Source: Adineta ricciae
Taxonomy: Eukaryota > Rotifera > Eurotatoria > Adinetida > Adinetidae
DNA length: 64,000 nucleotides
Direction of reading: 5' to 3'
NCBI GenBank assembly: GCA_905250025.1
Contig: CAJNOJ010000338.1
Coordinates: 37,926 to 101,925 of the forward strand
Below, one piece after another: positions 1 to 64,000 of this stretch (position 1 is the first letter of the stretch; every line of letters starts with the position of its first letter). A program made the position numbers and the translations under genes. The notes beneath the pieces are model-generated. The model was given only the letters and a program-made list of their open reading frames with translations, was not told the origin of the DNA and did not search any database.

Positions 1-619
1 TATAGTAATGGTATTTTATTCAAAATAAGAAACAAACAGATACATTAATAAAGTGAACGAAGCCATTCGCCACAAGAAAAATTAGCTGCAAAATGAGAAT
101 AAGAAAGTTTATATGAGTTTTTAAATTTCATTATTGGTCGTATGGTTTCAAATTCTAAAATAAATGACAGTCTGCATATTGTTATGTATATAACAAGTCT
201 ATATTTATAGGGAACTCTCCAAAAGTTAGCGATTTGAAAAAACTTCGATCTTAAATTTTTCCCTATTCTTTTCTTTCTAATCATAATTGAATATGAAGGT
301 AATAATTGTTTTTACTACACAACAGAAAGTTAAGACTAGATTGTAAACAGGATTACCGTGTTAGGATCAACCACTAAATGCTCTCTATAATTTAAGAACC
401 ACTTCTCCATACCTCGCTCGTCTCGTTATTTCCAAAAGTCTATGCTCATGTGAAGAATGTTTTCCATAAATGAATTGATTATAATTCGTAAATAAATGTA
501 GATTTGGCGAAGTGTTCTTATCGTAACTCTATTTTAGTCAAAAATAACTTTCTCTAGGATTTTTATCGGACGTGAATGAAACATCTGAAAAGTTATCGGT
601 GAGAAGGATCCTGAACTAC
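1..619. other. Intergenic, no gene seen
   Basis: AT-rich sequence with only short open frames that have no recognisable domain, signal peptide or repeat. It lies 3' of the mucin-like gene on the minus strand. Confidence 0.5.
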
Positions 620-1759
620 TCACTTGATTGAGAACAACAATAGTAATACCAACAGTATTCCATGGACACCATGATGATTAGTATTAGAAATGCTACTAGA
701 TGCCACTGTAGTAGAATTGCCAATAGGGGTAGTTGTATTAGAATTACCAATAGTGGTAGACGTAGTAGAATTACTACCAGAAACAGTTGTGGAAGTGCTA
801 CTAGGAGCAATGGTGGTAGTAGCGGTGGAAGTAACTGTTGCAGAGGTGCTACTAAGAGCAACGGTGGTAGTAATGCTGGAGGTAACTGTTGCGGAAGTGC
901 TACTAGGAGTAACGGTGGTAGTAACGCTGGAGGTAACTGTTGTGGAAGTGCTTCCAAAAGAGACAGTAGTTGTAGTACCAGCATTGCTACAACAATAATT
1001 ACAACAAGCACTAGCAGCATCAGCAGTTATATTGAAAGGATTAGTAGCAATGTAACTACCTAAACTAGCACAAGTAGAGTAATAGCCAACAGGAACTGTA
1101 AAAGTAGGAAAAGTAATATTGGAAATCGTAATGGTTTGAGTGGTGAAAGTCGCAGTAGTTATGTTAGGAATCGTAACGGTCTGAGTTGTAAAAGTCGGAG
1201 TAGTGATATTGGAAATTGTAATGGTTTGAGTGGTAACTGTCATAGTTGTAAACGTCGGAGTAGTAATGTTGGGAATCGTAATAGTTTCAGTAGTAACAGT
1301 CATAGTTGTAAACGTCGGGGTAGTGATATTTGGAACCGTAATGGTTTCAGTGGTCAAAGTCATAGTTGTAAAAGTTGGAGTAGTGACATCGGGACTCGTA
1401 ATGGTTTGAGTGGTAACTGTCATAGTTGTAAACGTCGGAGTAGTAATGTTAGGAACCGTAATGGTTTGAGTCGTAAACGTTAAAGTAGTCATATTGGGAC
1501 TTTGAATAGTAGAAATAGTTGGAACACTGAAGCCAGGACACGCACAACTACGATAACCGTTGCCATTACCATTAATCACATATCCTCCTAGACAATTACC
1601 ATCATCGTTACCAGCACTACACCCAGCCGTATTACAACTAGCACTGTTAGGTGCATTTCCTGGAGTAACATAGCAATTACAACCGGCTGGAGGGTCGCCG
1701 TTTGTCAGATGCAGAGCTAAAAGCAATGCGAGAAAGGCAACTGTTTTACCTTGAATCAT
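620..1759 (-). CDS. Secreted Thr/Ser-rich mucin-like protein, probably GPI-anchored
   Basis: One open frame of 379 residues. Residues 1-21 form a signal peptide (basic start, Leu/Ala core, cleavage near TNG). A small Cys-rich, Gly/Asn-rich segment follows (about 22-80). Next come about seven 20-residue Thr-rich units carrying an N-I-T-T glycosylation motif, then a second Cys cluster (CCNYCC) near residue 250. A set of 17-residue Ser/Thr/Val units follows, and then a hydrophobic tail (ILLVLLLLF) with almost nothing after it. A cleaved signal, dense N- and O-glycosylation sites and a bare hydrophobic C-terminus fit a GPI-anchored surface mucin. The ATG is taken because the signal peptide follows at once. 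No enzyme domain is present and the ligand is unknown. The repeats make length variation between copies likely. Confidence 0.75.
   Translation of the reverse strand: MIQGKTVAFLALLLALHLTNGDPPAGCNCYVTPGNAPNSASCNTAGCSAGNDDGNCLGGYVINGNGNGYRSCACPGFSVPTISTIQSPNMTTLTFTTQTITVPNITTPTFTTMTVTTQTITSPDVTTPTFTTMTLTTETITVPNITTPTFTTMTVTTETITIPNITTPTFTTMTVTTQTITISNITTPTFTTQTVTIPNITTATFTTQTITISNITFPTFTVPVGYYSTCASLGSYIATNPFNITADAASACCNYCCSNAGTTTTVSFGSTSTTVTSSVTTTVTPSSTSATVTSSITTTVALSSTSATVTSTATTTIAPSSTSTTVSGSNSTTSTTIGNSNTTTPIGNSTTVASSSISNTNHHGVHGILLVLLLLFSIK
780..955. repeat. 51-bp coding minisatellite in the mucin gene
   Basis: About three and a half head-to-tail units of 51 bp, encoding on the minus strand 17-residue blocks of the type SSTSATVTSSITTTVA. 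Units differ by point changes. Confidence 0.7.
1100..1500. repeat. 60-bp coding minisatellite in the mucin gene
   Basis: Six to seven diverged head-to-tail units of about 60 bp. On the minus strand they encode 20-residue blocks around TTPTFTTMTVTTQTIT. Some units are shortened towards the C-terminal side of the array. Confidence 0.75.
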
Positions 1760-3024
1760 TAATGTTGGCTTCTATGTATCGCACTTGAAAGTATGAGGAC
1801 AATTAGTGTAGCGATACACAATTTATTTCTCTACACATAGAAAGTGATCGGAGAGAAAATAAAAATCGAAAACAAACCTGCCCATTTCTACCTCTCATAT
1901 ACATATATTTTGGTCTTCCTTTTAACTACGGACACGCCTTTGATATCATCATATTTAGTGACAACAACAAGAATAGCACGCTGTGATACAGTGACGCTTA
2001 AGGATGCACTTTGATCGTAAGGTAAACAAAACAAAAATAAGCTCTTTTACGTAGAGTAGTATGTGTTTACTCATACATTTTGAATTTATTGAAACGTGTG
2101 AACACTGGATAAAGAAGATTACTTATGAACTGAATATGTGACAAATATTTGTTCATCCAAGCAATGATCAGCTGTGCATTGATGAGAACGAGAATATGCA
2201 CAACGATGTTGAAATATGATATAAATTAACAACTAATTTGCCATCTTTGTGTCGTTGATTTCTAGTGCGATGTTTTATAAATGAAAATGAATCATATAGA
2301 CGTTCCAGATGAAACATGGAATAAACAATTGAAGTGAAAATGTACATCTGCAACGTAGTGTCGAATGTGATGAGGATTTGGATTCAGTTGCACATGAATA
2401 ATTGATCCTTTTCTTTTGTAATACTCTTTTCCTCTAATATCTAACGACTGACGAGTATTTATTATTCAATCTCCAGGAAAGCTTAATTTCTGACAGTAAT
2501 GATCATTCTTTAAAAGTCGATTGACACGACCACTTCCAGGTAAAATATACATTAAGATTGAGAGAGAAACGAAAAACATCAACTGTGTATCGTATAAATT
2601 AATACGTCTTGTGAGAATCAATATTTTCTATCTTCGCGAGCGATGACATCATGAGTAACATCACATTTGTTTTTCGAAAACAGAAAAGAGCTATTTTATT
2701 ATATGGATCTCTTTTTGTTTCAAATGACTTAAAGAAAGAAATTAATAACATCTTACAGATTCTGGTGACACACAGAATTTATTATAATTGAAAATTCATT
2801 CTATTTCTGTCTCCAACCTATCAGTAATAGAAAATAAATGAATCAAATTCATTAATTATCGATATCGATAAGATATATATTCTAGTAGAAATCAAACCAT
2901 ATGCAATTTATATATCGATCGTTCTGAGGATGAAAGTAAACTTGAAATAAATTGAGTAATATTCATTCTTGAACAACACATGTGCGATAATGTATTCGTT
3001 ATTATTATATATTATTTAGAACAT
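1760..3024. other. Intergenic, no gene seen
   Basis: AT-rich. It holds the likely promoter side of the mucin-like gene. The short frame at 2168-2353 (-) has no recognisable feature. Confidence 0.45.
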
Positions 3025-3129
3025 TTATTTCAACAATTTGACTTTCTCAAATAGAATAAATTTCTCTTTAATCTTTTCATTATTGTAAATTAGATAAATA
3101 CAACAAATAAAGAGATAAAGGAAAATATC

Positions 3130-3400
3130 TAAAGAATAAAAAGTTAAAAGAAAAGAAAAATCTACTCGATTAATTTGATGAATTAATTGATTTGTTCGTA
3201 ATCGAAGTGTATCGGTTGTATAAAAAGATTTTTCACGCATTTGTTGATCTTTTTTCTTCTTGAATTTCCCATTCTGATCGTTTTCGCATTCCTAAAAAGA
3301 TGAAAAATTCATTTAAAAAAATGATTTTATTCATCAATTTTACTCGTCCATCGAAGAAAATTTAAAAAACGAACATTTTGTAAAAATCATCGTTTTCTTT
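3130..3400 (-). pseudogene. Remnant of the C-terminal exons of a polycystin-family gene
   Basis: The minus strand repeats, with substitutions, the last exons of the polycystin gene at 6196-6480. Shared parts are the end of the channel exon (FL-R/Q-W), the intron before the last coding exon, the KR-x-E-x-EIQEEK segment and the block TTDTLRLRTNQ followed by QINR. The intron after QINR is also kept as GT...TTTAG. The run of five T after gatc in the intact copy is six T here (near 3250), which shifts the frame inside the exon. Upstream of about 3400 the similarity fades. This is what is left of a second copy of the channel gene. Confidence 0.75.
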
Positions 3401-3934
3401 CATTTTTTCAGTGAGAAATTTTATTGAAAAAGATTTTTTTTTCTTCATTTGTACGTGATGATTTGAAGTAATGACAATAAAATGAAATTTGATCTCTCAA
3501 ATCAAATCAACAGAATTTCTTTTGTCAGGATTTTCAAATGACAAAATCTCATTTTACACAAAGATTTCAAATTTCTTTTTTAGGTGAAAATTTGTGAAGA
3601 AAATAAAGAAATTAAATTGTTTTTTTTATTAAATAAGAAAAAATTTATTTTAAAATTTCAAAATTTTCATTTGAGAAAATCAAAGAAAAGATTTATTTTC
3701 AATTTGAAATCTTAATTAACAATTTAATTCTTCTTTTTGTTTTCTCAATTTTGATAAAAATCAAATTAATTATTTCAATTCTCATCTTTTCACAAAACAC
3801 AATTTATCATTTTTTCAAATCTTCACAACAAAAATCAAAATAATCATCGTTATTCAAATCATTTTCTAATCATAAAACTTCATTTCAGCAACTTTTCAAT
3901 ACAATTACATTTTCATCAATAAAATAAAATATTC

Positions 3935-4432
3935 TCTGATTTTCACATCTAAAATTACATTCAAATACTTCGCATTATCATTTATAACAATGACTTTTTC
4001 ACTCATTATGGAAATTATTTGAGAAGTTTCTACGAAAGAAAATGAGAAGAATTTTATTACAATTTGAAATCGAATGAAGAAATACAAAGAAAAACATCAG
4101 TTTGCATTTCAAATTGTTTTCTTTACTTCAGCAAATATCTCTGAACAATTTCCTGTTTTTGAACAAATTTCAATGAATTGATTAAGAAAAAAGATCAATA
4201 AGGAGAGTCTCAAATCACTTTGAAAGACAAAATCATCGATGAACTAAAGAGAAAATTCACATAAAATACAAAAGAAAATCTCAAATAAGAAAATAAAAGA
4301 AGATCAGAAATGAAATGTTTTTGTGCATTTTTGAAACAAAATTTGAGAGAAGTGACACAATTTTCCAGATTATTTGAATCAATTTATGTATCGACAAGAT
4401 GTTTGTATTGTGTTTGAGATGGTTAAAAAGAT
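3935..4432. repeat. Direct repeat, left copy (partner 15035-15515)
   Basis: About 500 bp that matches 15035-15515 in the same orientation with many substitutions and small indels. Both copies share the stretch around caaatatctctgaacaattt and the tail around gtattgtgtttgaga. The two copies lie on the 5' side of the polycystin remnant and of the intact polycystin gene respectively, so they are best read as the shared upstream region of a duplicated locus. Confidence 0.7.
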
Positions 4433-5122
4433 ATTTCTGGGCAAAACAACATATGAACCAAAAGAAAAAATGTTCGCCTCCATTTCTATGAAATTTAACA
4501 CAAATATGAAGATCTTATCAAATCGATCATGATGAAGGTGAAAGGATGGATCTATCAACTATCAATCTACTCATTCTCGCCAGACAAAACTGTATTCCAT
4601 AATTCTGCACTGCCATCTATTTGATCCATTCGAGAGCTGTGAATGAAGCTATACAATCCGTTACTGAATCTTTGAATTACAATATTTCATAGATCGGATT
4701 AGTAATCTTGATTTTGCATTTGACGTTCCATACACATTATATACAATAGAGAAGCTATGAGAAAATTTTGTAGAAATGACAATGAATAGTAGAAGCACCA
4801 TCATCTTTTCCATTCTGCTCTTTTTCACATTGAGATATTATCGATAATGAACAACACGAGTACTTTCACTTTTCTCTGCCAGTGTTAAATCTACTACTTT
4901 TTCATAATATAAACAAAAGAAGAGATCAGGAACATAAGCACACTTCTCTTCTTACGATGAACTCTTTGTGGATGTTCATCAGTATGTCTGAACTGTATGA
5001 CACCGAAACAGAAGGTTCTGCTCCCCTTTTTAAAGGAAATCGCAGTACAATTTGTACTGATATTTGTGTAGTTCTTAATTTTAGAATAAAGATTGTTCAA
5101 TATTGAGCTGAGAAAAGCACAA
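4433..5122. other. Intergenic, no gene seen
   Basis: No protein-coding signal on either strand. The two overlapping frames near 4882-5106 lie on opposite strands and resemble nothing known. Confidence 0.4.
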
Positions 5123-5193
5123 GCTACTGTAGTATAATAGTAGTATCACGGTTTGTCGGACCGAAGATCAGGGTTCGATTCCCTGCAGTAGCG
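5123..5193 (+). tRNA. tRNA-Asp (GTC)-like gene, with unusual positions
   Basis: A 71-nt cloverleaf. The 7-bp acceptor stem is perfect (GCTACTG with CAGTAGC), followed by discriminator G. The T arm is CAGGG-TTCGATT-CCCTG. The anticodon loop is TTGTCGG, so the anticodon is GTC. The B box GGTTCGATTCC (5172-5182) is perfect and a T6 stretch follows 7 nt downstream, so Pol III transcription is plausible. Odd points: the first pair of the anticodon stem is A-A, the D loop lacks the usual GG pair, and loop position 38 is G where Asp tRNAs have C. It may be a functional tRNA-Asp, a decaying copy or a tRNA-derived element. Confidence 0.75.
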
Positions 5194-5200
5194 CGATATC

Positions 5201-5206
5201 TTTTTT
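5201..5206 (+). terminator. Pol III terminator (T6)
   Basis: Run of six T, 7 nt after the tRNA discriminator base. Confidence 0.7.
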
Positions 5207-5415
5207 CATTTCATCATTCACTAATTATTTGTAACATAATGATTCATTTCGTACAATAATTGCATCATATTATGTGTACAGAACACAAACATTACTTTTC
5301 GTTCTATGAATATGACTCATGTGTGTTTTCATATCTATCATTGTAGTCTACATTATGCATATGAATTCATGCCAATAGTTAGTTGACTTTTCTTTTTGCG
5401 TAATCTTCTTCCTTT

Positions 5416-5416
5416 N
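5416..5416. other. Single N, probable contig join
   Basis: One unresolved base, one of four in the window. Two of the others show clear signs of being joins (48697 and 56715). Confidence 0.6.
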
Positions 5417-6195
5417 TTTTCTGATTTGTATTTTCATTCGATAAAATGAAATATTTGGAATCAAAAGAGATTCGATTGAAATTGTCTTTTGAACAACTTC
5501 AACTAAACCTTCTGGTTTATTTATCGATAAAAACAACATCATTTATGTTTATCAAATAAGAAACAAATCCAATTGAGATTTGATCGAATGAGAATAACAT
5601 TCCGATGAAAATAATTTTATTTTATTTATAAATTATCTCGGTATCGTTTTTGTGACAATACGAGATGAGTTTTATGTTGATAATGAAACTTTTCATCAAG
5701 TGGAAAAGTGATGAAACAAAAGGAATTGTTGTAATGAAATACAAATGAACATTCGATTATCTTTCTCTTTCGAATCGAATATTTATCGATGTTCATTCGA
5801 AAATTTCCATTTGGAAAATCAAAAGAATCAACGAGAACAGAAAAAACAACAAAATCGTCTTTTGATGAAACAATTTCAAATTCTCTTTTTCCTCTTAATA
5901 CGACGAATAATCGTGTTTTTCGATCAAAATCCAAATAGTTTTTCACATTTAGTTGAATTTAAATAAAAGAATCGATTTTTCTCAATGAATCTCATTGTTC
6001 CTTTGAAAAAGACTATTTTCAGTACATTCCGGTGTGAATGACGATTTCATTTTCATTTAATATAAATGAATTTCAAAGAAAAGATTCAATTTGTGTTTTC
6101 AATGAAGAAATATTTTGTTCGATAATCTTTATTATTGAAAATTCGATAAAATAAAACAAATAAAGCGATAAATGAGAAAAGAAAAAGAATTTGTT
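5417..6195. other. 3' flank of the polycystin gene
   Basis: AT-rich. A 106-residue minus-strand frame (5626-5946) without recognisable domain lies 250 bp after the channel stop. It could be a downstream exon or chance. Confidence 0.35.
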
Positions 6196-9100
6196 TTAGA
6201 CATTTGTTGTTCGTTGATTAAAATAAATCTGAAATGAGAAATTGGAAAAGAAAAGCAAAGAAAAGAGATTTCGTACTCGATTAATTTGATTGACGAATTG
6301 ATTTGTTCGTAATCGAAGTGTATCGGTTGTGTGGAAATATTTCTCACGCATTTGTTGATCTTTTTCTTCTTGAATTTCCGATTCTGGTCGTTTTCTTATT
6401 CCTAAAACAAAGATTTGTAGAAAAGATTCTTCCATTGACGAATTTCACCTGTCCATTGAAGAAATTTCTTCGTTAAGTATGAAAATACTTCCGGATCTTC
6501 GATGACTTTTTCCCGCGCGAGTCGAAAATTCTCGTTGATAATTGATAAAAAGATACTTAAGCAAATGAAAACAACGAGAAGAGTAAATAAAGTTAAAGAA
6601 AATGGCCCAAGAAATGTTCCCGCACGAGATAATTCATCCGAATCGAATTTCATTAAAATCATTTCAAATAACATTTGTGATGTGTCGAATAAAGTTGAAC
6701 AGGATTGGATTTTTGAAAGAAAAAGAAGATAAAATAAACAAAGAAATGAAATGAAAAGAATTGAAAACATCAATGAAAATGAAACGAATTCTTTTGTTGA
6801 TAAACGAAGTGTTTCTGCGAATAAAGATAAACGACGATTAAATCGACATAAATGAAGAAGTTTAATTGTGCCAAAGAAACAAGAAAAACCATAAAAATAA
6901 TTCAAAAGATCGTTGAAATAAACAGATTCTTCTAAATTTAGAAAAACATCACCTTGACTTTCACGAAATAATTTTCCAATTTCTTTTCCAATTTGAAATC
7001 GAACGAAATAAATTCCAATTGATGAAATCGAACAAATGATCAGACCGAGATCGATTATCGACCAAAATTCAATGAAATATTTCCATTTGAAATTGACAAT
7101 CGATCGAATTTCATTGAAAATCATATAAAGAATCAACAATAAGTAAATGATTGTACAAATTAATTGAGAAAATGACGTAAAAGCTGAAAAGAAAAGATGA
7201 GATTTGTCTTTTTAAAAGAAAAATTACCGTAAAAATGAATTGGTTCAAATCGAGATTGAAAATCAATATTTCCTGTTGAATCAAATTGTGTTTGAAGTTT
7301 CACAAAAGTAAATAAATTCACATTTGGATTATAAAGTGACATTTGGATTTGAATTTCACGTGTTTGTTGATCAATCCATTGGAATCGATGAAGTTCGGAA
7401 AGATTTCCTCGAAGATCTTTCATTGAACCACGAAATTCATAAATGTATCCACGATCTTTGGATTTGTATTGAAATGATTGAGAAATTGATGAAGAAAATA
7501 ACGAAGTGGAATGTTCAAACCATCCAGGAGAAAATGAACGTTTTTCTTCATTTGACAAACTCAAATCATTTCGACAAATTGAATTTAATTTGATTCGTTT
7601 TGGACAAAGTTCTGTTCGAATTCGTGATTGTTTCATCAACGCCCAACCGAGAAGTCGATTTGAAGTGTCATTGAGATGTCCACGGAGATATTCCACATTC
7701 TTTCCATTGTACCATTTGTGTGCACGAATCTTTCCAATAAAATCTTCTTCTAACCATTCCCAATACTCATTCACTGATGAGATTTCCACTGGGAATGATT
7801 TTTGAAGATGTCGAACTTGAAACGAAGCGTTTTCATTATGATTTGAATAAACAATTACGAAGAGAAGAGAAAGAAAACAAATCGAAAAGAGAATTTCTCG
7901 AATAATTTTCCACATTTGAAGTTCACGAAGACGAATTTGTCGAGCACAAGCGATTTCATTTGGAGTTAATCGATTAGGACGAGTCGATGGAAGAATTTCA
8001 ATTGATGAATGAAGATTTTCTTCATCTTTATTCAACATTAATTGATTTTCATCAAAATATTCTTTCAATTCTTCATCTTCATTCGGTGATTTTCGACAAA
8101 AAAATGCAAAAAATATTGCCAAAGATAAAATCTATTCGAAAAAGAGACTCAGTTGGGAGGAAATGAAAGAGGATCGTTACTTTAATTGGTTCGGTGAGAA
8201 GAATCGATGAGAAGAATGACGAAAGAACTGAAATCAACCATTGTTGACTTTTCACATCACCAAATTCAATTCCACGTACGATGATAAAGAATATCGAAAT
8301 GAGAAATAATAGAAAAGAAATTCCATACGCAACAAATAAAAACCACCAAGGAAATCTAAATGAACATTTCTTCTTCTTCTTCCAGATTGGATTCGTTCGT
8401 TGATGACGAGATCGAAGACGACGAAAGAATTGAATTAACAAAAGACTTGGAATTAACGAAATCAATTCACTCGTAATGCCAATGAGAATTTCATCGGATG
8501 TGATGGAAAATGTTCCAAATGAAAGATTTGTTGAATTTTTCACTTTTGCTTCATTTCGGAGATCATAAAACATAATATTTGAAAGCATTGAAATAAAAAA
8601 TAAAACAAAACAACAAGTACATCGTTGAACACGTGAAAATTGATTCGACGGTGGACGAGCAAAGATTGAAAACCATAAATGTTCATCAGAGAAATTATGA
8701 AAAGCTTTTTTTGCTAAAATAAATGAAAATTTCTTCTTTTCTTCTTCATTTGCACTTGGAAATATTCGTTCGATTTTTCCATCATCTTTTTCCACTGCAA
8801 ACCATCGTTGAGAAATGAAATGAAATGTTTCCATTGTTTGTAAATCACGAATAATTATATATTTAAGAAACCAAGATGCAAAGGAATCTTTTCCCGAATT
8901 GTCGTGCCAAATATGAAGACAATTTAATGATCCCAATGGTTTTCGAACTTTCATAACAAATGAATCAATTCCACCACGTTGAAAAATTTCTCTTTTTGAA
9001 TCATCAAATGTTCGAATATGAGTTTTGTCATTTTCACCATGTAAAATAAAATGAACCTTGGATTTTGTTCCTGAATCTTTTCGATGACCAGTAAAAACAA

Positions 9101-12100
9101 TTAATTCATAAAAATAATTGTCAAATGATCGATTATCAGATAAAGGTGTTACGCCCAATTTTTCCGAATCTTTTTTATCATATTTTCGTGCATAAATCAT
9201 CAAAATAATATAAATAAGAATAACAATGATCACAGTTAAGTAAATTGTTTTGTTTTTGTGAAATTCGACATTGTGAAAAACATAATTCCAATCGATCGTC
9301 TCAGGTAAAATCACAAATCCACTTGCGAATTTTGTTAAATGTGTAGAAAAACATTCGGTTTCATAATGATTTGTTTGTGATCCAACGATTAATCCATCGG
9401 ATTTCCATTGATTTTGTTGATTAAGATAAAAACAGCCAGATGTGTAAATTCTCGTTTGATAATCTGAAGTGAAATGAACTGGATCAATTGGAATTGGAAG
9501 AGTTTCATTTGAACAGAATTCATTGGATTCGAATGAAGTCAATTCGCGTAAACCAAATACGAATGTTCGATGATCAATTGTTTGTTGATTGTCGAGAAAT
9601 AAAGGAGAATTGTGAAGAGATGAACAAAACAATTTCCATCCATCGATTTCATTCATCGATCGATTTAATCGAGGAATTTGATCAAATTTATAAATTAATA
9701 AATAAGATAAATTCACATCGATTGGTTGAAATTCGAGATGAATGGAAATTGGTAAAGAAGATGAAATATTCACAAAATGATAATGAAATGTTTGATTATG
9801 ATAAGAAGAATTAAATGTTGAAACATTATGAGAAATCATTGGTGAAATCACAACATTTGGATCTCGTGGAATTCTCAAACGAATTGGATTTTGTTTTGTT
9901 GTTTCAAATGGAATTTCATTTCCATTTCGATCAAGAATTGTCAATGAAATCATCGTCGAAAGATTCGTATTGGTATTTGTATCATAAATGGCTAATCGTT
10001 CCATCATTGATCTTAAGAGAAGAACAGATGAATTGTTTTGAAGAGAAGATTTGACATTCGATGGAAAATGAATTTCTGCTCTTCCAACTTGTTTCATCGA
10101 TTTGTTTGAAATTGATTCGATTGAAATTGATTCGAATGAAATAAATGTTTCTGGTGTATCGATGATCATCTTCTGTCCAACATTTAAATGAATATTAAAC
10201 GATGAAGTGACCAATGAAATCATTTCATCGACTTTCTCAATTATTTCTTTTGCCAATTTTTCTTGATAAAATCGATTTCGATTTTCATTGATTTTCTCCA
10301 TTGACAAATCGTTTCCATCAACGAATAATTCTTTCAAACAATGAAGATTTCATTTGAAGAGGTGAAAACATTCTCAACTTACTCAAATTTGACCAATCAG
10401 AATCCAAATTTGTATCATAATCATCAGGGATTCTCGTTGAACTCTGAAAATCAGATTTTAAGAGATTTGTCCTTTGTTGTAAAACTCCGTTGACACCCTA
10501 AATCGATCATTTCAATATCAATAAAGAAAGGAAATCAGTTTACGGTTAAAATATTGGCAGAACATTGAAGAAGTTGTTGACCTGTCATTTGAATATCTTC
10601 ATACGGAACTTTATTTGATAAAGAATGAAGATCTTTCGATAATTGGGAACATTTTTGTGTCACGATCATCTTTCAATGGAAAATAAATGAGAAAATAAGG
10701 TGAGAAAATGTTGAGATTTACGAGAGTTTGTCTTGTTAATTGATTTGTTGTTTCGGTGAGTTGAATTAACGTTGATAATTGTAATTTCATACTTTCAATT
10801 GTCATCGGACGAATGTTTCTTATGAATTCACTTAAATTCTCTCGAAATTCTGCTTGAAAATTCATTTGTTCGTTGAATTCTTTCATTGCTGATTGATTGG
10901 AGAGAAAATCATTTGGAGAAGTTCGATTTTGTCCCAATGAAGAAACAGAAATTTGTGTTGATGAAATTCCATCTGAAGAAGAAAGAAAAAATTCAATTGA
11001 AAGAAAAGATTTTACATTACTTTGCGTCGCTTTTTCACGATTTTCATTGGTCATTTGATTAAATTGTTGAGAAATTGAACTAATGATTTGTCCAATGGAA
11101 TTTTGATCGTGATTTTCATGTAATTCAACTAATAAACCTTTTGTTTCTTGTGAAATGACGGAAATAGTTGATGAAATGTTAAATTCAGTGATTGAATTCA
11201 TTAAATCACGAATTTGAACAAGAAGATGAAGATTTCCACTTGGTAAACGAACAGTGAAATTGGAAATTGGAGAAAAAGCAACGATTGTTCGTTTTGTTGG
11301 ATCTTTTGACCAATCTAAAAGAAAGAATCGTAGAGAAGAGAAGATTTCTTTCGTTGATTTTCTTTACAAAACAAAGAATAATCTTTGATATTATCTTCGA
11401 TTTGCCAATCGAGACATTTGATTTGAAATAAAGTTTCGATCGTTCCATTGATTCGATCGATTGAACAAGTTCCATTCGATGGTTTAGAATTGATTTTAAA
11501 ATTCAATGCACTAACGCTTATTTCATCGGCAAATGAATAAACAACTTCATATCGCCAATAAATTATCTCAGGATGAATCAAAAATAAATCATTTGTTGAA
11601 GTGAAATTCTTCGTTGTTTCTCCTTTCAATTCAAATCAATTTCATCAAATTCAAAAAGAAAAATGAAAATTTTACCGTAAAACCACGAAGAATTCCTCAG
11701 AGAGAATAAAATCCATTGAGTTGAATTTTGTGATGGATAATAAATATTCCATTGAATAATTTCATTTAAACGACAATTTCGATAACAAAATGAATACAAA
11801 GCGACTTGTGTTGTTGGATTTATCAATTGATATTCGAGATTTGATGAACAAAGTGTTGAAATGACACATCTAAAGACAAAGAAAAGATATGTGAAACATG
11901 AAATTATCTAAAGAATTTACCCGATGATGATCATTGGTCTTTTCAAATCTTTAATTTGAACAAGAACAAAACCAGATGCATAAATTGTCACATTTCGACG
12001 ATTATTCATTTGGACCATAAATTGATATGTTTCATTTAATTGAAACGAATTCGAAAATATTCTTATTGAAGATTCTTTCGGAACTCTTCTTCCGACAAAT

Positions 12101-13980
12101 TCGTATTTTGATGAATTGAATAAACACGAAAGATCTGACGAATCATTCGATGATTGTGCATTCGTTGTGAATTCACCTTGAATTTCATATGTTTTATAAC
12201 TTCGACAAAAATATCGATAAACCCAATCCTAAAAGAAAATGTCAAAAACAGATTCACAAGAGAAGAAACTCACTGTAGAATTAAATTCAAAACCATCAGG
12301 ATCAATGGAATAATTTCCTGGATTTAAATAAAGATCTTCTTCATAACCAGATGTGATCATCGATGTTCCTAATGGAACAAGATTTGCAGTGATTCCTGTT
12401 GGATTAATTTGAATATAAATTGATTTTGATGATCGAATATGAAGATAATCTTTCAATTGAATATGAAGAGTAAATTCATAAATTCCATATGGAATTGTTA
12501 TTGAAGGAATGTACAAATCAGTTCGGGTGAAATCAATCGAATCGAACAAAAGTTCATTTGTACAGTTTTTTGTACAATTTCGGATTTTCCATTGAGATTT
12601 TATTTCAAATGATTTTGAACATTCGAATTGAATTTTGGATAAAATATAAAAATCACGATTTCGACGAATTTGAATTGGTGATGAAAATGTTGAATGAGGA
12701 ATTAAATCAATTTCAACACTGGAACATTTTTCTACTCAAATAAAATATTCGATTTTATTCAAATATTTCAATTTTTACTTTCGATTTTTGGAAAATTTGT
12801 CGAAATTTGGTTCATTGTTGTGGAAAAAATTGTTGTTTCTTCTTTTATCGCTACAAATGAACAACTTTGATTCGATTAAAAGGATTTTTATCAATGAAAT
12901 TATCGAACTTTGTTGACTTTGTAAGATGTTTTCAATCGTTGTCATTTCATCTAAAATTTCAAAGGAGAAATAAAAGGTTTTTCGGGAAATTTAACAAACT
13001 TTGTTGCATTTTTTTTGTTGTTTCAATAAATGAAGAGTTTTCTACAAATGAAAAAACAAAGATTTCGCTTCTTTAGTCACTTTTTCACTTACGACACGAA
13101 GTTTTTTCAAAATTAAACTTTTGAATTCGATGATTTCCATTATCAATAACAAAAATATTTCCATCAATGTCAAAACTCAGAGTAAATGGGGAGGATAATT
13201 GATCAGACTGTGAACCTTTTCCATCGCATCCAACTAAACATCGAAAACCATTCGCATCTTCTCTAATTATACGACCTTTTCCAGATTCCGCAATGAAAAA
13301 ATATTTTTGTGCATCGAGAACAATTCCACTTGGAAGATTGAGTGTAAATGTGACGGATGAAGATCCGTTTCCCACTTTCGTTTTTCCATTTAACTGTCCA
13401 ACTTCAAATTGTTGGATACGATTATTGCTATAATCTGCCACATATAAATCGAAATTCACATCAACAAATATTCCATAAGGATGATAAAGTTGGTTGAGAG
13501 CAGAACCTCGAGCGCCATTTCCAGCAACAATTTTTGGTTTCAAATCAACATCGTTCAACCATCTCTTCATCACTTTGTGTTTATTGAGCATTGAACAATA
13601 CAACGAATTATTTTGATCGACAAACAACCCAAAACATTGAGAATCAACACTCATGACAGTGATGAAACTTTCATTTCGTTGATTCCATTGATTAACTTGA
13701 TTGTTCGACCAACCATTATCGATAAAAATATCTCCAACATTTGTCACAAATATCGACAATGATTCGACGAAATTCCCCGAAATGTTTTTTGTTGGATTTG
13801 AACTTTGATTGGCCCAGATTAGAATTTGTTTTGTATCCATATTGAATGAATAGATTGTGTTGTTTGTGTTTATAAAAAGAGCACGGGGATTTGCTCCAAT
13901 AATGTTTCGATCAGCAAAAGTAATTGCAGATTTATTCCAAGTTGCATTTGAACAAAATTTCGGTTGATTAAACGAAAGAG
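6196..13980 (-). CDS. NHL-REJ-GPS-PLAT polycystin-1-like channel protein (multi-exon, 5' end not found)
   Basis: A chain of exons with short GT-AG introns encodes roughly 2,000 residues. First, an NHL half-propeller exon (13980-13093, donor GTAAGT). Then REJ-type exons at 12731-12274, 12228-11921, 11869-11676, about 11622-11368 and from 11314, with the REJ pattern Cys...IKCLDW. Next is a GPS-like segment in the 10337-8079 frame with Cys residues and HLTKF, the usual cleavage context. It is followed by TM1, a PLAT domain (FYELIVFTG...VHFILHGE), further TM segments, a polycystin extracellular domain (8122-7160) and the channel domain (7139-6450, LGPFSLTLF...FLSIINENF). The last exons (from 6402) carry basic/coiled-coil sequence and stop at 6196. 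Polycystin-1 relatives act as membrane receptors/channel subunits. The pore loop reads ILMKFD where channel-forming relatives have LGD. The first exons are uncertain. Confidence 0.85.
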
Positions 13981-14554
13981 CTGAAATTGAATGAAGAAAT
14001 CTGTAAAATGACTATGAAAGTTGAAGTTAGGAAATCTCGGAAGAAACTTTGAGTCTGATTCATTGATTAGAAAAGGAATGTTTAAACTAAATCATTGTAA
14101 AATCCTGTTAAGTTCTCAAAATTCTGTGAAAAAGTCGTTGATAATCGAATATCAAAGACGAAAGGATAATTTCTGAAAGAAATAAAGTAATTATCACTAG
14201 TCTCTTTTGGATTTACTTTTCAACAAAATGTAATTCTGAAAGAATGATATCGGACGGATGAGTTTCGAACTGTTCTTCGGCACCAAAGATATTTGCAAAA
14301 AATCTTTCTTTACCTATTGTCTCTTCGTTATGTCAGATTGTTTCAAGTCTGTTTGATACCGTAAATTTGACTCCTCTCATTGACAGAACTTAAAACTCGA
14401 CTATAGAAAAAGTGTATCTTAACGAGAACAGTACCAATTGATCATTGTCATGTGTCTTTGACTAAATTATCGATGTTTTCAAAGTTTATGTAGTTGGACA
14501 TGGAAATGTCATCGATTTAGATAAAAATATTGTCAAATATTGATTTTGATTTAC

Positions 14555-14888
14555 CTTGCGAAATTCGTGGAAAAGCTGTTTGATCTAAATGAATGAAAAA
14601 AATCCAATTGAGAATTTCATCTGATTTCCTTTTCAAAATTTTCTCTTGAAATTAAACAAACCCAAACTTCATTTTTCTTTACAGAAAACTGGAAGAGTAC
14701 AATATCCTGATTCTAATCTGCCTGCTATTACATGAAAACGAGGTTTTTATTTAAAGGAATCGCTGTGCAACATTTAGCGAAAAAGAACCTTGTGCGCTTA
14801 TTTGGAGATTTCAAGGACAGACTGATGACCTGTTTACCTGAATTTGTTCGAACAGTTGATAAAAATCCTTCAGTTGTCATTGGAAAAG
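14555..14888 (-). other. Candidate 5' micro-exons of the polycystin gene
   Basis: Two short stretches on the minus strand have good splice borders at both ends: 14888-14838 (51 nt, acceptor ...CAAACAG, donor GTAAAC) and 14584-14555 (30 nt, acceptor TTTAG, donor GTAAAT). Both lengths are multiples of three, both contain AAACAGCTTTTCC or its equivalent, and both encode Ser/Thr-rich peptide. A Ser/Thr linker before a propeller is also seen in the PAN-kelch gene at 58.6 kb. No signal-peptide exon was found. Confidence 0.35.
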
Positions 14889-15014
14889 CTGTTTGAGAAA
14901 GAAAACAAAAATCACTTTTTAATGAAAACTAATTTCAACAAACTTTCTTCGATCTTCGTCGTTGTCAAGGAAACAGTTGATAATTCACCTGAAATGAAGA
15001 AGACAATTTCACGC

Positions 15015-15015
15015 A
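15015..15015. other. Single N, probable contig join
   Basis: One unresolved base. The direct repeat copy at 15035 begins almost immediately after it, so the piece 5417-15014 with the polycystin gene may be a separate contig. Confidence 0.6.
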
Positions 15016-15034
15016 NTTGACGCCATTTGTTATT

Positions 15035-15515
15035 CACACCTAAATTACATCCAAATATTTCCCATCGTCATTTGTAACGATGACTTTTTCACTGATTATG
15101 GAAATTAGTTGAGAATTCCGCTCAATTGTGTAGGAAATCAAAGATTCTAATGGAATTTCAGAAGTTTGTACGAAAGAAAATGAGAAGAATTTTGTTACAA
15201 TTTGAAATCGAATGGAGAAATACAAAGAAAAACATCAGTTTACATTTCACATTGTTTTCTTTACTTTCAGCAAATATCTCTGAACAATTTCTGGTTTTTG
15301 AACAAATCTCAACGAATTGATTAAGAAAAAACATCAATAAGGAGGGAATCGAATCACATTGAAAGAGAAAATCTCAAATGTGAAAACAAAAAAAGATCAG
15401 AAGTGAAATGTCTTTACGCATTTCGAAACAGAACTTGAGAGAAATGAGACAATTTTCGAGATTATTTGGATCAATTTATATGTCGAGAAGATGATTGTAT
15501 TGTGTTTGAGAGAGG
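15035..15515. repeat. Direct repeat, right copy (partner 3935-4432)
   Basis: See the left copy. Same orientation, about 11.1 kb apart, diverged but alignable along its length. Confidence 0.7.
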
Positions 15516-17109
15516 GTTTTCAGATATATCAACAAATACCCCATTGATTGTTGATAATAAATCGAATGAGAAATTGAATAAAACTCATTGTTGAAGTTGA
15601 ATATGAATAACTGAAAACTGATGATTTATAACATTTGTAATAACGAACAAATGGAGATGAAATAGTTCCATCATCATTTCTTTAATTCGAATCAAAAGTA
15701 AAGCATTCCGAGAAAAAAGATGATGATATTGAATTATAAACAAGAAGTATTTTGATAAAACATTGATTGTTCAATGAAATTGTATTGAATTGATAAGTAT
15801 TTCTTCGAATAATAACATTTCATTGTTGATAAAAAGAAGAGAATTTATTTGCATATTTCATAATATGATTTGATTGACAATGACTGATTGATAATACCAA
15901 AAGGATTTCGAAAACAAAATCACCAATCGAATTTTCATCATTGAATTTCAAGAAAAAAGAAAAGGAAATTTCAGTTCAAATGCAAATCTTTTCTTTAGTT
16001 TAACAAAAGAAAAAGAAATTTTTCGGTGATCATTGTTCATTCTCCGTTTAGTTCTCAAAAGAAAAGATTTGTATTTTTTAAATCTAGGATTCATTGTTCG
16101 TTCATATTCAATAACGTTTCTTCAATGACACATTTTCAAAATTCGAAAAGAGAAAATTTTGTGTAAGAAGTTCAAAAATGCGAAAAATCCTTTTTCAAAT
16201 TGGAAAAATCATCGCTTAAGTAAACAATCGAATGTAGAGATGGAAGAAGTACAAAAAAAGTGAAAACAAAAGTAATGAATATGAGAAATTCGTTTCGATG
16301 AAATTTCGATTCATAGCAAAGATTTACATGTTCGATCAATTTGTTATTGTTCGAACTAAAAACAATTTCAATTAGTAAAATGGAAGAAATCTTCATTTTG
16401 AATAATTTACTTAAGAATTCCTTGTCGTTCGAAAGTTCATAACGATAAGAAAATACTTGTATTCGGTAAATTAAGTGATTCAATCGATTCGTCGTTCACC
16501 AACATAATTAGTGATTGTTCCAAGATGTGGGAAAAATCAATGTTATAAAATTTATAAAAATAAACAATGTGAAATGAATGTCACGGACTCCAGTATACTT
16601 ATCAACTTATGGACAAAGGATCATTTAGAAGTTGAAGTACTTCCAAAACAAAATGCAACGCGCTCACTTCTGATTGATTGATTATTCACTAATGAGAAGA
16701 GAAATGTAGAGTTGAGTTAGACATCGGTAACGATTGATGATTTTTATCGGATTTTAATAGATTATATTTGTTAATCCATTCATATAGACACATTTCTAAC
16801 TTTCATCTTTTTCTCGCGTGTGTTTTGTTCTCGCTGAAAAATGTTTTGGAATTAATTTTGTCTTTTTTTTGTCGCGGGTGTGTAATTGAAAACTTGTTTA
16901 AAAAGCAACAAATTAATGAAATCTTTTATTTATGTTCAACAAATGAAGGAAAACTTGGCAATTGAACAGAAAGATCCAACAATAGTTGTAATGAGCTGAT
17001 GATGAAATCGTTGTGTTCCTTGTCATTTCAATGCTGTATGTTGTAGAATAGTAAACACTTGAAATATCGCAAATGAAAGTTATTTTGAACAAAATAAAAA
17101 AAGAAATCG
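15516..17109. other. Intergenic, no gene seen
   Basis: AT-rich. The minus-strand frame of 103 residues at 16172-16483 has one hydrophobic stretch but no family resemblance and no splice context. Confidence 0.4.
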
Positions 17110-18317
17110 ATTCACCTCGTTCGAGAAGAACTTTGAAATAGATTCGGAGGAATATAATCAGTATAATCGTATGAAATTGAAGTTGCAAAACCAACTCGGT
17201 TTAGTCGAATTGAAAGAAAAAAGTCGCCAAGAATCTAAAAATTTCCTATGGGTGAACTGTTGAAAACACTATAACAAATAAATTGATGATTTTCATAAGT
17301 AATTAAGAAACATTGTAAAACAGAGAGAACAAATGTTTGTCCAGCGGAAAATCTTCTTGTGCGCGACTTGAACAAACCATTTTATATTAAAGAACAATTG
17401 AAATTTCAAAATAGAATAACTTAAGAATTTACCAATCCAACAGTAGGAATCATATGTTGTACCAAGAACTAAATTTAAACGTTCAATTTCATCAGCTTTC
17501 AAAAGAAACTCATTAAAAAACCACTTGACAGAAAAGAATTTTCTTCTACTGATTCATTTGAAATTGCCAATAGCCTTGTTTCGTTACATTAATATATGTA
17601 ATTGCTCCGAGATATTTCTCGGTGTCGACATCACCAAAAATTAAATCACCACCGGGTCTTGCGGTATAATCTCTAAAATATTCATTTCAGCAGGTTTTCA
17701 TTTCTGAAATTGTTGAAATAAAAACTGAAAATCGGTTTCGGAATCAAATTTTGTATCCACATATTGAAGAACAAAGGCATTTCACCCCCAGTTGCATAAT
17801 TTGAATATGCTAAACCCAACAGTCCATCGCTTATCTCATTAAAAATACTCATAGAAAACTAATTTCCAGCTGATGAATATGTTATCGATGCACTTGCATT
17901 GTAAAGTTGAAGATTTCCTTTTGAAAACAAATGAATTTGTTGTTGAAAATCAAACAATTCAGTTTACGACATGAAGATGAACATTTTGTCGATGCAATCC
18001 AGAGATCAGATGATCCCGTATCAAAATCAACCTGAAATATTTGAGCAGGAGTCCCGACAGAGGTCGTGCCAGTCCAAAAAAACTTAACAATGAAACTCAA
18101 AGTGGGAAAACACAGTTTTGTGTATCTTACATTCATTTTATTCGTAAGCAGTTCAATCCCTGACAGACTTTTCGAATTGAACTTTGACGGAGAAATATGT
18201 TGACATCGAACTCTTGAACAATAATGTTCTTTTAAATCGAATGATTTGCTCATTACCTTGACAAATCGTTGCAATTGATGAGTAAAGCCAATAAAATAAT
18301 GACAGAAAACGAAACAT
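17110..18317 (-). pseudogene. Aspartic protease (cathepsin D/pepsin family A1), inactivated
   Basis: Exon-like pieces follow the A1 order. A signal peptide starts at 18317 (MFRFLSLFYW..., donor GTAATG). A propeptide-like piece follows, then TTSVGTPAQIFQVDFDTGSS with the first catalytic DTG. Further pieces are NLQLYNASASITYSSAG, GLLGLAYSNYATGG...PKPIFSFYF, GGDLIFGDVDTEKYLGAITY...GYWQFQMNQ, ADEIERLNLVLG, and ILGDFFL joined to NRVGFA. Damage: a TAG at 17859-17861, loss of the flap region that should follow it, loss of the whole segment with the second catalytic DTG between 17545 and 17500 (stops instead), and a shortened stretch between ILGDFFL and NRVGFA. With only one catalytic Asp it cannot be an active A1 protease. 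Confidence 0.85.
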
Positions 18318-19926
18318 TATAAGATATTCCTTGTTTGGAATTTTTTTTCAAGTACTTTGAAAAATAATTCTCTTAATGACTTTTCATATAATGAAACAAA
18401 CAACAATGCACTTTTTTTTTGCATTCGGATCATCGTTGAGTCTCTCATCTATTTTGTAAAAAGTGTATAAATATCACTGATATCCAATTCTCGATAGTAG
18501 ACATGGACAATCATCCATTTCGTCCAGGTAAAATATGTTAAATTATTACCTAATGTAACGAAACCGATATTGAACTTACGTGACATGTTGTGAAAACATT
18601 ACGTTCCGTCTCGGGGATGGGTTCGTTGAAATATGAACTAAAATGCCAGATGAAATCAATGAAGCTGATCGGACTGATACTAAAGAAGAATTCGGTCTGG
18701 AATTAATAGAAAACAATCCTATATCAAATATAAAGTAAGTAACTAATGTTGTCGTTGCACTCGAAGAAAACTAGTATATTCGAAAAGAAACGACAGAAAA
18801 ACGTGCTATTTTAGAAATATGTTCAATTGTGACACTGTCGACATCGAATCTTTATTATATATAAGACTGCATTAAAGTTCCGCCTCGACCGTCATCACCA
18901 TAGATGACATATCCCGATTAGTTGAGGAATCAATTTACGTTTAGTGTAAATGAAATATTTTGCGAAGATGTTAGGTTATAATTATTAGTCTGATCAGGAA
19001 AATCTCATTGAGACTAACGATTCGTAATTGAATGTCGTATTTGATTGGCACACGTCATTCCGTATACAATCGGAGTTACTAAAGAAAATTTGAAATGAAA
19101 ACATACTTTCACTTTAATAAAAAATGTATCGTTGGAATATGTATGTGAATGTTATTGACGAATAAAATGAATAAAATTGACCATAGAGAGAAAGAAAATC
19201 TTCTGAGAAGTATTTTATTCATTCAATAATTGATGTTAATGTCTTCGAATTCTTGATTAATTCTGTATGATTGATATCATTTTTATAAACTGAATAACTT
19301 CTCATAGGAATAATTTTGAGTTTTACCGTTAGAAGATTCGACTTCAACGAAAATGACTCTTTCTCTTTTTCTTCCCTTTTGATGAATTAGTGGATAATAG
19401 TAAGTTGAATATGAGTATCAAAATCTGAGTTCTAAATAGAAACAACGTCGTGCATTTACATTTATTAGTTTTAGAGTACCATAAAGATATTCTTCGTTCA
19501 GTTTAAACTCAATTTATTCCTCAATGTGAAAATTCGAATAGTCTTTCGAATGATTTTGTATAGTTTAACGTTAATAAGATCGAACAATTCAGTGAAAAGT
19601 CTAGTGAAAAAATGTCAAGATAAGCTGCTTTGTAGTTGTTTTAAAATAACTGTTGTGTTTGGAATAATCATCTGCTGATCGATGAAGTCTTTGTCTTTGA
19701 AGTGTGACATTTCGTTACATAAACGATCAATTTAATGAATCTATCGAATTGGAATAGAGGAAAATGAACAGAGTTTCGTGTTTGTGAATTGAAATAGATG
19801 ATATGAAAAGTTTTTATTGTATATCGATTTCTTTGAATCAAAGTAATTGTTACATCAACAAGAATAAACGAATGAATCTCTTTGTCGATTCTTTTCTTTG
19901 TCATTTTTCGTCCGAGATAAAGAAGT
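18318..19926. other. Intergenic, possible small two-exon frame
   Basis: Mostly featureless. At 18504-18528 (+) an ATG opens MDNHPFRPG followed by a GTAAAA donor-like site. At 18635-18733 an open stretch beginning MPDEINEADRTDTKEEFG ends at a GTAAGT-like donor. This may be a gene start or chance; nothing supports a family. Confidence 0.25.
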
Positions 19927-20967
19927 TTATTTCCCTTTGAATATTAATTTAAGTAATTCCTGTCGAAAGATTCGTCCGGTCAACGTGTAAACAAAAAACA
20001 TTACCGAGTTGTTAAAATACGTCATTAAGATAAAAATTTGAGCCAGAAAATTCTCTATTTCTTTACGTTCTACCGACTTATCGGTGTACACAGTTAATGA
20101 AGAATAAAGTTTATAAACACCCATGGGAGAACTGAAGATAATCAGGATTCCAACCTAAAACAACGCACAAACAAAGATTTAGCTCACCAATAGCACCACT
20201 GTTAGACTTACTTGTACAAATAACATTGTCATAATTTGTAAATCTTGTTTTCGAACTTGGGTTCTTGGAATTGATTCACTTGGAGATTGATTTGTTGTTG
20301 CCACTTGTCTACGACTTCGTCGGCGATTTCTCAAAGTTAAATAACTAAAAATGATCATCAAACAAATGGGAATTGTTGTAAAAAAGATCATTAATAGAAG
20401 TCCATCAACAACTTGACACGCAGTTGAAGTTGTATAACACGAACCAACGGAGTCGACATGTCCGTTATTAAAACAGTAAAATGCTTCAACATAGATCAAA
20501 CATCCAACGAAAGTCACGACGTAGATCGATCGATAAACTATTTTCTGATTACAAAGATTTCGAAGAGAAGCCGAAAGTGATGAACTACAATATCGATCAA
20601 AACATGCAAGTGTAATGAACCAAGATGAACAATAAAGTAAAAGATACGTAAGAAAATATCGGATTTTACATAAGATTGAGAAATAAGATGTATAATCAAG
20701 ATTATATCCATTTAAGAAGCGAGTTATTAAACCAATATAAAGCACTAAGAGACTGACGACTGTTGTTGATAGTAAATATTGAACACAGGAGTTTTTTCGT
20801 AGAGTTTTTCGAGTGAAAATAATAATATTCAGGATATTTCCAAATGTGCCTATGATTAACAATGGAATCGGAACATAACGATTGATTATCGCCGAACTCC
20901 AATTCCAATAGGATGATGATGATGACGATGCATTCAACATTTTTTTCAAGAAAAATACTCTTCTCAC
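19927..20967 (-). CDS. Seven-transmembrane G protein-coupled receptor (rhodopsin-like)
   Basis: Two exons (20967-20212 and 20154-19927) joined over a 57-nt intron (donor GTAAGT, acceptor TTTTAG) give 327 residues. The protein has an Asn/Ser-rich extracellular start with N-glycosylation sites, TM1 with GTFGNILNIIIF, and TM2. TM3 has the family Cys (LCKIRYF) and ends in DRYC, the counterpart of the DRY motif. The second loop carries a Cys for the conserved disulphide. A basic third loop (RNRRRSRRQ) and TM6-TM7 follow, with NNSVMFFVYTLTGRIFR in place of NPxxY plus helix 8. The second ATG, nine codons on, is an alternative start. It is likely a peptide or chemosensory receptor; the ligand is unknown. 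It is tail to tail with nothing close and its promoter faces the ART gene's 3' end. Confidence 0.85.
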
Positions 20968-21187
20968 GGAGTTTCCAAGATTGAATGATCATCTCGTAAC
21001 CAGAGAAAGACTCTTTATCTTCTTTTAACAATTAGATTCATTTATTCAATTCATTATCAACACGTCGTTTCCGTTCTCGGAATAGATCGTACTTTACGCA
21101 CGACATCACGCAGTTTATTCATTTTGTCGAGCTCTGACTTTGATGAGCTATAGAATCCAGTGCAAACATAATGAAAGTCAACGCAAA

Positions 21188-22402
21188 TCACAAGCGATTG
21201 TCTTCGCATTGACACAACTGACAATCAGCTTCCCCCGAATGACTATGACAATAGTCAGCGCCACGATCAGCGTAAAACTCTTCCATATAAACAGTGCGAG
21301 GATAGACCATGTATCGACTTCGAGTGCAGGAAGCATCTTTAAGTTGTATGTAAGTCTTGCGAGAGCCATTTGGTTGCCAAGACCAATCACGACAACGACC
21401 ACATGTGACACAAGCGCGCCCTTGGCATTGAAGTTTCTTGTTAGAATACACGGATTTGGGTTTTGGCGCATGAGTTTCAGAGATTTCTGAACAAAAGAAT
21501 TTTATTGGAAATGTTTTCTCGTTTTGCAAGTGGAGTTACCTTTTTTCGACGACGATGGCTTCTTTGCTTGTTTTTCGTGCGAGCTCGATGCGGCTGGCGA
21601 AGGTAAGGCATGTTCCAAGTCACTAAGATCGAAAGGATCTGCCAGCATTTTGTACGGCGGTGTGATTTCTCGAAGATGCACGATGTTCAAACCGTCACCC
21701 GAAATAAACTTATCAACGACTTCAAGATAAATACCTGGTGGAAGGAGAATTTCGTCTTCGTGTTGAAAGTATGAATGCTCTCGAATAAGTTTGCCTCGAT
21801 TGCTCTCAATCGAGAACATGGTTCGGGCACCCGAGGTTCCAGCATACTGTGGAGATTGGAGTACACTAATCGATGAACTGCACGAGCTCACACCCCACCA
21901 GGCGAGTTGTTTTCCTTTTGGATAGAGAGCACTGAGATCTTCAGGAATACCACGCCAAAGAACCTGTTTAGTAGGTCTGAAAAACAAATCGTATAGCTTT
22001 CGGCGACAGATATTCCTTTACTTACGGTAACTTGAATAATGCTGTAAGAAATAGTTTCAAGTATCTAAACCATGGCTGAAGTTTTCGACGATCCGCCAAA
22101 CGTAGGCTTCGATTGAGCACAGCGTAAAGACTATTGTCATGCACTTGCCATTCCATGGTGTATAAATGAATGGAAGCCGATTCGTCTTGACTTAGTCCAT
22201 CTTTTGCGTCTTTCGAGTTCAACTTCGCGATCAAGATGTTCTGTTGCAATTCTTTATCGATGATGCTTTCCAATGGCTTACAAGCTTCTTCCAAAGATAC
22301 TAATGGTTCATTTTCATATCCCGATATCGGTTGAAGTAATTGCTTCGGCTCGTCTTGAATTCTCTCTTTCAATCGTGGATTTACGTCAACGACTGCTGCC
22401 AT
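21188..22402 (-). CDS. Mono-ADP-ribosyltransferase, R-S-ExE (ART) type
   Basis: Three exons (22402-22026, 21976-21540, 21486-21188) join in phase to 370 residues. Exon 1 is an alpha-helical N-terminal part typical of ART domains (SIHLYTMEWQ...NRSLR). Exon 2 holds the three NAD-binding/catalytic motifs: VLWRG (Arg near 134), WWGVSSCSSS (the Ser motif) and HEDEILLPPG (Glu-x-Glu near 199-201). Exon 3 adds a Cys-rich tail with CxxCGRC and CQLCQC that could bind metal. ARTs of this class transfer ADP-ribose from NAD to Arg of target proteins. There is no signal peptide, so a cytosolic protein is likely. It differs from the ankyrin-ART genes at 27.5 and 52.1 kb by lacking ankyrin repeats and having the Cys tail. 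It is head to head with the NHL-EGF gene, 611 bp apart. Confidence 0.85.
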
Positions 22403-23013
22403 GTATTTTCAATCAATCTCTATTCTTTGATATGTATGGTGCAAGAAAAATGGAGAGCACAAAAAAACAAATGGTGCAATAACACCCTCACCAATCGTGT
22501 TTTCTTTTCAATTCTACGCTTTGTGTTGCCATCAGAACATGCTTAACAACATATTGTTGTAGTCAAACAAATAACAATGAAAAAACAACTTTTCACATAT
22601 GCCGATGCGGAATTATCTTGTGGAGTTAACAGACGTTGTAGAACTAACAGAGGGCAAAGTCCGTTTCCTCATTGATAATGAAGTACATATTCACGGCATC
22701 ACGCCACTTTTATTCTGTGAAAGAAAGGTTATTTATGATTTATTGATTTGATCTTCTACGTAACAACGGTTATTTTATTTACCGATTTCTCGATCTCGAT
22801 TGTACCGAGAAGAAAATTTGAATTCCGAGGGATTTTATTTGATTTCTCCAGTTTGATGACGTATAGAATGTAATATCAAATATCATTTGAAGGTGTAATC
22901 AATCAAACATATTTGTTTTCATTACGGAAAGAAACATTGAATGATTTCTCGCTTCTTTCGATTGACAACAGTATAAAAAAAAGGAAAAAGTTTATTCAAA
23001 AAGAAAAAACATC
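22403..23013. other. Shared upstream region of two divergent genes
   Basis: 611 bp between the ART start (-) and the NHL-EGF start (+). It must hold both promoters. A purine-rich AAAAAAGGAAAAAG stretch lies just before the NHL-EGF ATG. No factor site is recognisable. Confidence 0.4.
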
Positions 23014-25607
23014 ATGTTTTTATTGAAAATTCTCAGCTTATGCTTGATCATCCATAAACCTAAAGGTGACATAATTTTATCTACACGAGCATCATGGAAT
23101 CAAACTGGTATTACTATAATCGGATCGTTAAACACAACAAACAATGCTTCATCGTTCGAAATTTCTTCTTCTTATGATATGTCAATGTCCTATGGCGATC
23201 GACTGTATATCAGTGATACAAGTCATGATCGGATTTTAATTGTTGACATCAATTCTCCTAATGACGTGTCAGCGATTGGCTCTGGCCCAAATGGTTCACT
23301 CGGTTCATTCGACGCACCGTTTGGAATCTCCACAACGAACACTTCGCTCTATGTTATTGACTTTGGTAATAATCGTGTTCAGAAAATGTTACTGAATGGC
23401 TCCGATCCGATTCGAGTCGCTAGTATTGCTCGTCTGGATCGACCTCACAATATTTTCGTTGATAATAACGATAATATCTATCTCAGTGATACTTTCAATC
23501 ATTCCGTATGGCTTTTTCTTTCAAATGGAACGAATGGAACGATCATTGCAGGTGATACAACCTATGGTTCAGATGATAATCAACTCGCTTTTCCCAATGG
23601 AATCTTTGTCAATTCCAATGGTACTCTATATATCGCAGATCTTGGAAATAATCGAGTTATGAAATGGTACGCAGGAGCTTCGTCCGGTATTCGTGTCGCA
23701 GGAAACGGAACACGTGGCAGTAGTTTAGCACAACTTAACTCTCCCATATATGTTCTTGTCGACACGAATGAATATGTCTATGTTAGTGATGCTTGGAACC
23801 ATAGGATTATGCGTTGGGCACCAAATGCGACAGTTGGAGAATGTATCATTGCTTGTACAGGGAAAAAAGGCTCGTCTGAAACGCAACTATACTTTCCAAA
23901 TTCTCTAGCACTCGATAGTCAAAATTCACTGTATGTTGGTGATTATTCAAACAATCGAGTGCAAAAATTTCAATACCAAATTCCATTTTATAATCAACCA
24001 GAATTGAGCCCATGTGCGGCGTGGAGTTCAGTAGGAACGACATTTGTCGATAATGAAACAATTGGAGCAAGACCTTTTGGGTTGTTTATTGACATTAAGA
24101 ATACAATTTACATTCCTGAACGAGCATTAAATCGTGTGCAAATCTGGATGGAAGGAAGTGCAACTCCGACATTAAATATCACATTTAACTTAAGCAATCC
24201 GATGTCGGTCTTTGTCACGAGTGTCGGAGATGTTTATGTTGATAATGGTTCATCAGGAAAACGAGTTGATCGGTGGATGGTGAATGCAACGATAGATGTC
24301 CCTGCGATGTATGTTCAAGATTCTTGTTACAGTGTGTTTGTTGATAACAACAATAGTTTTTATTGTTCGTTGGGTAATCTTCATAAAGTTATGAAAAAAA
24401 CGATGAATTATGTAGCGAATCAGACGGTTCTGGTAGCTGGAAATGGTACTGCCGGATCGGGATCATATATGTTAAATTCTCCTCGAGGAATTTATGTTGA
24501 TAAGACATACAATTTGTATCTTGCCGATTGTGGGAACGATCGAATACAATTTTACCAATCTGGTCGATTGAATGGAACGACAATTGTCGGACAAAGTGCG
24601 AATAATTCTTTCGATCTCGATTGTCCAACAGGAATTATCGTTGATAATAATGGATATTTGTTTATATCTGATTCGCAGAATAATCGCATCATTGCATCGA
24701 GTTCATATGGTTTTCGTTGCATCATTGGATGTACAAATTCTGAATTGAACCATCCACAGATGATTAGTTTTGACAAATACGGCAATTTATTCGTTGTTGA
24801 TACTTATAACCATCGAATTCAAAAATTTTATTTGATAATCAATACGTGTGGTAAAACATTCAGTAAAAAGATATCTTTTCAACTAAATCTCTATTTCATT
24901 TAGTTTCTCAATCGTTAACAACGTTTGTGGCAACAGGTTGTCTAAATTCGTCTACTTTCGGTGTGTATTGTAATGCATTAAGTAATCCTTGTGCTGCATT
25001 GAACCCATGTCAAAATAATGGAACTTGCAATCTCAGCAATACAACATCTCTTGGTTATAGTTGCTCGTGTCCCGTTGGTTTTAACGGTAGTCAATGTGAA
25101 TATAATAATCGACCGTGTCAATCGAATATTTGTTGGAATAATGGGATTTGTAATGAAACATCGCCAACGACATATTCGTGTGTATGTGCTGCTGGATGGG
25201 AAGGAAAGAATTGTCAGACAAAAATCGATTTTTGTCAAGGGATTACTTGTCAAAATAATGGAGTTTGTCGTTCGAGATATTTGAATTATACGTGTGAATG
25301 TCTTAGTCAAAGTTATTCAGGTCGATTCTGTGAAATAACATCAACATCAGTGCAAACACGTCAACGAGTGGCGAAATCATTTGGTATCATTGCAATCATT
25401 GTCTTAATCTGTACTGTTTTATTCATCCTTACTCTCGATGTTATAAAATATATCTGTGGTATTGATGTGACTGGAAAAGAACTGGAGAAGATCCGCGAAG
25501 AAAAACAATTAAAAAAACAAGAACGTTCATCGAATCGTCGCCACAGAAAATCACAATCGAAATATGTCAAAAGACGCATTCCGATTATTATTATCTCCAT
25601 TATTTAA
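23014..25607 (+). CDS. NHL double-propeller, triple-EGF, single-pass membrane protein (intact copy)
   Basis: Two exons (23014-24850, 24904-25607; 53-nt intron, GTAAAA...TTTAG) give 846 residues. A signal peptide (MFLLKILSLCLIIH) is followed by about twelve NHL blades in two sets: roughly residues 30-325 and 335-610. They are marked by repeats such as LYIADLGNNRVMKW and LFVVDTYNHRIQKF. Three EGF modules follow (CQNNGTC, CWNNGIC, CQNNGVC cores), then one TM helix (IIAIIVLICTVLFILTLDVI) and a short basic tail. NHL propellers bind protein or RNA partners; here signal peptide, EGF and TM place them outside the cell. The second propeller is clearly related to the NHL exon of the polycystin gene. 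A near-identical, 5'-truncated copy lies at 48698-50596. Confidence 0.9.
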
Positions 25608-25641
25608 AATTCTTTCTCTGTATCCTTGTAAATGTATTGCT

Positions 25642-25647
25642 AATAAA
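25642..25647 (+). promoter_or_regulatory. Polyadenylation signal AATAAA
   Basis: AATAAA 35 bp after the NHL-EGF stop; conserved at 50631 in the second copy. Confidence 0.6.
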
Positions 25648-27546
25648 ATATTTTCCTTTTCTATATCGCGGAAGATTAAATATTGATTTATGGTCTGAGT
25701 TTTGCAGGACAATATCCCAAGTGGCACAAACGATCCATTGACGTTGGTCATTCATCATTTCTGGAAGGCATAATATTAGCTGAGGTATTAGGATAATCAT
25801 TCATTTCTTGTAACGCACTTCTCTAAAATTATACGCAATTCAAGTTTTCATCCTTCTATCTTTTACTCTGATCAATAAAGTATCAGGTACGTTAGATTCT
25901 TCACACAATTGCGCGAGAGAATGCATTTTAAAGAACTCATCTCCAATAATTAATCGCGAATTAAAACATTTTGATTCCAATCATGAACAGTACTTATCAA
26001 TGTTGGGGTAGTTTTGTTCATTAAATTCAAAAAATCAAATTGTGAAAGCATCATTGATTGAGAATGAAGTTGGAATCGAGGATACAGTTAAGGTGGGATG
26101 AAGATGAGGTCCGAACTGAGGGTAGAGGGCGAACAAGTAAAGGAAGAAAGAATAGCTTGTAAAGGGTGAGGACAAAATGCGGATGGAAGTTGACACTTCA
26201 TAAGCAGTAGAACTATCGAACAATTATGGGGTGGGCATATTATGTGCGTTTGTGGATGAAATCTGAAGCTGATACAGTTTTATTGGATCCAAAGGACAAG
26301 ATGATATTGTGCGTGGAAATAGTACAGCTGTGGCGTAGAGAAAGAGAAAATCAGCCTGGAAATTTGTAGTCTATTTTGTTTTTATGCTCTATTTTAGAGA
26401 ACTGTTTGCGTGGTTTGTGCGGGTAAGACAGTAGACTCCGTTCAACAACAAGTCACAATTACAATTCCCAGTGAATACACTTCTCAAACGTGAGGCGTGC
26501 TGTCGAAAGAGTAATTCCTGGTTTTTTTAATTAAGGCTGTGAGGTAAATAGAATCATATACATAGTCAATAGAATGCGTTTTATATCATAGCTAACATTA
26601 CGTGGATTTGCGCTAAGCAGTTGCAAAAGAACTGGAACTGCTGAACCCGTCTCTCATCAGGTTATGCGAAACGAGTTTGTGCATAACGTCAAGTAGGTTG
26701 ATGGGTATGAATTATGCGGTGTATCGAACTGAGAAGTATGAATGTAAGACTAGCTCTGGAGGAAGAAGGAGTCAGAGATGAGCGCAGGTACGTGATAAAA
26801 AGTACGCTGCAGTAACGGAATAAGAGGAGAAATGTGTTGGAATGCGATCCAGCAGCATTAATTTAGGTTTTCGAGACACATGAATGAATCGAACGGTACT
26901 TTTAGTTTCCCGATCTTTTGCCCTCACACAATATGAAATAATGAACTATAGTTTATGGTTGCTCACAAACGAGTATGCCTCAACAGAAAATCGCAGATGA
27001 ATGGGCTTGAGAAGAGTGAGCGTTGTCGATTAGCAGCGGCGAGTGGGGAGTTGCGGACCGAAGGGACGCCGACGACCCGTTGTAGACAAAGCCCGACGGT
27101 ATGACTATGCTCGTACCCAAAAGTGAAGGATTTCACGTGAATGGTCCCCAGTCATCGGAGATACTAATGCAGAGTGGAAGTCTTCATGAAGAAGAAACTG
27201 AAGTATAGGTTTGTGAAAGCGGAACAAGCACAGTCAGTCGAGGGTCTAGTCCGCAGCAATGCTAGTCACATGCTATCCATTGTCATGTTACTTAAGCCGT
27301 CTGAAGAGTCCTCTAGCAGGAACAAAATTATGATCATGAAAGCTAGATTGATTCGCGCCTATCCTCAAAATGAGTCCCTTAAGCACGGATGAAACGCGTC
27401 GTGGTCTGCTTTACTCACCCACACTCTCACCTACGTGAGTACGAAAAAGACAAATGAAGAAAGCAATGAAAGTGACGCCAATATTGGCGCATCCAAGACA
27501 TTTTATGAAAAAAATCAAGGAGAAAAGCACTCAGACTAATGAGTTC
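25648..27546. other. Decayed spacer of block A with copy-specific insertions
   Basis: Alignable in pieces with 50637-52090 but with differences. About 500 bp (26034-26534) are present only here. A 175-bp insert (26857-27031) is present only here, and about 60 bp near 27312-27372 are present only here. Traces of an NHL frame (near 25975-26030) match the remnant at 50.8-51.2 kb. No intact gene. Confidence 0.55.
26857..27031. mobile_element. 175-bp copy-specific insertion with 6-bp target duplication
   Basis: In block B the sequence runs gatcc-agcagc-ggcgag. Here agcagc occurs on both sides (26851-26856 and 27032-27037) of 175 extra bases. A clean insertion with a 6-bp direct duplication suggests a short non-autonomous element. 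No terminal inverted repeat or coding frame is seen. Confidence 0.55.
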
Positions 27547-28759
27547 TCACTCTGAAGCAAGTTCTTTCTTAATAAACTTCAACGCACTAAACATGTTCAC
27601 ATTTTCCAGATAGATAATTATCAAATCAACTGATTGTTTGATATTGGTCACCTTGAACATTGTCGTAGGTAGAAGCAAGACTTCCTTCTCATCCTCGTAT
27701 TCAGAAACGCATGGCAAGTTGTCCGACAACCTGTACAATGCAATCGCCGTGTCACATAGTTCAGGGAAAATTAAAAACCATGAGAACACGCTTTTTGTCG
27801 GTCACAATTGACGGACCGATGAATTGCCGGGCTACCTGTTCTTCAAGTGATGTCGAACAAAAGGAAGATGTTCTGATAAGACTGCTCTTGTTGTGTAATG
27901 CCCATTGGTATGCTTTCAGATCTTCATTTGTCATCGTCAGTCCACGAAACGATTGACCTTGAAATGTTCGATCCTCGAGCGATTGCAACCGCAATAGAAG
28001 AGGCATAAAGAGAACATCACTGTTGTTCCGATTAAGACTCTTATAGAAAGGCGTTTCAAGCGAGTACAACCGGAGAAGTGGCTCGAGTTTTTTTTTCTTG
28101 GCATATTGTAAGAATAATTTTCGAGCTTTACGATATTCCAAATGAGTCGTTGGAATGCTACCGTGAATGGCTGCTTGCAGTTGTCTCGTCATAATTTTTT
28201 CCGTATTTTCCTGCCAAAAGAATAATTTGCATGCCGCCTTCATAGGTATTTGATCTAAAGGATTTGTCAAGAACTTTCTTCGGAAATTTGCATAACTAAT
28301 ATACGAGTCCACCATATTACGGTGTATATCTACCCAATCACTACTCGGCTTTGTTTCTGGCACGTGATCTTGGCTGTTTGTAGGAGCAGTCGTGTCAAAA
28401 AGAGAACTAACATCGTCATGTGAACAAAATCTGTTGTATCCAGGACGCTGGAACAGCTGCCGGATCTGATTGGTAGATGCTTCCTGATACGCGGTCAGTC
28501 CATATCTGTTTTTTCGGTGACGAATAACACCGTATTCGTTCAAAAGGAGATGCACTATTTGACTGTGACCAAAGAAAGCGGCAGCATGAAGAGCAGTGGA
28601 TCCGTTCGGTTCGAGTTGATTCATGTCAGAAAAGTGCTGTGTAGACAGAATTTGTCGCGTTGCTTGTACATCGCCATTGCGACAAGACCAGTAGAGTAAA
28701 CTTGCTTCACCTATTCTAGGAGTATCACGAGAGGCATTTGTGCTGCTTTCGTTGCCCAT
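27547..28759 (-). pseudogene. Ankyrin-ADP-ribosyltransferase, frameshifted copy
   Basis: Same protein as the intact gene at 52091-53302: MGNESS start, two to three ankyrin repeats (GSTALHAAAFFGH core), spacer and ART domain. The Arg motif (SFRGLT) and Ser motif (SSFCSTSLEEQ) are present. One extra base near 27763, within the codons after VLMVF, moves the frame into a TGA. This cuts off the C-terminal 70 residues that hold the catalytic Glu-x-Glu (EKEVLLLP), which continue in another frame. Without that motif no transferase activity is expected. The rest is well conserved, so the lesion looks recent. A sequencing error at this one base cannot be excluded. Confidence 0.85.
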
Positions 28760-30149
28760 TTTTTTCAAGTTGTGCAACTTATTCCAAAGCTTGTGCACAG
28801 ATTTTATAGAGTTGATGTTGCTAATAAAATAATTGTTCAGTTAATGACACAGAACGGTAGTTCTTCTCTAGATGAGTCAGTTCTTATCACACTTAACAAT
28901 TCATACATGGGAAAAAGCCAACCACTCATGACACATTATTTTCATGGAGAACATACACATCATGATTGATACTTCCGTTTACACACTCGACCGTAAACAA
29001 GCGAGATGCATACAGATACAGGTGCACGCAGACATTGGTGAGTTGGGTAGAATAGCTTGGAAGAAAAAGAATTTACCTTTCACATTGGGAAAATGTACAA
29101 AGTAAATGAAAACACACATAAATTCATTATGCTTACTCATGGCTCGTACTCAGATACGTTGAGTAGCTACACTAACCCTGTAGCACTTGAACACATAAGA
29201 AACTTACATTTTTCTTTTTAATCGAAACAATAGAAATGCATACTTGAATATATAAGATAACTCTCGACGGCTGTGAGGGCTATTTACTGGATGAGTTTTA
29301 CTACAAAAATTTAATTCTGAACTACTTACGATTCGGACTTCGACCTTGTTTATGAGTCATCATCAAGTACGTCCGGAATTTCCAAGGACGCTGCATAAAA
29401 TTAAATCCGAGCTCCGAAGAAAGCTATGAGAGTCAATTAATACGACTTCTAACATCAGTCTAGTGTTAAGATATAACTCCACTTCTTTATGAGTAACAAT
29501 TTGAGAACAAATTTGACGAGATTAACAGCAGCTTTGAACTTAATTTTTCATTTGATTCGAACAAGTTGATTTCGAATCGACAAATAATAATAAATTTATT
29601 TGATAAAATATTCTCTTCATAAGGAAATAATCAAATGAATATGAGCATGCAATCTGTCGACGTTTCAAAGGCTAATTCTTTCATTACCGAGACCAGGTGT
29701 TGAATGATTCATGAACAATGCAATCAAAGAGAACGACGAGAAAGTCAAACTATATGCCCTATATCCAATCACAAACTATATCAGCATTTTCACCATAGAT
29801 TTATTCTCCTCTCAGTAAAAGTGACGACATAATTCTACTTTTTCTCAAAACCTATAAAACTATTTTCATTGAACATACACGAGGACACTTCACTTAGCTT
29901 TTCTTTTTCGTTTTATTTCATTCTTTTTCCAAAATGCATTCATTCAACAGTTGGTATTTCAATGACAGTACGCGCAATGAGACAATAAACTAATCCCATC
30001 ACAAGCCCAGTCATCAAATGATTGATAAATCTGTTGAGAATCTGAACATTTCTTTGAATTGCGAATTCAACGGAATTCCAGAGCCGATAATTTCATCGTT
30101 TCAATCGTAGATCATTTCGGTTCATCCGATGATAAACCAGTAGCACAGT
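28760..30149. other. Non-coding part of block A
   Basis: No gene. Sequence is almost identical to 53303-54495 for long stretches, showing recent duplication or gene conversion. About 100 bp near 29570-29680 are absent from the other copy. Confidence 0.6.
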
Positions 30150-30592
30150 AATTGTTTAATAAATCTATTAGAAAATTTAATACACGATCAAATCATGAAT
30201 TGAATAACTTGATTGTGTCAACCGTAGATGACTCCGATACGTCTAATGATAAATCGATCGACAAATTGAATACTCGACCAAATTGTAAATTGGACAAAAC
30301 ATCAGCAATTAATTTGATTGTTGCATTCGAAGATCATTTAGTTATGTTTGCCAGTAAACCAACAGAACAATAGGCAATCGATAAAACCATTGAGAATTCG
30401 ATTGGTTTCTCCAATTGCGAAGTGAATATAACATCAGCAGATAGGTTGAATTTGTCAACCAATAGTCAATCAAATCAAATCGATAGCTTTTATATTCTGA
30501 CTGGTAAGAGTCCAGTAGATATCTATGATGCGATCTATGAACACGAATTCATTCCAATTGATTCAACTGTTAATCGTTTATACAAAGATTAT
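30150..30592 (+). pseudogene. Extracellular-repeat receptor fragment (block A)
   Basis: Broken frames match 54498-55300. A readable piece is DSFYILTGKSPVDIYDAIYE followed by HEF...TVNRLYK, part of a repeated extracellular module also seen at 43.6-44.2 kb. There are several stops. Homology with blocks B/D ends exactly at 30592. Confidence 0.6.
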
Positions 30593-30593
30593 T

Positions 30594-30609
30594 CCCTTTT
30601 CTGAAAGAA
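30594..30609 (+). repeat. Inverted repeat, left arm (partner 43524-43539)
   Basis: CCCTTTTCTGAAAGAA, two bases after the point where homology to blocks B/D stops. It is the reverse complement of 43524-43539 with one mismatch. Confidence 0.55.
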
Positions 30610-32861
30610 AGGGTTATAGCGTCATAAATCTGATCGTTCAAATGCAAAAAGTTTGCTTGTTTGCATAATCCAATCAGATTGCAGCATCCAATAAATGAAT
30701 GAAAATTTAACCATGGTCATTACCAAACGATTGTGGAAAGGTTTTCGGGGTCGAGGATCATGAATTAGACATCACGTTTGGAAGGTTGTCAATCTCATGG
30801 CATAATAGAACGGATATCAAACTGTTCGATGTGTAGCGCTGCGTTGAAGAAATAGTTTGTGGAAATCAATGTAAGACCTGTATGAAACGTATATAAAAGG
30901 CGTATTAAGAGTTTAGAAGCTTTTTACTAAATGATTTTGGTGCGTGTGTTAGAGATTCCTCTATGAAGAGCATTGTGGGCTATAGTGTTGCCGAAATATA
31001 TTTCAGTCAATGACGAAAAGGGATCAACGAAATAAATCCCTGGCATCGTGATGGAAGGAAAGAAGACACGTGGAAAAATCGAAATTCATTTTTTTTATCA
31101 GATTCTGCGTTTTTTGTTTATTCTGTTATAGTGGGATGAAGATCCGCTTCTACTGATCGCAATTAATATCGAGGAGAAAGACATAAAATATGCAACATTG
31201 TACAACGACAATTAAACTAACTTTGAATGATAAACATATTGAACGAAGTAAAGGTTTGCAAAAAAGCACGCTTGTCGTTCTCAAATTATTTCTTTGATTC
31301 TCATTTGAACCCTCATTGATGTTTTCGACGTTTTCACTTTGGATATGTAAAGTGTGTAAAGGTTTCCATATTTCTTCTATGCTATCAAAGCGAAGATTAC
31401 CAAGTATTCAACTAATAAAGTAATAAACATGTTGAAATTATTTTTGTTTGGACATCATTGCAAATGAAATACAGTTTACAAGATCTTCCCATGCTACAAG
31501 ACATTCTAGAATCTATATATATGATATGCGGTGACTCTTCGTTAGACCTGAGGTCTTTTTATATTGGAGCGGATAGGTTTAGATAGATCGGTAGTCAGTT
31601 AGAATATAGGCAAGGAGAACTCCGAGATAACATACATAGATTGCGCTTTTGCATCATTATGAAGAATAAGAGGTAAGAATGTCCTACTGAACAAGTACAT
31701 GTGAAAAAAACATAAATCTGTTATCTATTTATGCTGCACTTTTTTTGAATGTAAAGTCGATTTATTCTTAGCGGCGCGACCAGTGAACAGGCCAATGGAG
31801 AAGGATGGAATGTGTGAATTCGTGAGTATATAGATCGACACGTACGATGTCGCCCAGGACGTAATAGTTTATAGAACAATTATTCCTAAGCAATTTAGGT
31901 GATATAGAGATCTTTACTCAAAGCGAAATCATAAGCTTCATACACGAAAGCTGCTTTTCGCTGGTTTGGTTACATTATAGAAATTGATCTACATTTTGAT
32001 TAGCCAATTATTTGTCATTGTGCGTCGACGTCGATTGTTTTAAGGAGAGCAAATGGTCTACTCTACTTCTCATGTAACGTATCCCTGGTCTGCGTTGTGT
32101 GGCAATTCATTATGCATAACTATAGTATGATCTCTATCGAAAAACGATTTGTTTATATACCTGAATTTTTTAATATGGAATGTGTGTAAGGTATGATGTT
32201 TAATTCCAGGTCGATCATTCCGGCGACTGGATCTGTTGAAATCTGAGTCGGTTCCGGCACAGTTTTCGCCGATTCCAGCAGGTTCCTTGCCGCCGAGTTC
32301 TGGCTGGAATTGCACAGGAAATATCCGAGCAGTTCCTGACCGTTTCCAGCTCGAAGTTTGCATGAAACGGTCAGGAAATGACTGGAACCTATGTTTGAAC
32401 TTCCGGCCGGAACCGACCGTGCCATAATAACCTGGGAGCAAATGTGAAAAGTTGTTATAAAAATACAACAATATTTCAAGAAAAAAACTTAATTAGCAGA
32501 AAGATCTATTCGATATTTCAACAATCCACTCAGAACTAACGATAGGACTAGAAATTATTTCTGTTAGATGAAAAGCGTTATCTTTTTGTCCAGTTTCAAA
32601 AGAAAAAAAATGATATCTGCGTATATATGATATCTACATATATAAAAGATCACGATTAATTCTCTTGCAATAGTTGGATAAAGATTAAAGAAATCTTTTA
32701 ATTTGATATCGAATTCTTTCTCACCTAATCAGCTTAGGGAATAATCCGTGATTTGCCATTTTCAATTGATTTTTATAGCTATGACTGTCATTCATTTATA
32801 CATTTAAAAATCACATTAAAATAGTCTGTTGAGTATAGTGTGATAAATTGATTTATATCAT
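30610..32861. other. Gene-free left part of the 13-kb segment
   Basis: No coding frame with support. It contains a GC-richer block with nested inverted repeats at 32200-32435 (annotated separately). It is otherwise AT-rich and unlike the rest of the window. Confidence 0.45.
32248..32416. repeat. Nested inverted repeats in a GC-rich block
   Basis: Outer arms 32248-32258 and 32406-32416 (TCGGTTCCGGC and its complement) enclose a perfect 14-bp hairpin: 32333-32346 with 32364-32377 (TTCCTGACCGTTTC), loop 17 nt. The block is rich in variants of GGTTCC/GGAACC and much more GC-rich than its surroundings, so it probably comes from a repeat element. Confidence 0.65.
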
Positions 32862-35800
32862 TCACACAATCACGTCAATTTCTTCACGTTGAAGATCACG
32901 AGCAAGAATATCAACAAACTTGTCACTCAAATCTAGCGCAGCACTGAGATCTGTTTCCTCAAAATTTGTGATATGAGTTTTAAAAACTGATGCCATTGTA
33001 TTTGGATACGTGCCAATTTTCATTAATTTATATCGTATTTTTTTATCGTTGAGCGAAGCACTAATTCCTTCGATCGTAAGACCGCAGGGACAACCGGCGG
33101 GCCAATGATCGCCTCCACTTGTATACAGAATTCCGTGCGGTGGCGCATCAGCAATATGAACAATATATTTCAGCGCACTCGAATCACGCCATCGGGTATT
33201 CATCACAGCATCGTTTAGTCCGTCGAGAACAGCCTTAAGAAAGTTTTTTTTAATTAAAAAGACCCAAAGTAAATGGCTTAGATTTCTTACTTCTGGTCCA
33301 TCTCCACCGCCAGTAGCCTGAATACTATCAACATATTTCATGATAGCTGTAGAATCTGATAAATTCTCAGGATTTGAGTTAGTTACAAATGAAGTGTCTT
33401 GAGGAGGATGATCGCGATAAGCAACGAAACGAAACTTTACGTCTTTGATCACCTTTGTTGCGCCAATAATGCGATGAACAGTTTTCTTCGACTCAATAAT
33501 ATACGAACTCATCGAACCAGTTGCGTCACAACAAAAGACAATATCGAGTTTATCAACAACATCATGTTTACATTTGAAAACGTGATCGCCACTATGCCAA
33601 GCGTTCGCTATACAAAAGTTCGGCGAATCATCGATGTGGGAAGGATGTGGGCAGAAGAAAGAGCACGCATTAACAATGCCTAGGATATCATCGTTGTATG
33701 GTACACTCCAGCCGAGTGAATGCCAGTAAGCTTCACATAACCAGAGATCATATTTTCGATCTTGATATGGATACCATGAATCGTCTGAATGTCTTGCATA
33801 GGAATACAGTTTACCAGCACATCCATGTTCACCTGGGCATGGCTTAAGATGAAAATGCGAACGTCCGCGACGTTCACATGATTCACTACAAATTTCCGGC
33901 TTACAAGATTCACCAGGTTTATATTCGTGTGATCTTCCATCTACTTTGATCACTACTGATTTTGACTCACTATGTTTAGATACAAAAACATTACATTCTT
34001 TATTTCGATGAGTATTAGTGTGATGATACGACTCTAGATGCTTGTTTGGAAGTTGACAAAAACTACGACACTCTGGACATTGATAGCCACAACGATGTTC
34101 GATTTTACAATTGTGAGCTTGAGTACCATGAGTAAGAGTATGAATAGGAATAGGTAGAATACACTTTGAACGAGTTGGTTTTGGTTCATAGAATTTGTAT
34201 GGAAATGTATTCATGGCGTTTTCCCATTGTTTCTCAATAATATCATATCCGATTGAGCAAACACCTTCTTGAATACAATCATATGCGCATGAATGTTCGT
34301 TTTCACAAACATGATAGTCAATAATAAGTTCGCCCATCTTGAGCTTATTCTTTTTCGCATCGTCAATTAATCGTTGATGAGCATGATTAACGAATATACA
34401 ACGTCGACGGCACTCTAGAATTTGACAGGAAAATGGACAAACTGTTTCAGTACAAATATGATCTTTGTGGTCTATTTGTGCATCAAACGCGCAGTTTTTG
34501 TCGCATTTTGGGTACTGTGAACACTTTTGCGCACAGTAGTGTCGATTAGTGCAGTCATGTACATCCTGATTGTCATGATCGACCTCCAGAGAACAAAGTA
34601 GCATACATGTTGTCGTTTTCGTACATGGTTTTCCACAAGTATGACCATCATTACAACGATGTTTGTCTTCATGGCCATACAATTGAAAACAAGTATTTAC
34701 TCCATTGCATAGTTCACACGGTGCTCTACAAATATGATCTGTTTCACAGTTACAATCATCGCGGTGATCGAATCTACTGTTGCACAAGCGTCGACAGCGA
34801 TGACAGGAACGTAAACATAATCGCATCGACTGACCAAATTGAACTAATCTCGTCTTCAGTGCTGTTTCAAAATCTTTAATATCTGCTGTGTAGGTAGGAT
34901 CATTAGTTAATTGATTACGAACGTGTGAGACTATAAACGCAACTCTATGTTCTAGCGTGATTGTTTGTACTTTACTCAGATTAGTCAACCATGTATTGTG
35001 ATGTGCTTCTTGATATTTACAATCGAAATGATTCTCTATCAACTGAATAAGTGTGTTAATCATTTTGAAAGATTCTTCTTTTTTATCTGAATCAAGTATG
35101 GTAAAGTAAAAATCGATAACTTCATTGCCATCCGTGAAGTTTAATCTTTCTTGATCGACTATAATTTTGTCTTCAATATTCGGATTAGCCAATTGCTGAA
35201 CATGAATGGTTAATTTGTCACACGTAGAGAACTGATTTCCGCCTTGAGCCATCATCACATACGCTTCGCGTTCCAATCGTGAAAAAGCCATCTTTAATCG
35301 ATGGATATCCATGACTGTATCATCATCAGTATGAACTTGTGCTAGAGTCAGTTTAAGGCTTTCTAGAAAATCACGTCCCGTACTCCAGCGAAATGGTAAA
35401 CTGATGATCATCTTGCGAACCAGCTCAATTTCAGCATCAAAAACACGGTTTTCAAAGTGATGGAGGCACTGACCGACAATTTTCCCACCAAACAGTTTTT
35501 CTAAGTATCCGGAACGATTACTTCCTGCTTGTTGCCGAACATTACTAATAAGTTCGACATAAGCTCCCTCAGCATCTTGTGATGATACGTCTCGAATGAC
35601 CATCATTAGATGTCCTTTGAACAATTGAGAGCCTTTCACTCTATCACAGCTCTTGGCGAAATTACTAAATAGCTGATTGAGGTGTCGGTTGAATGAGAGA
35701 TCTTGATTAAGGAGAAAAACGTCAGTTACGGCAGCAAGTGTTAGACATAATTTCATCTCTTCTATATCATTTCGCCGAGTAGAGAATAGACCTTCGCAAT

Positions 35801-36702
35801 CAAGAACCACAACGACTTCATTGTGGAGAAAAGCTACTGAGAGCCAAATTCCATCTGTACATCTTGTAGAAGCCACGTTGAAACGAGTACCAGTTACACG
35901 ATTTAAAAAGTAGGATTTACCTAAAGTGATCAAGAAACCGTGTTTAAGGGGTTGCAAAGCTAGCGTATTTACATCTAAATGGTACAAAATATCATTTGCA
36001 TCCTTAGTCTTGAGTATTCCTATTTGCACACATTCTTTAAAGAGCGTAGTAAAAACCGAGGTAATTGATACGATATGCATTCAACTTTCCGAATAAGCTG
36101 TAAGACATATTTTCGCTCTTCACAATTTAACGTATGAATTCTCTATCTTTTAATCAGTTGATCAGACTTCGTAAAAGAATAAAATATTCACATATATGTT
36201 TGATGTGTTCATCTAACCCAGCGACTTAAGTAAACTCATAAGTCTGACTTGCAGATTAAAAATAACAGCTTCAACTTTTTTCAAAACTGACATACGCTTG
36301 ATGTCAGTTGTAATCGAATTCCATTCTACTCAAGTGAGATTCCTGAAATATTTTGTTCATAGGTTAAAACTATCGAAAAGTTGAGATAGTCTCCTACCCC
36401 ACTACACTCCATTGATTTGTGTAGCATGTAGAAAATTGATGATCATGTGACTTACCTCCACTTTGTCGACCGACGATTGCAATTACTTTCACTGGTTGAG
36501 CACATTCTAATAATAGCTGCTCGTATGAACCTATTCGGGTCAGTTCTGTAATACATTGAATAAGACCGGTTTTATTGTCTTTCGAAATTTTCCATGCAAC
36601 AATATCATTGGTAATATTTCGTCCGTCCTGTAATGGGAACATATTAGATTCTTCAATTGTGGCAACATGAATTGGTACACGTGTTTCAATAATTCGTCGC
36701 AT
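32862..36702 (-). CDS. VLIG-like large GTPase with Cys/His-rich region and C-terminal vWA domain
   Basis: Three exons (36702-36456, 35920-33291, 33233-32862) join in phase to 1,082 residues. The first intron splits the P-loop: GRQSGG in exon 1, KSYFLNR in exon 2. Further G motifs are RCTDGIW, LDCEG (G3) and IRDV (G4), the pattern of very large interferon-inducible-type and GBP-like GTPases. The middle has a long run of Cys/His motifs of the form H-x-C-x-x-x-C, like NF-X1 or other zinc-binding repeats. The C-terminus is a vWA domain with MIDAS motif DATGSMSS and GGGDGPE/AVLDGL, the second split by a 57-nt in-frame intron. Such proteins are probably cytosolic GTP-driven assemblies; the role here is unknown. 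The frame is open upstream to a TAG at 36721, beyond which another long frame follows. Confidence 0.8.
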
Positions 36703-36720
36703 ATCATGTAGTGAAATTTG

Positions 36721-39330
36721 CTATAATCGGCGAAATATTATTTTCCACTCAGGTTCATCTGTAAATGATTCAATCTCTAAGGTCATTCCAACCGTGTATA
36801 AATGAGTAAAATATGTATGTAGTTTATTTGGTGTTGGAAAAAGCTTTTCAGGTAAAATCAGAACGATTTGTGTTTTGCAAGGACTCCCAATAGAATCTGA
36901 CGATGGACCAAACTTTCTTTGGGCTATGTAGAAAATGTCAAGCACCGGAAAGCCTCTAACTTGTTGTGATTCATCTCGGTGTACTTCAAGCGTGCGTGTA
37001 GCTGACAAACCTCGCAATAAAAACACTGTGACGTTACTCTTTTTATCAAGAAGAGTGACATAAGTGTTCGTTTGATCAGCAAAACTTTTAAATCCAACAA
37101 AACTAAGTGGTTCAATAATTGGTAAAGTACCAGTTTTGGTCCATGTTAAATCGTATATGTCAACTGATGTTTTACACTGGAGCAAAATACACTTACCCGT
37201 GGAAATTACATCTAGAGCAAAATATATTGATTCAGGATCACCTGTTGGACTCAACTCGACTTTTTTAATGTAAGTATCTTCGTTTACTCGACGACAGACA
37301 TGTTTCATAGTTTCATTAATATATCGATATTCGATAAGATTTGATTGTTCGTCGAAAAAGAGAATGGAATCACTGCCGTATAAGAAGCAAGCCGTTTCAA
37401 TATGAATCAGGACTTTTGGAGATCCATCTTTATCAAATAGATCTTCGACTATCTTATCATATAAAGTGTGCACAGGAGTCGGTGCTTGTAAGCAGCCAGT
37501 TCGCTCATCCATCTTGCCACGCTCTACCCGCCTATTGAGATTGTCATATATAAAATAGATATTTGATTTTTCGTTCATGAGAAATTTGGTAACTGGCGAC
37601 GAGAGTCGTCGAGCCAATTCTAATTCCGGATTGTCTGCACGAGAAAAATTGAAATAATAAAGTGATGACTTCCCAGGTGGAAAATTACTCAAACTAAGAT
37701 ATCCAATTTTGTTTGATACAAAGAAAAGTTGAGATAGCCGAGGATTTTCTATCGAACCCGCCTCGCGTATTTTTAATTGAAAAGGTTTTCGACTTATTTT
37801 GAAATCACCAACATTGGCTTCGACATCAATTATCGGATTGATTTCGTAAAAATTACAGTTCAAATCGAAGTGAGACGTATGCGTGGTTTTCTGTGCACGT
37901 TGGTTTAACCAAAGAACAAGTTCATTAATGGAGGATTGTCGAATGTCTTTTTGTGAGTCAGTTAGCGATACGTCTCGCTTTTGTAAATATTTTTGCCAGG
38001 ATTTCTTGATGTCATCATACAGCTGGCTATTGCGGTCCTTGTGCATCATATATTGAAGGCTTTCTGGTTCATATTTCTGTAATAATTCTTGTAATTCGTA
38101 TATTTTGTCCGAGCAGTTGCCCACTTGATGTATTGATTTGACAATATAATCAACTGTAACACAAGAAGATGAACATTTCGTTCCCGATTTTGTATAATCT
38201 GAAATCGATGTTTCTAGTGAATTTGAAAGGTCTCTTCCAACAGATGATCCGCAGGAATCCTTTTTGAATTCTTGTCCGTTATAGTATTTCAAGCAAGAAT
38301 GATCTTTAAATTGCTTAACAAGCTGTTTAATATATTGTTCATTAGCCTTCACTAGATTATCGCGCGTTATCGATTGGTAGCGTTCATGTATTTCATCGAG
38401 AAGCGTAACAAAGGCGGCATGTTCTTCATCAGGTATAAACTCGCGAAATACTTTCATAGCACGATCTTTCAAAGTGCTAAATAAATCCGGCTTAAACCAT
38501 GAACCTTCCACGTATGTAATAGCCTTGTCATAATCAATGGGCTTATTTGAGTTCCTGTACGAGTTCTCAAGATCTTTTGATGAAACTATAATTTCTTTTT
38601 TCTTACTTTCAGTGTTACTATGTAGATGATGCATGTAAAGAAATTGAGTATGATCTTGTAAAACGCGTATCTGAGTATCGCATCGGCTTTCTAAACTATT
38701 GTGCCTATCACGACAGTTGTCAATATGGGGTGGTACTTGACTATTGTTTAATTGTGAAATGGAAATTGTCTCATTTGGACGAACACTACGTTCTTGCAAA
38801 TGTACGGTAGTATTCACTGTATCTTGAAATGGGTTGGTTGTGTTTGTTTCGTTCTCAATACCATCCGGAGGAATAACCACAATCCTTTCGCATACGTCGA
38901 GCATGTATCGTACATAATCAACAGCTAGTGCGGTTGGAGATAATGGGCCTGACCAAAGTGTTGATCCTGGTGGACAATATAAGAACGCTACCTGATTGAA
39001 GTTCTTCACTAAAAGTAAGCTTTCTCTCGCTTCATGAATTGTATTTGTTGTTACTGGCAATGCTAACTGAGACGTGCTATCATCCAGCAAATGTTGTAAT
39101 ACTTCCTGTGATTTGTCTTGTGTAATATTAAGAAATTGACTCGCAGCATTAGTTACTTCTTTTGCATCGCCGATAAAACCTACACAAGTTATTTTACCAG
39201 CATCCAGAGAAAATTGGCTGAAGAATTTCGAAAATTCGTCGGCATTGTACTTGATCTTCTTTAATTTATATTCGCTTGAGATATCCTCAAATGTCTCAAA
39301 CACTTTGGCGTATGTTAACGTAGCGTCCAT
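36721..39330 (-). CDS. 869-residue protein of unknown function, in frame with and just upstream of the GTPase
   Basis: One uninterrupted frame from ATG 39330 to TAG 36721-36723. No domain recognised. The first 180 residues look globular and the middle is helical and charged. The last 350 residues are beta-rich and may form a propeller-like fold. There is no signal peptide or TM segment. After the TAG the same frame goes on without a break (six codons to the next ATG at 36702) into the GTPase exon. Possible readings: N-terminal half of one gene with a new nonsense codon or read-through, or a separate gene 18 bp upstream in an operon-like pair. No good donor site was found that would splice out the TAG, although the TAG itself could serve as an acceptor. 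Confidence 0.65.
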   Translation of the reverse strand: MDATLTYAKVFETFEDISSEYKLKKIKYNADEFSKFFSQFSLDAGKITCVGFIGDAKEVTNAASQFLNITQDKSQEVLQHLLDDSTSQLALPVTTNTIHEARESLLLVKNFNQVAFLYCPPGSTLWSGPLSPTALAVDYVRYMLDVCERIVVIPPDGIENETNTTNPFQDTVNTTVHLQERSVRPNETISISQLNNSQVPPHIDNCRDRHNSLESRCDTQIRVLQDHTQFLYMHHLHSNTESKKKEIIVSSKDLENSYRNSNKPIDYDKAITYVEGSWFKPDLFSTLKDRAMKVFREFIPDEEHAAFVTLLDEIHERYQSITRDNLVKANEQYIKQLVKQFKDHSCLKYYNGQEFKKDSCGSSVGRDLSNSLETSISDYTKSGTKCSSSCVTVDYIVKSIHQVGNCSDKIYELQELLQKYEPESLQYMMHKDRNSQLYDDIKKSWQKYLQKRDVSLTDSQKDIRQSSINELVLWLNQRAQKTTHTSHFDLNCNFYEINPIIDVEANVGDFKISRKPFQLKIREAGSIENPRLSQLFFVSNKIGYLSLSNFPPGKSSLYYFNFSRADNPELELARRLSSPVTKFLMNEKSNIYFIYDNLNRRVERGKMDERTGCLQAPTPVHTLYDKIVEDLFDKDGSPKVLIHIETACFLYGSDSILFFDEQSNLIEYRYINETMKHVCRRVNEDTYIKKVELSPTGDPESIYFALDVISTGKCILLQCKTSVDIYDLTWTKTGTLPIIEPLSFVGFKSFADQTNTYVTLLDKKSNVTVFLLRGLSATRTLEVHRDESQQVRGFPVLDIFYIAQRKFGPSSDSIGSPCKTQIVLILPEKLFPTPNKLHTYFTHLYTVGMTLEIESFTDEPEWKIIFRRL

Positions 39331-40664
39331 TCAACAAAATTTTATTTTAAAAGAAAAACAAGGAAATGGCCAGTAGAAGTGTCACTAAATGATACACCGA
39401 CAGTGACTGACTCTTTTTTTATATAGATTATTCACTATGAGTTTCTTCCAACATGCTTATCAGAAGAAGAATAGGTAAACATATTTCTTTTTCACCACAC
39501 TTATGTGTATGTCGCATTCAGCAGAGTGAATCATCAACAGTTGTTTTTTCTTATCTTTCAAACTTTATAGTTTTATTATACGTTGTTGTCGTGGGACAAT
39601 TTTCAAATTTATGAAACCGTTCTTTAAGAATGCAATGACAATATACTCATTGTTCTTTTTAAGTAAGCAAATAGCCAATCAATATTTATAGGTAATGAAC
39701 GTGAAGACGGATAAGAGACGTATAAACCGAGAGTCGAAGTGTTCCTATTCTCTCAAGCAATATGCTGAAAGTTAAATTTAGAATCTTCAATATGTTAGAG
39801 TAAATGCATTTACTTTATGGAATTAAAACGTTATATTCCCATCCTGAAAGCATGAGTATAATAAACCGAAAATGGGATACTGAGGGTATGAGGGTGAATA
39901 AAATGATCGAAACCAATGTCATCAAAATCAATGCCTGAACAATGAGTTCTAATTGCAAAAACAAGTCTAATAGAAATAAAAGAATTTTATTCGAAGCATT
40001 CAGAGAAATTCGATTAGTTTCAGCGAGTGTTTTGACTCTTTTAGAACTATGGGACTAAAGCGAATCATTCATCGAATACATTTTACATCTCGAATATTCG
40101 ATTTTATCTCACTGTCAGAACAGCAAAGTAGATAAACTGCATCAGTTCGTTCTTGTCTTCAAGTCTAGATGGATTTTTGTAAGAGAATGATCGTTTTCTC
40201 AAGAAGTATCATCGTAGTCACAGTACAACAGAATGTTTTTCGAATCAAATGTCGGCAGTCATGTCAAAAGCTGTTTTACGATTAGCTTGTATATCCTTCC
40301 GCCTATCGTAAAAGATCTTCGTGTGATCGTGAGGTATAACCTTGGGATCCTATTGACTCAATAAACACATACTGAATTTGATGGATGGGAGAGGAGTGAG
40401 TGTAAAAGTAATGCCATTCATTCTCGAAATAATTGTGAAGTGAAAGACAAAAATCGAATCGTTTGAAAACAATATTAGTCGAAATGCTACCAAAAATATT
40501 CAAATGTGGACGAATGTGTTTGTCTTCGAATGAAAGAAACGAAATTTCTCAACAGATAAACAACATTCGAAAGTTCTATGATAAGATTTGCATTCTGCTG
40601 TTGACAAATACCAAACGTTTATCATTTATACGGCAACAGAATATGTTGGAAACTTTCTTTTGTC
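39331..40664. other. Divergent intergenic region
   Basis: Lies between the 869-residue gene (-) and the caspase-NHL gene (+). No gene or RNA feature recognised. Presumably contains both promoters. Confidence 0.4.
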
Positions 40665-42586
40665 ATGGCGCGTGCAGAATATCGAAACGATTCTCGTCGT
40701 AAATTGGCTTTGATAATCGGAAATGGTGATTATGTCATGGGAAGATCTTTATTCAATACAACAAATGATGCAAAACGAATGACAAATGTTTTAAAACATC
40801 TTGGATTTGTTATTCATGGAGGTGAACCGAAACTAAATGTAACTTTCGATGAATTTGCCGTGACTTTGACGAGTTTTATTTGTTCAATCGGACCAAACGA
40901 TTTGGTTTTGTTTTATTATTCTGGACATGGAATTCAATGGGAGGTAAATTAGTCTAATAATACCACTTTCTCTTTCTATTTTCTTCTTTCTCTCGTACAG
41001 GATCAAAACTATTTGATTCCAGTGGATAATTTCAAAGAGGAAAATAATCGAAGAGTCGAACTGAGTGGAATAGATTTAAAAAGACACGCGATCAATGCAC
41101 AAACTTTTCTGAATACTCTCGATGATCGGGATCCATTTGCAATTTTATTTTTCTTGGATTGTTGTCGAACATACCATTTAAGACATGAAGAATTACGGAA
41201 AAATCGATCAAAAGGTGATCTGTCTACTCATTTTCAGGGATTAAGATTAATGCCTTTGAAGATTGGTTCATTAATTGCATTTGCTTGTGCACCTGGAACA
41301 ACCGCGGATGATGGAAATAGTGAAGAGAAGAATGGATTATTTACAAAACATCTTTTGAGACATCTTTCAACATCGGAGGAAGATATTTTCGGAATATTAA
41401 CGAATGTAACAAAAGGAGTTGTTGAAGAATCGAACAAACATCAAATTCCACATGTCACATTTTCGTTAACTGAAAAGATTTTCTTATTCAATGAAAAGCA
41501 AAGTAAAGATCAAATCAAAGAGAAATATATCAGGATAGAGAAGGACTAGATAGGTGTATAGTCATTGTTGGTCTCACTTAATACGAAATTGGCTCTACTG
41601 GATATTTACGTTTCGAAAATGGAACCGAGAAGATTCTTCAACAAAATTTTTTGAAGATTGTTTTTTTTGTTTCGATTTTCAAATCATTTTCGACTCTTTC
41701 TTCTTAAGTAGAAAGCAAATTCAACAAATGGAAACAAAAAGGAACAACTGTAGCAGGAGGATATGGAAAAGGTCACGAATTAAATCAGCTCTGGCATCCA
41801 ATTGGAATTTTCATTGGCAAACGCCTAAATCTGTTTATTGCTGATTATCATAATCATCGAATCATTCGATGGAAACCAAATGAAAGTCAAGGAACGATCG
41901 TGGCAGGTGGAAAAGGAATGAATCAATTAAATTGCCCAACATATGTGATTGTGGATGAAGAAAATGATTCATTGATTATTGCTGATAATGGAAACAAACG
42001 AGTGGTTCGATGGTGGAATGAGAATGAACAAGAAGTTCTCATTGATAATATTCAATGTTGTCGATTGACCATGGATCGAGATGGATTGCTTTATGTTTCG
42101 GATTGGAATAAACATGAAGTGAGAAGATGGAAAATAGGAGAAAAAGGTCGAGGAAAAGTAGTTGCTGGTGGAAATGGAGAAGGAGATCAACTGAATCAAC
42201 TGAATTCTCCCGGTTTTATCTTTGTGGATGATGAAGAATCTGTTTATGTTTCAGATTATGAAAATCATCGTGTGATGAAATGGAGAAAAGGCGCAAAGGA
42301 AGGAATTGTTGTTGCGGGAGGGAACGGTTGTGGAAATCATCCGAATCAACTGAATGGTCCTCAAGGAATTTGTGTTGACAAGTTTGGTTGCATTTATGTT
42401 GCCGATTGGGGAAATGATCGAATAATGCGTTGGTGTAAGGGTGACAGAGAAGGTGAAATCATTGTTGGCGGAAATGAATCAAATCAGTTGTGTTTTCCGA
42501 TGGATATTTCATTTGATGTTAAAGGAAATTTGTATGTTACTAATTATGGAGATCATCGCATCACAAGATTCGACTTATATTCTTGA
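40665..42586 (+). CDS. Caspase-like (C14) protease fused to a six-bladed NHL propeller
   Basis: Exon 1 (40665-40943) and exon 2 (41001-41502) encode a caspase/metacaspase-type domain. It starts with LALIIGNGDY, has the catalytic His in FYYSGHG (residue 88) and the catalytic Cys in ILFFLDCCRTY. Exon 2 runs open to a TAG at 41547, but a GTAAAG donor at 41503 and an acceptor at 41708 join it in phase to exon 3 (41709-42586). That exon encodes six NHL blades (IVVAGGNGCG, IYVADWGNDRIMRW and the like). Total 552 residues. No signal peptide or TM, so cytosolic. The propeller is probably a sensing or targeting module for the protease. The 206-nt second intron is longer than others here, so two separate transcripts remain possible; but exon 3 has no ATG of its own ahead of its first blade. 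Confidence 0.75.
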
Positions 42587-42769
42587 AATCGATTTCGAAA
42601 ATACAATTATCTGAAGAAATAAATGATTTTTCCTTTCAATCGAAATCATGCGAATGACTTTTCGTCGGATGATGTCGGCACATTTATGATGATGACATTG
42701 TAGATATAAAAAATGGCCAAATGGATGTGAGTTGTAAGATAAAAAATCCACACAATTCTTTCAGACAAT

Positions 42770-43316
42770 GGAAACAAAATGCAACTGTAAAAAGTTTTTC
42801 ATAATAATACGAACCATTGACTCGATCATTTGTATTGGCATTGAATTGTACTGAACCAGACACACCAAGAAATTCGATTGCATTTAATAAAAAGTTTTAA
42901 TGAACAAAACGACGATAAAAACAAGGTGAAGATCCAATAAATGTTGAACACGAAGAAGTATTTAACGATGAGTAGATTTGTTGTAGAGACTTAATCAATG
43001 TCCATGTCGCATCAAATGCAAATAATGTATAATTGCTCATTTTTTCTAAAGTTAGATAAGTTTCAGGTTCATATTGCGACCAAATTTCGTCAGCCTCATT
43101 CAATAACGTGCTGTTTATTGGTTCATTGACAATAACACTCGTCACAGGCTCAATAGTAAGTAGTTCAATCAGATTTTCACGAACAGTTTCATTAAAAGAG
43201 TCTAATGGGATGTTCGTACTCGATGTACATGTGAGTTGTAGATCAACAATATTCAATTGAAGTGCATCTTGTATAATCGAGATTGTGTAGTTCGATTCAG
43301 TCCATACAACCACAAT
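42770..43316 (-). pseudogene. Fragment of a receptor ligand-binding (ANF/GABA-B type) domain
   Basis: The minus frame of 138 residues contains YTLFAFDATWTLIKSLQQIY, the typical end of a type I periplasmic-binding-like receptor ectodomain. After a single in-frame TAA (42897-42899) the frame goes on with NFLLNAIEFLGVSGSVQFN and NDRVNGSYYYEK, the segment that always follows it. The first part of the ectodomain and all TM segments are missing. It is a broken, truncated receptor, convergent with the caspase-NHL gene. Confidence 0.7.
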
Positions 43317-43523
43317 TAAAGTTGAACTTTGTGTTAAGATCTAGTACTTGGAAACTATTCCCTGATAAATGAGTGATTGGTTCGATTCATGAAAAAAGAA
43401 GAATCCTTTTCTTGTATTAATTCTCGCGTGGGACACAATGCTATGATCTAGGTGAGGGTCAGTAATAACCACAGTGCCCTATTTGTTTTTCACTGTATCT
43501 GAATACACTCAACAATGGAACAA

Positions 43524-43539
43524 TTCTCTCAGAAAAGGG
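43524..43539 (+). repeat. Inverted repeat, right arm (partner 30594-30609)
   Basis: TTCTCTCAGAAAAGGG, complement of the left arm with one mismatch. It lies 31 bp before the point (43571) where homology to block D starts. Confidence 0.5.
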
Positions 43540-43570
43540 TCGGCGAATCCATAGGATGAGCGTTACTTGT

Positions 43571-44730
43571 GATACTTGTAATCGGAAACAATTCAAACTT
43601 CTCTTATACTTGAATGCCAATACTGCATATGTACTGGTTGTGTTAACATATCAACAATATGCGACAGGAGCATTCTTATTCATCGTCAATGATCCTAAGA
43701 AGGTTGAATTTAAAACTATCAGTGAGTCATATTGGATAGACAACGATGAAAGACAAATTTTTCTTCGTATCAAATAGATAAATCATCAATAATTTACTCA
43801 GTGTATTCATCAACATTGAATGCAAGTAGTCAAACATATACTCGATGTTTTCTTGTACCTACAGTTTACTACGAAACGTTCAAATGAATGTTTTCATCTA
43901 GGCGGATTCTATAATATTAGAAGTGCAAGTGATTATGAGCTGTACGGATATTTTTATGAAGAAAATTTCGATTCGTTTATAATCTATCAACAAATTTAAT
44001 TGAAGAAAGTGATACCGACTGTTCTCCTGAAGGATTTCGATTTTTTCGTAAATTCACTACTGACACAATGTACATCTTAGATGTTACTATATTTACTTCG
44101 AAAGTCACAGGTTCATTCGCAATCTTCGTATCTGGTCCGGTGAATGTAACTCTCGAACGTACAGGTATGCAGTTTTGCTTTCTCATGATCCTGCCAGTAA
44201 AAAATACTTGTTGAACAAATGTTTAGTTCAAAATTCCGGCAGTTGATATGTTGGGAATATGTGTAATATGCACGTCGAAGGTATTTGGTTGACTCTTGAT
44301 AATATTTTAGGTCATGTGATCAATAAAACCAAAATATTTCATCAACAACCATTTTCATTGAAGATTAGTTCGACTATGGCAATAATTATGTTCGTTGCAG
44401 ACTTGATAAACGACGTTTTGTGTTTAATCACACTTGAAAATAGGAAATTACGAGAAATGGGATGTGGACTGCATCTTTTCATCTAATCGCCTATCTTTCT
44501 TCTTACAATTTCGATGCTCTTAGCAAAGTTTTGGTTTACTGTTTCTACTCAAATGAACATCTCGATTCGCCTGTCGATACTCAATGATGAATTCAAATCA
44601 ATGGGATTTCCTTTCAAGTTTTTCTTCCATTCGAATAATTGCTTAAATGGATGTGTAGCCTGTGAACAACCTGTTTATGTCCTTAAGTTGACAGACAAAA
44701 TCCTTTCTTTTTCAAATAAAAAATGTTGAT
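43571..44730 (+). pseudogene. Extracellular-repeat plus 7TM receptor, inactivated (block C)
   Basis: Two copies of an extracellular module can be read: 43571-43777 (FKLLLYLNANTAYVLVVLTY) and 43900-44165 (TMYILDVTIF...SGPVNVTLERT). A frame change inside the second lies near 43975-44005. From 44330 a 7TM start follows (ISSTMAIIMFVADLINDVLC, KLREMGCGLHLF). An in-frame TAA at 44484-44486 interrupts it, then it continues (SPIFLLTISMLLAKFWF, CLNGCVACEQPVYVLK) and ends at 44728. Later TM helices are absent. The same stop is present in the copy at 55.4-55.8 kb. It was a cell-surface receptor of a family with repeated ectodomains; dead now. Confidence 0.7.
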
Positions 44731-45233
44731 TGGTACGATCTAATCGAAAGTAGAGTTGTCCTTTGATGAGGTAACGTCACTACAGCGTAACGGTGACTCG
44801 TATTATTCGTAATGTTTTTATCTTCGTTCTCTTCTTCTTCTCTGACACAAGTATCTATTTACAACGGATACTACGTTCCTTTCGTCCACGTTTCCTTTTC
44901 CCCTGTAGCATATTTCGTAAGTAATTAGTCAACGATTTCTCTGTAAGCATTTGAGATTTGAACATCAAATTAGTATAGAATTTATAAGGAAGGAAATGAG
45001 TTATAGAAAACGAATAGAATGGAATGATTGATGAAACAAGCTCTGACTTGATATGATTAATTACCGTCTTTTTTTTCTCACAGAATGAAATTTACATAGA
45101 AGAAATCAATCGTTGTGATGCAACACGATTGAAGTGAATTTTTCTTTGCAACTTTCATCAAATGTCAAAAATCTCCGAATTTAATTTCAGATATTTATCC
45201 TAAAATCGAGTTTCCTTCATAGAAAAAAAACCA
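44731..45233. other. Intergenic, no gene seen
   Basis: Matches 55784-56325 of block D along its length; the CTT tract there is much shorter here. Contains the promoter side of the zinc-finger gene. Confidence 0.5.
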
Positions 45234-46106
45234 ATGGCATTATCGACACGACCTTGTGCATTTCGTCAATGCAGACAACCATGTCGAGCGTTATGTTTAT
45301 TTTGTACTCAATATCTATGTCGTGAACATTTCGATAATCACGATCATTCGATTAATGCACAAATTCCAACGTTAGTGAAACAAATCAAAACACTAATAAA
45401 TCAACTTGATGATAGTCTTAATCCCATCTCATCGTCTTTAAAGTGTTTAAATCAATGGCGAATAAATGCTCATCGAACAGTTGATCGATTCTATGAAGAA
45501 AAATATCGACAATATCAACAAATCATTGAAAGGAAAACCGACGAACAGAAAAGACAATTTGATAAAATGGAAATAAAATTGAGTGAATTAATTCGACAAC
45601 AACAAGCAACAGACGAAGAAATTAATTCAATGCAACAATTGATTGAAAATATGAAATTTAACATTCGAAACATGAAAAATCTTCGTTTAAATATCAATCC
45701 ATTACTCATTGCTGATAATCTTGTTACTATTCCAAACGAGAATTATGGAATAGTTGATCCAAACAATCATTTTGTTTTTGAAAATTGTGAGAAATTTTAT
45801 ACTCTTGATAAATCACTCTCACGGTGGAAAGTTGAAAAACAAGCAAAAGAAATTCCAAATTCAATGAGTATGTTTATTTTACAAACAATTCGTCAGTTTA
45901 TCGATACACATGGATCGTCAAACATGGAAATTATAATGAAGAAAACGAAAGATTTGCTTAACATATCGTATGGTGAACATTGGATTGTTCAAATTGTTGA
46001 TGAACGTGAAAATCAATATTCTGAAATCGATGATTTTGTTGAATGTTTACGAGCGAAAGAAACACAATTGAAATGGATAATTCGAATTTTAAAAAGAAAT
46101 TTTTAA
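45234..46106 (+). CDS. Zinc finger (B-box-like), coiled coil and dynein-light-chain-like C-terminus
   Basis: One exon, 290 residues. Residues 8-38 hold Cys 8, 13, 17, 21, 24, 29 and His 32, 36, 38, a B-box-like zinc site. Residues 50-160 are a charged coiled coil (KYRQYQQIIERKTDEQKRQF). Residues about 205-288 (IPNSMSMFILQTI... KKTKDLLNISYGEHWIVQIV) follow the pattern of dynein light chain LC8/DLC proteins: helix, I-K-x-x-x-D, Y-G-x-x-W-x-V-x-V, then beta strands. B-box plus coiled coil recalls TRIM proteins, but no RING or SPRY/NHL is present. The DLC-like end would serve dimerisation or cargo binding. It is preceded by ATG in a purine-rich leader identical in the second copy. AATAAA overlaps the stop (46105). 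Confidence 0.7.
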   Translation: MALSTRPCAFRQCRQPCRALCLFCTQYLCREHFDNHDHSINAQIPTLVKQIKTLINQLDDSLNPISSSLKCLNQWRINAHRTVDRFYEEKYRQYQQIIERKTDEQKRQFDKMEIKLSELIRQQQATDEEINSMQQLIENMKFNIRNMKNLRLNINPLLIADNLVTIPNENYGIVDPNNHFVFENCEKFYTLDKSLSRWKVEKQAKEIPNSMSMFILQTIRQFIDTHGSSNMEIIMKKTKDLLNISYGEHWIVQIVDERENQYSEIDDFVECLRAKETQLKWIIRILKRNF

Positions 46107-46479
46107 TAAAAAAAAAAAGAAATACATTTCTCGAACGAAATGTTAAACGTAAGGAAAGAGCAGAAAACTAGAAAATATGAGATCGTGTACGTATAGATCC
46201 ATAAAAGAAAACCACAGTGTCGAACAATCCGAATTCGCAAAAAACATTCACAACGATGACTTAATCAATAACGAAAGTTTGTTGGATAAAAATAAGCATT
46301 TGAATTATGAAAATACTTGTCGGAAGCATTGTTGTGAATGAAATGATTGAAGTAAGATCTTTTGAATTTTCAATTTGTGTGTCATGCAGAAATATGACTT
46401 TAGTTCCTTTTAGATAAAACCTCATTGACAGCATATTCAATCAAAATTCAACAGTTCAAATTGAGAAAAATCTTTCTAT

Positions 46480-47300
46480 TCATTGTTAGATATAATATGA
46501 CCTTGCGTCATCAATCGAGAGATCTTAGTCAATAGCGAGAGAATGTGTACAGAGCAGTTCATCGATTATATGAAAGAAAACTTCAATAATTCGTTCAAAC
46601 GACGAGAAATAAACAGAAAAAAAAGAATTTTACCAGATGAAAATAAAGTTTAATGAGTTAATTCGGCAGCAGAGAGCAGCAAAAAAAAACAGATTAAGTC
46701 AATGGAAACGATCGATTGAAGTTTTCAATTAAAACATTGGAAAATTGCAACATGTTCATTTAAATACCAATTTATTGACCCTTGATAATGAACTTATGAC
46801 TCTCCCAAACGAAAATGATATCATTTTTCAATGAAACGTCCCTTTATATTGAAGATAATTCACTATCGCGAGGGATTTCAGATTTGATGAGAAATAATAT
46901 TCTGAATAGGATCAACGTTTTAATCGACACTCAGGGATTATCAAACGTTGAAAAATATCATCAGGGATATGAACAGATGATTTAATGAATTGTTGGAAAA
47001 CCATTGGATCGTTCAAGCTACTGGTCAACATCAATTTAACCGTATCAAACGATTCATTCAACGGAATATTTACAAACTAGAGAAACAAAATTAGGATGAA
47101 TCATTGAATTTATTGACTAAGAACTCAGGAAATGAGTCTATCGAATAACAAAGACGGAGGGTAGTTACACATATTATAACTTTTCGAATTCGAAGCAAAG
47201 TCACCGTTGAGTACATTCATAATGTTGATACTTTCTTCAGAAAAACGAGTATTGTGTTTATGTTGTTTCAAAGTGATGAAAATAGTTTCCTAAATGTTTA
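46480..47300 (+). pseudogene. Degenerate tandem copy of the zinc finger-coiled coil-DLC gene
   Basis: Nucleotide traces follow the order of the gene upstream: the coiled-coil part near 46560-46710 (cggcagcagagagcagc), then the DLC part near 46910-47080 (gacactcagggattatcaaa, ccattggatcgttcaa). Many stops and deletions. A matching remnant follows the second gene at 57.6-58.2 kb, so decay began before the block was duplicated. Confidence 0.6.
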
Positions 47301-47730
47301 GTCTATTTTTACTCCAGTTGTTTTGTAATCATTTGACTTGGATGAAAAATTTGTCCTTTTTCTAAAAAAAAAGTCATGTGCCTGTGTATGCACATGATTA
47401 TTCTTGAGTATTAATTAATTCTTCCTTTACATCTCTGTTGTTTTGTTTTATTGAATAGTCTTAGAGAGAAATATCCTATTTCCTTTACCACCTACACTCT
47501 TAAGAAGAACCTGTTTAGCTGCGCTAGAGTTTTGCACAAGAACAAGCGACAAAGTCGTCATAACCGTCGATTTGGTACGTCAAAAAATACCAGCGAAACT
47601 AATTTTCCGTGATATGAATTAAAAAAAGAAGTGTTATTACTACATAGAATGAAAAACAAAGGAGATATTTAAAAGAACGTTCGTCAGAGATTGTCGCTTG
47701 AAGTTTTCTTTTTATCGAATAATTTGAGGG

Positions 47731-48605
47731 ATGAACATTATAATGATTTTCATAAAAATATTAACACTATTGTTGATAATTATTCTCAAACAATCACTTG
47801 GACAAGATATGCGATCGGTTCGGATGCGTATCATGAAGGAACAGCAGTTTCAATGTGTTACAACAACTTGTTTACCATACTTTAATGCCATTCAGTCAAA
47901 TCGTTTACAATGTCAAATTAATTGTATATCACAAAGCCAATGTAGAGCTGCTAGTTTTCATCATTTGAATTCTACTTGTCAATTGTTCAATAGCACAACA
48001 AATGAGTACACTAGTTTGGAAACAGCTATCGGATCTGTTGCAATGATTGCCCTGCTTGAAACACAAATGTTGTCTGGTGAGTAAACGTTTTACATAGTTT
48101 TAAAAGTATGACATTAGCAATTGTGTAGTCCGTATGAAGTTCGATCTATGAAAATTCAACATTCATTCTACTTATCTTCATGTAAATGCAAGTCTTCGTT
48201 TCATGAAAAGAACTCTGAATGTAATATTCAAAAATTAAATGAGAGTAATAAGAATGAAGCGTTAATTTCAGATTGTTTAGAGTCATGTTTTGCCAGTTAA
48301 ATATCGTTTAGTTAGTTCCAAATGATAAGAATTATTCGTCTACGAGTCACACTAACCTGGTTGTTGTTGCGATCATAATAAACGGAATGTTCTTTGAGAA
48401 CAATTTAAAATATAAGCAACCATGAACTTCAGTTTTATCTTTATTTTTTCCTGAAATACAGGATCAACCTCAACGTCAACCTCCAGCTCAACTTCTTCGA
48501 CCACATCAACGTCAACCTCCAGCTCAACTTCTTCGACCACATCAACGTCAACCTCCAGCTCAACTTCTTCGACCACCTCAACATCAACGACAACAACAAT
48601 GAAAG
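47731..48605 (+). CDS. PAN-like domain plus Ser/Thr linker, 5' part of a gene cut at a contig join
   Basis: Exon 1 (47731-48076) encodes a signal peptide (MNIIMIFIKILTLLLIIIL) and a Cys-rich PAN/apple-like domain (CVTTTCLPYF, CQINCISQSQCRAASF, CQLF). Exon 2 (48462-48605) encodes a Ser/Thr repeat linker. The intron after it runs into the N at 48697. In the complete paralogue at 58590-61143 the next exon is a kelch propeller. Here an unrelated NHL exon follows the N, so the 3' part is missing, not fused. Confidence 0.7.
48462..48590. repeat. 36-bp Ser/Thr-coding repeat, about three units
   Basis: Unit around acctccagctcaacttcttc, encoding STSTSSSTSSTT. The paralogue at 59345-59515 has one more unit. 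Confidence 0.7.
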
Positions 48606-48696
48606 GTATACTGTAGTCTGAATATATACTATTTTGTATGAATTGGAAAAATCATGTGATCAAAGAGGCTCAAAAAATTTTCATAGAACAGCAAAC

Positions 48697-48697
48697 N
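48697..48697. other. Single N joining two unrelated half genes
   Basis: Left of the N is the intron of the PAN gene (matching 59531-59625). Right of it is the middle of an NHL blade (matching 23705 onward). No shared sequence bridges the point. Confidence 0.8.
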
Positions 48698-50596
48698 AAC
48701 ACGGGGGAGTAGTTTAGCGCAACTTAACTCTCCCATTTATGTTTTCGTCGACACGAATGAATATGTCTATGTTAGTGATGCTTGGAACCATAGGATTATG
48801 CGTTGGGCACCAAATGCGACAGTTGGAGAATGTATCATTGCTTGTACAGGGAAAAAGGGCTCGTCTGAAACGCAACTATACTTTCCAAATTCTCTAGCAC
48901 TCGATAGTCAAAATTCAATGTATGTTGGTGATTATTCAAACAATCGAGTGCAAAAATTTCAATACCAAATTCCATTTTATAATCAACCAGAACTGAGTCC
49001 CTGTGCAGCATGGAGTTCAGTAGGAACGACATTTGCCGATAATGAAACAATTGGAGCAAGACCTTTTGGGTTGTTTATTGACATTGAGAATACAATTTAT
49101 ATTCCCGAACGAGCATTAAATCGCGTGCAAATCTGGATGGAAGGAAGTGCAACTCCGACATTAAATATCACCTTTAACTTAAGCAATCCGATGTCGATCT
49201 TTGTCACAAGTGTCGGAGATATTTATGTTGATAATGGTTCATCAGGAAAACGAGTTGATCGGTGGATGATGAATGCGACGATAGATGTCCCTGCGATGTA
49301 TGTTCAAGATTCTTGTTACAGTGTGTTTGTTGATAACAACAATAGTTTTTATTGTTCGTTGGGTGATCTTCATAAAGTTATAAAAAAGCCGATGAATCAC
49401 ATAGCGAATCAGACGGTTCTGGTAGCTGGAAATGGTACTGCCGGATCGGGATCGTATATGTTGAATTCTCCTCGTGGAGTTTATGTTGATAAGAAATACA
49501 ATTTGTATCTTGCCGATTGTGGGAACGATCGAATACAATTTTATCAATCAGGTCGACTGAATGGAACGACAATTGTCGGACAAAGTGCAAATAATTCTTT
49601 CGATCTCGATTGTCCGACAGGAATTATTGTTGATAATAATGGATATTTTTTTATATCTGATTCGCAGAATAATCGCATTATTGCTTCGAGTTCATATGGT
49701 TTTCGTTGCATCATTGGATGTACAAATTCTGAATTGAACCATCCACAGACGATTAGTTTTGACAAATACGGGAATTTATTCGTTGTTGATACTTATAATC
49801 ATCGAATTCAAAAATTTTCTTTAATAATTAATACCTGTGGTAAAACATTCAGCAAAAAGATCTCTTTTCAACTAAATCTCTATTTCATTTAGTTTCTCAA
49901 TCGTTAACAACATTCGTGGCGACAGGTTGTCTAAATCCGTCTACTTTCGGCGTGCATTGTAACGCATTAAGTAATCCTTGTGCTGCATTGAGTCCATGTC
50001 AAAATAATGGAACTTGCAATCTCAGCAATGCAACGTCTCTTGGTTATAGTTGTTCGTGTCCCGCTGGTTTTAACGGTAGTCAATGTCAATATAATAATCG
50101 ACCATGTCAATCGAATATTTGTTGGAATAATGGGATTTGTAATGAAACATCGCCAACGACATATGCGTGTGTATGTGCTGCTGGATGGGAAGGAAAGAAT
50201 TGTCAGACAAAAATCGATTTTTGTCAAGGAATTACTTGTCAAAATAATGGAGTTTGTCGTTCGAGATATTTGAATTATACGTGTGAATGTCTTAGTCAAA
50301 GTTATTCGGGTCGATTCTGTGAAATAACATCAACATCAGTGCAAACACGTCAACGAGTGGCGAAATCATTTGGTATCATTGCAATCATCGTCTTAATCTG
50401 TACTGTTTTATTCGTTCTTACTCTCGACGTTATAAAATATATCTGTGGTATTGATGTGACTGGAAAAGAACTGGAGAAGATTCGCGAAGAAAAACAATTG
50501 AAAAAACAAGAACGTTCATCGAATCGTCGTCACAGAAAATCACATTCGAAATATGTCAAAAGACGCATTCCGATTATTATTATCTCCATTATTTAA
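48698..50596 (+). CDS. NHL-EGF-TM membrane protein, 5'-truncated second copy
   Basis: Exons 48698-49839 and 49893-50596 match residues about 231-846 of the gene at 23014-25607 with few substitutions: the last blades of propeller 1, all of propeller 2, three EGF modules, one TM helix and the basic tail. The intron is at the same place. The signal peptide and first four blades or so are missing because the sequence starts at the N. The reading frame is intact throughout, so the real gene may be complete elsewhere. Confidence 0.85.
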
Positions 50597-50630
50597 AATG
50601 CTTCCACTGTGTCCTTGTAAATGTGTTGCT

Positions 50631-50636
50631 AATAAA
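50631..50636 (+). promoter_or_regulatory. Polyadenylation signal AATAAA
   Basis: Same position relative to the stop as in the first copy. Confidence 0.6.
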
Positions 50637-50799
50637 ATATTTTCCTTTTCTATATCGCGGAAGATTAAATACTGATTTGGTCTGAGTTTTGCAGGACAAT
50701 TTTCCAAGTGACACGAACGATCCATTGACGTTGGTCATTCAGCATTTTTGAAAGGCATAATATTAGCTCAGGTATTAGGATATAATCATTCATTTACCA

Positions 50800-51195
50800 C
50801 ACAGTCAATCAAGGTCGAGTGTGTCTTGATTCCACATGGGATTCGAATAGAACGACTTTTACTAGTAATACAGTCCTTGAAACTTTCCGAACTATCTATA
50901 TTAGCAGCAAAAACGTCATCTATGTCGCTTCGCGAGAACATTCTCACGTTGTAGCCTTGTTCAATCACAGTACTTCTCCAACAAAACTCCTTTCTAATCA
51001 TTCCATACGTCCAAACTCGATTGTTGCAAGTGACATAGGCCATGTTTACATCTTCAATGATTATCTTATATAAGGCGTTCAAAAATTAATCGCGAATCAA
51101 AGCATTTTGATTCTAATCATGAACATTACTTATCAATGTTGGAGTAGTTTTGTTGATACTAATGATACTTTGTATTGTTCATTAAATTCAACCAT
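50800..51195 (+). pseudogene. NHL-repeat gene remnant
   Basis: Readable pieces resemble the second propeller of the NHL-EGF gene: CLDSTWDSNRTTFTSN, then IYISSKNVIYVASREHSHVV and SIVASDIGHVYIFND. A later piece reads SFVDTNDTLYCSLNST. Stops separate the pieces and there is no start or end. In block A most of it is lost. Confidence 0.65.
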
Positions 51196-52090
51196 CTTGA
51201 GGGTGTGAGGTAAATAGAATCATGTTAACATTAAGTGAACTTGTGCTAAGCAGCTGCAAAAGAACTGGAACTACCTAACCCGTCTCTCGCAAGGTTATAT
51301 GAAAGTTGTTGGGATTTTTCCGCAACGGATAGAGGCGTTAGGCGAAACGAGTTTGTGCATAATGTCAAGTAGGTTGATGGGTGTGAATAATGCGGTGTAT
51401 CGAACTGAGAAGTATGAATGTAAGACTAGCTCTGTAGGAAGAAGGGGTCAGAGATGCGCGCAGATACCTGATAGCAAGTACGCAGCAGTAACCGAATAAG
51501 AGGGGAAATGTGTTGGAATGCGATCCAGCAGCGGCGAGTGAGGAGTTGCGGACCGAAGGGACGTCGACGACCCGTTGGAAGCAAAGCCCAATGAACACGA
51601 CTGTGCTCGTACGCAAAAGTGAAGGATTTCACGCGAGTGATGCCCAGTCATCGGAGATACTAATGAAGAGTGGAAATCTTCGTGAAAAAAAACTGAAGTA
51701 TGGGTTTGTGAAAGAGCTTCTATGCATGTTGTTTTGAAAGTGAAACAAGCACAATCAGTCGAGGATCTAGCGAGTCGGCTTGATGAGCGTTACTAGTAGA
51801 TATCGCTAGCGATCGACACTGTTGACAACACATTCGCCGTTCTCTTTTTCTGTGAAACCGAATCAATACGTAGACACAGCACAACCACCACATGCTATCC
51901 ATTGCCATGTTACTTAAGCCGTCTGAAGAGTCCCTTAAGCACGGACGAAACGTGTCGTGGTCTGTTTTACTCACCCACGTGGGTACGAAAAATAGAAATG
52001 AAGAAAGCAATGAGAGTGATGTCAATAATGGCACATCCAAGACATTTTATGATAAAAATCAAGGAGAAAAGCACTCAGACTGATTAGTTC
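51196..52090. other. Decayed spacer of block B
   Basis: Counterpart of 26535-27546 without the 175-bp insert. About 115 bp (around 51760-51890) are present only here. No intact gene. Confidence 0.5.
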
Positions 52091-53302
52091 TCACTCTGAA
52101 GCGAGCTCTTTCTTAATAAACTTCAACGCACTAAACGTGTTCACATTTTCCAGATAGATAATTATCAAATCAACTGATTGTTTGATATTGGTCACCATGA
52201 ACATTGTCCTAGGTAGAAGCAAGACTTCCTTCTCATCCTCGTATTCAGAAACGCATGGCAAGTTGTCCGACAACCTGTACAATGCAATCGCCGTGTCACA
52301 TAGTTCGGGAAAATGAAAAACCATGAGAACACGCTTTTTGTCGGTCGCAATTGACGGACCGATAAATTGCCGGGCTACCCGTTCTTCAAGTGATGTCGAA
52401 CAAAAAGAGCATGTTCTGATAAGACTGTTCTTGTTGTGTAATGCCCATTGATATGCTCTCAGATCTTCATCTGTCATCGTCAGTCCACGAAATGATTGAC
52501 CTTGAAATGTCCGACTCTCGAGCGATTGCAGCCGCCATAGAAGAGGCATAAAGAGTGCATCACTGTTGTCCCGATTAAGACTCTTATAGAAAGGCGTTTC
52601 AAGCGAGTACAGCCGGAGGAGTGGCTCGAGTTTTTTTTCCTTGGCATACTGTGAGAATAATTCTCGAGCTTTACGATATTCCAAATGAGTCGTTGGAATG
52701 CTACTGTGGATGACTGCTTGCAGTTGTCTCGTCATAATTTTTTCCGCATTTTCCTGCCAAAAGAATACTTTGCATGCCGTCTTCATAGGTAATTGACATA
52801 AAGGATTTGTCAGGAACTTTCTTTGGAAATTTACACAACTAAGATATGAGTCCGCCATATTACGGTGTATATTTACCCAACCACTGCTCGGCTTTGTTTC
52901 TGGCACGTGATCTTGACTATTTGCAGGAGCAGCCATGTCAAAAAGAGAACTGACATCGTCATGTGAACAAAATCTGTTGTGCCCATGACGCTGGAAAAGC
53001 TGTCGGATCTGATTGGTAGATGCTTCCTGATACGCGGTCAGTTCGTATCTGTTTTTTCGGTGACGAATAACACCGTATTCGTTCAAAAGGAGATGCACTA
53101 TTTGGCTGTGACCAAAGAAAGCGGCAGCATGAAGAGCAGTGGATCCGTTCGGTTCGAGTTGATTCATGTCAGAAAAGTCTTGTGTAGACAGAATTTGTCG
53201 CGTTACTTGTACATCGCCGTTGCGACAAGACCAATAGAGTAAACTTGCTTCGCCTATTCTAGGAGTATCACGAAAGGCATTTGTGCTGCTTTCGTTGCCC
53301 AT
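52091..53302 (-). CDS. Ankyrin-repeat mono-ADP-ribosyltransferase (intact copy)
   Basis: One exon, 403 residues. Two to three ankyrin repeats at about 15-95 (LYWSCRNGDVQVTRQIL, GSTALHAAAFFGHSQIVHLL), a spacer, then an ART domain at about 175-400. The Arg motif is FRGLT (Arg 272), the Ser motif SFCSTSLEE (about 299-304), and the Glu motif EKEVLLLP (Glu 357 and 359). This is the R-S-ExE signature of Arg-specific ARTs. The ankyrin repeats probably select the target. A possible N-myristoylation start (MGNESS) suggests membrane attachment. The first copy at 27.5 kb is frameshifted, so this is the only complete ankyrin-ART in the window. Confidence 0.85.
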   Translation of the reverse strand: MGNESSTNAFRDTPRIGEASLLYWSCRNGDVQVTRQILSTQDFSDMNQLEPNGSTALHAAAFFGHSQIVHLLLNEYGVIRHRKNRYELTAYQEASTNQIRQLFQRHGHNRFCSHDDVSSLFDMAAPANSQDHVPETKPSSGWVNIHRNMADSYLSCVNFQRKFLTNPLCQLPMKTACKVFFWQENAEKIMTRQLQAVIHSSIPTTHLEYRKARELFSQYAKEKKLEPLLRLYSLETPFYKSLNRDNSDALFMPLLWRLQSLESRTFQGQSFRGLTMTDEDLRAYQWALHNKNSLIRTCSFCSTSLEERVARQFIGPSIATDKKRVLMVFHFPELCDTAIALYRLSDNLPCVSEYEDEKEVLLLPRTMFMVTNIKQSVDLIIIYLENVNTFSALKFIKKELASE

Positions 53303-54489
53303 TTTTTAAAGTTGTGTAACTTATTCCGAAGCTTGTACACAGATTTTATAGAGTTGATATTGCTGTTGAAATAAGTGTTGAGTTAATGACACAGAAGGGA
53401 AGTTCTTCTCTAGATGAGTCAATTCTTATCACACTTAACAATTCATACATGGGAAAAAGCCAACCGCTCATGACACATTATTTTCATGGAGAACATACAC
53501 ATCATGATTGATACTTCCGTTTACACACTCGACCGTAAACAAGCGAGATGCATACAGATACAGGTGCACGCAGACATTGGTGAGTTGGGTAGAATAGCTT
53601 GGAAGAAAAAGAATTTACCTTTCACATTAGGCAAATGTACACAGTAAATGAAAACACACATAAATTCATTATGCTTACTCATGGCTCGTACTCAGATACG
53701 TTGAGTAGCTACACTAACCCTGTAGCACTTGAACACATAAGAATTTTACATTTTTCTTTTTAATCGAAACAATAGAAATGCATATTTGAATATATAAGAT
53801 AACTCTCGACGGTTGTGAGGGCTATTTACTGGATGAGTTTTACTACAAAAATTTAATTCTGAACTACTTACGATTCGGACTTCGACCTTATTTATAAGTC
53901 ATCATCAAGTACGTCCGGAATTTCCAAGGACGCTGCATGAAATTAAATACGAGCTCCGAAGAAAGCTATGAGAGTCAATTAATACGACTTCTAACATCAG
54001 TCTAGTGTTAAGATATAACTCCACTTCTTTATGGGTAACAACTTGAGAACAAACTTGACGAAATTAACAGCAGCATTGAACGTAATTTTTCATTTGATTC
54101 GACAAATAATCGATTTTGAAGGCTAATCCTTCATTATCAAGACCAGGTGTTGAATGATTCATGAACAATGCAATCAAAGAGAGTGACGAGAAAATTAGAC
54201 CATATGTCCTATATCCAATCACAAACCATATCAGCATCTTCACCATAGATTTATTCTCCTCTCAGTGAAAGTGATGATAATTCTACTTCTTCTCAAAATC
54301 TATGAAGCCATTTTCATTGAATATATACACGAGGAGACTTCACTTAGATTTTCGTTTTCGTTTTCGTTTTATTTCATTTTTTTCTAAAATGCATTCATTA
54401 AACAGCTGGTATTTCAATGACAGTAAGCGCAATGAAACAACAAACTAATCCTATCACAAGCCCAGTCATCAAATGATTGATAAACTCGT
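53303..54489. other. Non-coding part of block B
   Basis: Near-identical to 28760-30150, with a deletion of about 100 bp near 54100. No gene seen. Confidence 0.55.
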
Positions 54490-55780
54490 AGCACAATAAT
54501 TGTTTAATAAATCTATTAGAAAATTTAATACACGATCGAGTCATAAATTGAATACCTTGATTGTGTCAACCGTAGATGACTCTGATACGTCTAAGGATAA
54601 ATCGATCAGAAAATTGAATACTCGACCAAATTGTAAATTGGACGAAACATTAGCAATTAATTTGATTGTTGCATTCGAAGATCATTCAGTTATGTTTGAC
54701 AATAAACCAACAGAACAACAGACAATCTATAAAAACCATTGAGAATTCGATTGGTTTCTCCAATTGCGAAGTAAACATAACATCAACAGATAGGATGAAT
54801 TTATCAACTAATAGTCAATCTAATCAAATCGATAGCTTTTATATTCTGACTGGTAAGAGTCCAGTATATATCTATGGTCCGATCTACGAACACGAATTCA
54901 ATCGCAGGAAATGACCGATTGTAATGGCAAGTACTTCAAACTGACAATTTATCTTCAAGTGAATGTTACATATATCTTGATCATATCGATATACGATCCG
55001 AATACTACACATCCGTTTTCCATCAATGTCCTTGGCTTGGGAAATGTCAACCTCGCTTGGGTTAAAGATTTTCCAATAACTCGATCGATTTAAACATCAA
55101 TATTAACAGCAAACCATTCGATATATTCTGGTACTGGCTGTGACAATCTTAAATACTACTTTGAAGTCATACAAATCAATGCGGAAGAGAATGGATATTA
55201 TATCATAAGTAGTGATAGTTCGATAAGTACCGTCGGTCATATTCGCGAGCACGAATTCATTTCAATCAATCCAACTGTTAATCGTTTATGCAAAAATTAT
55301 GATACTTGTATAATTGGAAACAATTCAAACTTCTATTATACTTGAATACCAATGCAGCATATGCACTGGCTGTGTTAACACAAAAGATTTCATCAACAAC
55401 CATTTTCATTGAAGATTAGTTCGACTATGGCAGTAATTATGTTCGTTGCGTACTTGATAAACGACGTTTTGTGTTTAATCACACTTGAAAATAGGAAATT
55501 ACGAGAAATGGGATGTGGACTGCATCTTTTCATCTAATCGCCTATCTTTCTTCTTACAATTTCGATGCTCTTAGCAAAGTTTTGGTTTACTATTTCTTAC
55601 TCAAATGAACATCTCGATTCGTCTGTCGATACTCAATGGTGAATGCAAATCAATGGGATTTCCTCTCAAGTTTTTCTTCCATTCGAATAATTGCTTAAAA
55701 GGATGTGTAGCCTGTGAACGACCTGTTTATGTACCTAAGTTGATAGACGAAATCCTTACTTTTTCAAATAAAAAATGTTG
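54490..55780 (+). pseudogene. Extracellular-repeat plus 7TM receptor, inactivated (blocks B/D)
   Basis: Readable modules: 54820-54905 (DSFYILTGKSPVYIYGPIYE), 54911-55093 (FKLTIYLQVNVTYILIISIY) and 55190-55375. A deletion then joins 55377 directly to the 7TM start (55388 on, ISSTMAVIMFVAYLINDVLC). About 660 bp present in block C are missing. The TAA after CGLHLF is shared with block C. Frames change several times; not functional. Confidence 0.65.
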
Positions 55781-55888
55781 ATTGGTGCAATCTAATCGAA
55801 AGTAGAATGTCCTTTTATGAGGTAACGTCACACGTCACGACAGCGTAACGGTGACTTGTACTATTCGTAATGTTTTTATCTTCGTTCT

Positions 55889-55920
55889 CTTCTTCTTCTT
55901 CTTCTTCTTCTTCTTCTTCT
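55889..55920. repeat. (CTT)n microsatellite
   Basis: About ten CTT units; only a few in the matching place of block C (44825-44840). Confidence 0.85.
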
Positions 55921-56325
55921 TTGACACAAGTATCTACTGACAATGAATACTACGTTCTTTCGTCCACGTTTCCTTTTCGCCTCTTTGCTTTTCCCCTGTA
56001 ACGTATTTCGTAAGTACTTAGTCAACGATTTCTCTGTAAGTATTTGAGATTTGAACATCAAATTAGTATAGAATTTATAATGAAACAAATAAGTTATAAA
56101 AAATGAATCGAATGGGATGATTGATGAAACAAACTCTGACTTGATACGATCAATTGCCGTCTTTTCTTCCTCACAAAGAATGAAATTCACATCGAAAAAA
56201 TCAATCGTTGTGATGCAACACGATTGAAGTGAATTTTTCTTTGCAAATTTCATCAAATGTGAAAATCTCTGAATTCAGTTTCAGATATTTATCCTAAAAT
56301 CGAGTCTCCTTCATAGAAAAAACCA

Positions 56326-57310
56326 ATGGCATTATCGTCACGACTTTGTGCATTTCGTCAATGCGGACAACCATGTCGAGCGTTATGTTTATTTTGTGCT
56401 CAATATCTATGCCGTGAACATTTCGATAATCACGATCATTCGATTAATGCACAAATTCCAACGTTAGTGAAACAAATCAAAACACTTGTAAATCAACTTG
56501 ATGATAGTCTTAATCCCATCTCATCGTCTTTAAAATGTTTAAATCAATGGCGAATAAATGCTCATCGAACAGTTGATCAATTCTATGAAGAAAAATATCG
56601 ACAATATCAACAAATCGTTGAAAGGAAAACCGACGAACAGAAAAAACAATTCGATAAAGTGGAAACAAAATTGAGTAAATTAATTCGACAACAACAAGCA
56701 ACAGACGAAGAAATNATATCAACAAATCATTGAAAGGAAAACCGACGAACAGAAAAAACAATTCGATAAAATGGAAACAAAATTGAGTAAATTAATTCGA
56801 CAACAACAAGCAACAGACGAAGAAATCAATTTAATGCGGCTATCGATTCAACATATGAAATTGAACATTCGAAGAATGCAAGATTTTCGTTTAAATATCA
56901 ATCCGTTACTCATTGCTGATAATCTTATAACTATTCCAAACGAGAATTATGGAATAGTTGATCGAAACAATCATTTTGTCTTTGAAAATTGTGAGAAATT
57001 TTATACTCTTGATAAATCACTCTCACGGTGGAAAGTTGAAAAACAAGCGAAGGAAATTCCGAATTCAATGAGTATGTTTATTTTACAAACAATTCGTCAG
57101 TTTATCGATACACATGGATCGTCAAACATCGACATTATAATGAAGAAAACGAAAGATTTGCTTAACATATCGTATGGTGAACATTGGATTGTTCAAATTG
57201 TTGATGAACGTGAAAATCAATATCCTGAAACAGACGATTTTGTGGAATGTTTACGAGTGAAAGAAACTCAATTGAAATGGATTATTCGAATTTTAAAAAG
57301 AATTTCTTAA
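56326..57310 (+). CDS. Zinc finger-coiled coil-DLC-like gene, second copy, split by a contig join
   Basis: Same protein as at 45234-46106: zinc-binding Cys/His at the start, coiled coil, DLC-like end. At 56715 an N interrupts it, and the 111 nt after the N (56716-56826) repeat the 111 nt before it (56604-56714) with two differences. The frame is broken only by this overlap; each side is otherwise open. It is therefore most likely an intact gene in the genome. Confidence 0.7.
56715..56715. other. Single N between overlapping contig ends
   Basis: 111-nt flanking overlap with two mismatches. Confidence 0.85.
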
Positions 57311-57599
57311 TAAAAAAAAGAAATCGATTTCTCGAAAGAAATGCTAAGTGTAAGGAAAGAGCAGAAAACTAGAAGATGCGAGATCGTGTGCATAAAGATC
57401 CATAAAAGAAAACCAGTGTCGAATAACGTGAATTCGAAAAACATTGACAATGATGATTTAATAAATAACGAAAGTTTGTTGAATAAAAATAAGCATTTTC
57501 ATATTCAAATGCTTATTGGAAGCATTGTTGTACATGAAATGACCGAAGCAAGATCTTTTGAATTTTCAATTTATGTGTCATGCAGAAGTATGACTTTAT

Positions 57600-58150
57600 T
57601 TCCTTTTATATATAAGCAAAAAAAGGAATTTTACCAAATGAAAACAAAGTTTAATGAGTTAATTCGACAACAGAGAGCAGCAAAAGAACAGATTAAGTCA
57701 ATGGAAAACGATCGATTGAAATTTCAGATTTGATGAGAGATAATATTCTGAATAGGATCAACGTTGTAATCGACACTCAGGGATCATCAAACGTTAAAAA
57801 ATATCATCAGGAATATGAACAGATGATTTATTGAATCATTTGAAAACCATTGGATCGTTCAAACTACTGGACAACATCAATTTAACCGTATCAAACGATT
57901 CATTCAAAGGAATATTTACAAACTAGAGAAACAAAATTAGGATGAATCATTGAATTTATTAAATAAGAACTCAGGAAATGAAAATGAATATTTTGTCTTT
58001 CGAATAACAAAGATGAAGAGTATAGTTACACATATTATAACTCTTCGAATCCGAAGCAAAGTCACTGTCGAGTACATTCATAGTGTTGACACTTTCTTCG
58101 GAAAAATGAGTACTGTGTTTATGTTGTTTCGAAGTGGTGAAATAGTTTCC
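57600..58150 (+). pseudogene. Degenerate tandem copy of the zinc finger-coiled coil-DLC gene (block D)
   Basis: Counterpart of 46480-47300, with a further deletion between the coiled-coil and DLC traces (near 57725). Pieces: FYQMKTKFNELIRQQRAAKE, then DLC-like traces near 57760-57870. Confidence 0.55.
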
Positions 58151-58589
58151 TAAATGTTTAGTCTATTTACTTCAGTGGTTTTGTAATCATTTGACTTGGA
58201 TGAAAAATCTGTTCTTTTTCTCAAAAATAGTCATGTGCACTGTGTACGCACGTGATTATTCTTGAGTATTAATTAATTCTTTTTTTTCACATCTCTACTG
58301 TTTTGTTTTATTGAATAGTTTTAGAGAGAAGTATGCTATTTCCTCTACTGCCCACACTCTTAAGAAGAGCCTGTTAGATTGTACTAGATTTTAGCACAAG
58401 AACAAGTGGCAAAGTCGCCATAACCGTCGATTTAGTGCGTCAAAAAATAGCAGCGAAACTAATTTTCCGTGATATGAATTAAAAAAGAAGTGTTATTACT
58501 ACATAGAATGAAAAACAAAGGAGATATTTAAAAGAACGTTCGTCAGAGATTGTCGCTTGAAGTTTTCTTTTTATTGAATAATTTGAGCG

Positions 58590-61143
58590 ATGAACATTAT
58601 AATGATTTTCATAAAAATTCTAACACTATTGTTGATAATTATTCTCGAACAATCAATTGGACAAGATATGCGATCGGTTCGGATGCGTATCATGAAGGAA
58701 CAGCAGTTTCAATGTGTTACAACAACTTGTTTACCATACTTTAATGGCATTCAATCAAATCGTTTACAATGTCAAATTAATTGTATATCACAAAGCCAAT
58801 GTAGAGCTGCTAGTTTTCATCATTTGAATTCTACCTGTCAATTGTTCAATAGCGCAACAAATGAGTACACTAATTTGGAAACAGCGATAGGATCTGTTGC
58901 AATGATTGTCCAGCTGGAAACACAAGTGTTGTCTGGTGAGTAAAAGTTTTATACAGTTTTAAAAGTGTGACATTAGCAATTGTGTAGTCCGTATGAAGTT
59001 CAATCTATGAAAATTCAACATTCACTCTACTTATCTTCATGTAAATGCAAGTTTTCGTTTCATGAAAAGAACTCTGAATGTAATATTCAAAAACTAAATG
59101 GGAGTAATAAGAATGAAGCGTTAAATTCAAATTGTTCAGAGTCATGTTTTGCCACTTAAACACTACTGTTTATTACAGTTAAATACCATTTAGTTAGTTC
59201 CAAATGATAAGAATTATTCGTCTACGAGTTACACTAACCTGGTTGTTGTTGCGATCATAATAAACGGAATGTTCTTAGAGAACAATTTAAAATATAAGCA
59301 ACCATGAACTTCAGTTTTATCTTTATATTTTTCCTGAAATACAGGATCAACTTCAACATCAACCTCCAGCTCAACCTCTTCGACCACATCAACATCAACC
59401 TCCAGCTCAACCTCTTCGACCATATCAACATCAACCTCCAGCTCAACCTCTTCGACCACATCAACATCAACCTCCAGCTCAACCTCTTCGACCACATCAA
59501 CGTCAACATCTACGACAACGGCAATGAAAGGTATACTGTAGTCTGAATGTATACTATTTTGTATGAATTGGAAAAATCATGCGATCAAACAGGCTCAGAA
59601 AATTTTCATAGAACAGCAAACCGTGATGTGAATGCAACTGAAGTAAAATGGCGTTTTCTATGCTTGCTACGAATTTAGAAAAGAGGAAAGTGTCTCAAAC
59701 GAAATTATCCTTTACTGATTCGTTGTTTTAGAAGTGAATCCTCTCTATCAAGTAGTTCATATATAAATATAGAGATCTTCGAAAAGGATATGCATTTGCT
59801 ATTATTTATGACAAATGAGAATTAGCAACAAATGCGATTGTAAACTGATAGAAAACCACTCTAAATCTAGAAGAAATTAGGTTTTATTAGTCGAAGTTTT
59901 TATTACAAATAACTATCGTTATTCTTGTTTCCAGTAAGAACTGTTTACATAAGCAGTATTCACACATAGCTGAGAATACTTTCTTAATTTTCCTTGTTGT
60001 CGTTTTTTTTTGTAGTTCACATTTCTTTCGAAGGTCGAGCGAATGTGTTTGACATGAATTTGTACCAAAAGATACAAATTTGTGCACTGTTTTTAATAAC
60101 TATAGCTCATCGATTAAGTATAATTTGTTTTTATTTGTTCGTGTTATTTAGTGTGGAGAACTACAGGAAGTATGAGTAATGCACGGGGATATTACGCAGG
60201 ATCGATGTTGAAGAATGGAACAGTGTTAGTGGCAGGTGGGTCTAATGGTGCAAGTTATTTGAACAGTGCCGAATTATATGACCTATCAAGAGGTAATTGG
60301 ACAACAACAGGAAATATGAACTTCTTTCGAAGATCTCATGCAGCATCCGTTTTGTTAAATGGAACTGTGTTAGTCACAGGCGGACACAACACTGATTTTC
60401 TAAACACCGCTGAATTATATGATCCATCAACAGGTAATTGGACAACAACCGGAAATATGAGTATGACACGAGCCTACCATGCTTCGCTTGTCTTACAAAA
60501 TGGAAAAGTCTTAGTTGCAGGTGGACATGATGGTTATACGTTTCTGAACAGTGCTGAATTGTATAATCCGTCAACAGATACTTGGACAACTGTAGGTAAT
60601 ATGAGCTCTCCCCGAAGATTACCCTCATTAGTCATGTTAACAAATGGCATTGCATTAGTGGCAGGTGGATATAGTGGTAGTGTTTTTCTGAACAGCGTTG
60701 ATTTATATAATTCGTCAACACAGACTTGGGTACCGACCGGAAATATGAATGCTGCGCGAGGAGTTTTTACAGCATCGATATTACACAATGGTTGGGTGCT
60801 CGCTGCAGGTGGAAATAGTGGGAGTGGCTATTTGAGCAGTGCTGAATTATATGACCCATCAACAGGCGTTTGGAATATGACAGGCAGTATGAATAATCCA
60901 CGAGGACAGCATACAGCATCGATCTTACCGAATGGAATGGTGCTCGTTGCTGGTGGATACGACGGTAGTAGTTATTTGAACAGTGCTGAGTTATATGACC
61001 CGTCAACGGGTATTTGGACAACAATAGCAAGTATGAATGCTTCACGATGCTATCACATAGCATTTGTCATAGGCAATGGAACTGCGTTAGTGGTTGGTGG
61101 ACTTGTTGGTAGTAGCTTTCTCAACAGTGTCGAATTGTATTGA
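58590..61143 (+). CDS. Secreted PAN-like, Ser/Thr-linker, seven-kelch-repeat protein
   Basis: Three exons (58590-58935, 59345-59530, 60152-61143) join in phase to 507 residues. Exon 1: signal peptide and a PAN/apple-like Cys-rich domain (about 30-115). Exon 2: 62 residues of STSTSSSTSSTT repeats, a stiff O-glycosylated linker. Exon 3: seven kelch repeats of 46-48 residues, each with a W-x-x-x-G/A-x-M start, VLVAGG and SAELYDPSTG, forming one closed seven-bladed propeller. It ends directly after the last blade. No TM or GPI signal, so secreted or held by partners. The PAN domain suggests carbohydrate or protein binding. The 5' half is repeated at 47.7-48.6 kb. Confidence 0.85.
59345..59515. 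repeat. 36-bp Ser/Thr-coding repeat, about four units
   Basis: Same unit as 48462-48590 with one extra copy. Antisense it reads as an acidic repeat, which is not a gene. Confidence 0.75.
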
Positions 61144-61245
61144 TGCGGTTTTAATAGGAAACATTTTCTTTCATAACCTTAATTATAAAACCCATTGTTG
61201 TGTTCATATTATTTATCTATCATTGTTTGTAATTCTTCAATTTTT

Positions 61246-61251
61246 AATAAA
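61246..61251 (+). promoter_or_regulatory. Polyadenylation signal AATAAA
   Basis: About 100 bp after the kelch stop. Confidence 0.5.
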
Positions 61252-61719
61252 TGATATTCAACTACTTACAAAGAACTGAAGCCCTTTGATTTGAAGGTTT
61301 TAGTGCTATTGGGACTGTCAAGGTCTGACACCGGAACATTTCGCAAGACTACCAGGAAATGTTTGCTTTTTAAATATTTAAAATGCGATTTGTTCTTATA
61401 ATCATCGTTAAAAGAGATGTCATAATTGATTATCGAAGTATAAATGATATTGTGCTACCCTCGCCCGTTGGAATTGTATATGCCTGGAGCTACTGAAATC
61501 ACTTTCACCCTATCCACATTTTATGAAGAATTCCACGAGATATGTGAACGATATAAATTCTGAGACTTATTCATTCATTTTACATACTGTACGTTATGAT
61601 AGAGAAACGATTTATCCCTATTCTCTTTCTCGTGGAGAAGAGTCTTAGAAACATAAATTGTTTGCTTGCTTGCTTGTATGTCCGCAGGGTCAAAAAACAT
61701 TGAAAATCGATTTTTCCGA
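61252..61719. other. Intergenic, no gene seen
   Basis: AT-rich spacer with a short TTGC repeat near 61662-61675. Confidence 0.4.
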
Positions 61720-62025
61720 AAAGACATTTCCAGATGTATTTCGAGGCGGAGACTTCGAATCTGATGTTGTTTTTTTAAATTTTTCATAAAAAACACTTTT
61801 TTAAACAAAGAACCACTTTTTTACAAAAAAAGTTTTTTGTTATAAAATTTTACCAAAGGGTTTTTGGGGTCCAGGAATTCACATCTGATGTTAGTTTCTC
61901 GAAATTTTTCATAAAAAAATTTTTTAGGAGAAGGGTTATTTTTTACGGAAAAATTGTTTTTTGGTGAAGTTTGACCGAAGGGTTTTAGAAGTCTAGAATT
62001 ACGAATCTCAAATCAGGTTTTACAT
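61720..62025. repeat. Degenerate tandem repeat, unit about 120-125 bp
   Basis: Three diverged units. Landmarks recur at about 61756, 61879 and 62004 (cgaatctgatgtt and variants), each followed by a T-rich stretch with aaatttttcataaaaaa and preceded by gaagggttt/aaagggttt. Satellite-like, non-coding. Confidence 0.6.
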
Positions 62026-63210
62026 ATTATATAAACAGAAACTTCGGTGATATTATAGAGGATGATTTCTACGAGAAAGAGCTGAGCGAGTCCACAGACG
62101 AGCGTTACTTGTTCAATTAAAGCTACAAAATACAGATTAATTTGTGGGATATTCTCGTCATCCTGTGTCATATATGACCCGGAGATAGTATGATATAGAG
62201 GTGAGAGAATAAAGAATAGAAGGAGATGAACGATATAATTATCGTTACAAGAAGCAGCTTTTTTTGTTGTTCTATCGGGCACGCTCTCTAATCATTGGCG
62301 TTCTTACATCCTTTTTTCTCTCATCACATTTCCGAGGTCGTAACTTCGAAAACGCACAAAAATGCAGTGATGTAATTGGCAGATGTGATCGGGTATACTC
62401 CTAAAGAAGAAATTGACGATGCAGTCGCAAGCATCTGTCGCCAACATTCAAATAATACTATAGCAAATAGTGTTCCATGTAAATCAGAACTTTTAATAGC
62501 TGCTCTTTGAACAACCGACAGAATCCGTGAACTTTCTATGCTCCAAATGTTCGTATCAATGGATCAGATGAAAAGAGAATCACGACTCCTTTTTAAAGAA
62601 AAGTCTTGATAAATACCTGACGCTGATTCCGTCACGCACTTCTTCCGATGCATCAAGATGTTTCAAAGGTGGCATATGAGCGTGATAGATAGAGGGTCAA
62701 AAGTTGATGTTAGCCCTCCGGTGAGCGAAGTCATATATAACTTGATCATAGATAAAAGTGAACTGTATGGTATTTTCGTGACGGAGTCACAAGTAGAAAT
62801 GGATGTGGTTTCCTAATTCGAATATCATTTTCCACGAACGATGGAACTTACATCATTGTATACAAACTTGATACTCGTCGATATTCGTTTCGTATCAGAC
62901 AATCAACTTTCGGAGAACTATGTTTGTTTTCACAAATATTCAAATGTGATATTCACAAGAAAAGTTTAGGTCTCATCGTATATGTTAGACTGTTCGACAA
63001 TTACTGCGCTCTCCCAGAAATAGAAAACTCAGTTGACCTTAAAAGTACCATTTCTAATGTTTGAAACTATGCTCTATAAGATGCTTGCGTCCGTTTCGCT
63101 CCATTGTATGGATGAAACTCCCTCATACAGGTGGACCGTTACGTGGACAGATCGATCTACGGACAGTCGATGACGTTCACTTCCAATTCGATTATTTGAA
63201 GATCTGATAG
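62026..63210. other. Intergenic, no gene seen
   Basis: Short frames on both strands without recognisable domain. The minus frame at 62013-62282 has two hydrophobic stretches but no support. Confidence 0.35.
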
Positions 63211-63495
63211 ATGAATACCGAAATGAAATCATTCCCGTTAGAAGACAATAATCAGTACCCTTGTCCTCTTGATCAATGTTCTCCAGATGGACTAATATCA
63301 GTGCGTGATTCCATTTCGATGATCTTACTTGGAAAAAGAATTCTTTTCCTTTCGGAGAAAAACATCGATTCTTTGTTTTCTACTGTTCATCAGTCGATTC
63401 CGATGGTCGGGATCGTTTGGATGAGAATGTTGTTGATCGTTTTATTTGTTGAGGAAAAAAGTATCGAGATCACAGGAAAAAAACGAAAGAGATGA
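63211..63495 (+). other. 94-residue open frame, not recognised
   Basis: ATG-to-stop frame with a hydrophobic stretch (MVGIVWMRMLLIVLFV) near the end and a basic tail. No family resemblance, no paralogue in the window. May be chance. Confidence 0.2.
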
Positions 63496-63729
63496 TGAAA
63501 ATGAAAATGTTCGTTTGCTAAATTCCAGTCATTGAATCAGTCGTCGCGAGCAAGTGAACCACAAAGAGAAGAATCATTCTTGCATCCATCAATAAACTAA
63601 ATCAAAGCTTTCCCTAATTTGATCTCTTGTATTTGATTAAACTCCCTTGGTCTCGTTTCAATTGGTTGTTTCTACTAACAGTGTATCTTTCAATCAATTT
63701 TTTCGCCGAACGATTTGCATGATGATCAC

Positions 63730-64000
63730 CTTCCATAATCAAGTAACAATGTGTCTATTTGAATTTTTGTGAACAATCATTTTACCTTGACCATCCGTTT
63801 GACTGATGGCTTCCAACAGAACCTAGAGAGAAAAAAAACCGTCAGTTCTAATTTCATCCAATCATTTGACTTACACTAGTCGCTCGAATCACATCACAAG
63901 TATGCACTAAAAATCGAAATCATTTTTTGCGAGGATAACGAAAATTAAATCGAGAATATTCACTGGTGTTGGTGTTATCAGAATCGAACAAACTGAAGGC
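63730..64000 (-). other. Possible last exons of an unidentified gene running off the window
   Basis: On the minus strand, short open pieces are bounded by good splice sites: a piece ending VHTCDVIRATS before a GTAAGT donor (near 63875), then acceptor TTTTCTCTCTAG and VLLEAISQTDGQ before GTAAAA (near 63790). The family is not recognised. Confidence 0.3.

Follow-up and report, generated by a model that had tools for sequence, protein, structure and literature searches.

How did one of two colinear copies of the same region come to hold a block of genes that is missing from the other? In the window, by which we mean the whole 64,000-nucleotide stretch of Adineta ricciae DNA analysed here, comparison of the sequence with itself using BLASTN aligns positions 23699-30592 together with 43567-48696 to positions 48689-59621, giving two copies of about 11 kb each that differ by a segment of 12,978 bp with clean borders. 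The original prediction had described this segment as present in one of the copies and without a counterpart elsewhere in the window, and both points hold: positions 30593-43570 match nothing else in the window at E≤1e-5, and the borders are exact apart from a single ambiguous T. The left junction of the filled copy reads ...AAAGATTAT/TCCCTTTTC (a slash marks the border), the right junction ...GCGTTACTTGT/GATACTTG and the empty junction of the other copy ...AAAAATTAT/GATACTTG. With the ambiguous T assigned to the other side, so that the target is A/T, the segment can be written equivalently as 30592-43569, its length being 12,978 bp either way. The target in the window is ATTA/TGATAC, and the empty site is without target duplication. 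Very probably the segment is a rolling-circle transposon of the Helitron2/Helentron type, non-autonomous and inserted at A/T without target duplication in one of two homologous copies, and between its ends it is predicted to carry at least one complete multi-exon gene (Table 1).

Table 1. Features of the 12,978-bp segment and of the copy that lacks it (positions in the window)
Feature	Position	Strand	Basis
Whole Helitron2/Helentron-like element, 12,978 bp, at A/T	30592..43569	+	Filled/empty comparison, family ends
Subfamily-X module at the 5' terminus; 7 other copies are 87-93% identical over its first 170 bp; a hairpin can form at the tip, TTCCCTTTTCTGAAAGAAAGGG	30592..30765	+	
5' arm of asymmetric terminal inverted repeat; pairs with 3' arm at 14/15 bp	30594..30608	+	
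Body common to one other copy (contig C1024, 88%), which has a perfect 5' tip about 0.4 kb from the match	30766..32095	+	
Small nested repeat, MITE-like, at dozens of other places	32206..32437	.	
Cargo gene 1, predicted GTPase (GBP/URGCP-like) that also has a von Willebrand A domain; 1,101 aa from ATG at 36702	32862..36702	-	Domain matches
869-aa ORF in the GTPase's frame, directly upstream, one TAG (36721-36723) between	36721..39330	-	
Cargo gene 2, intact predicted caspase (C14)-NHL, 551 aa; exons 40665-40943, 41001-41502, 41712-42586	40665..42586	+	
138-aa ORF, probably the receptor fragment of the original prediction	42897..43313	-	
3' terminal module, subfamily Y; 90% to C185 copy; ends GCGTTACTTG	43341..43569	+	
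3' arm of asymmetric inverted repeat, 31 bp from 3' border	43525..43539	+	
Hairpin close to the 3' end, CG-A-ATCC-ATA-GGAT-GAG-CG, 7 nt short of the final base of the element; weak, z 0.21 vs shuffles	43544..43562	+	
Single N where the colinear copies join; copy B starts mid-exon directly after	48697..48697	.	
Empty target site in other copy	55300..55301	+	Junction comparison

The two colinear copies are real, as originally described, but they abut at an assembly N that had been missed, and because of this they are probably two haplotypes, with the insertion heterozygous. If so, elements of this kind can create differences of whole genes between homologous chromosomes. The copies could instead form a true tandem duplication, in which case the insertion would be later and not allelic, a reading that is compatible with a Helitron. 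It would account for the presence of both copies on one contig and for a divergence that is high for alleles (identity is 91.3% overall in one alignment and 94-95% in the two longest matches). It fits poorly, however, with the exact joining of the copies at a single N where copy B opens in the middle of an exon, and with a second N at 56715, which lies between two 111-bp stretches of 98% identity, as expected from an overlap that was not merged. We therefore regard tandem duplication as possible but doubtful.

A short inverted repeat had been predicted at or near the ends of the segment, and it withstands scrutiny: CCCTTTTCTGAAAGAA (30594-30609) pairs with 43524-43539 at all but one of the 16 positions, and when the 3' 70-mer was shuffled 20,000 times by mononucleotide, the score of 14/15 was never reached. 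With A/T as the target, the termini of the element are TT... and ...CTTG. The stability of the 5' hairpin relative to shuffles gives z values of -2.70 for the window and -1.28 for a related element on contig C185, while the 3' hairpin is not more stable than its shuffles in either element (z -0.10 in the second).

Both ends belong to a dispersed family. In the 130-Mb genome the 5' 29-mer has 322 matches at up to three mismatches and the 3' 44-mer has 144, the reversed control pattern giving none in each case. Seven other 5' loci were read, and in all of them similarity to the window starts within 11 bp of the border. For the 3' end, 31 examples were read including that of the window; TTACTTGT is exact in 20 and present as variants in 11, and the flanks differ, except that two ends on C304 have a common flank. 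The original prediction had taken frequent occurrence of the 16-mer as an argument against itself. The end is indeed frequent, yet the places read are ends of one element family, so that its frequency supports a mobile element. Fourteen elements, counting that of the window, have two ends. In every one of them the distance from the inner arm to the 3' border is 31-32 bp, the arms are complementary at 9-15 of 15 positions and a T closes the 3' side, the base to the left of the tip being A in ten and G in four. The 13 others are complete at 0.7-1.6 kb, but as the loci reach about 1.5 kb past the match only short elements could be seen whole, and this range is uninformative on the share of long ones. 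A 5' tip is combined with a 3' module in two further loci (L022 and L028), which fall outside the thresholds for the 14. On C292, C67, C135 and C74 there are pairs of ends 4-10 kb apart, which are known by position alone.

Empty sites are also found for relatives of the element. Among the matches listed for the C185 element, 13 span its junction, and the four that were read are all clean, GACTTA/TAATATAAG. The junction of the C333 element is spanned by one related copy, which is consistent with an empty site; for 10 of the 13 elements queried none was found. Whether the segment had been inserted or had been lost from the other copy was left undecided by the original prediction. The family ends, the empty site at A/T and the empty sites of its kin speak for insertion, and loss is disfavoured.

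Three other accounts of the segment must be weighed against insertion of a single element. The first is that two separate elements, or fragments of their ends, flank host genes by coincidence, the block having moved in some other way such as by recombination. The mainly host-like interior and the different subfamilies of the 5' and 3' ends would agree with this, but what the other copy lacks is precisely the block, beginning with the first base of the 5' end and finishing with the last base of the 3' end. Moreover, the family type is represented in the window by a single strong 5' end and a single strong 3' end, the sole other end-like match being to the 5' tip on the minus strand (42752-42773, 5/22 mismatches), and coincidence is thus very unlikely. 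Nor does it seem at all likely that the segment is ancestral and was lost from the other copy by plain deletion. The two copies taken by themselves would look the same under insertion and deletion, and when the joined flanks were searched against the genome, the matches listed included no third copy of the site (C338:93172-93305 with a neighbouring piece is copy B; 40 of 207 candidates scored). A deletion would, however, need to coincide base for base with the two ends of a dispersed family, the sequence in common amounting to 1 bp, and clean empty sites are seen for other members of that family. Mobilization by a DDE transposase, as of a terminal-inverted-repeat transposon or a MITE-type element, was rejected as most improbable since, though the 5' tip has an inverted partner, this partner is 31-32 bp inside the 3' border in 14/14 elements and the empty sites read are without target duplication.

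Which class of rolling-circle element is this? Canonical Helitrons (Helitron1) have 5'-TC and CTRR-3' termini and insert between A and T. The insertion in the window is at A/T, but the termini and the inverted repeat led us to reject this class. Helentrons in the narrow sense have an apurinic-like endonuclease fused to the Rep-helicase. The internal position of the right arm and the missing target duplication had been put forward as doubts about a transposon; this objection falls away, both being hallmarks of the Helitron2/Helentron group. Helitron2-like elements are reported to have 3' inverted repeats about 20-40 bp inside the terminus (PMC5148889), and the arm of the present element lies in that range. 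Target duplication is absent at the empty sites of the window and C185, and C333 is consistent with this. The target does not follow the definitions given in the same source, namely TT for Helentrons and TTTT/T or C for Helitron2, as here there is A or G on the left and T on the right; an exception noted there is FoHeli, with TNAT/T.

FoHeli of Fusarium oxysporum (PMC5148889) resembles the present element in its asymmetric inverted repeat with the 3' arm about 20-40 bp inside and, in the TNAT/T group, in having a T to the right of the insertion point; it also has a 5' hairpin, such as the tip of the window element could form, and another group ends in CTCCTGT. FoHelis are, however, about 5-11 kb long with ORFs of their own, whereas the window element holds host-type genes and no Rep or helicase match. 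The Drosophila Helentrons (PMC4067079) likewise have non-autonomous derivatives (DINE-1/HINE) with subterminal inverted repeats and stem-loops, but their targets are T-rich with at least two T at each end, in contrast to the A or G/T empty sites found here. That source also gives a serine after RG in the Rep motif as a Helentron signature, and the candidate partners described next share it.

Neither Rep nor PIF1-helicase matches were found in the window element, and its contig, C338, is absent from the 37 places in the genome with a Rep domain and the 54 with a helicase. Thirty Rep loci were read and the motif was present in 22, being of the S type in 19 and of the L type in three. Two S-type loci precede a 3' end of the family. 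On C620, Rep (24012), helicase (27192) and the 3' end (31667-31710) follow in order on one strand, and the same order is seen on the minus strand of C315 (Rep 51416, helicase 47893, 3' end 42529, a 60-bp match at 87%). No matching 5' end was found for any Rep locus, so the link to an autonomous partner rests on these two 3' ends. C68, where an S-type Rep and helicase also precede a 3' end on the same strand, was rejected as a partner as a 5' end intervenes.

The two ends of the window element are not of one kind. Its first 170 bp, which match the seven subfamily-X copies closely (Table 1), are 48-75% identical to 12 Y-type copies, while 11 of the 12 Y-type copies reach 77-88% identity with its 3' end, against 66% for the 3' ends of the three X copies in which that end was read. 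The original suggestion of a composite segment is borne out in so far as the subfamily resembled by the 5' end is not the one resembled by the 3' end. Such ends, judged by sequence similarity, would fit bypass of a terminator at capture. In the prevailing model of capture (PMC6431247), the terminator is bypassed and a downstream signal of the host or of another Helitron is used. Genes between the ends, with terminator bypass proposed, are also described for Pleurotus ostreatus and maize Helitrons (PMC4289320, PMC6431247); there, maize elements hold gene fragments and Pleurotus elements captured genes downstream of a Rep-helicase, whereas here there is a predicted complete multi-exon gene with upstream sequence and no Rep-helicase match.

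It would seem reasonably likely that the cargo was acquired by such a bypass from X to Y. A Rep-helicase of the 'RGSLHLH' type, encoded elsewhere in the genome, would have nicked the 5' end of a subfamily-X element, and rolling-circle strand transfer would have overrun the 3' terminator belonging to that element, of which the window element has none. The transfer would then have crossed about 11 kb of chromosome with two divergent host genes and halted at a subfamily-Y 3' end, and the single strand, with its cargo, would have been pasted into the present site. In the other copy the site is still visible as it was before insertion. The C1024 copy has the 5' tip and 1.3 kb of body in common with the window element, and as it was read at its 5' side a subfamily with an X-type 5' end and a Y-type 3' end could exist, in which case the chimera may be older than the capture. 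The small nested repeat was rejected as part of the family, as it occurs as a separate insertion at other places, one of them within the 3' module of L030. With an intact predicted multi-exon gene, an exact empty site adjacent and ends of mixed subfamily, capture by terminator bypass may be legible here in natural sequence. It is a rather unlikely extension that a Helitron2-type lineage acts as a cargo carrier, with mismatched ends of sister subfamilies moving whole gene blocks and their upstream regions so that the haplotypes of one individual differ in gene content.

Helitrons are noted for the carriage of gene fragments, that of whole genes being said to be rare. The caspase-NHL gene has a dN/dS of 0.285 to a relative, and its predicted protein has the SGHG and DCCR motifs, which we take to hold the catalytic His and Cys. 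The GTPase gene has an intron at 36455-35921 (GTAAGT...TTTAG) and when spliced matches GBP (E=7.8e-8), MMR_HSR1 (8.1e-5) and VWA_4 (3e-7); a search of solved structures with the unspliced ORF gave no match. The 869-aa ORF upstream is either an ORF in its own right or the N-terminal half of this gene, cut off by a premature stop, and it matched no Pfam family at E≤0.001, with sub-threshold matches alone at E≤5. The 138-aa ORF had no Pfam match even at E≤5, which leaves the dead receptor fragment of the original prediction a putative one. A comparison with Rfam gave a tRNA as its sole match. No literature was found on caspase with NHL in rotifers or on the NHL repeat in bdelloids.

A recent donor of the cargo was not found: the nearest match to the caspase-NHL gene is 77% identical at the DNA level (40 of 216 candidates scored), and for 36000-40400 matches reach 65-80% in parts at most (6/6 candidates scored). 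For 32437-36400 there was no relative among the 40 of 305 candidates scored, nearly all of which were matches to the nested repeat, so that a relative of the GTPase could be missed. On C336 an NHL match is preceded, on its own strand, by a 5' end at a distance of about 5 kb, the sole case among the ends listed (100 of 322, and 40 in another listing); with about 50 matches we estimate that such a linkage could be expected by chance, and it is not used as evidence. Both cargo genes, the caspase-NHL and the GBP-like GTPase-vWA, have domains that are found in cell-death or immunity proteins.

The original prediction placed a 13-kb gene-bearing segment, with a short inverted repeat at or near its ends, in only one of two colinear copies. 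Comparison of the window with itself bears this out: copy A (23.7-48.7 kb) is broken between 30592 and 43571 and copy B (48.7-59.6 kb) is unbroken. The junction reads confirm the borders, exact to one T, and the inverted repeat, matching at 14/15 bp, is real and beyond chance, as none of 20,000 mononucleotide shuffles reaches it. It also holds that the interior of the segment has no DNA-level match to the rest of the window (self-comparison, E<=1e-5).

Features of the segment and its surroundings (window coordinates; a slash marks a junction)
Feature	Position	Strand	Description
Left junction, filled copy			...GATTAT/TCCCTTTTCTGAAAG
Right junction, filled copy			...GCGTTACTTGT/GATACTTG
Empty junction, copy B			...AATTAT/GATACTTG
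Caspase-NHL gene, exons	40665-40943, 41001-41502, 41712-42586	+	intact, 551 aa, canonical introns
GTPase-vWA gene, intron	36455-35921	-	GTAAGT...TTTAG
MITE-like repeat	32206-32437
Single Ns (n=4)	5416, 15016, 48697, 56715
NHL-repeat gene, then second ORF	23014-25607 and 48798-50596		both copies
Short diverged direct duplications	3069-4419, 6123-6407, 15033-15511		85-92%

The ends of the segment recur across the 130-Mb assembly (1,033 contigs). A left-border query of 201 bases matched at least 40 places, one of them the window itself (40 of 310 candidates scored), and a right-border query of 321 bases gave at least 41 matches, again counting the window's own (40 of 276 candidates scored). At the seven other 5′ loci read the match starts no more than 11 bp from the border, the flanks differ and the tip is TTCCC, or in one case TTCTC. 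The exact terminal TTACTTGT was seen in 20 of the 31 3′ ends read and variants with 1-3 changes in the other 11. Genome-wide, with up to 3 mismatches, the 5′ 29-mer occurs 322 times and the 3′ 44-mer 144 times, while both patterns read backwards gave a count of 0. Both ends are present in 14 elements among the loci read, including the window's, and every one of them carries the partner of the 5′ tip 31-32 bp inward from the 3′ border; the 13 complete elements other than the window's are 701-1,610 bp long. Two 3′ ends on contig C304 (L037, C304:103336-103440; L038, C304:78074-78178) have near-identical flanks, which suggests a segmental duplication taking in an element. The MITE-like repeat is found at dozens of genomic places and also sits within the 3′ module of locus L030.

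Counting the shared T as host DNA, the base to the left of the element is A in 10/14 and G in 4/14, with T on the right. Empty sites were sought with the joined flanks of 12 family elements and the window. Among the matches listed (40 of 207 candidates scored), at least 13 rows span the empty junction of the element on C185, one related copy spans that of the element on C333, none was found for the other 10, and copy B is the only empty site for the window's insertion. The four C185 empty sites read are all GACTTA/TAATATAAG, with bases neither gained nor lost.

Passages of PMC5148889 and PMC4067079 describe Helitron2/Helentron elements as having an asymmetric inverted repeat, a 3′ arm about 20-40 bp inside and no target duplication. 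The window's element and its family match that description, and are placed in this class because of these features. The target is unlike that of Helentrons, and the termini are unlike the TC...CTRR of canonical Helitrons. A hairpin can be drawn at each terminus, but the only one to stand out from shuffled sequences is that at the 5′ end in the window (z -2.70), the C185 5′ hairpin giving z -1.28 and the 3′ hairpins about 0. Among the titles listed from the literature on Helitrons or rolling-circle elements in bdelloids and other rotifers, none is about such an element, and the family may already lie within a published supplement or repeat library. Rolling-circle elements have a mean of 0.30% in bdelloid genomes, according to a passage of PMC7943196.

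The Helitron Rep domain has 37 matches in the genome. The RG..H.H motif region was found in 22 of the 30 Rep loci read, with S at the diagnostic position in 19 and L in three; S is the Helentron signature in the relevant part of PMC4067079. On C620 and C315, both S-type, Rep, helicase and the 3′ end of the window's family follow one another on one strand, an order that rests on the positions of the three, with 4-5 kb from helicase to 3′ end. Loci of this kind are likely candidates for the autonomous partner. Neither list of genome matches, for Rep or for PIF1-helicase, includes the contig of the window, and the element therefore looks non-autonomous. A Rep-helicase at L039 (C676:9604-13146), with an unbroken 1,536-aa frame and the L-type motif that is the canonical Helitron signature, represents a second, distinct Helitron lineage, possibly autonomous. 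L060 (C359:31376-34954) has Rep type RGSPHVH and a 2,070-aa open frame with a helicase match inside it.

The first 1.5 kb of the segment is element-like, made up of the 5′ module and a body that is 88% identical to C1024, and the last 229 bp are the 3′ module. By sequence, the two modules resemble different subfamilies, X at the 5′ end and Y at the 3′ end. The 5′ 170 bp are 87-93% identical to seven X copies against 48-75% to 12 Y-type copies. At the 3′ end, identity to 11 of the 12 Y-type copies is 77-88%; the twelfth, L030, with a nested repeat breaking up its 3′ module, gives 46% over a fixed 230-bp stretch. Against the three X copies for which the 3′ end was read (C769, C760, C311), 3′ identity is only 66%. 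Where the 5′ match is X-like, C167, C786 and C68 have the 3′ 44-mer form CAGCGAATCCAAAGG as against the window's CGGCGAATCCATAGG, and on C226 the downstream 3′ end shares 75% identity with that of the window. The 3′ ends thus fall into at least three types, at 66%, about 75% and 77-90% identity to the window, and none of these seven X copies has the Y type. In the simplest account, rolling-circle initiation would have occurred at an X 5′ end with its own terminator missing, transfer would have continued through host DNA and termination would have come at a Y 3′ end. Terminator bypass using a downstream host or Helitron signal is the prevailing explanation of capture in the portion of PMC6431247 concerned with it, which calls full-length gene acquisition by Helitrons exceptionally rare.

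The caspase-NHL protein contains Peptidase_C14 (E=5.5e-36) and NHL (6e-28) domains. It is 64% identical to its C252 relative, with a dN/dS of 0.285 over 551 codons (Nei-Gojobori); this divergence is probably mostly older than the capture, and the ratio is therefore not proof of selection within the element. Homology to the C993, C218 and C717 loci begins some 0.7 kb before the start codon, so upstream sequence travelled with the gene. Joining at the GTPase-vWA intron strengthens the match to guanylate-binding protein, from E=0.0021 unspliced to 7.8e-8, which supports the intron; the protein also matches VWA_4. This gene may be damaged or spliced differently, since a single TAG parts it from an 869-aa ORF upstream in the same frame. 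A 138-aa ORF near the segment's 3′ end is without a family match.

Copies A and B are more probably two haplotypes, with the insertion heterozygous, because the placement of the Ns looks like that of contigs with unmerged overlaps set end to end. The N at 48697 falls exactly where the copies meet, and immediately beyond it copy B opens mid-exon, inside an open reading frame; that at 56715 parts two 111-bp stretches of 98% identity (56604-56826). The tandem duplication at 48697 is thus likely to be false, made from two haplotypes. A true duplication, the less probable reading, draws support from the divergence between the copies, which at 5-6% in the two longest matches and 8.7% overall is high for alleles. 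The conclusion on the element is independent of this question. An ORF at 56604-56826 crosses the N and stops shortly after. In both copies a second ORF, showing EGF-like cysteine patterns by eye, comes after the NHL-repeat gene, which in copy B starts at the N at 48697, and the left part of the window holds the short direct duplications listed in the table.
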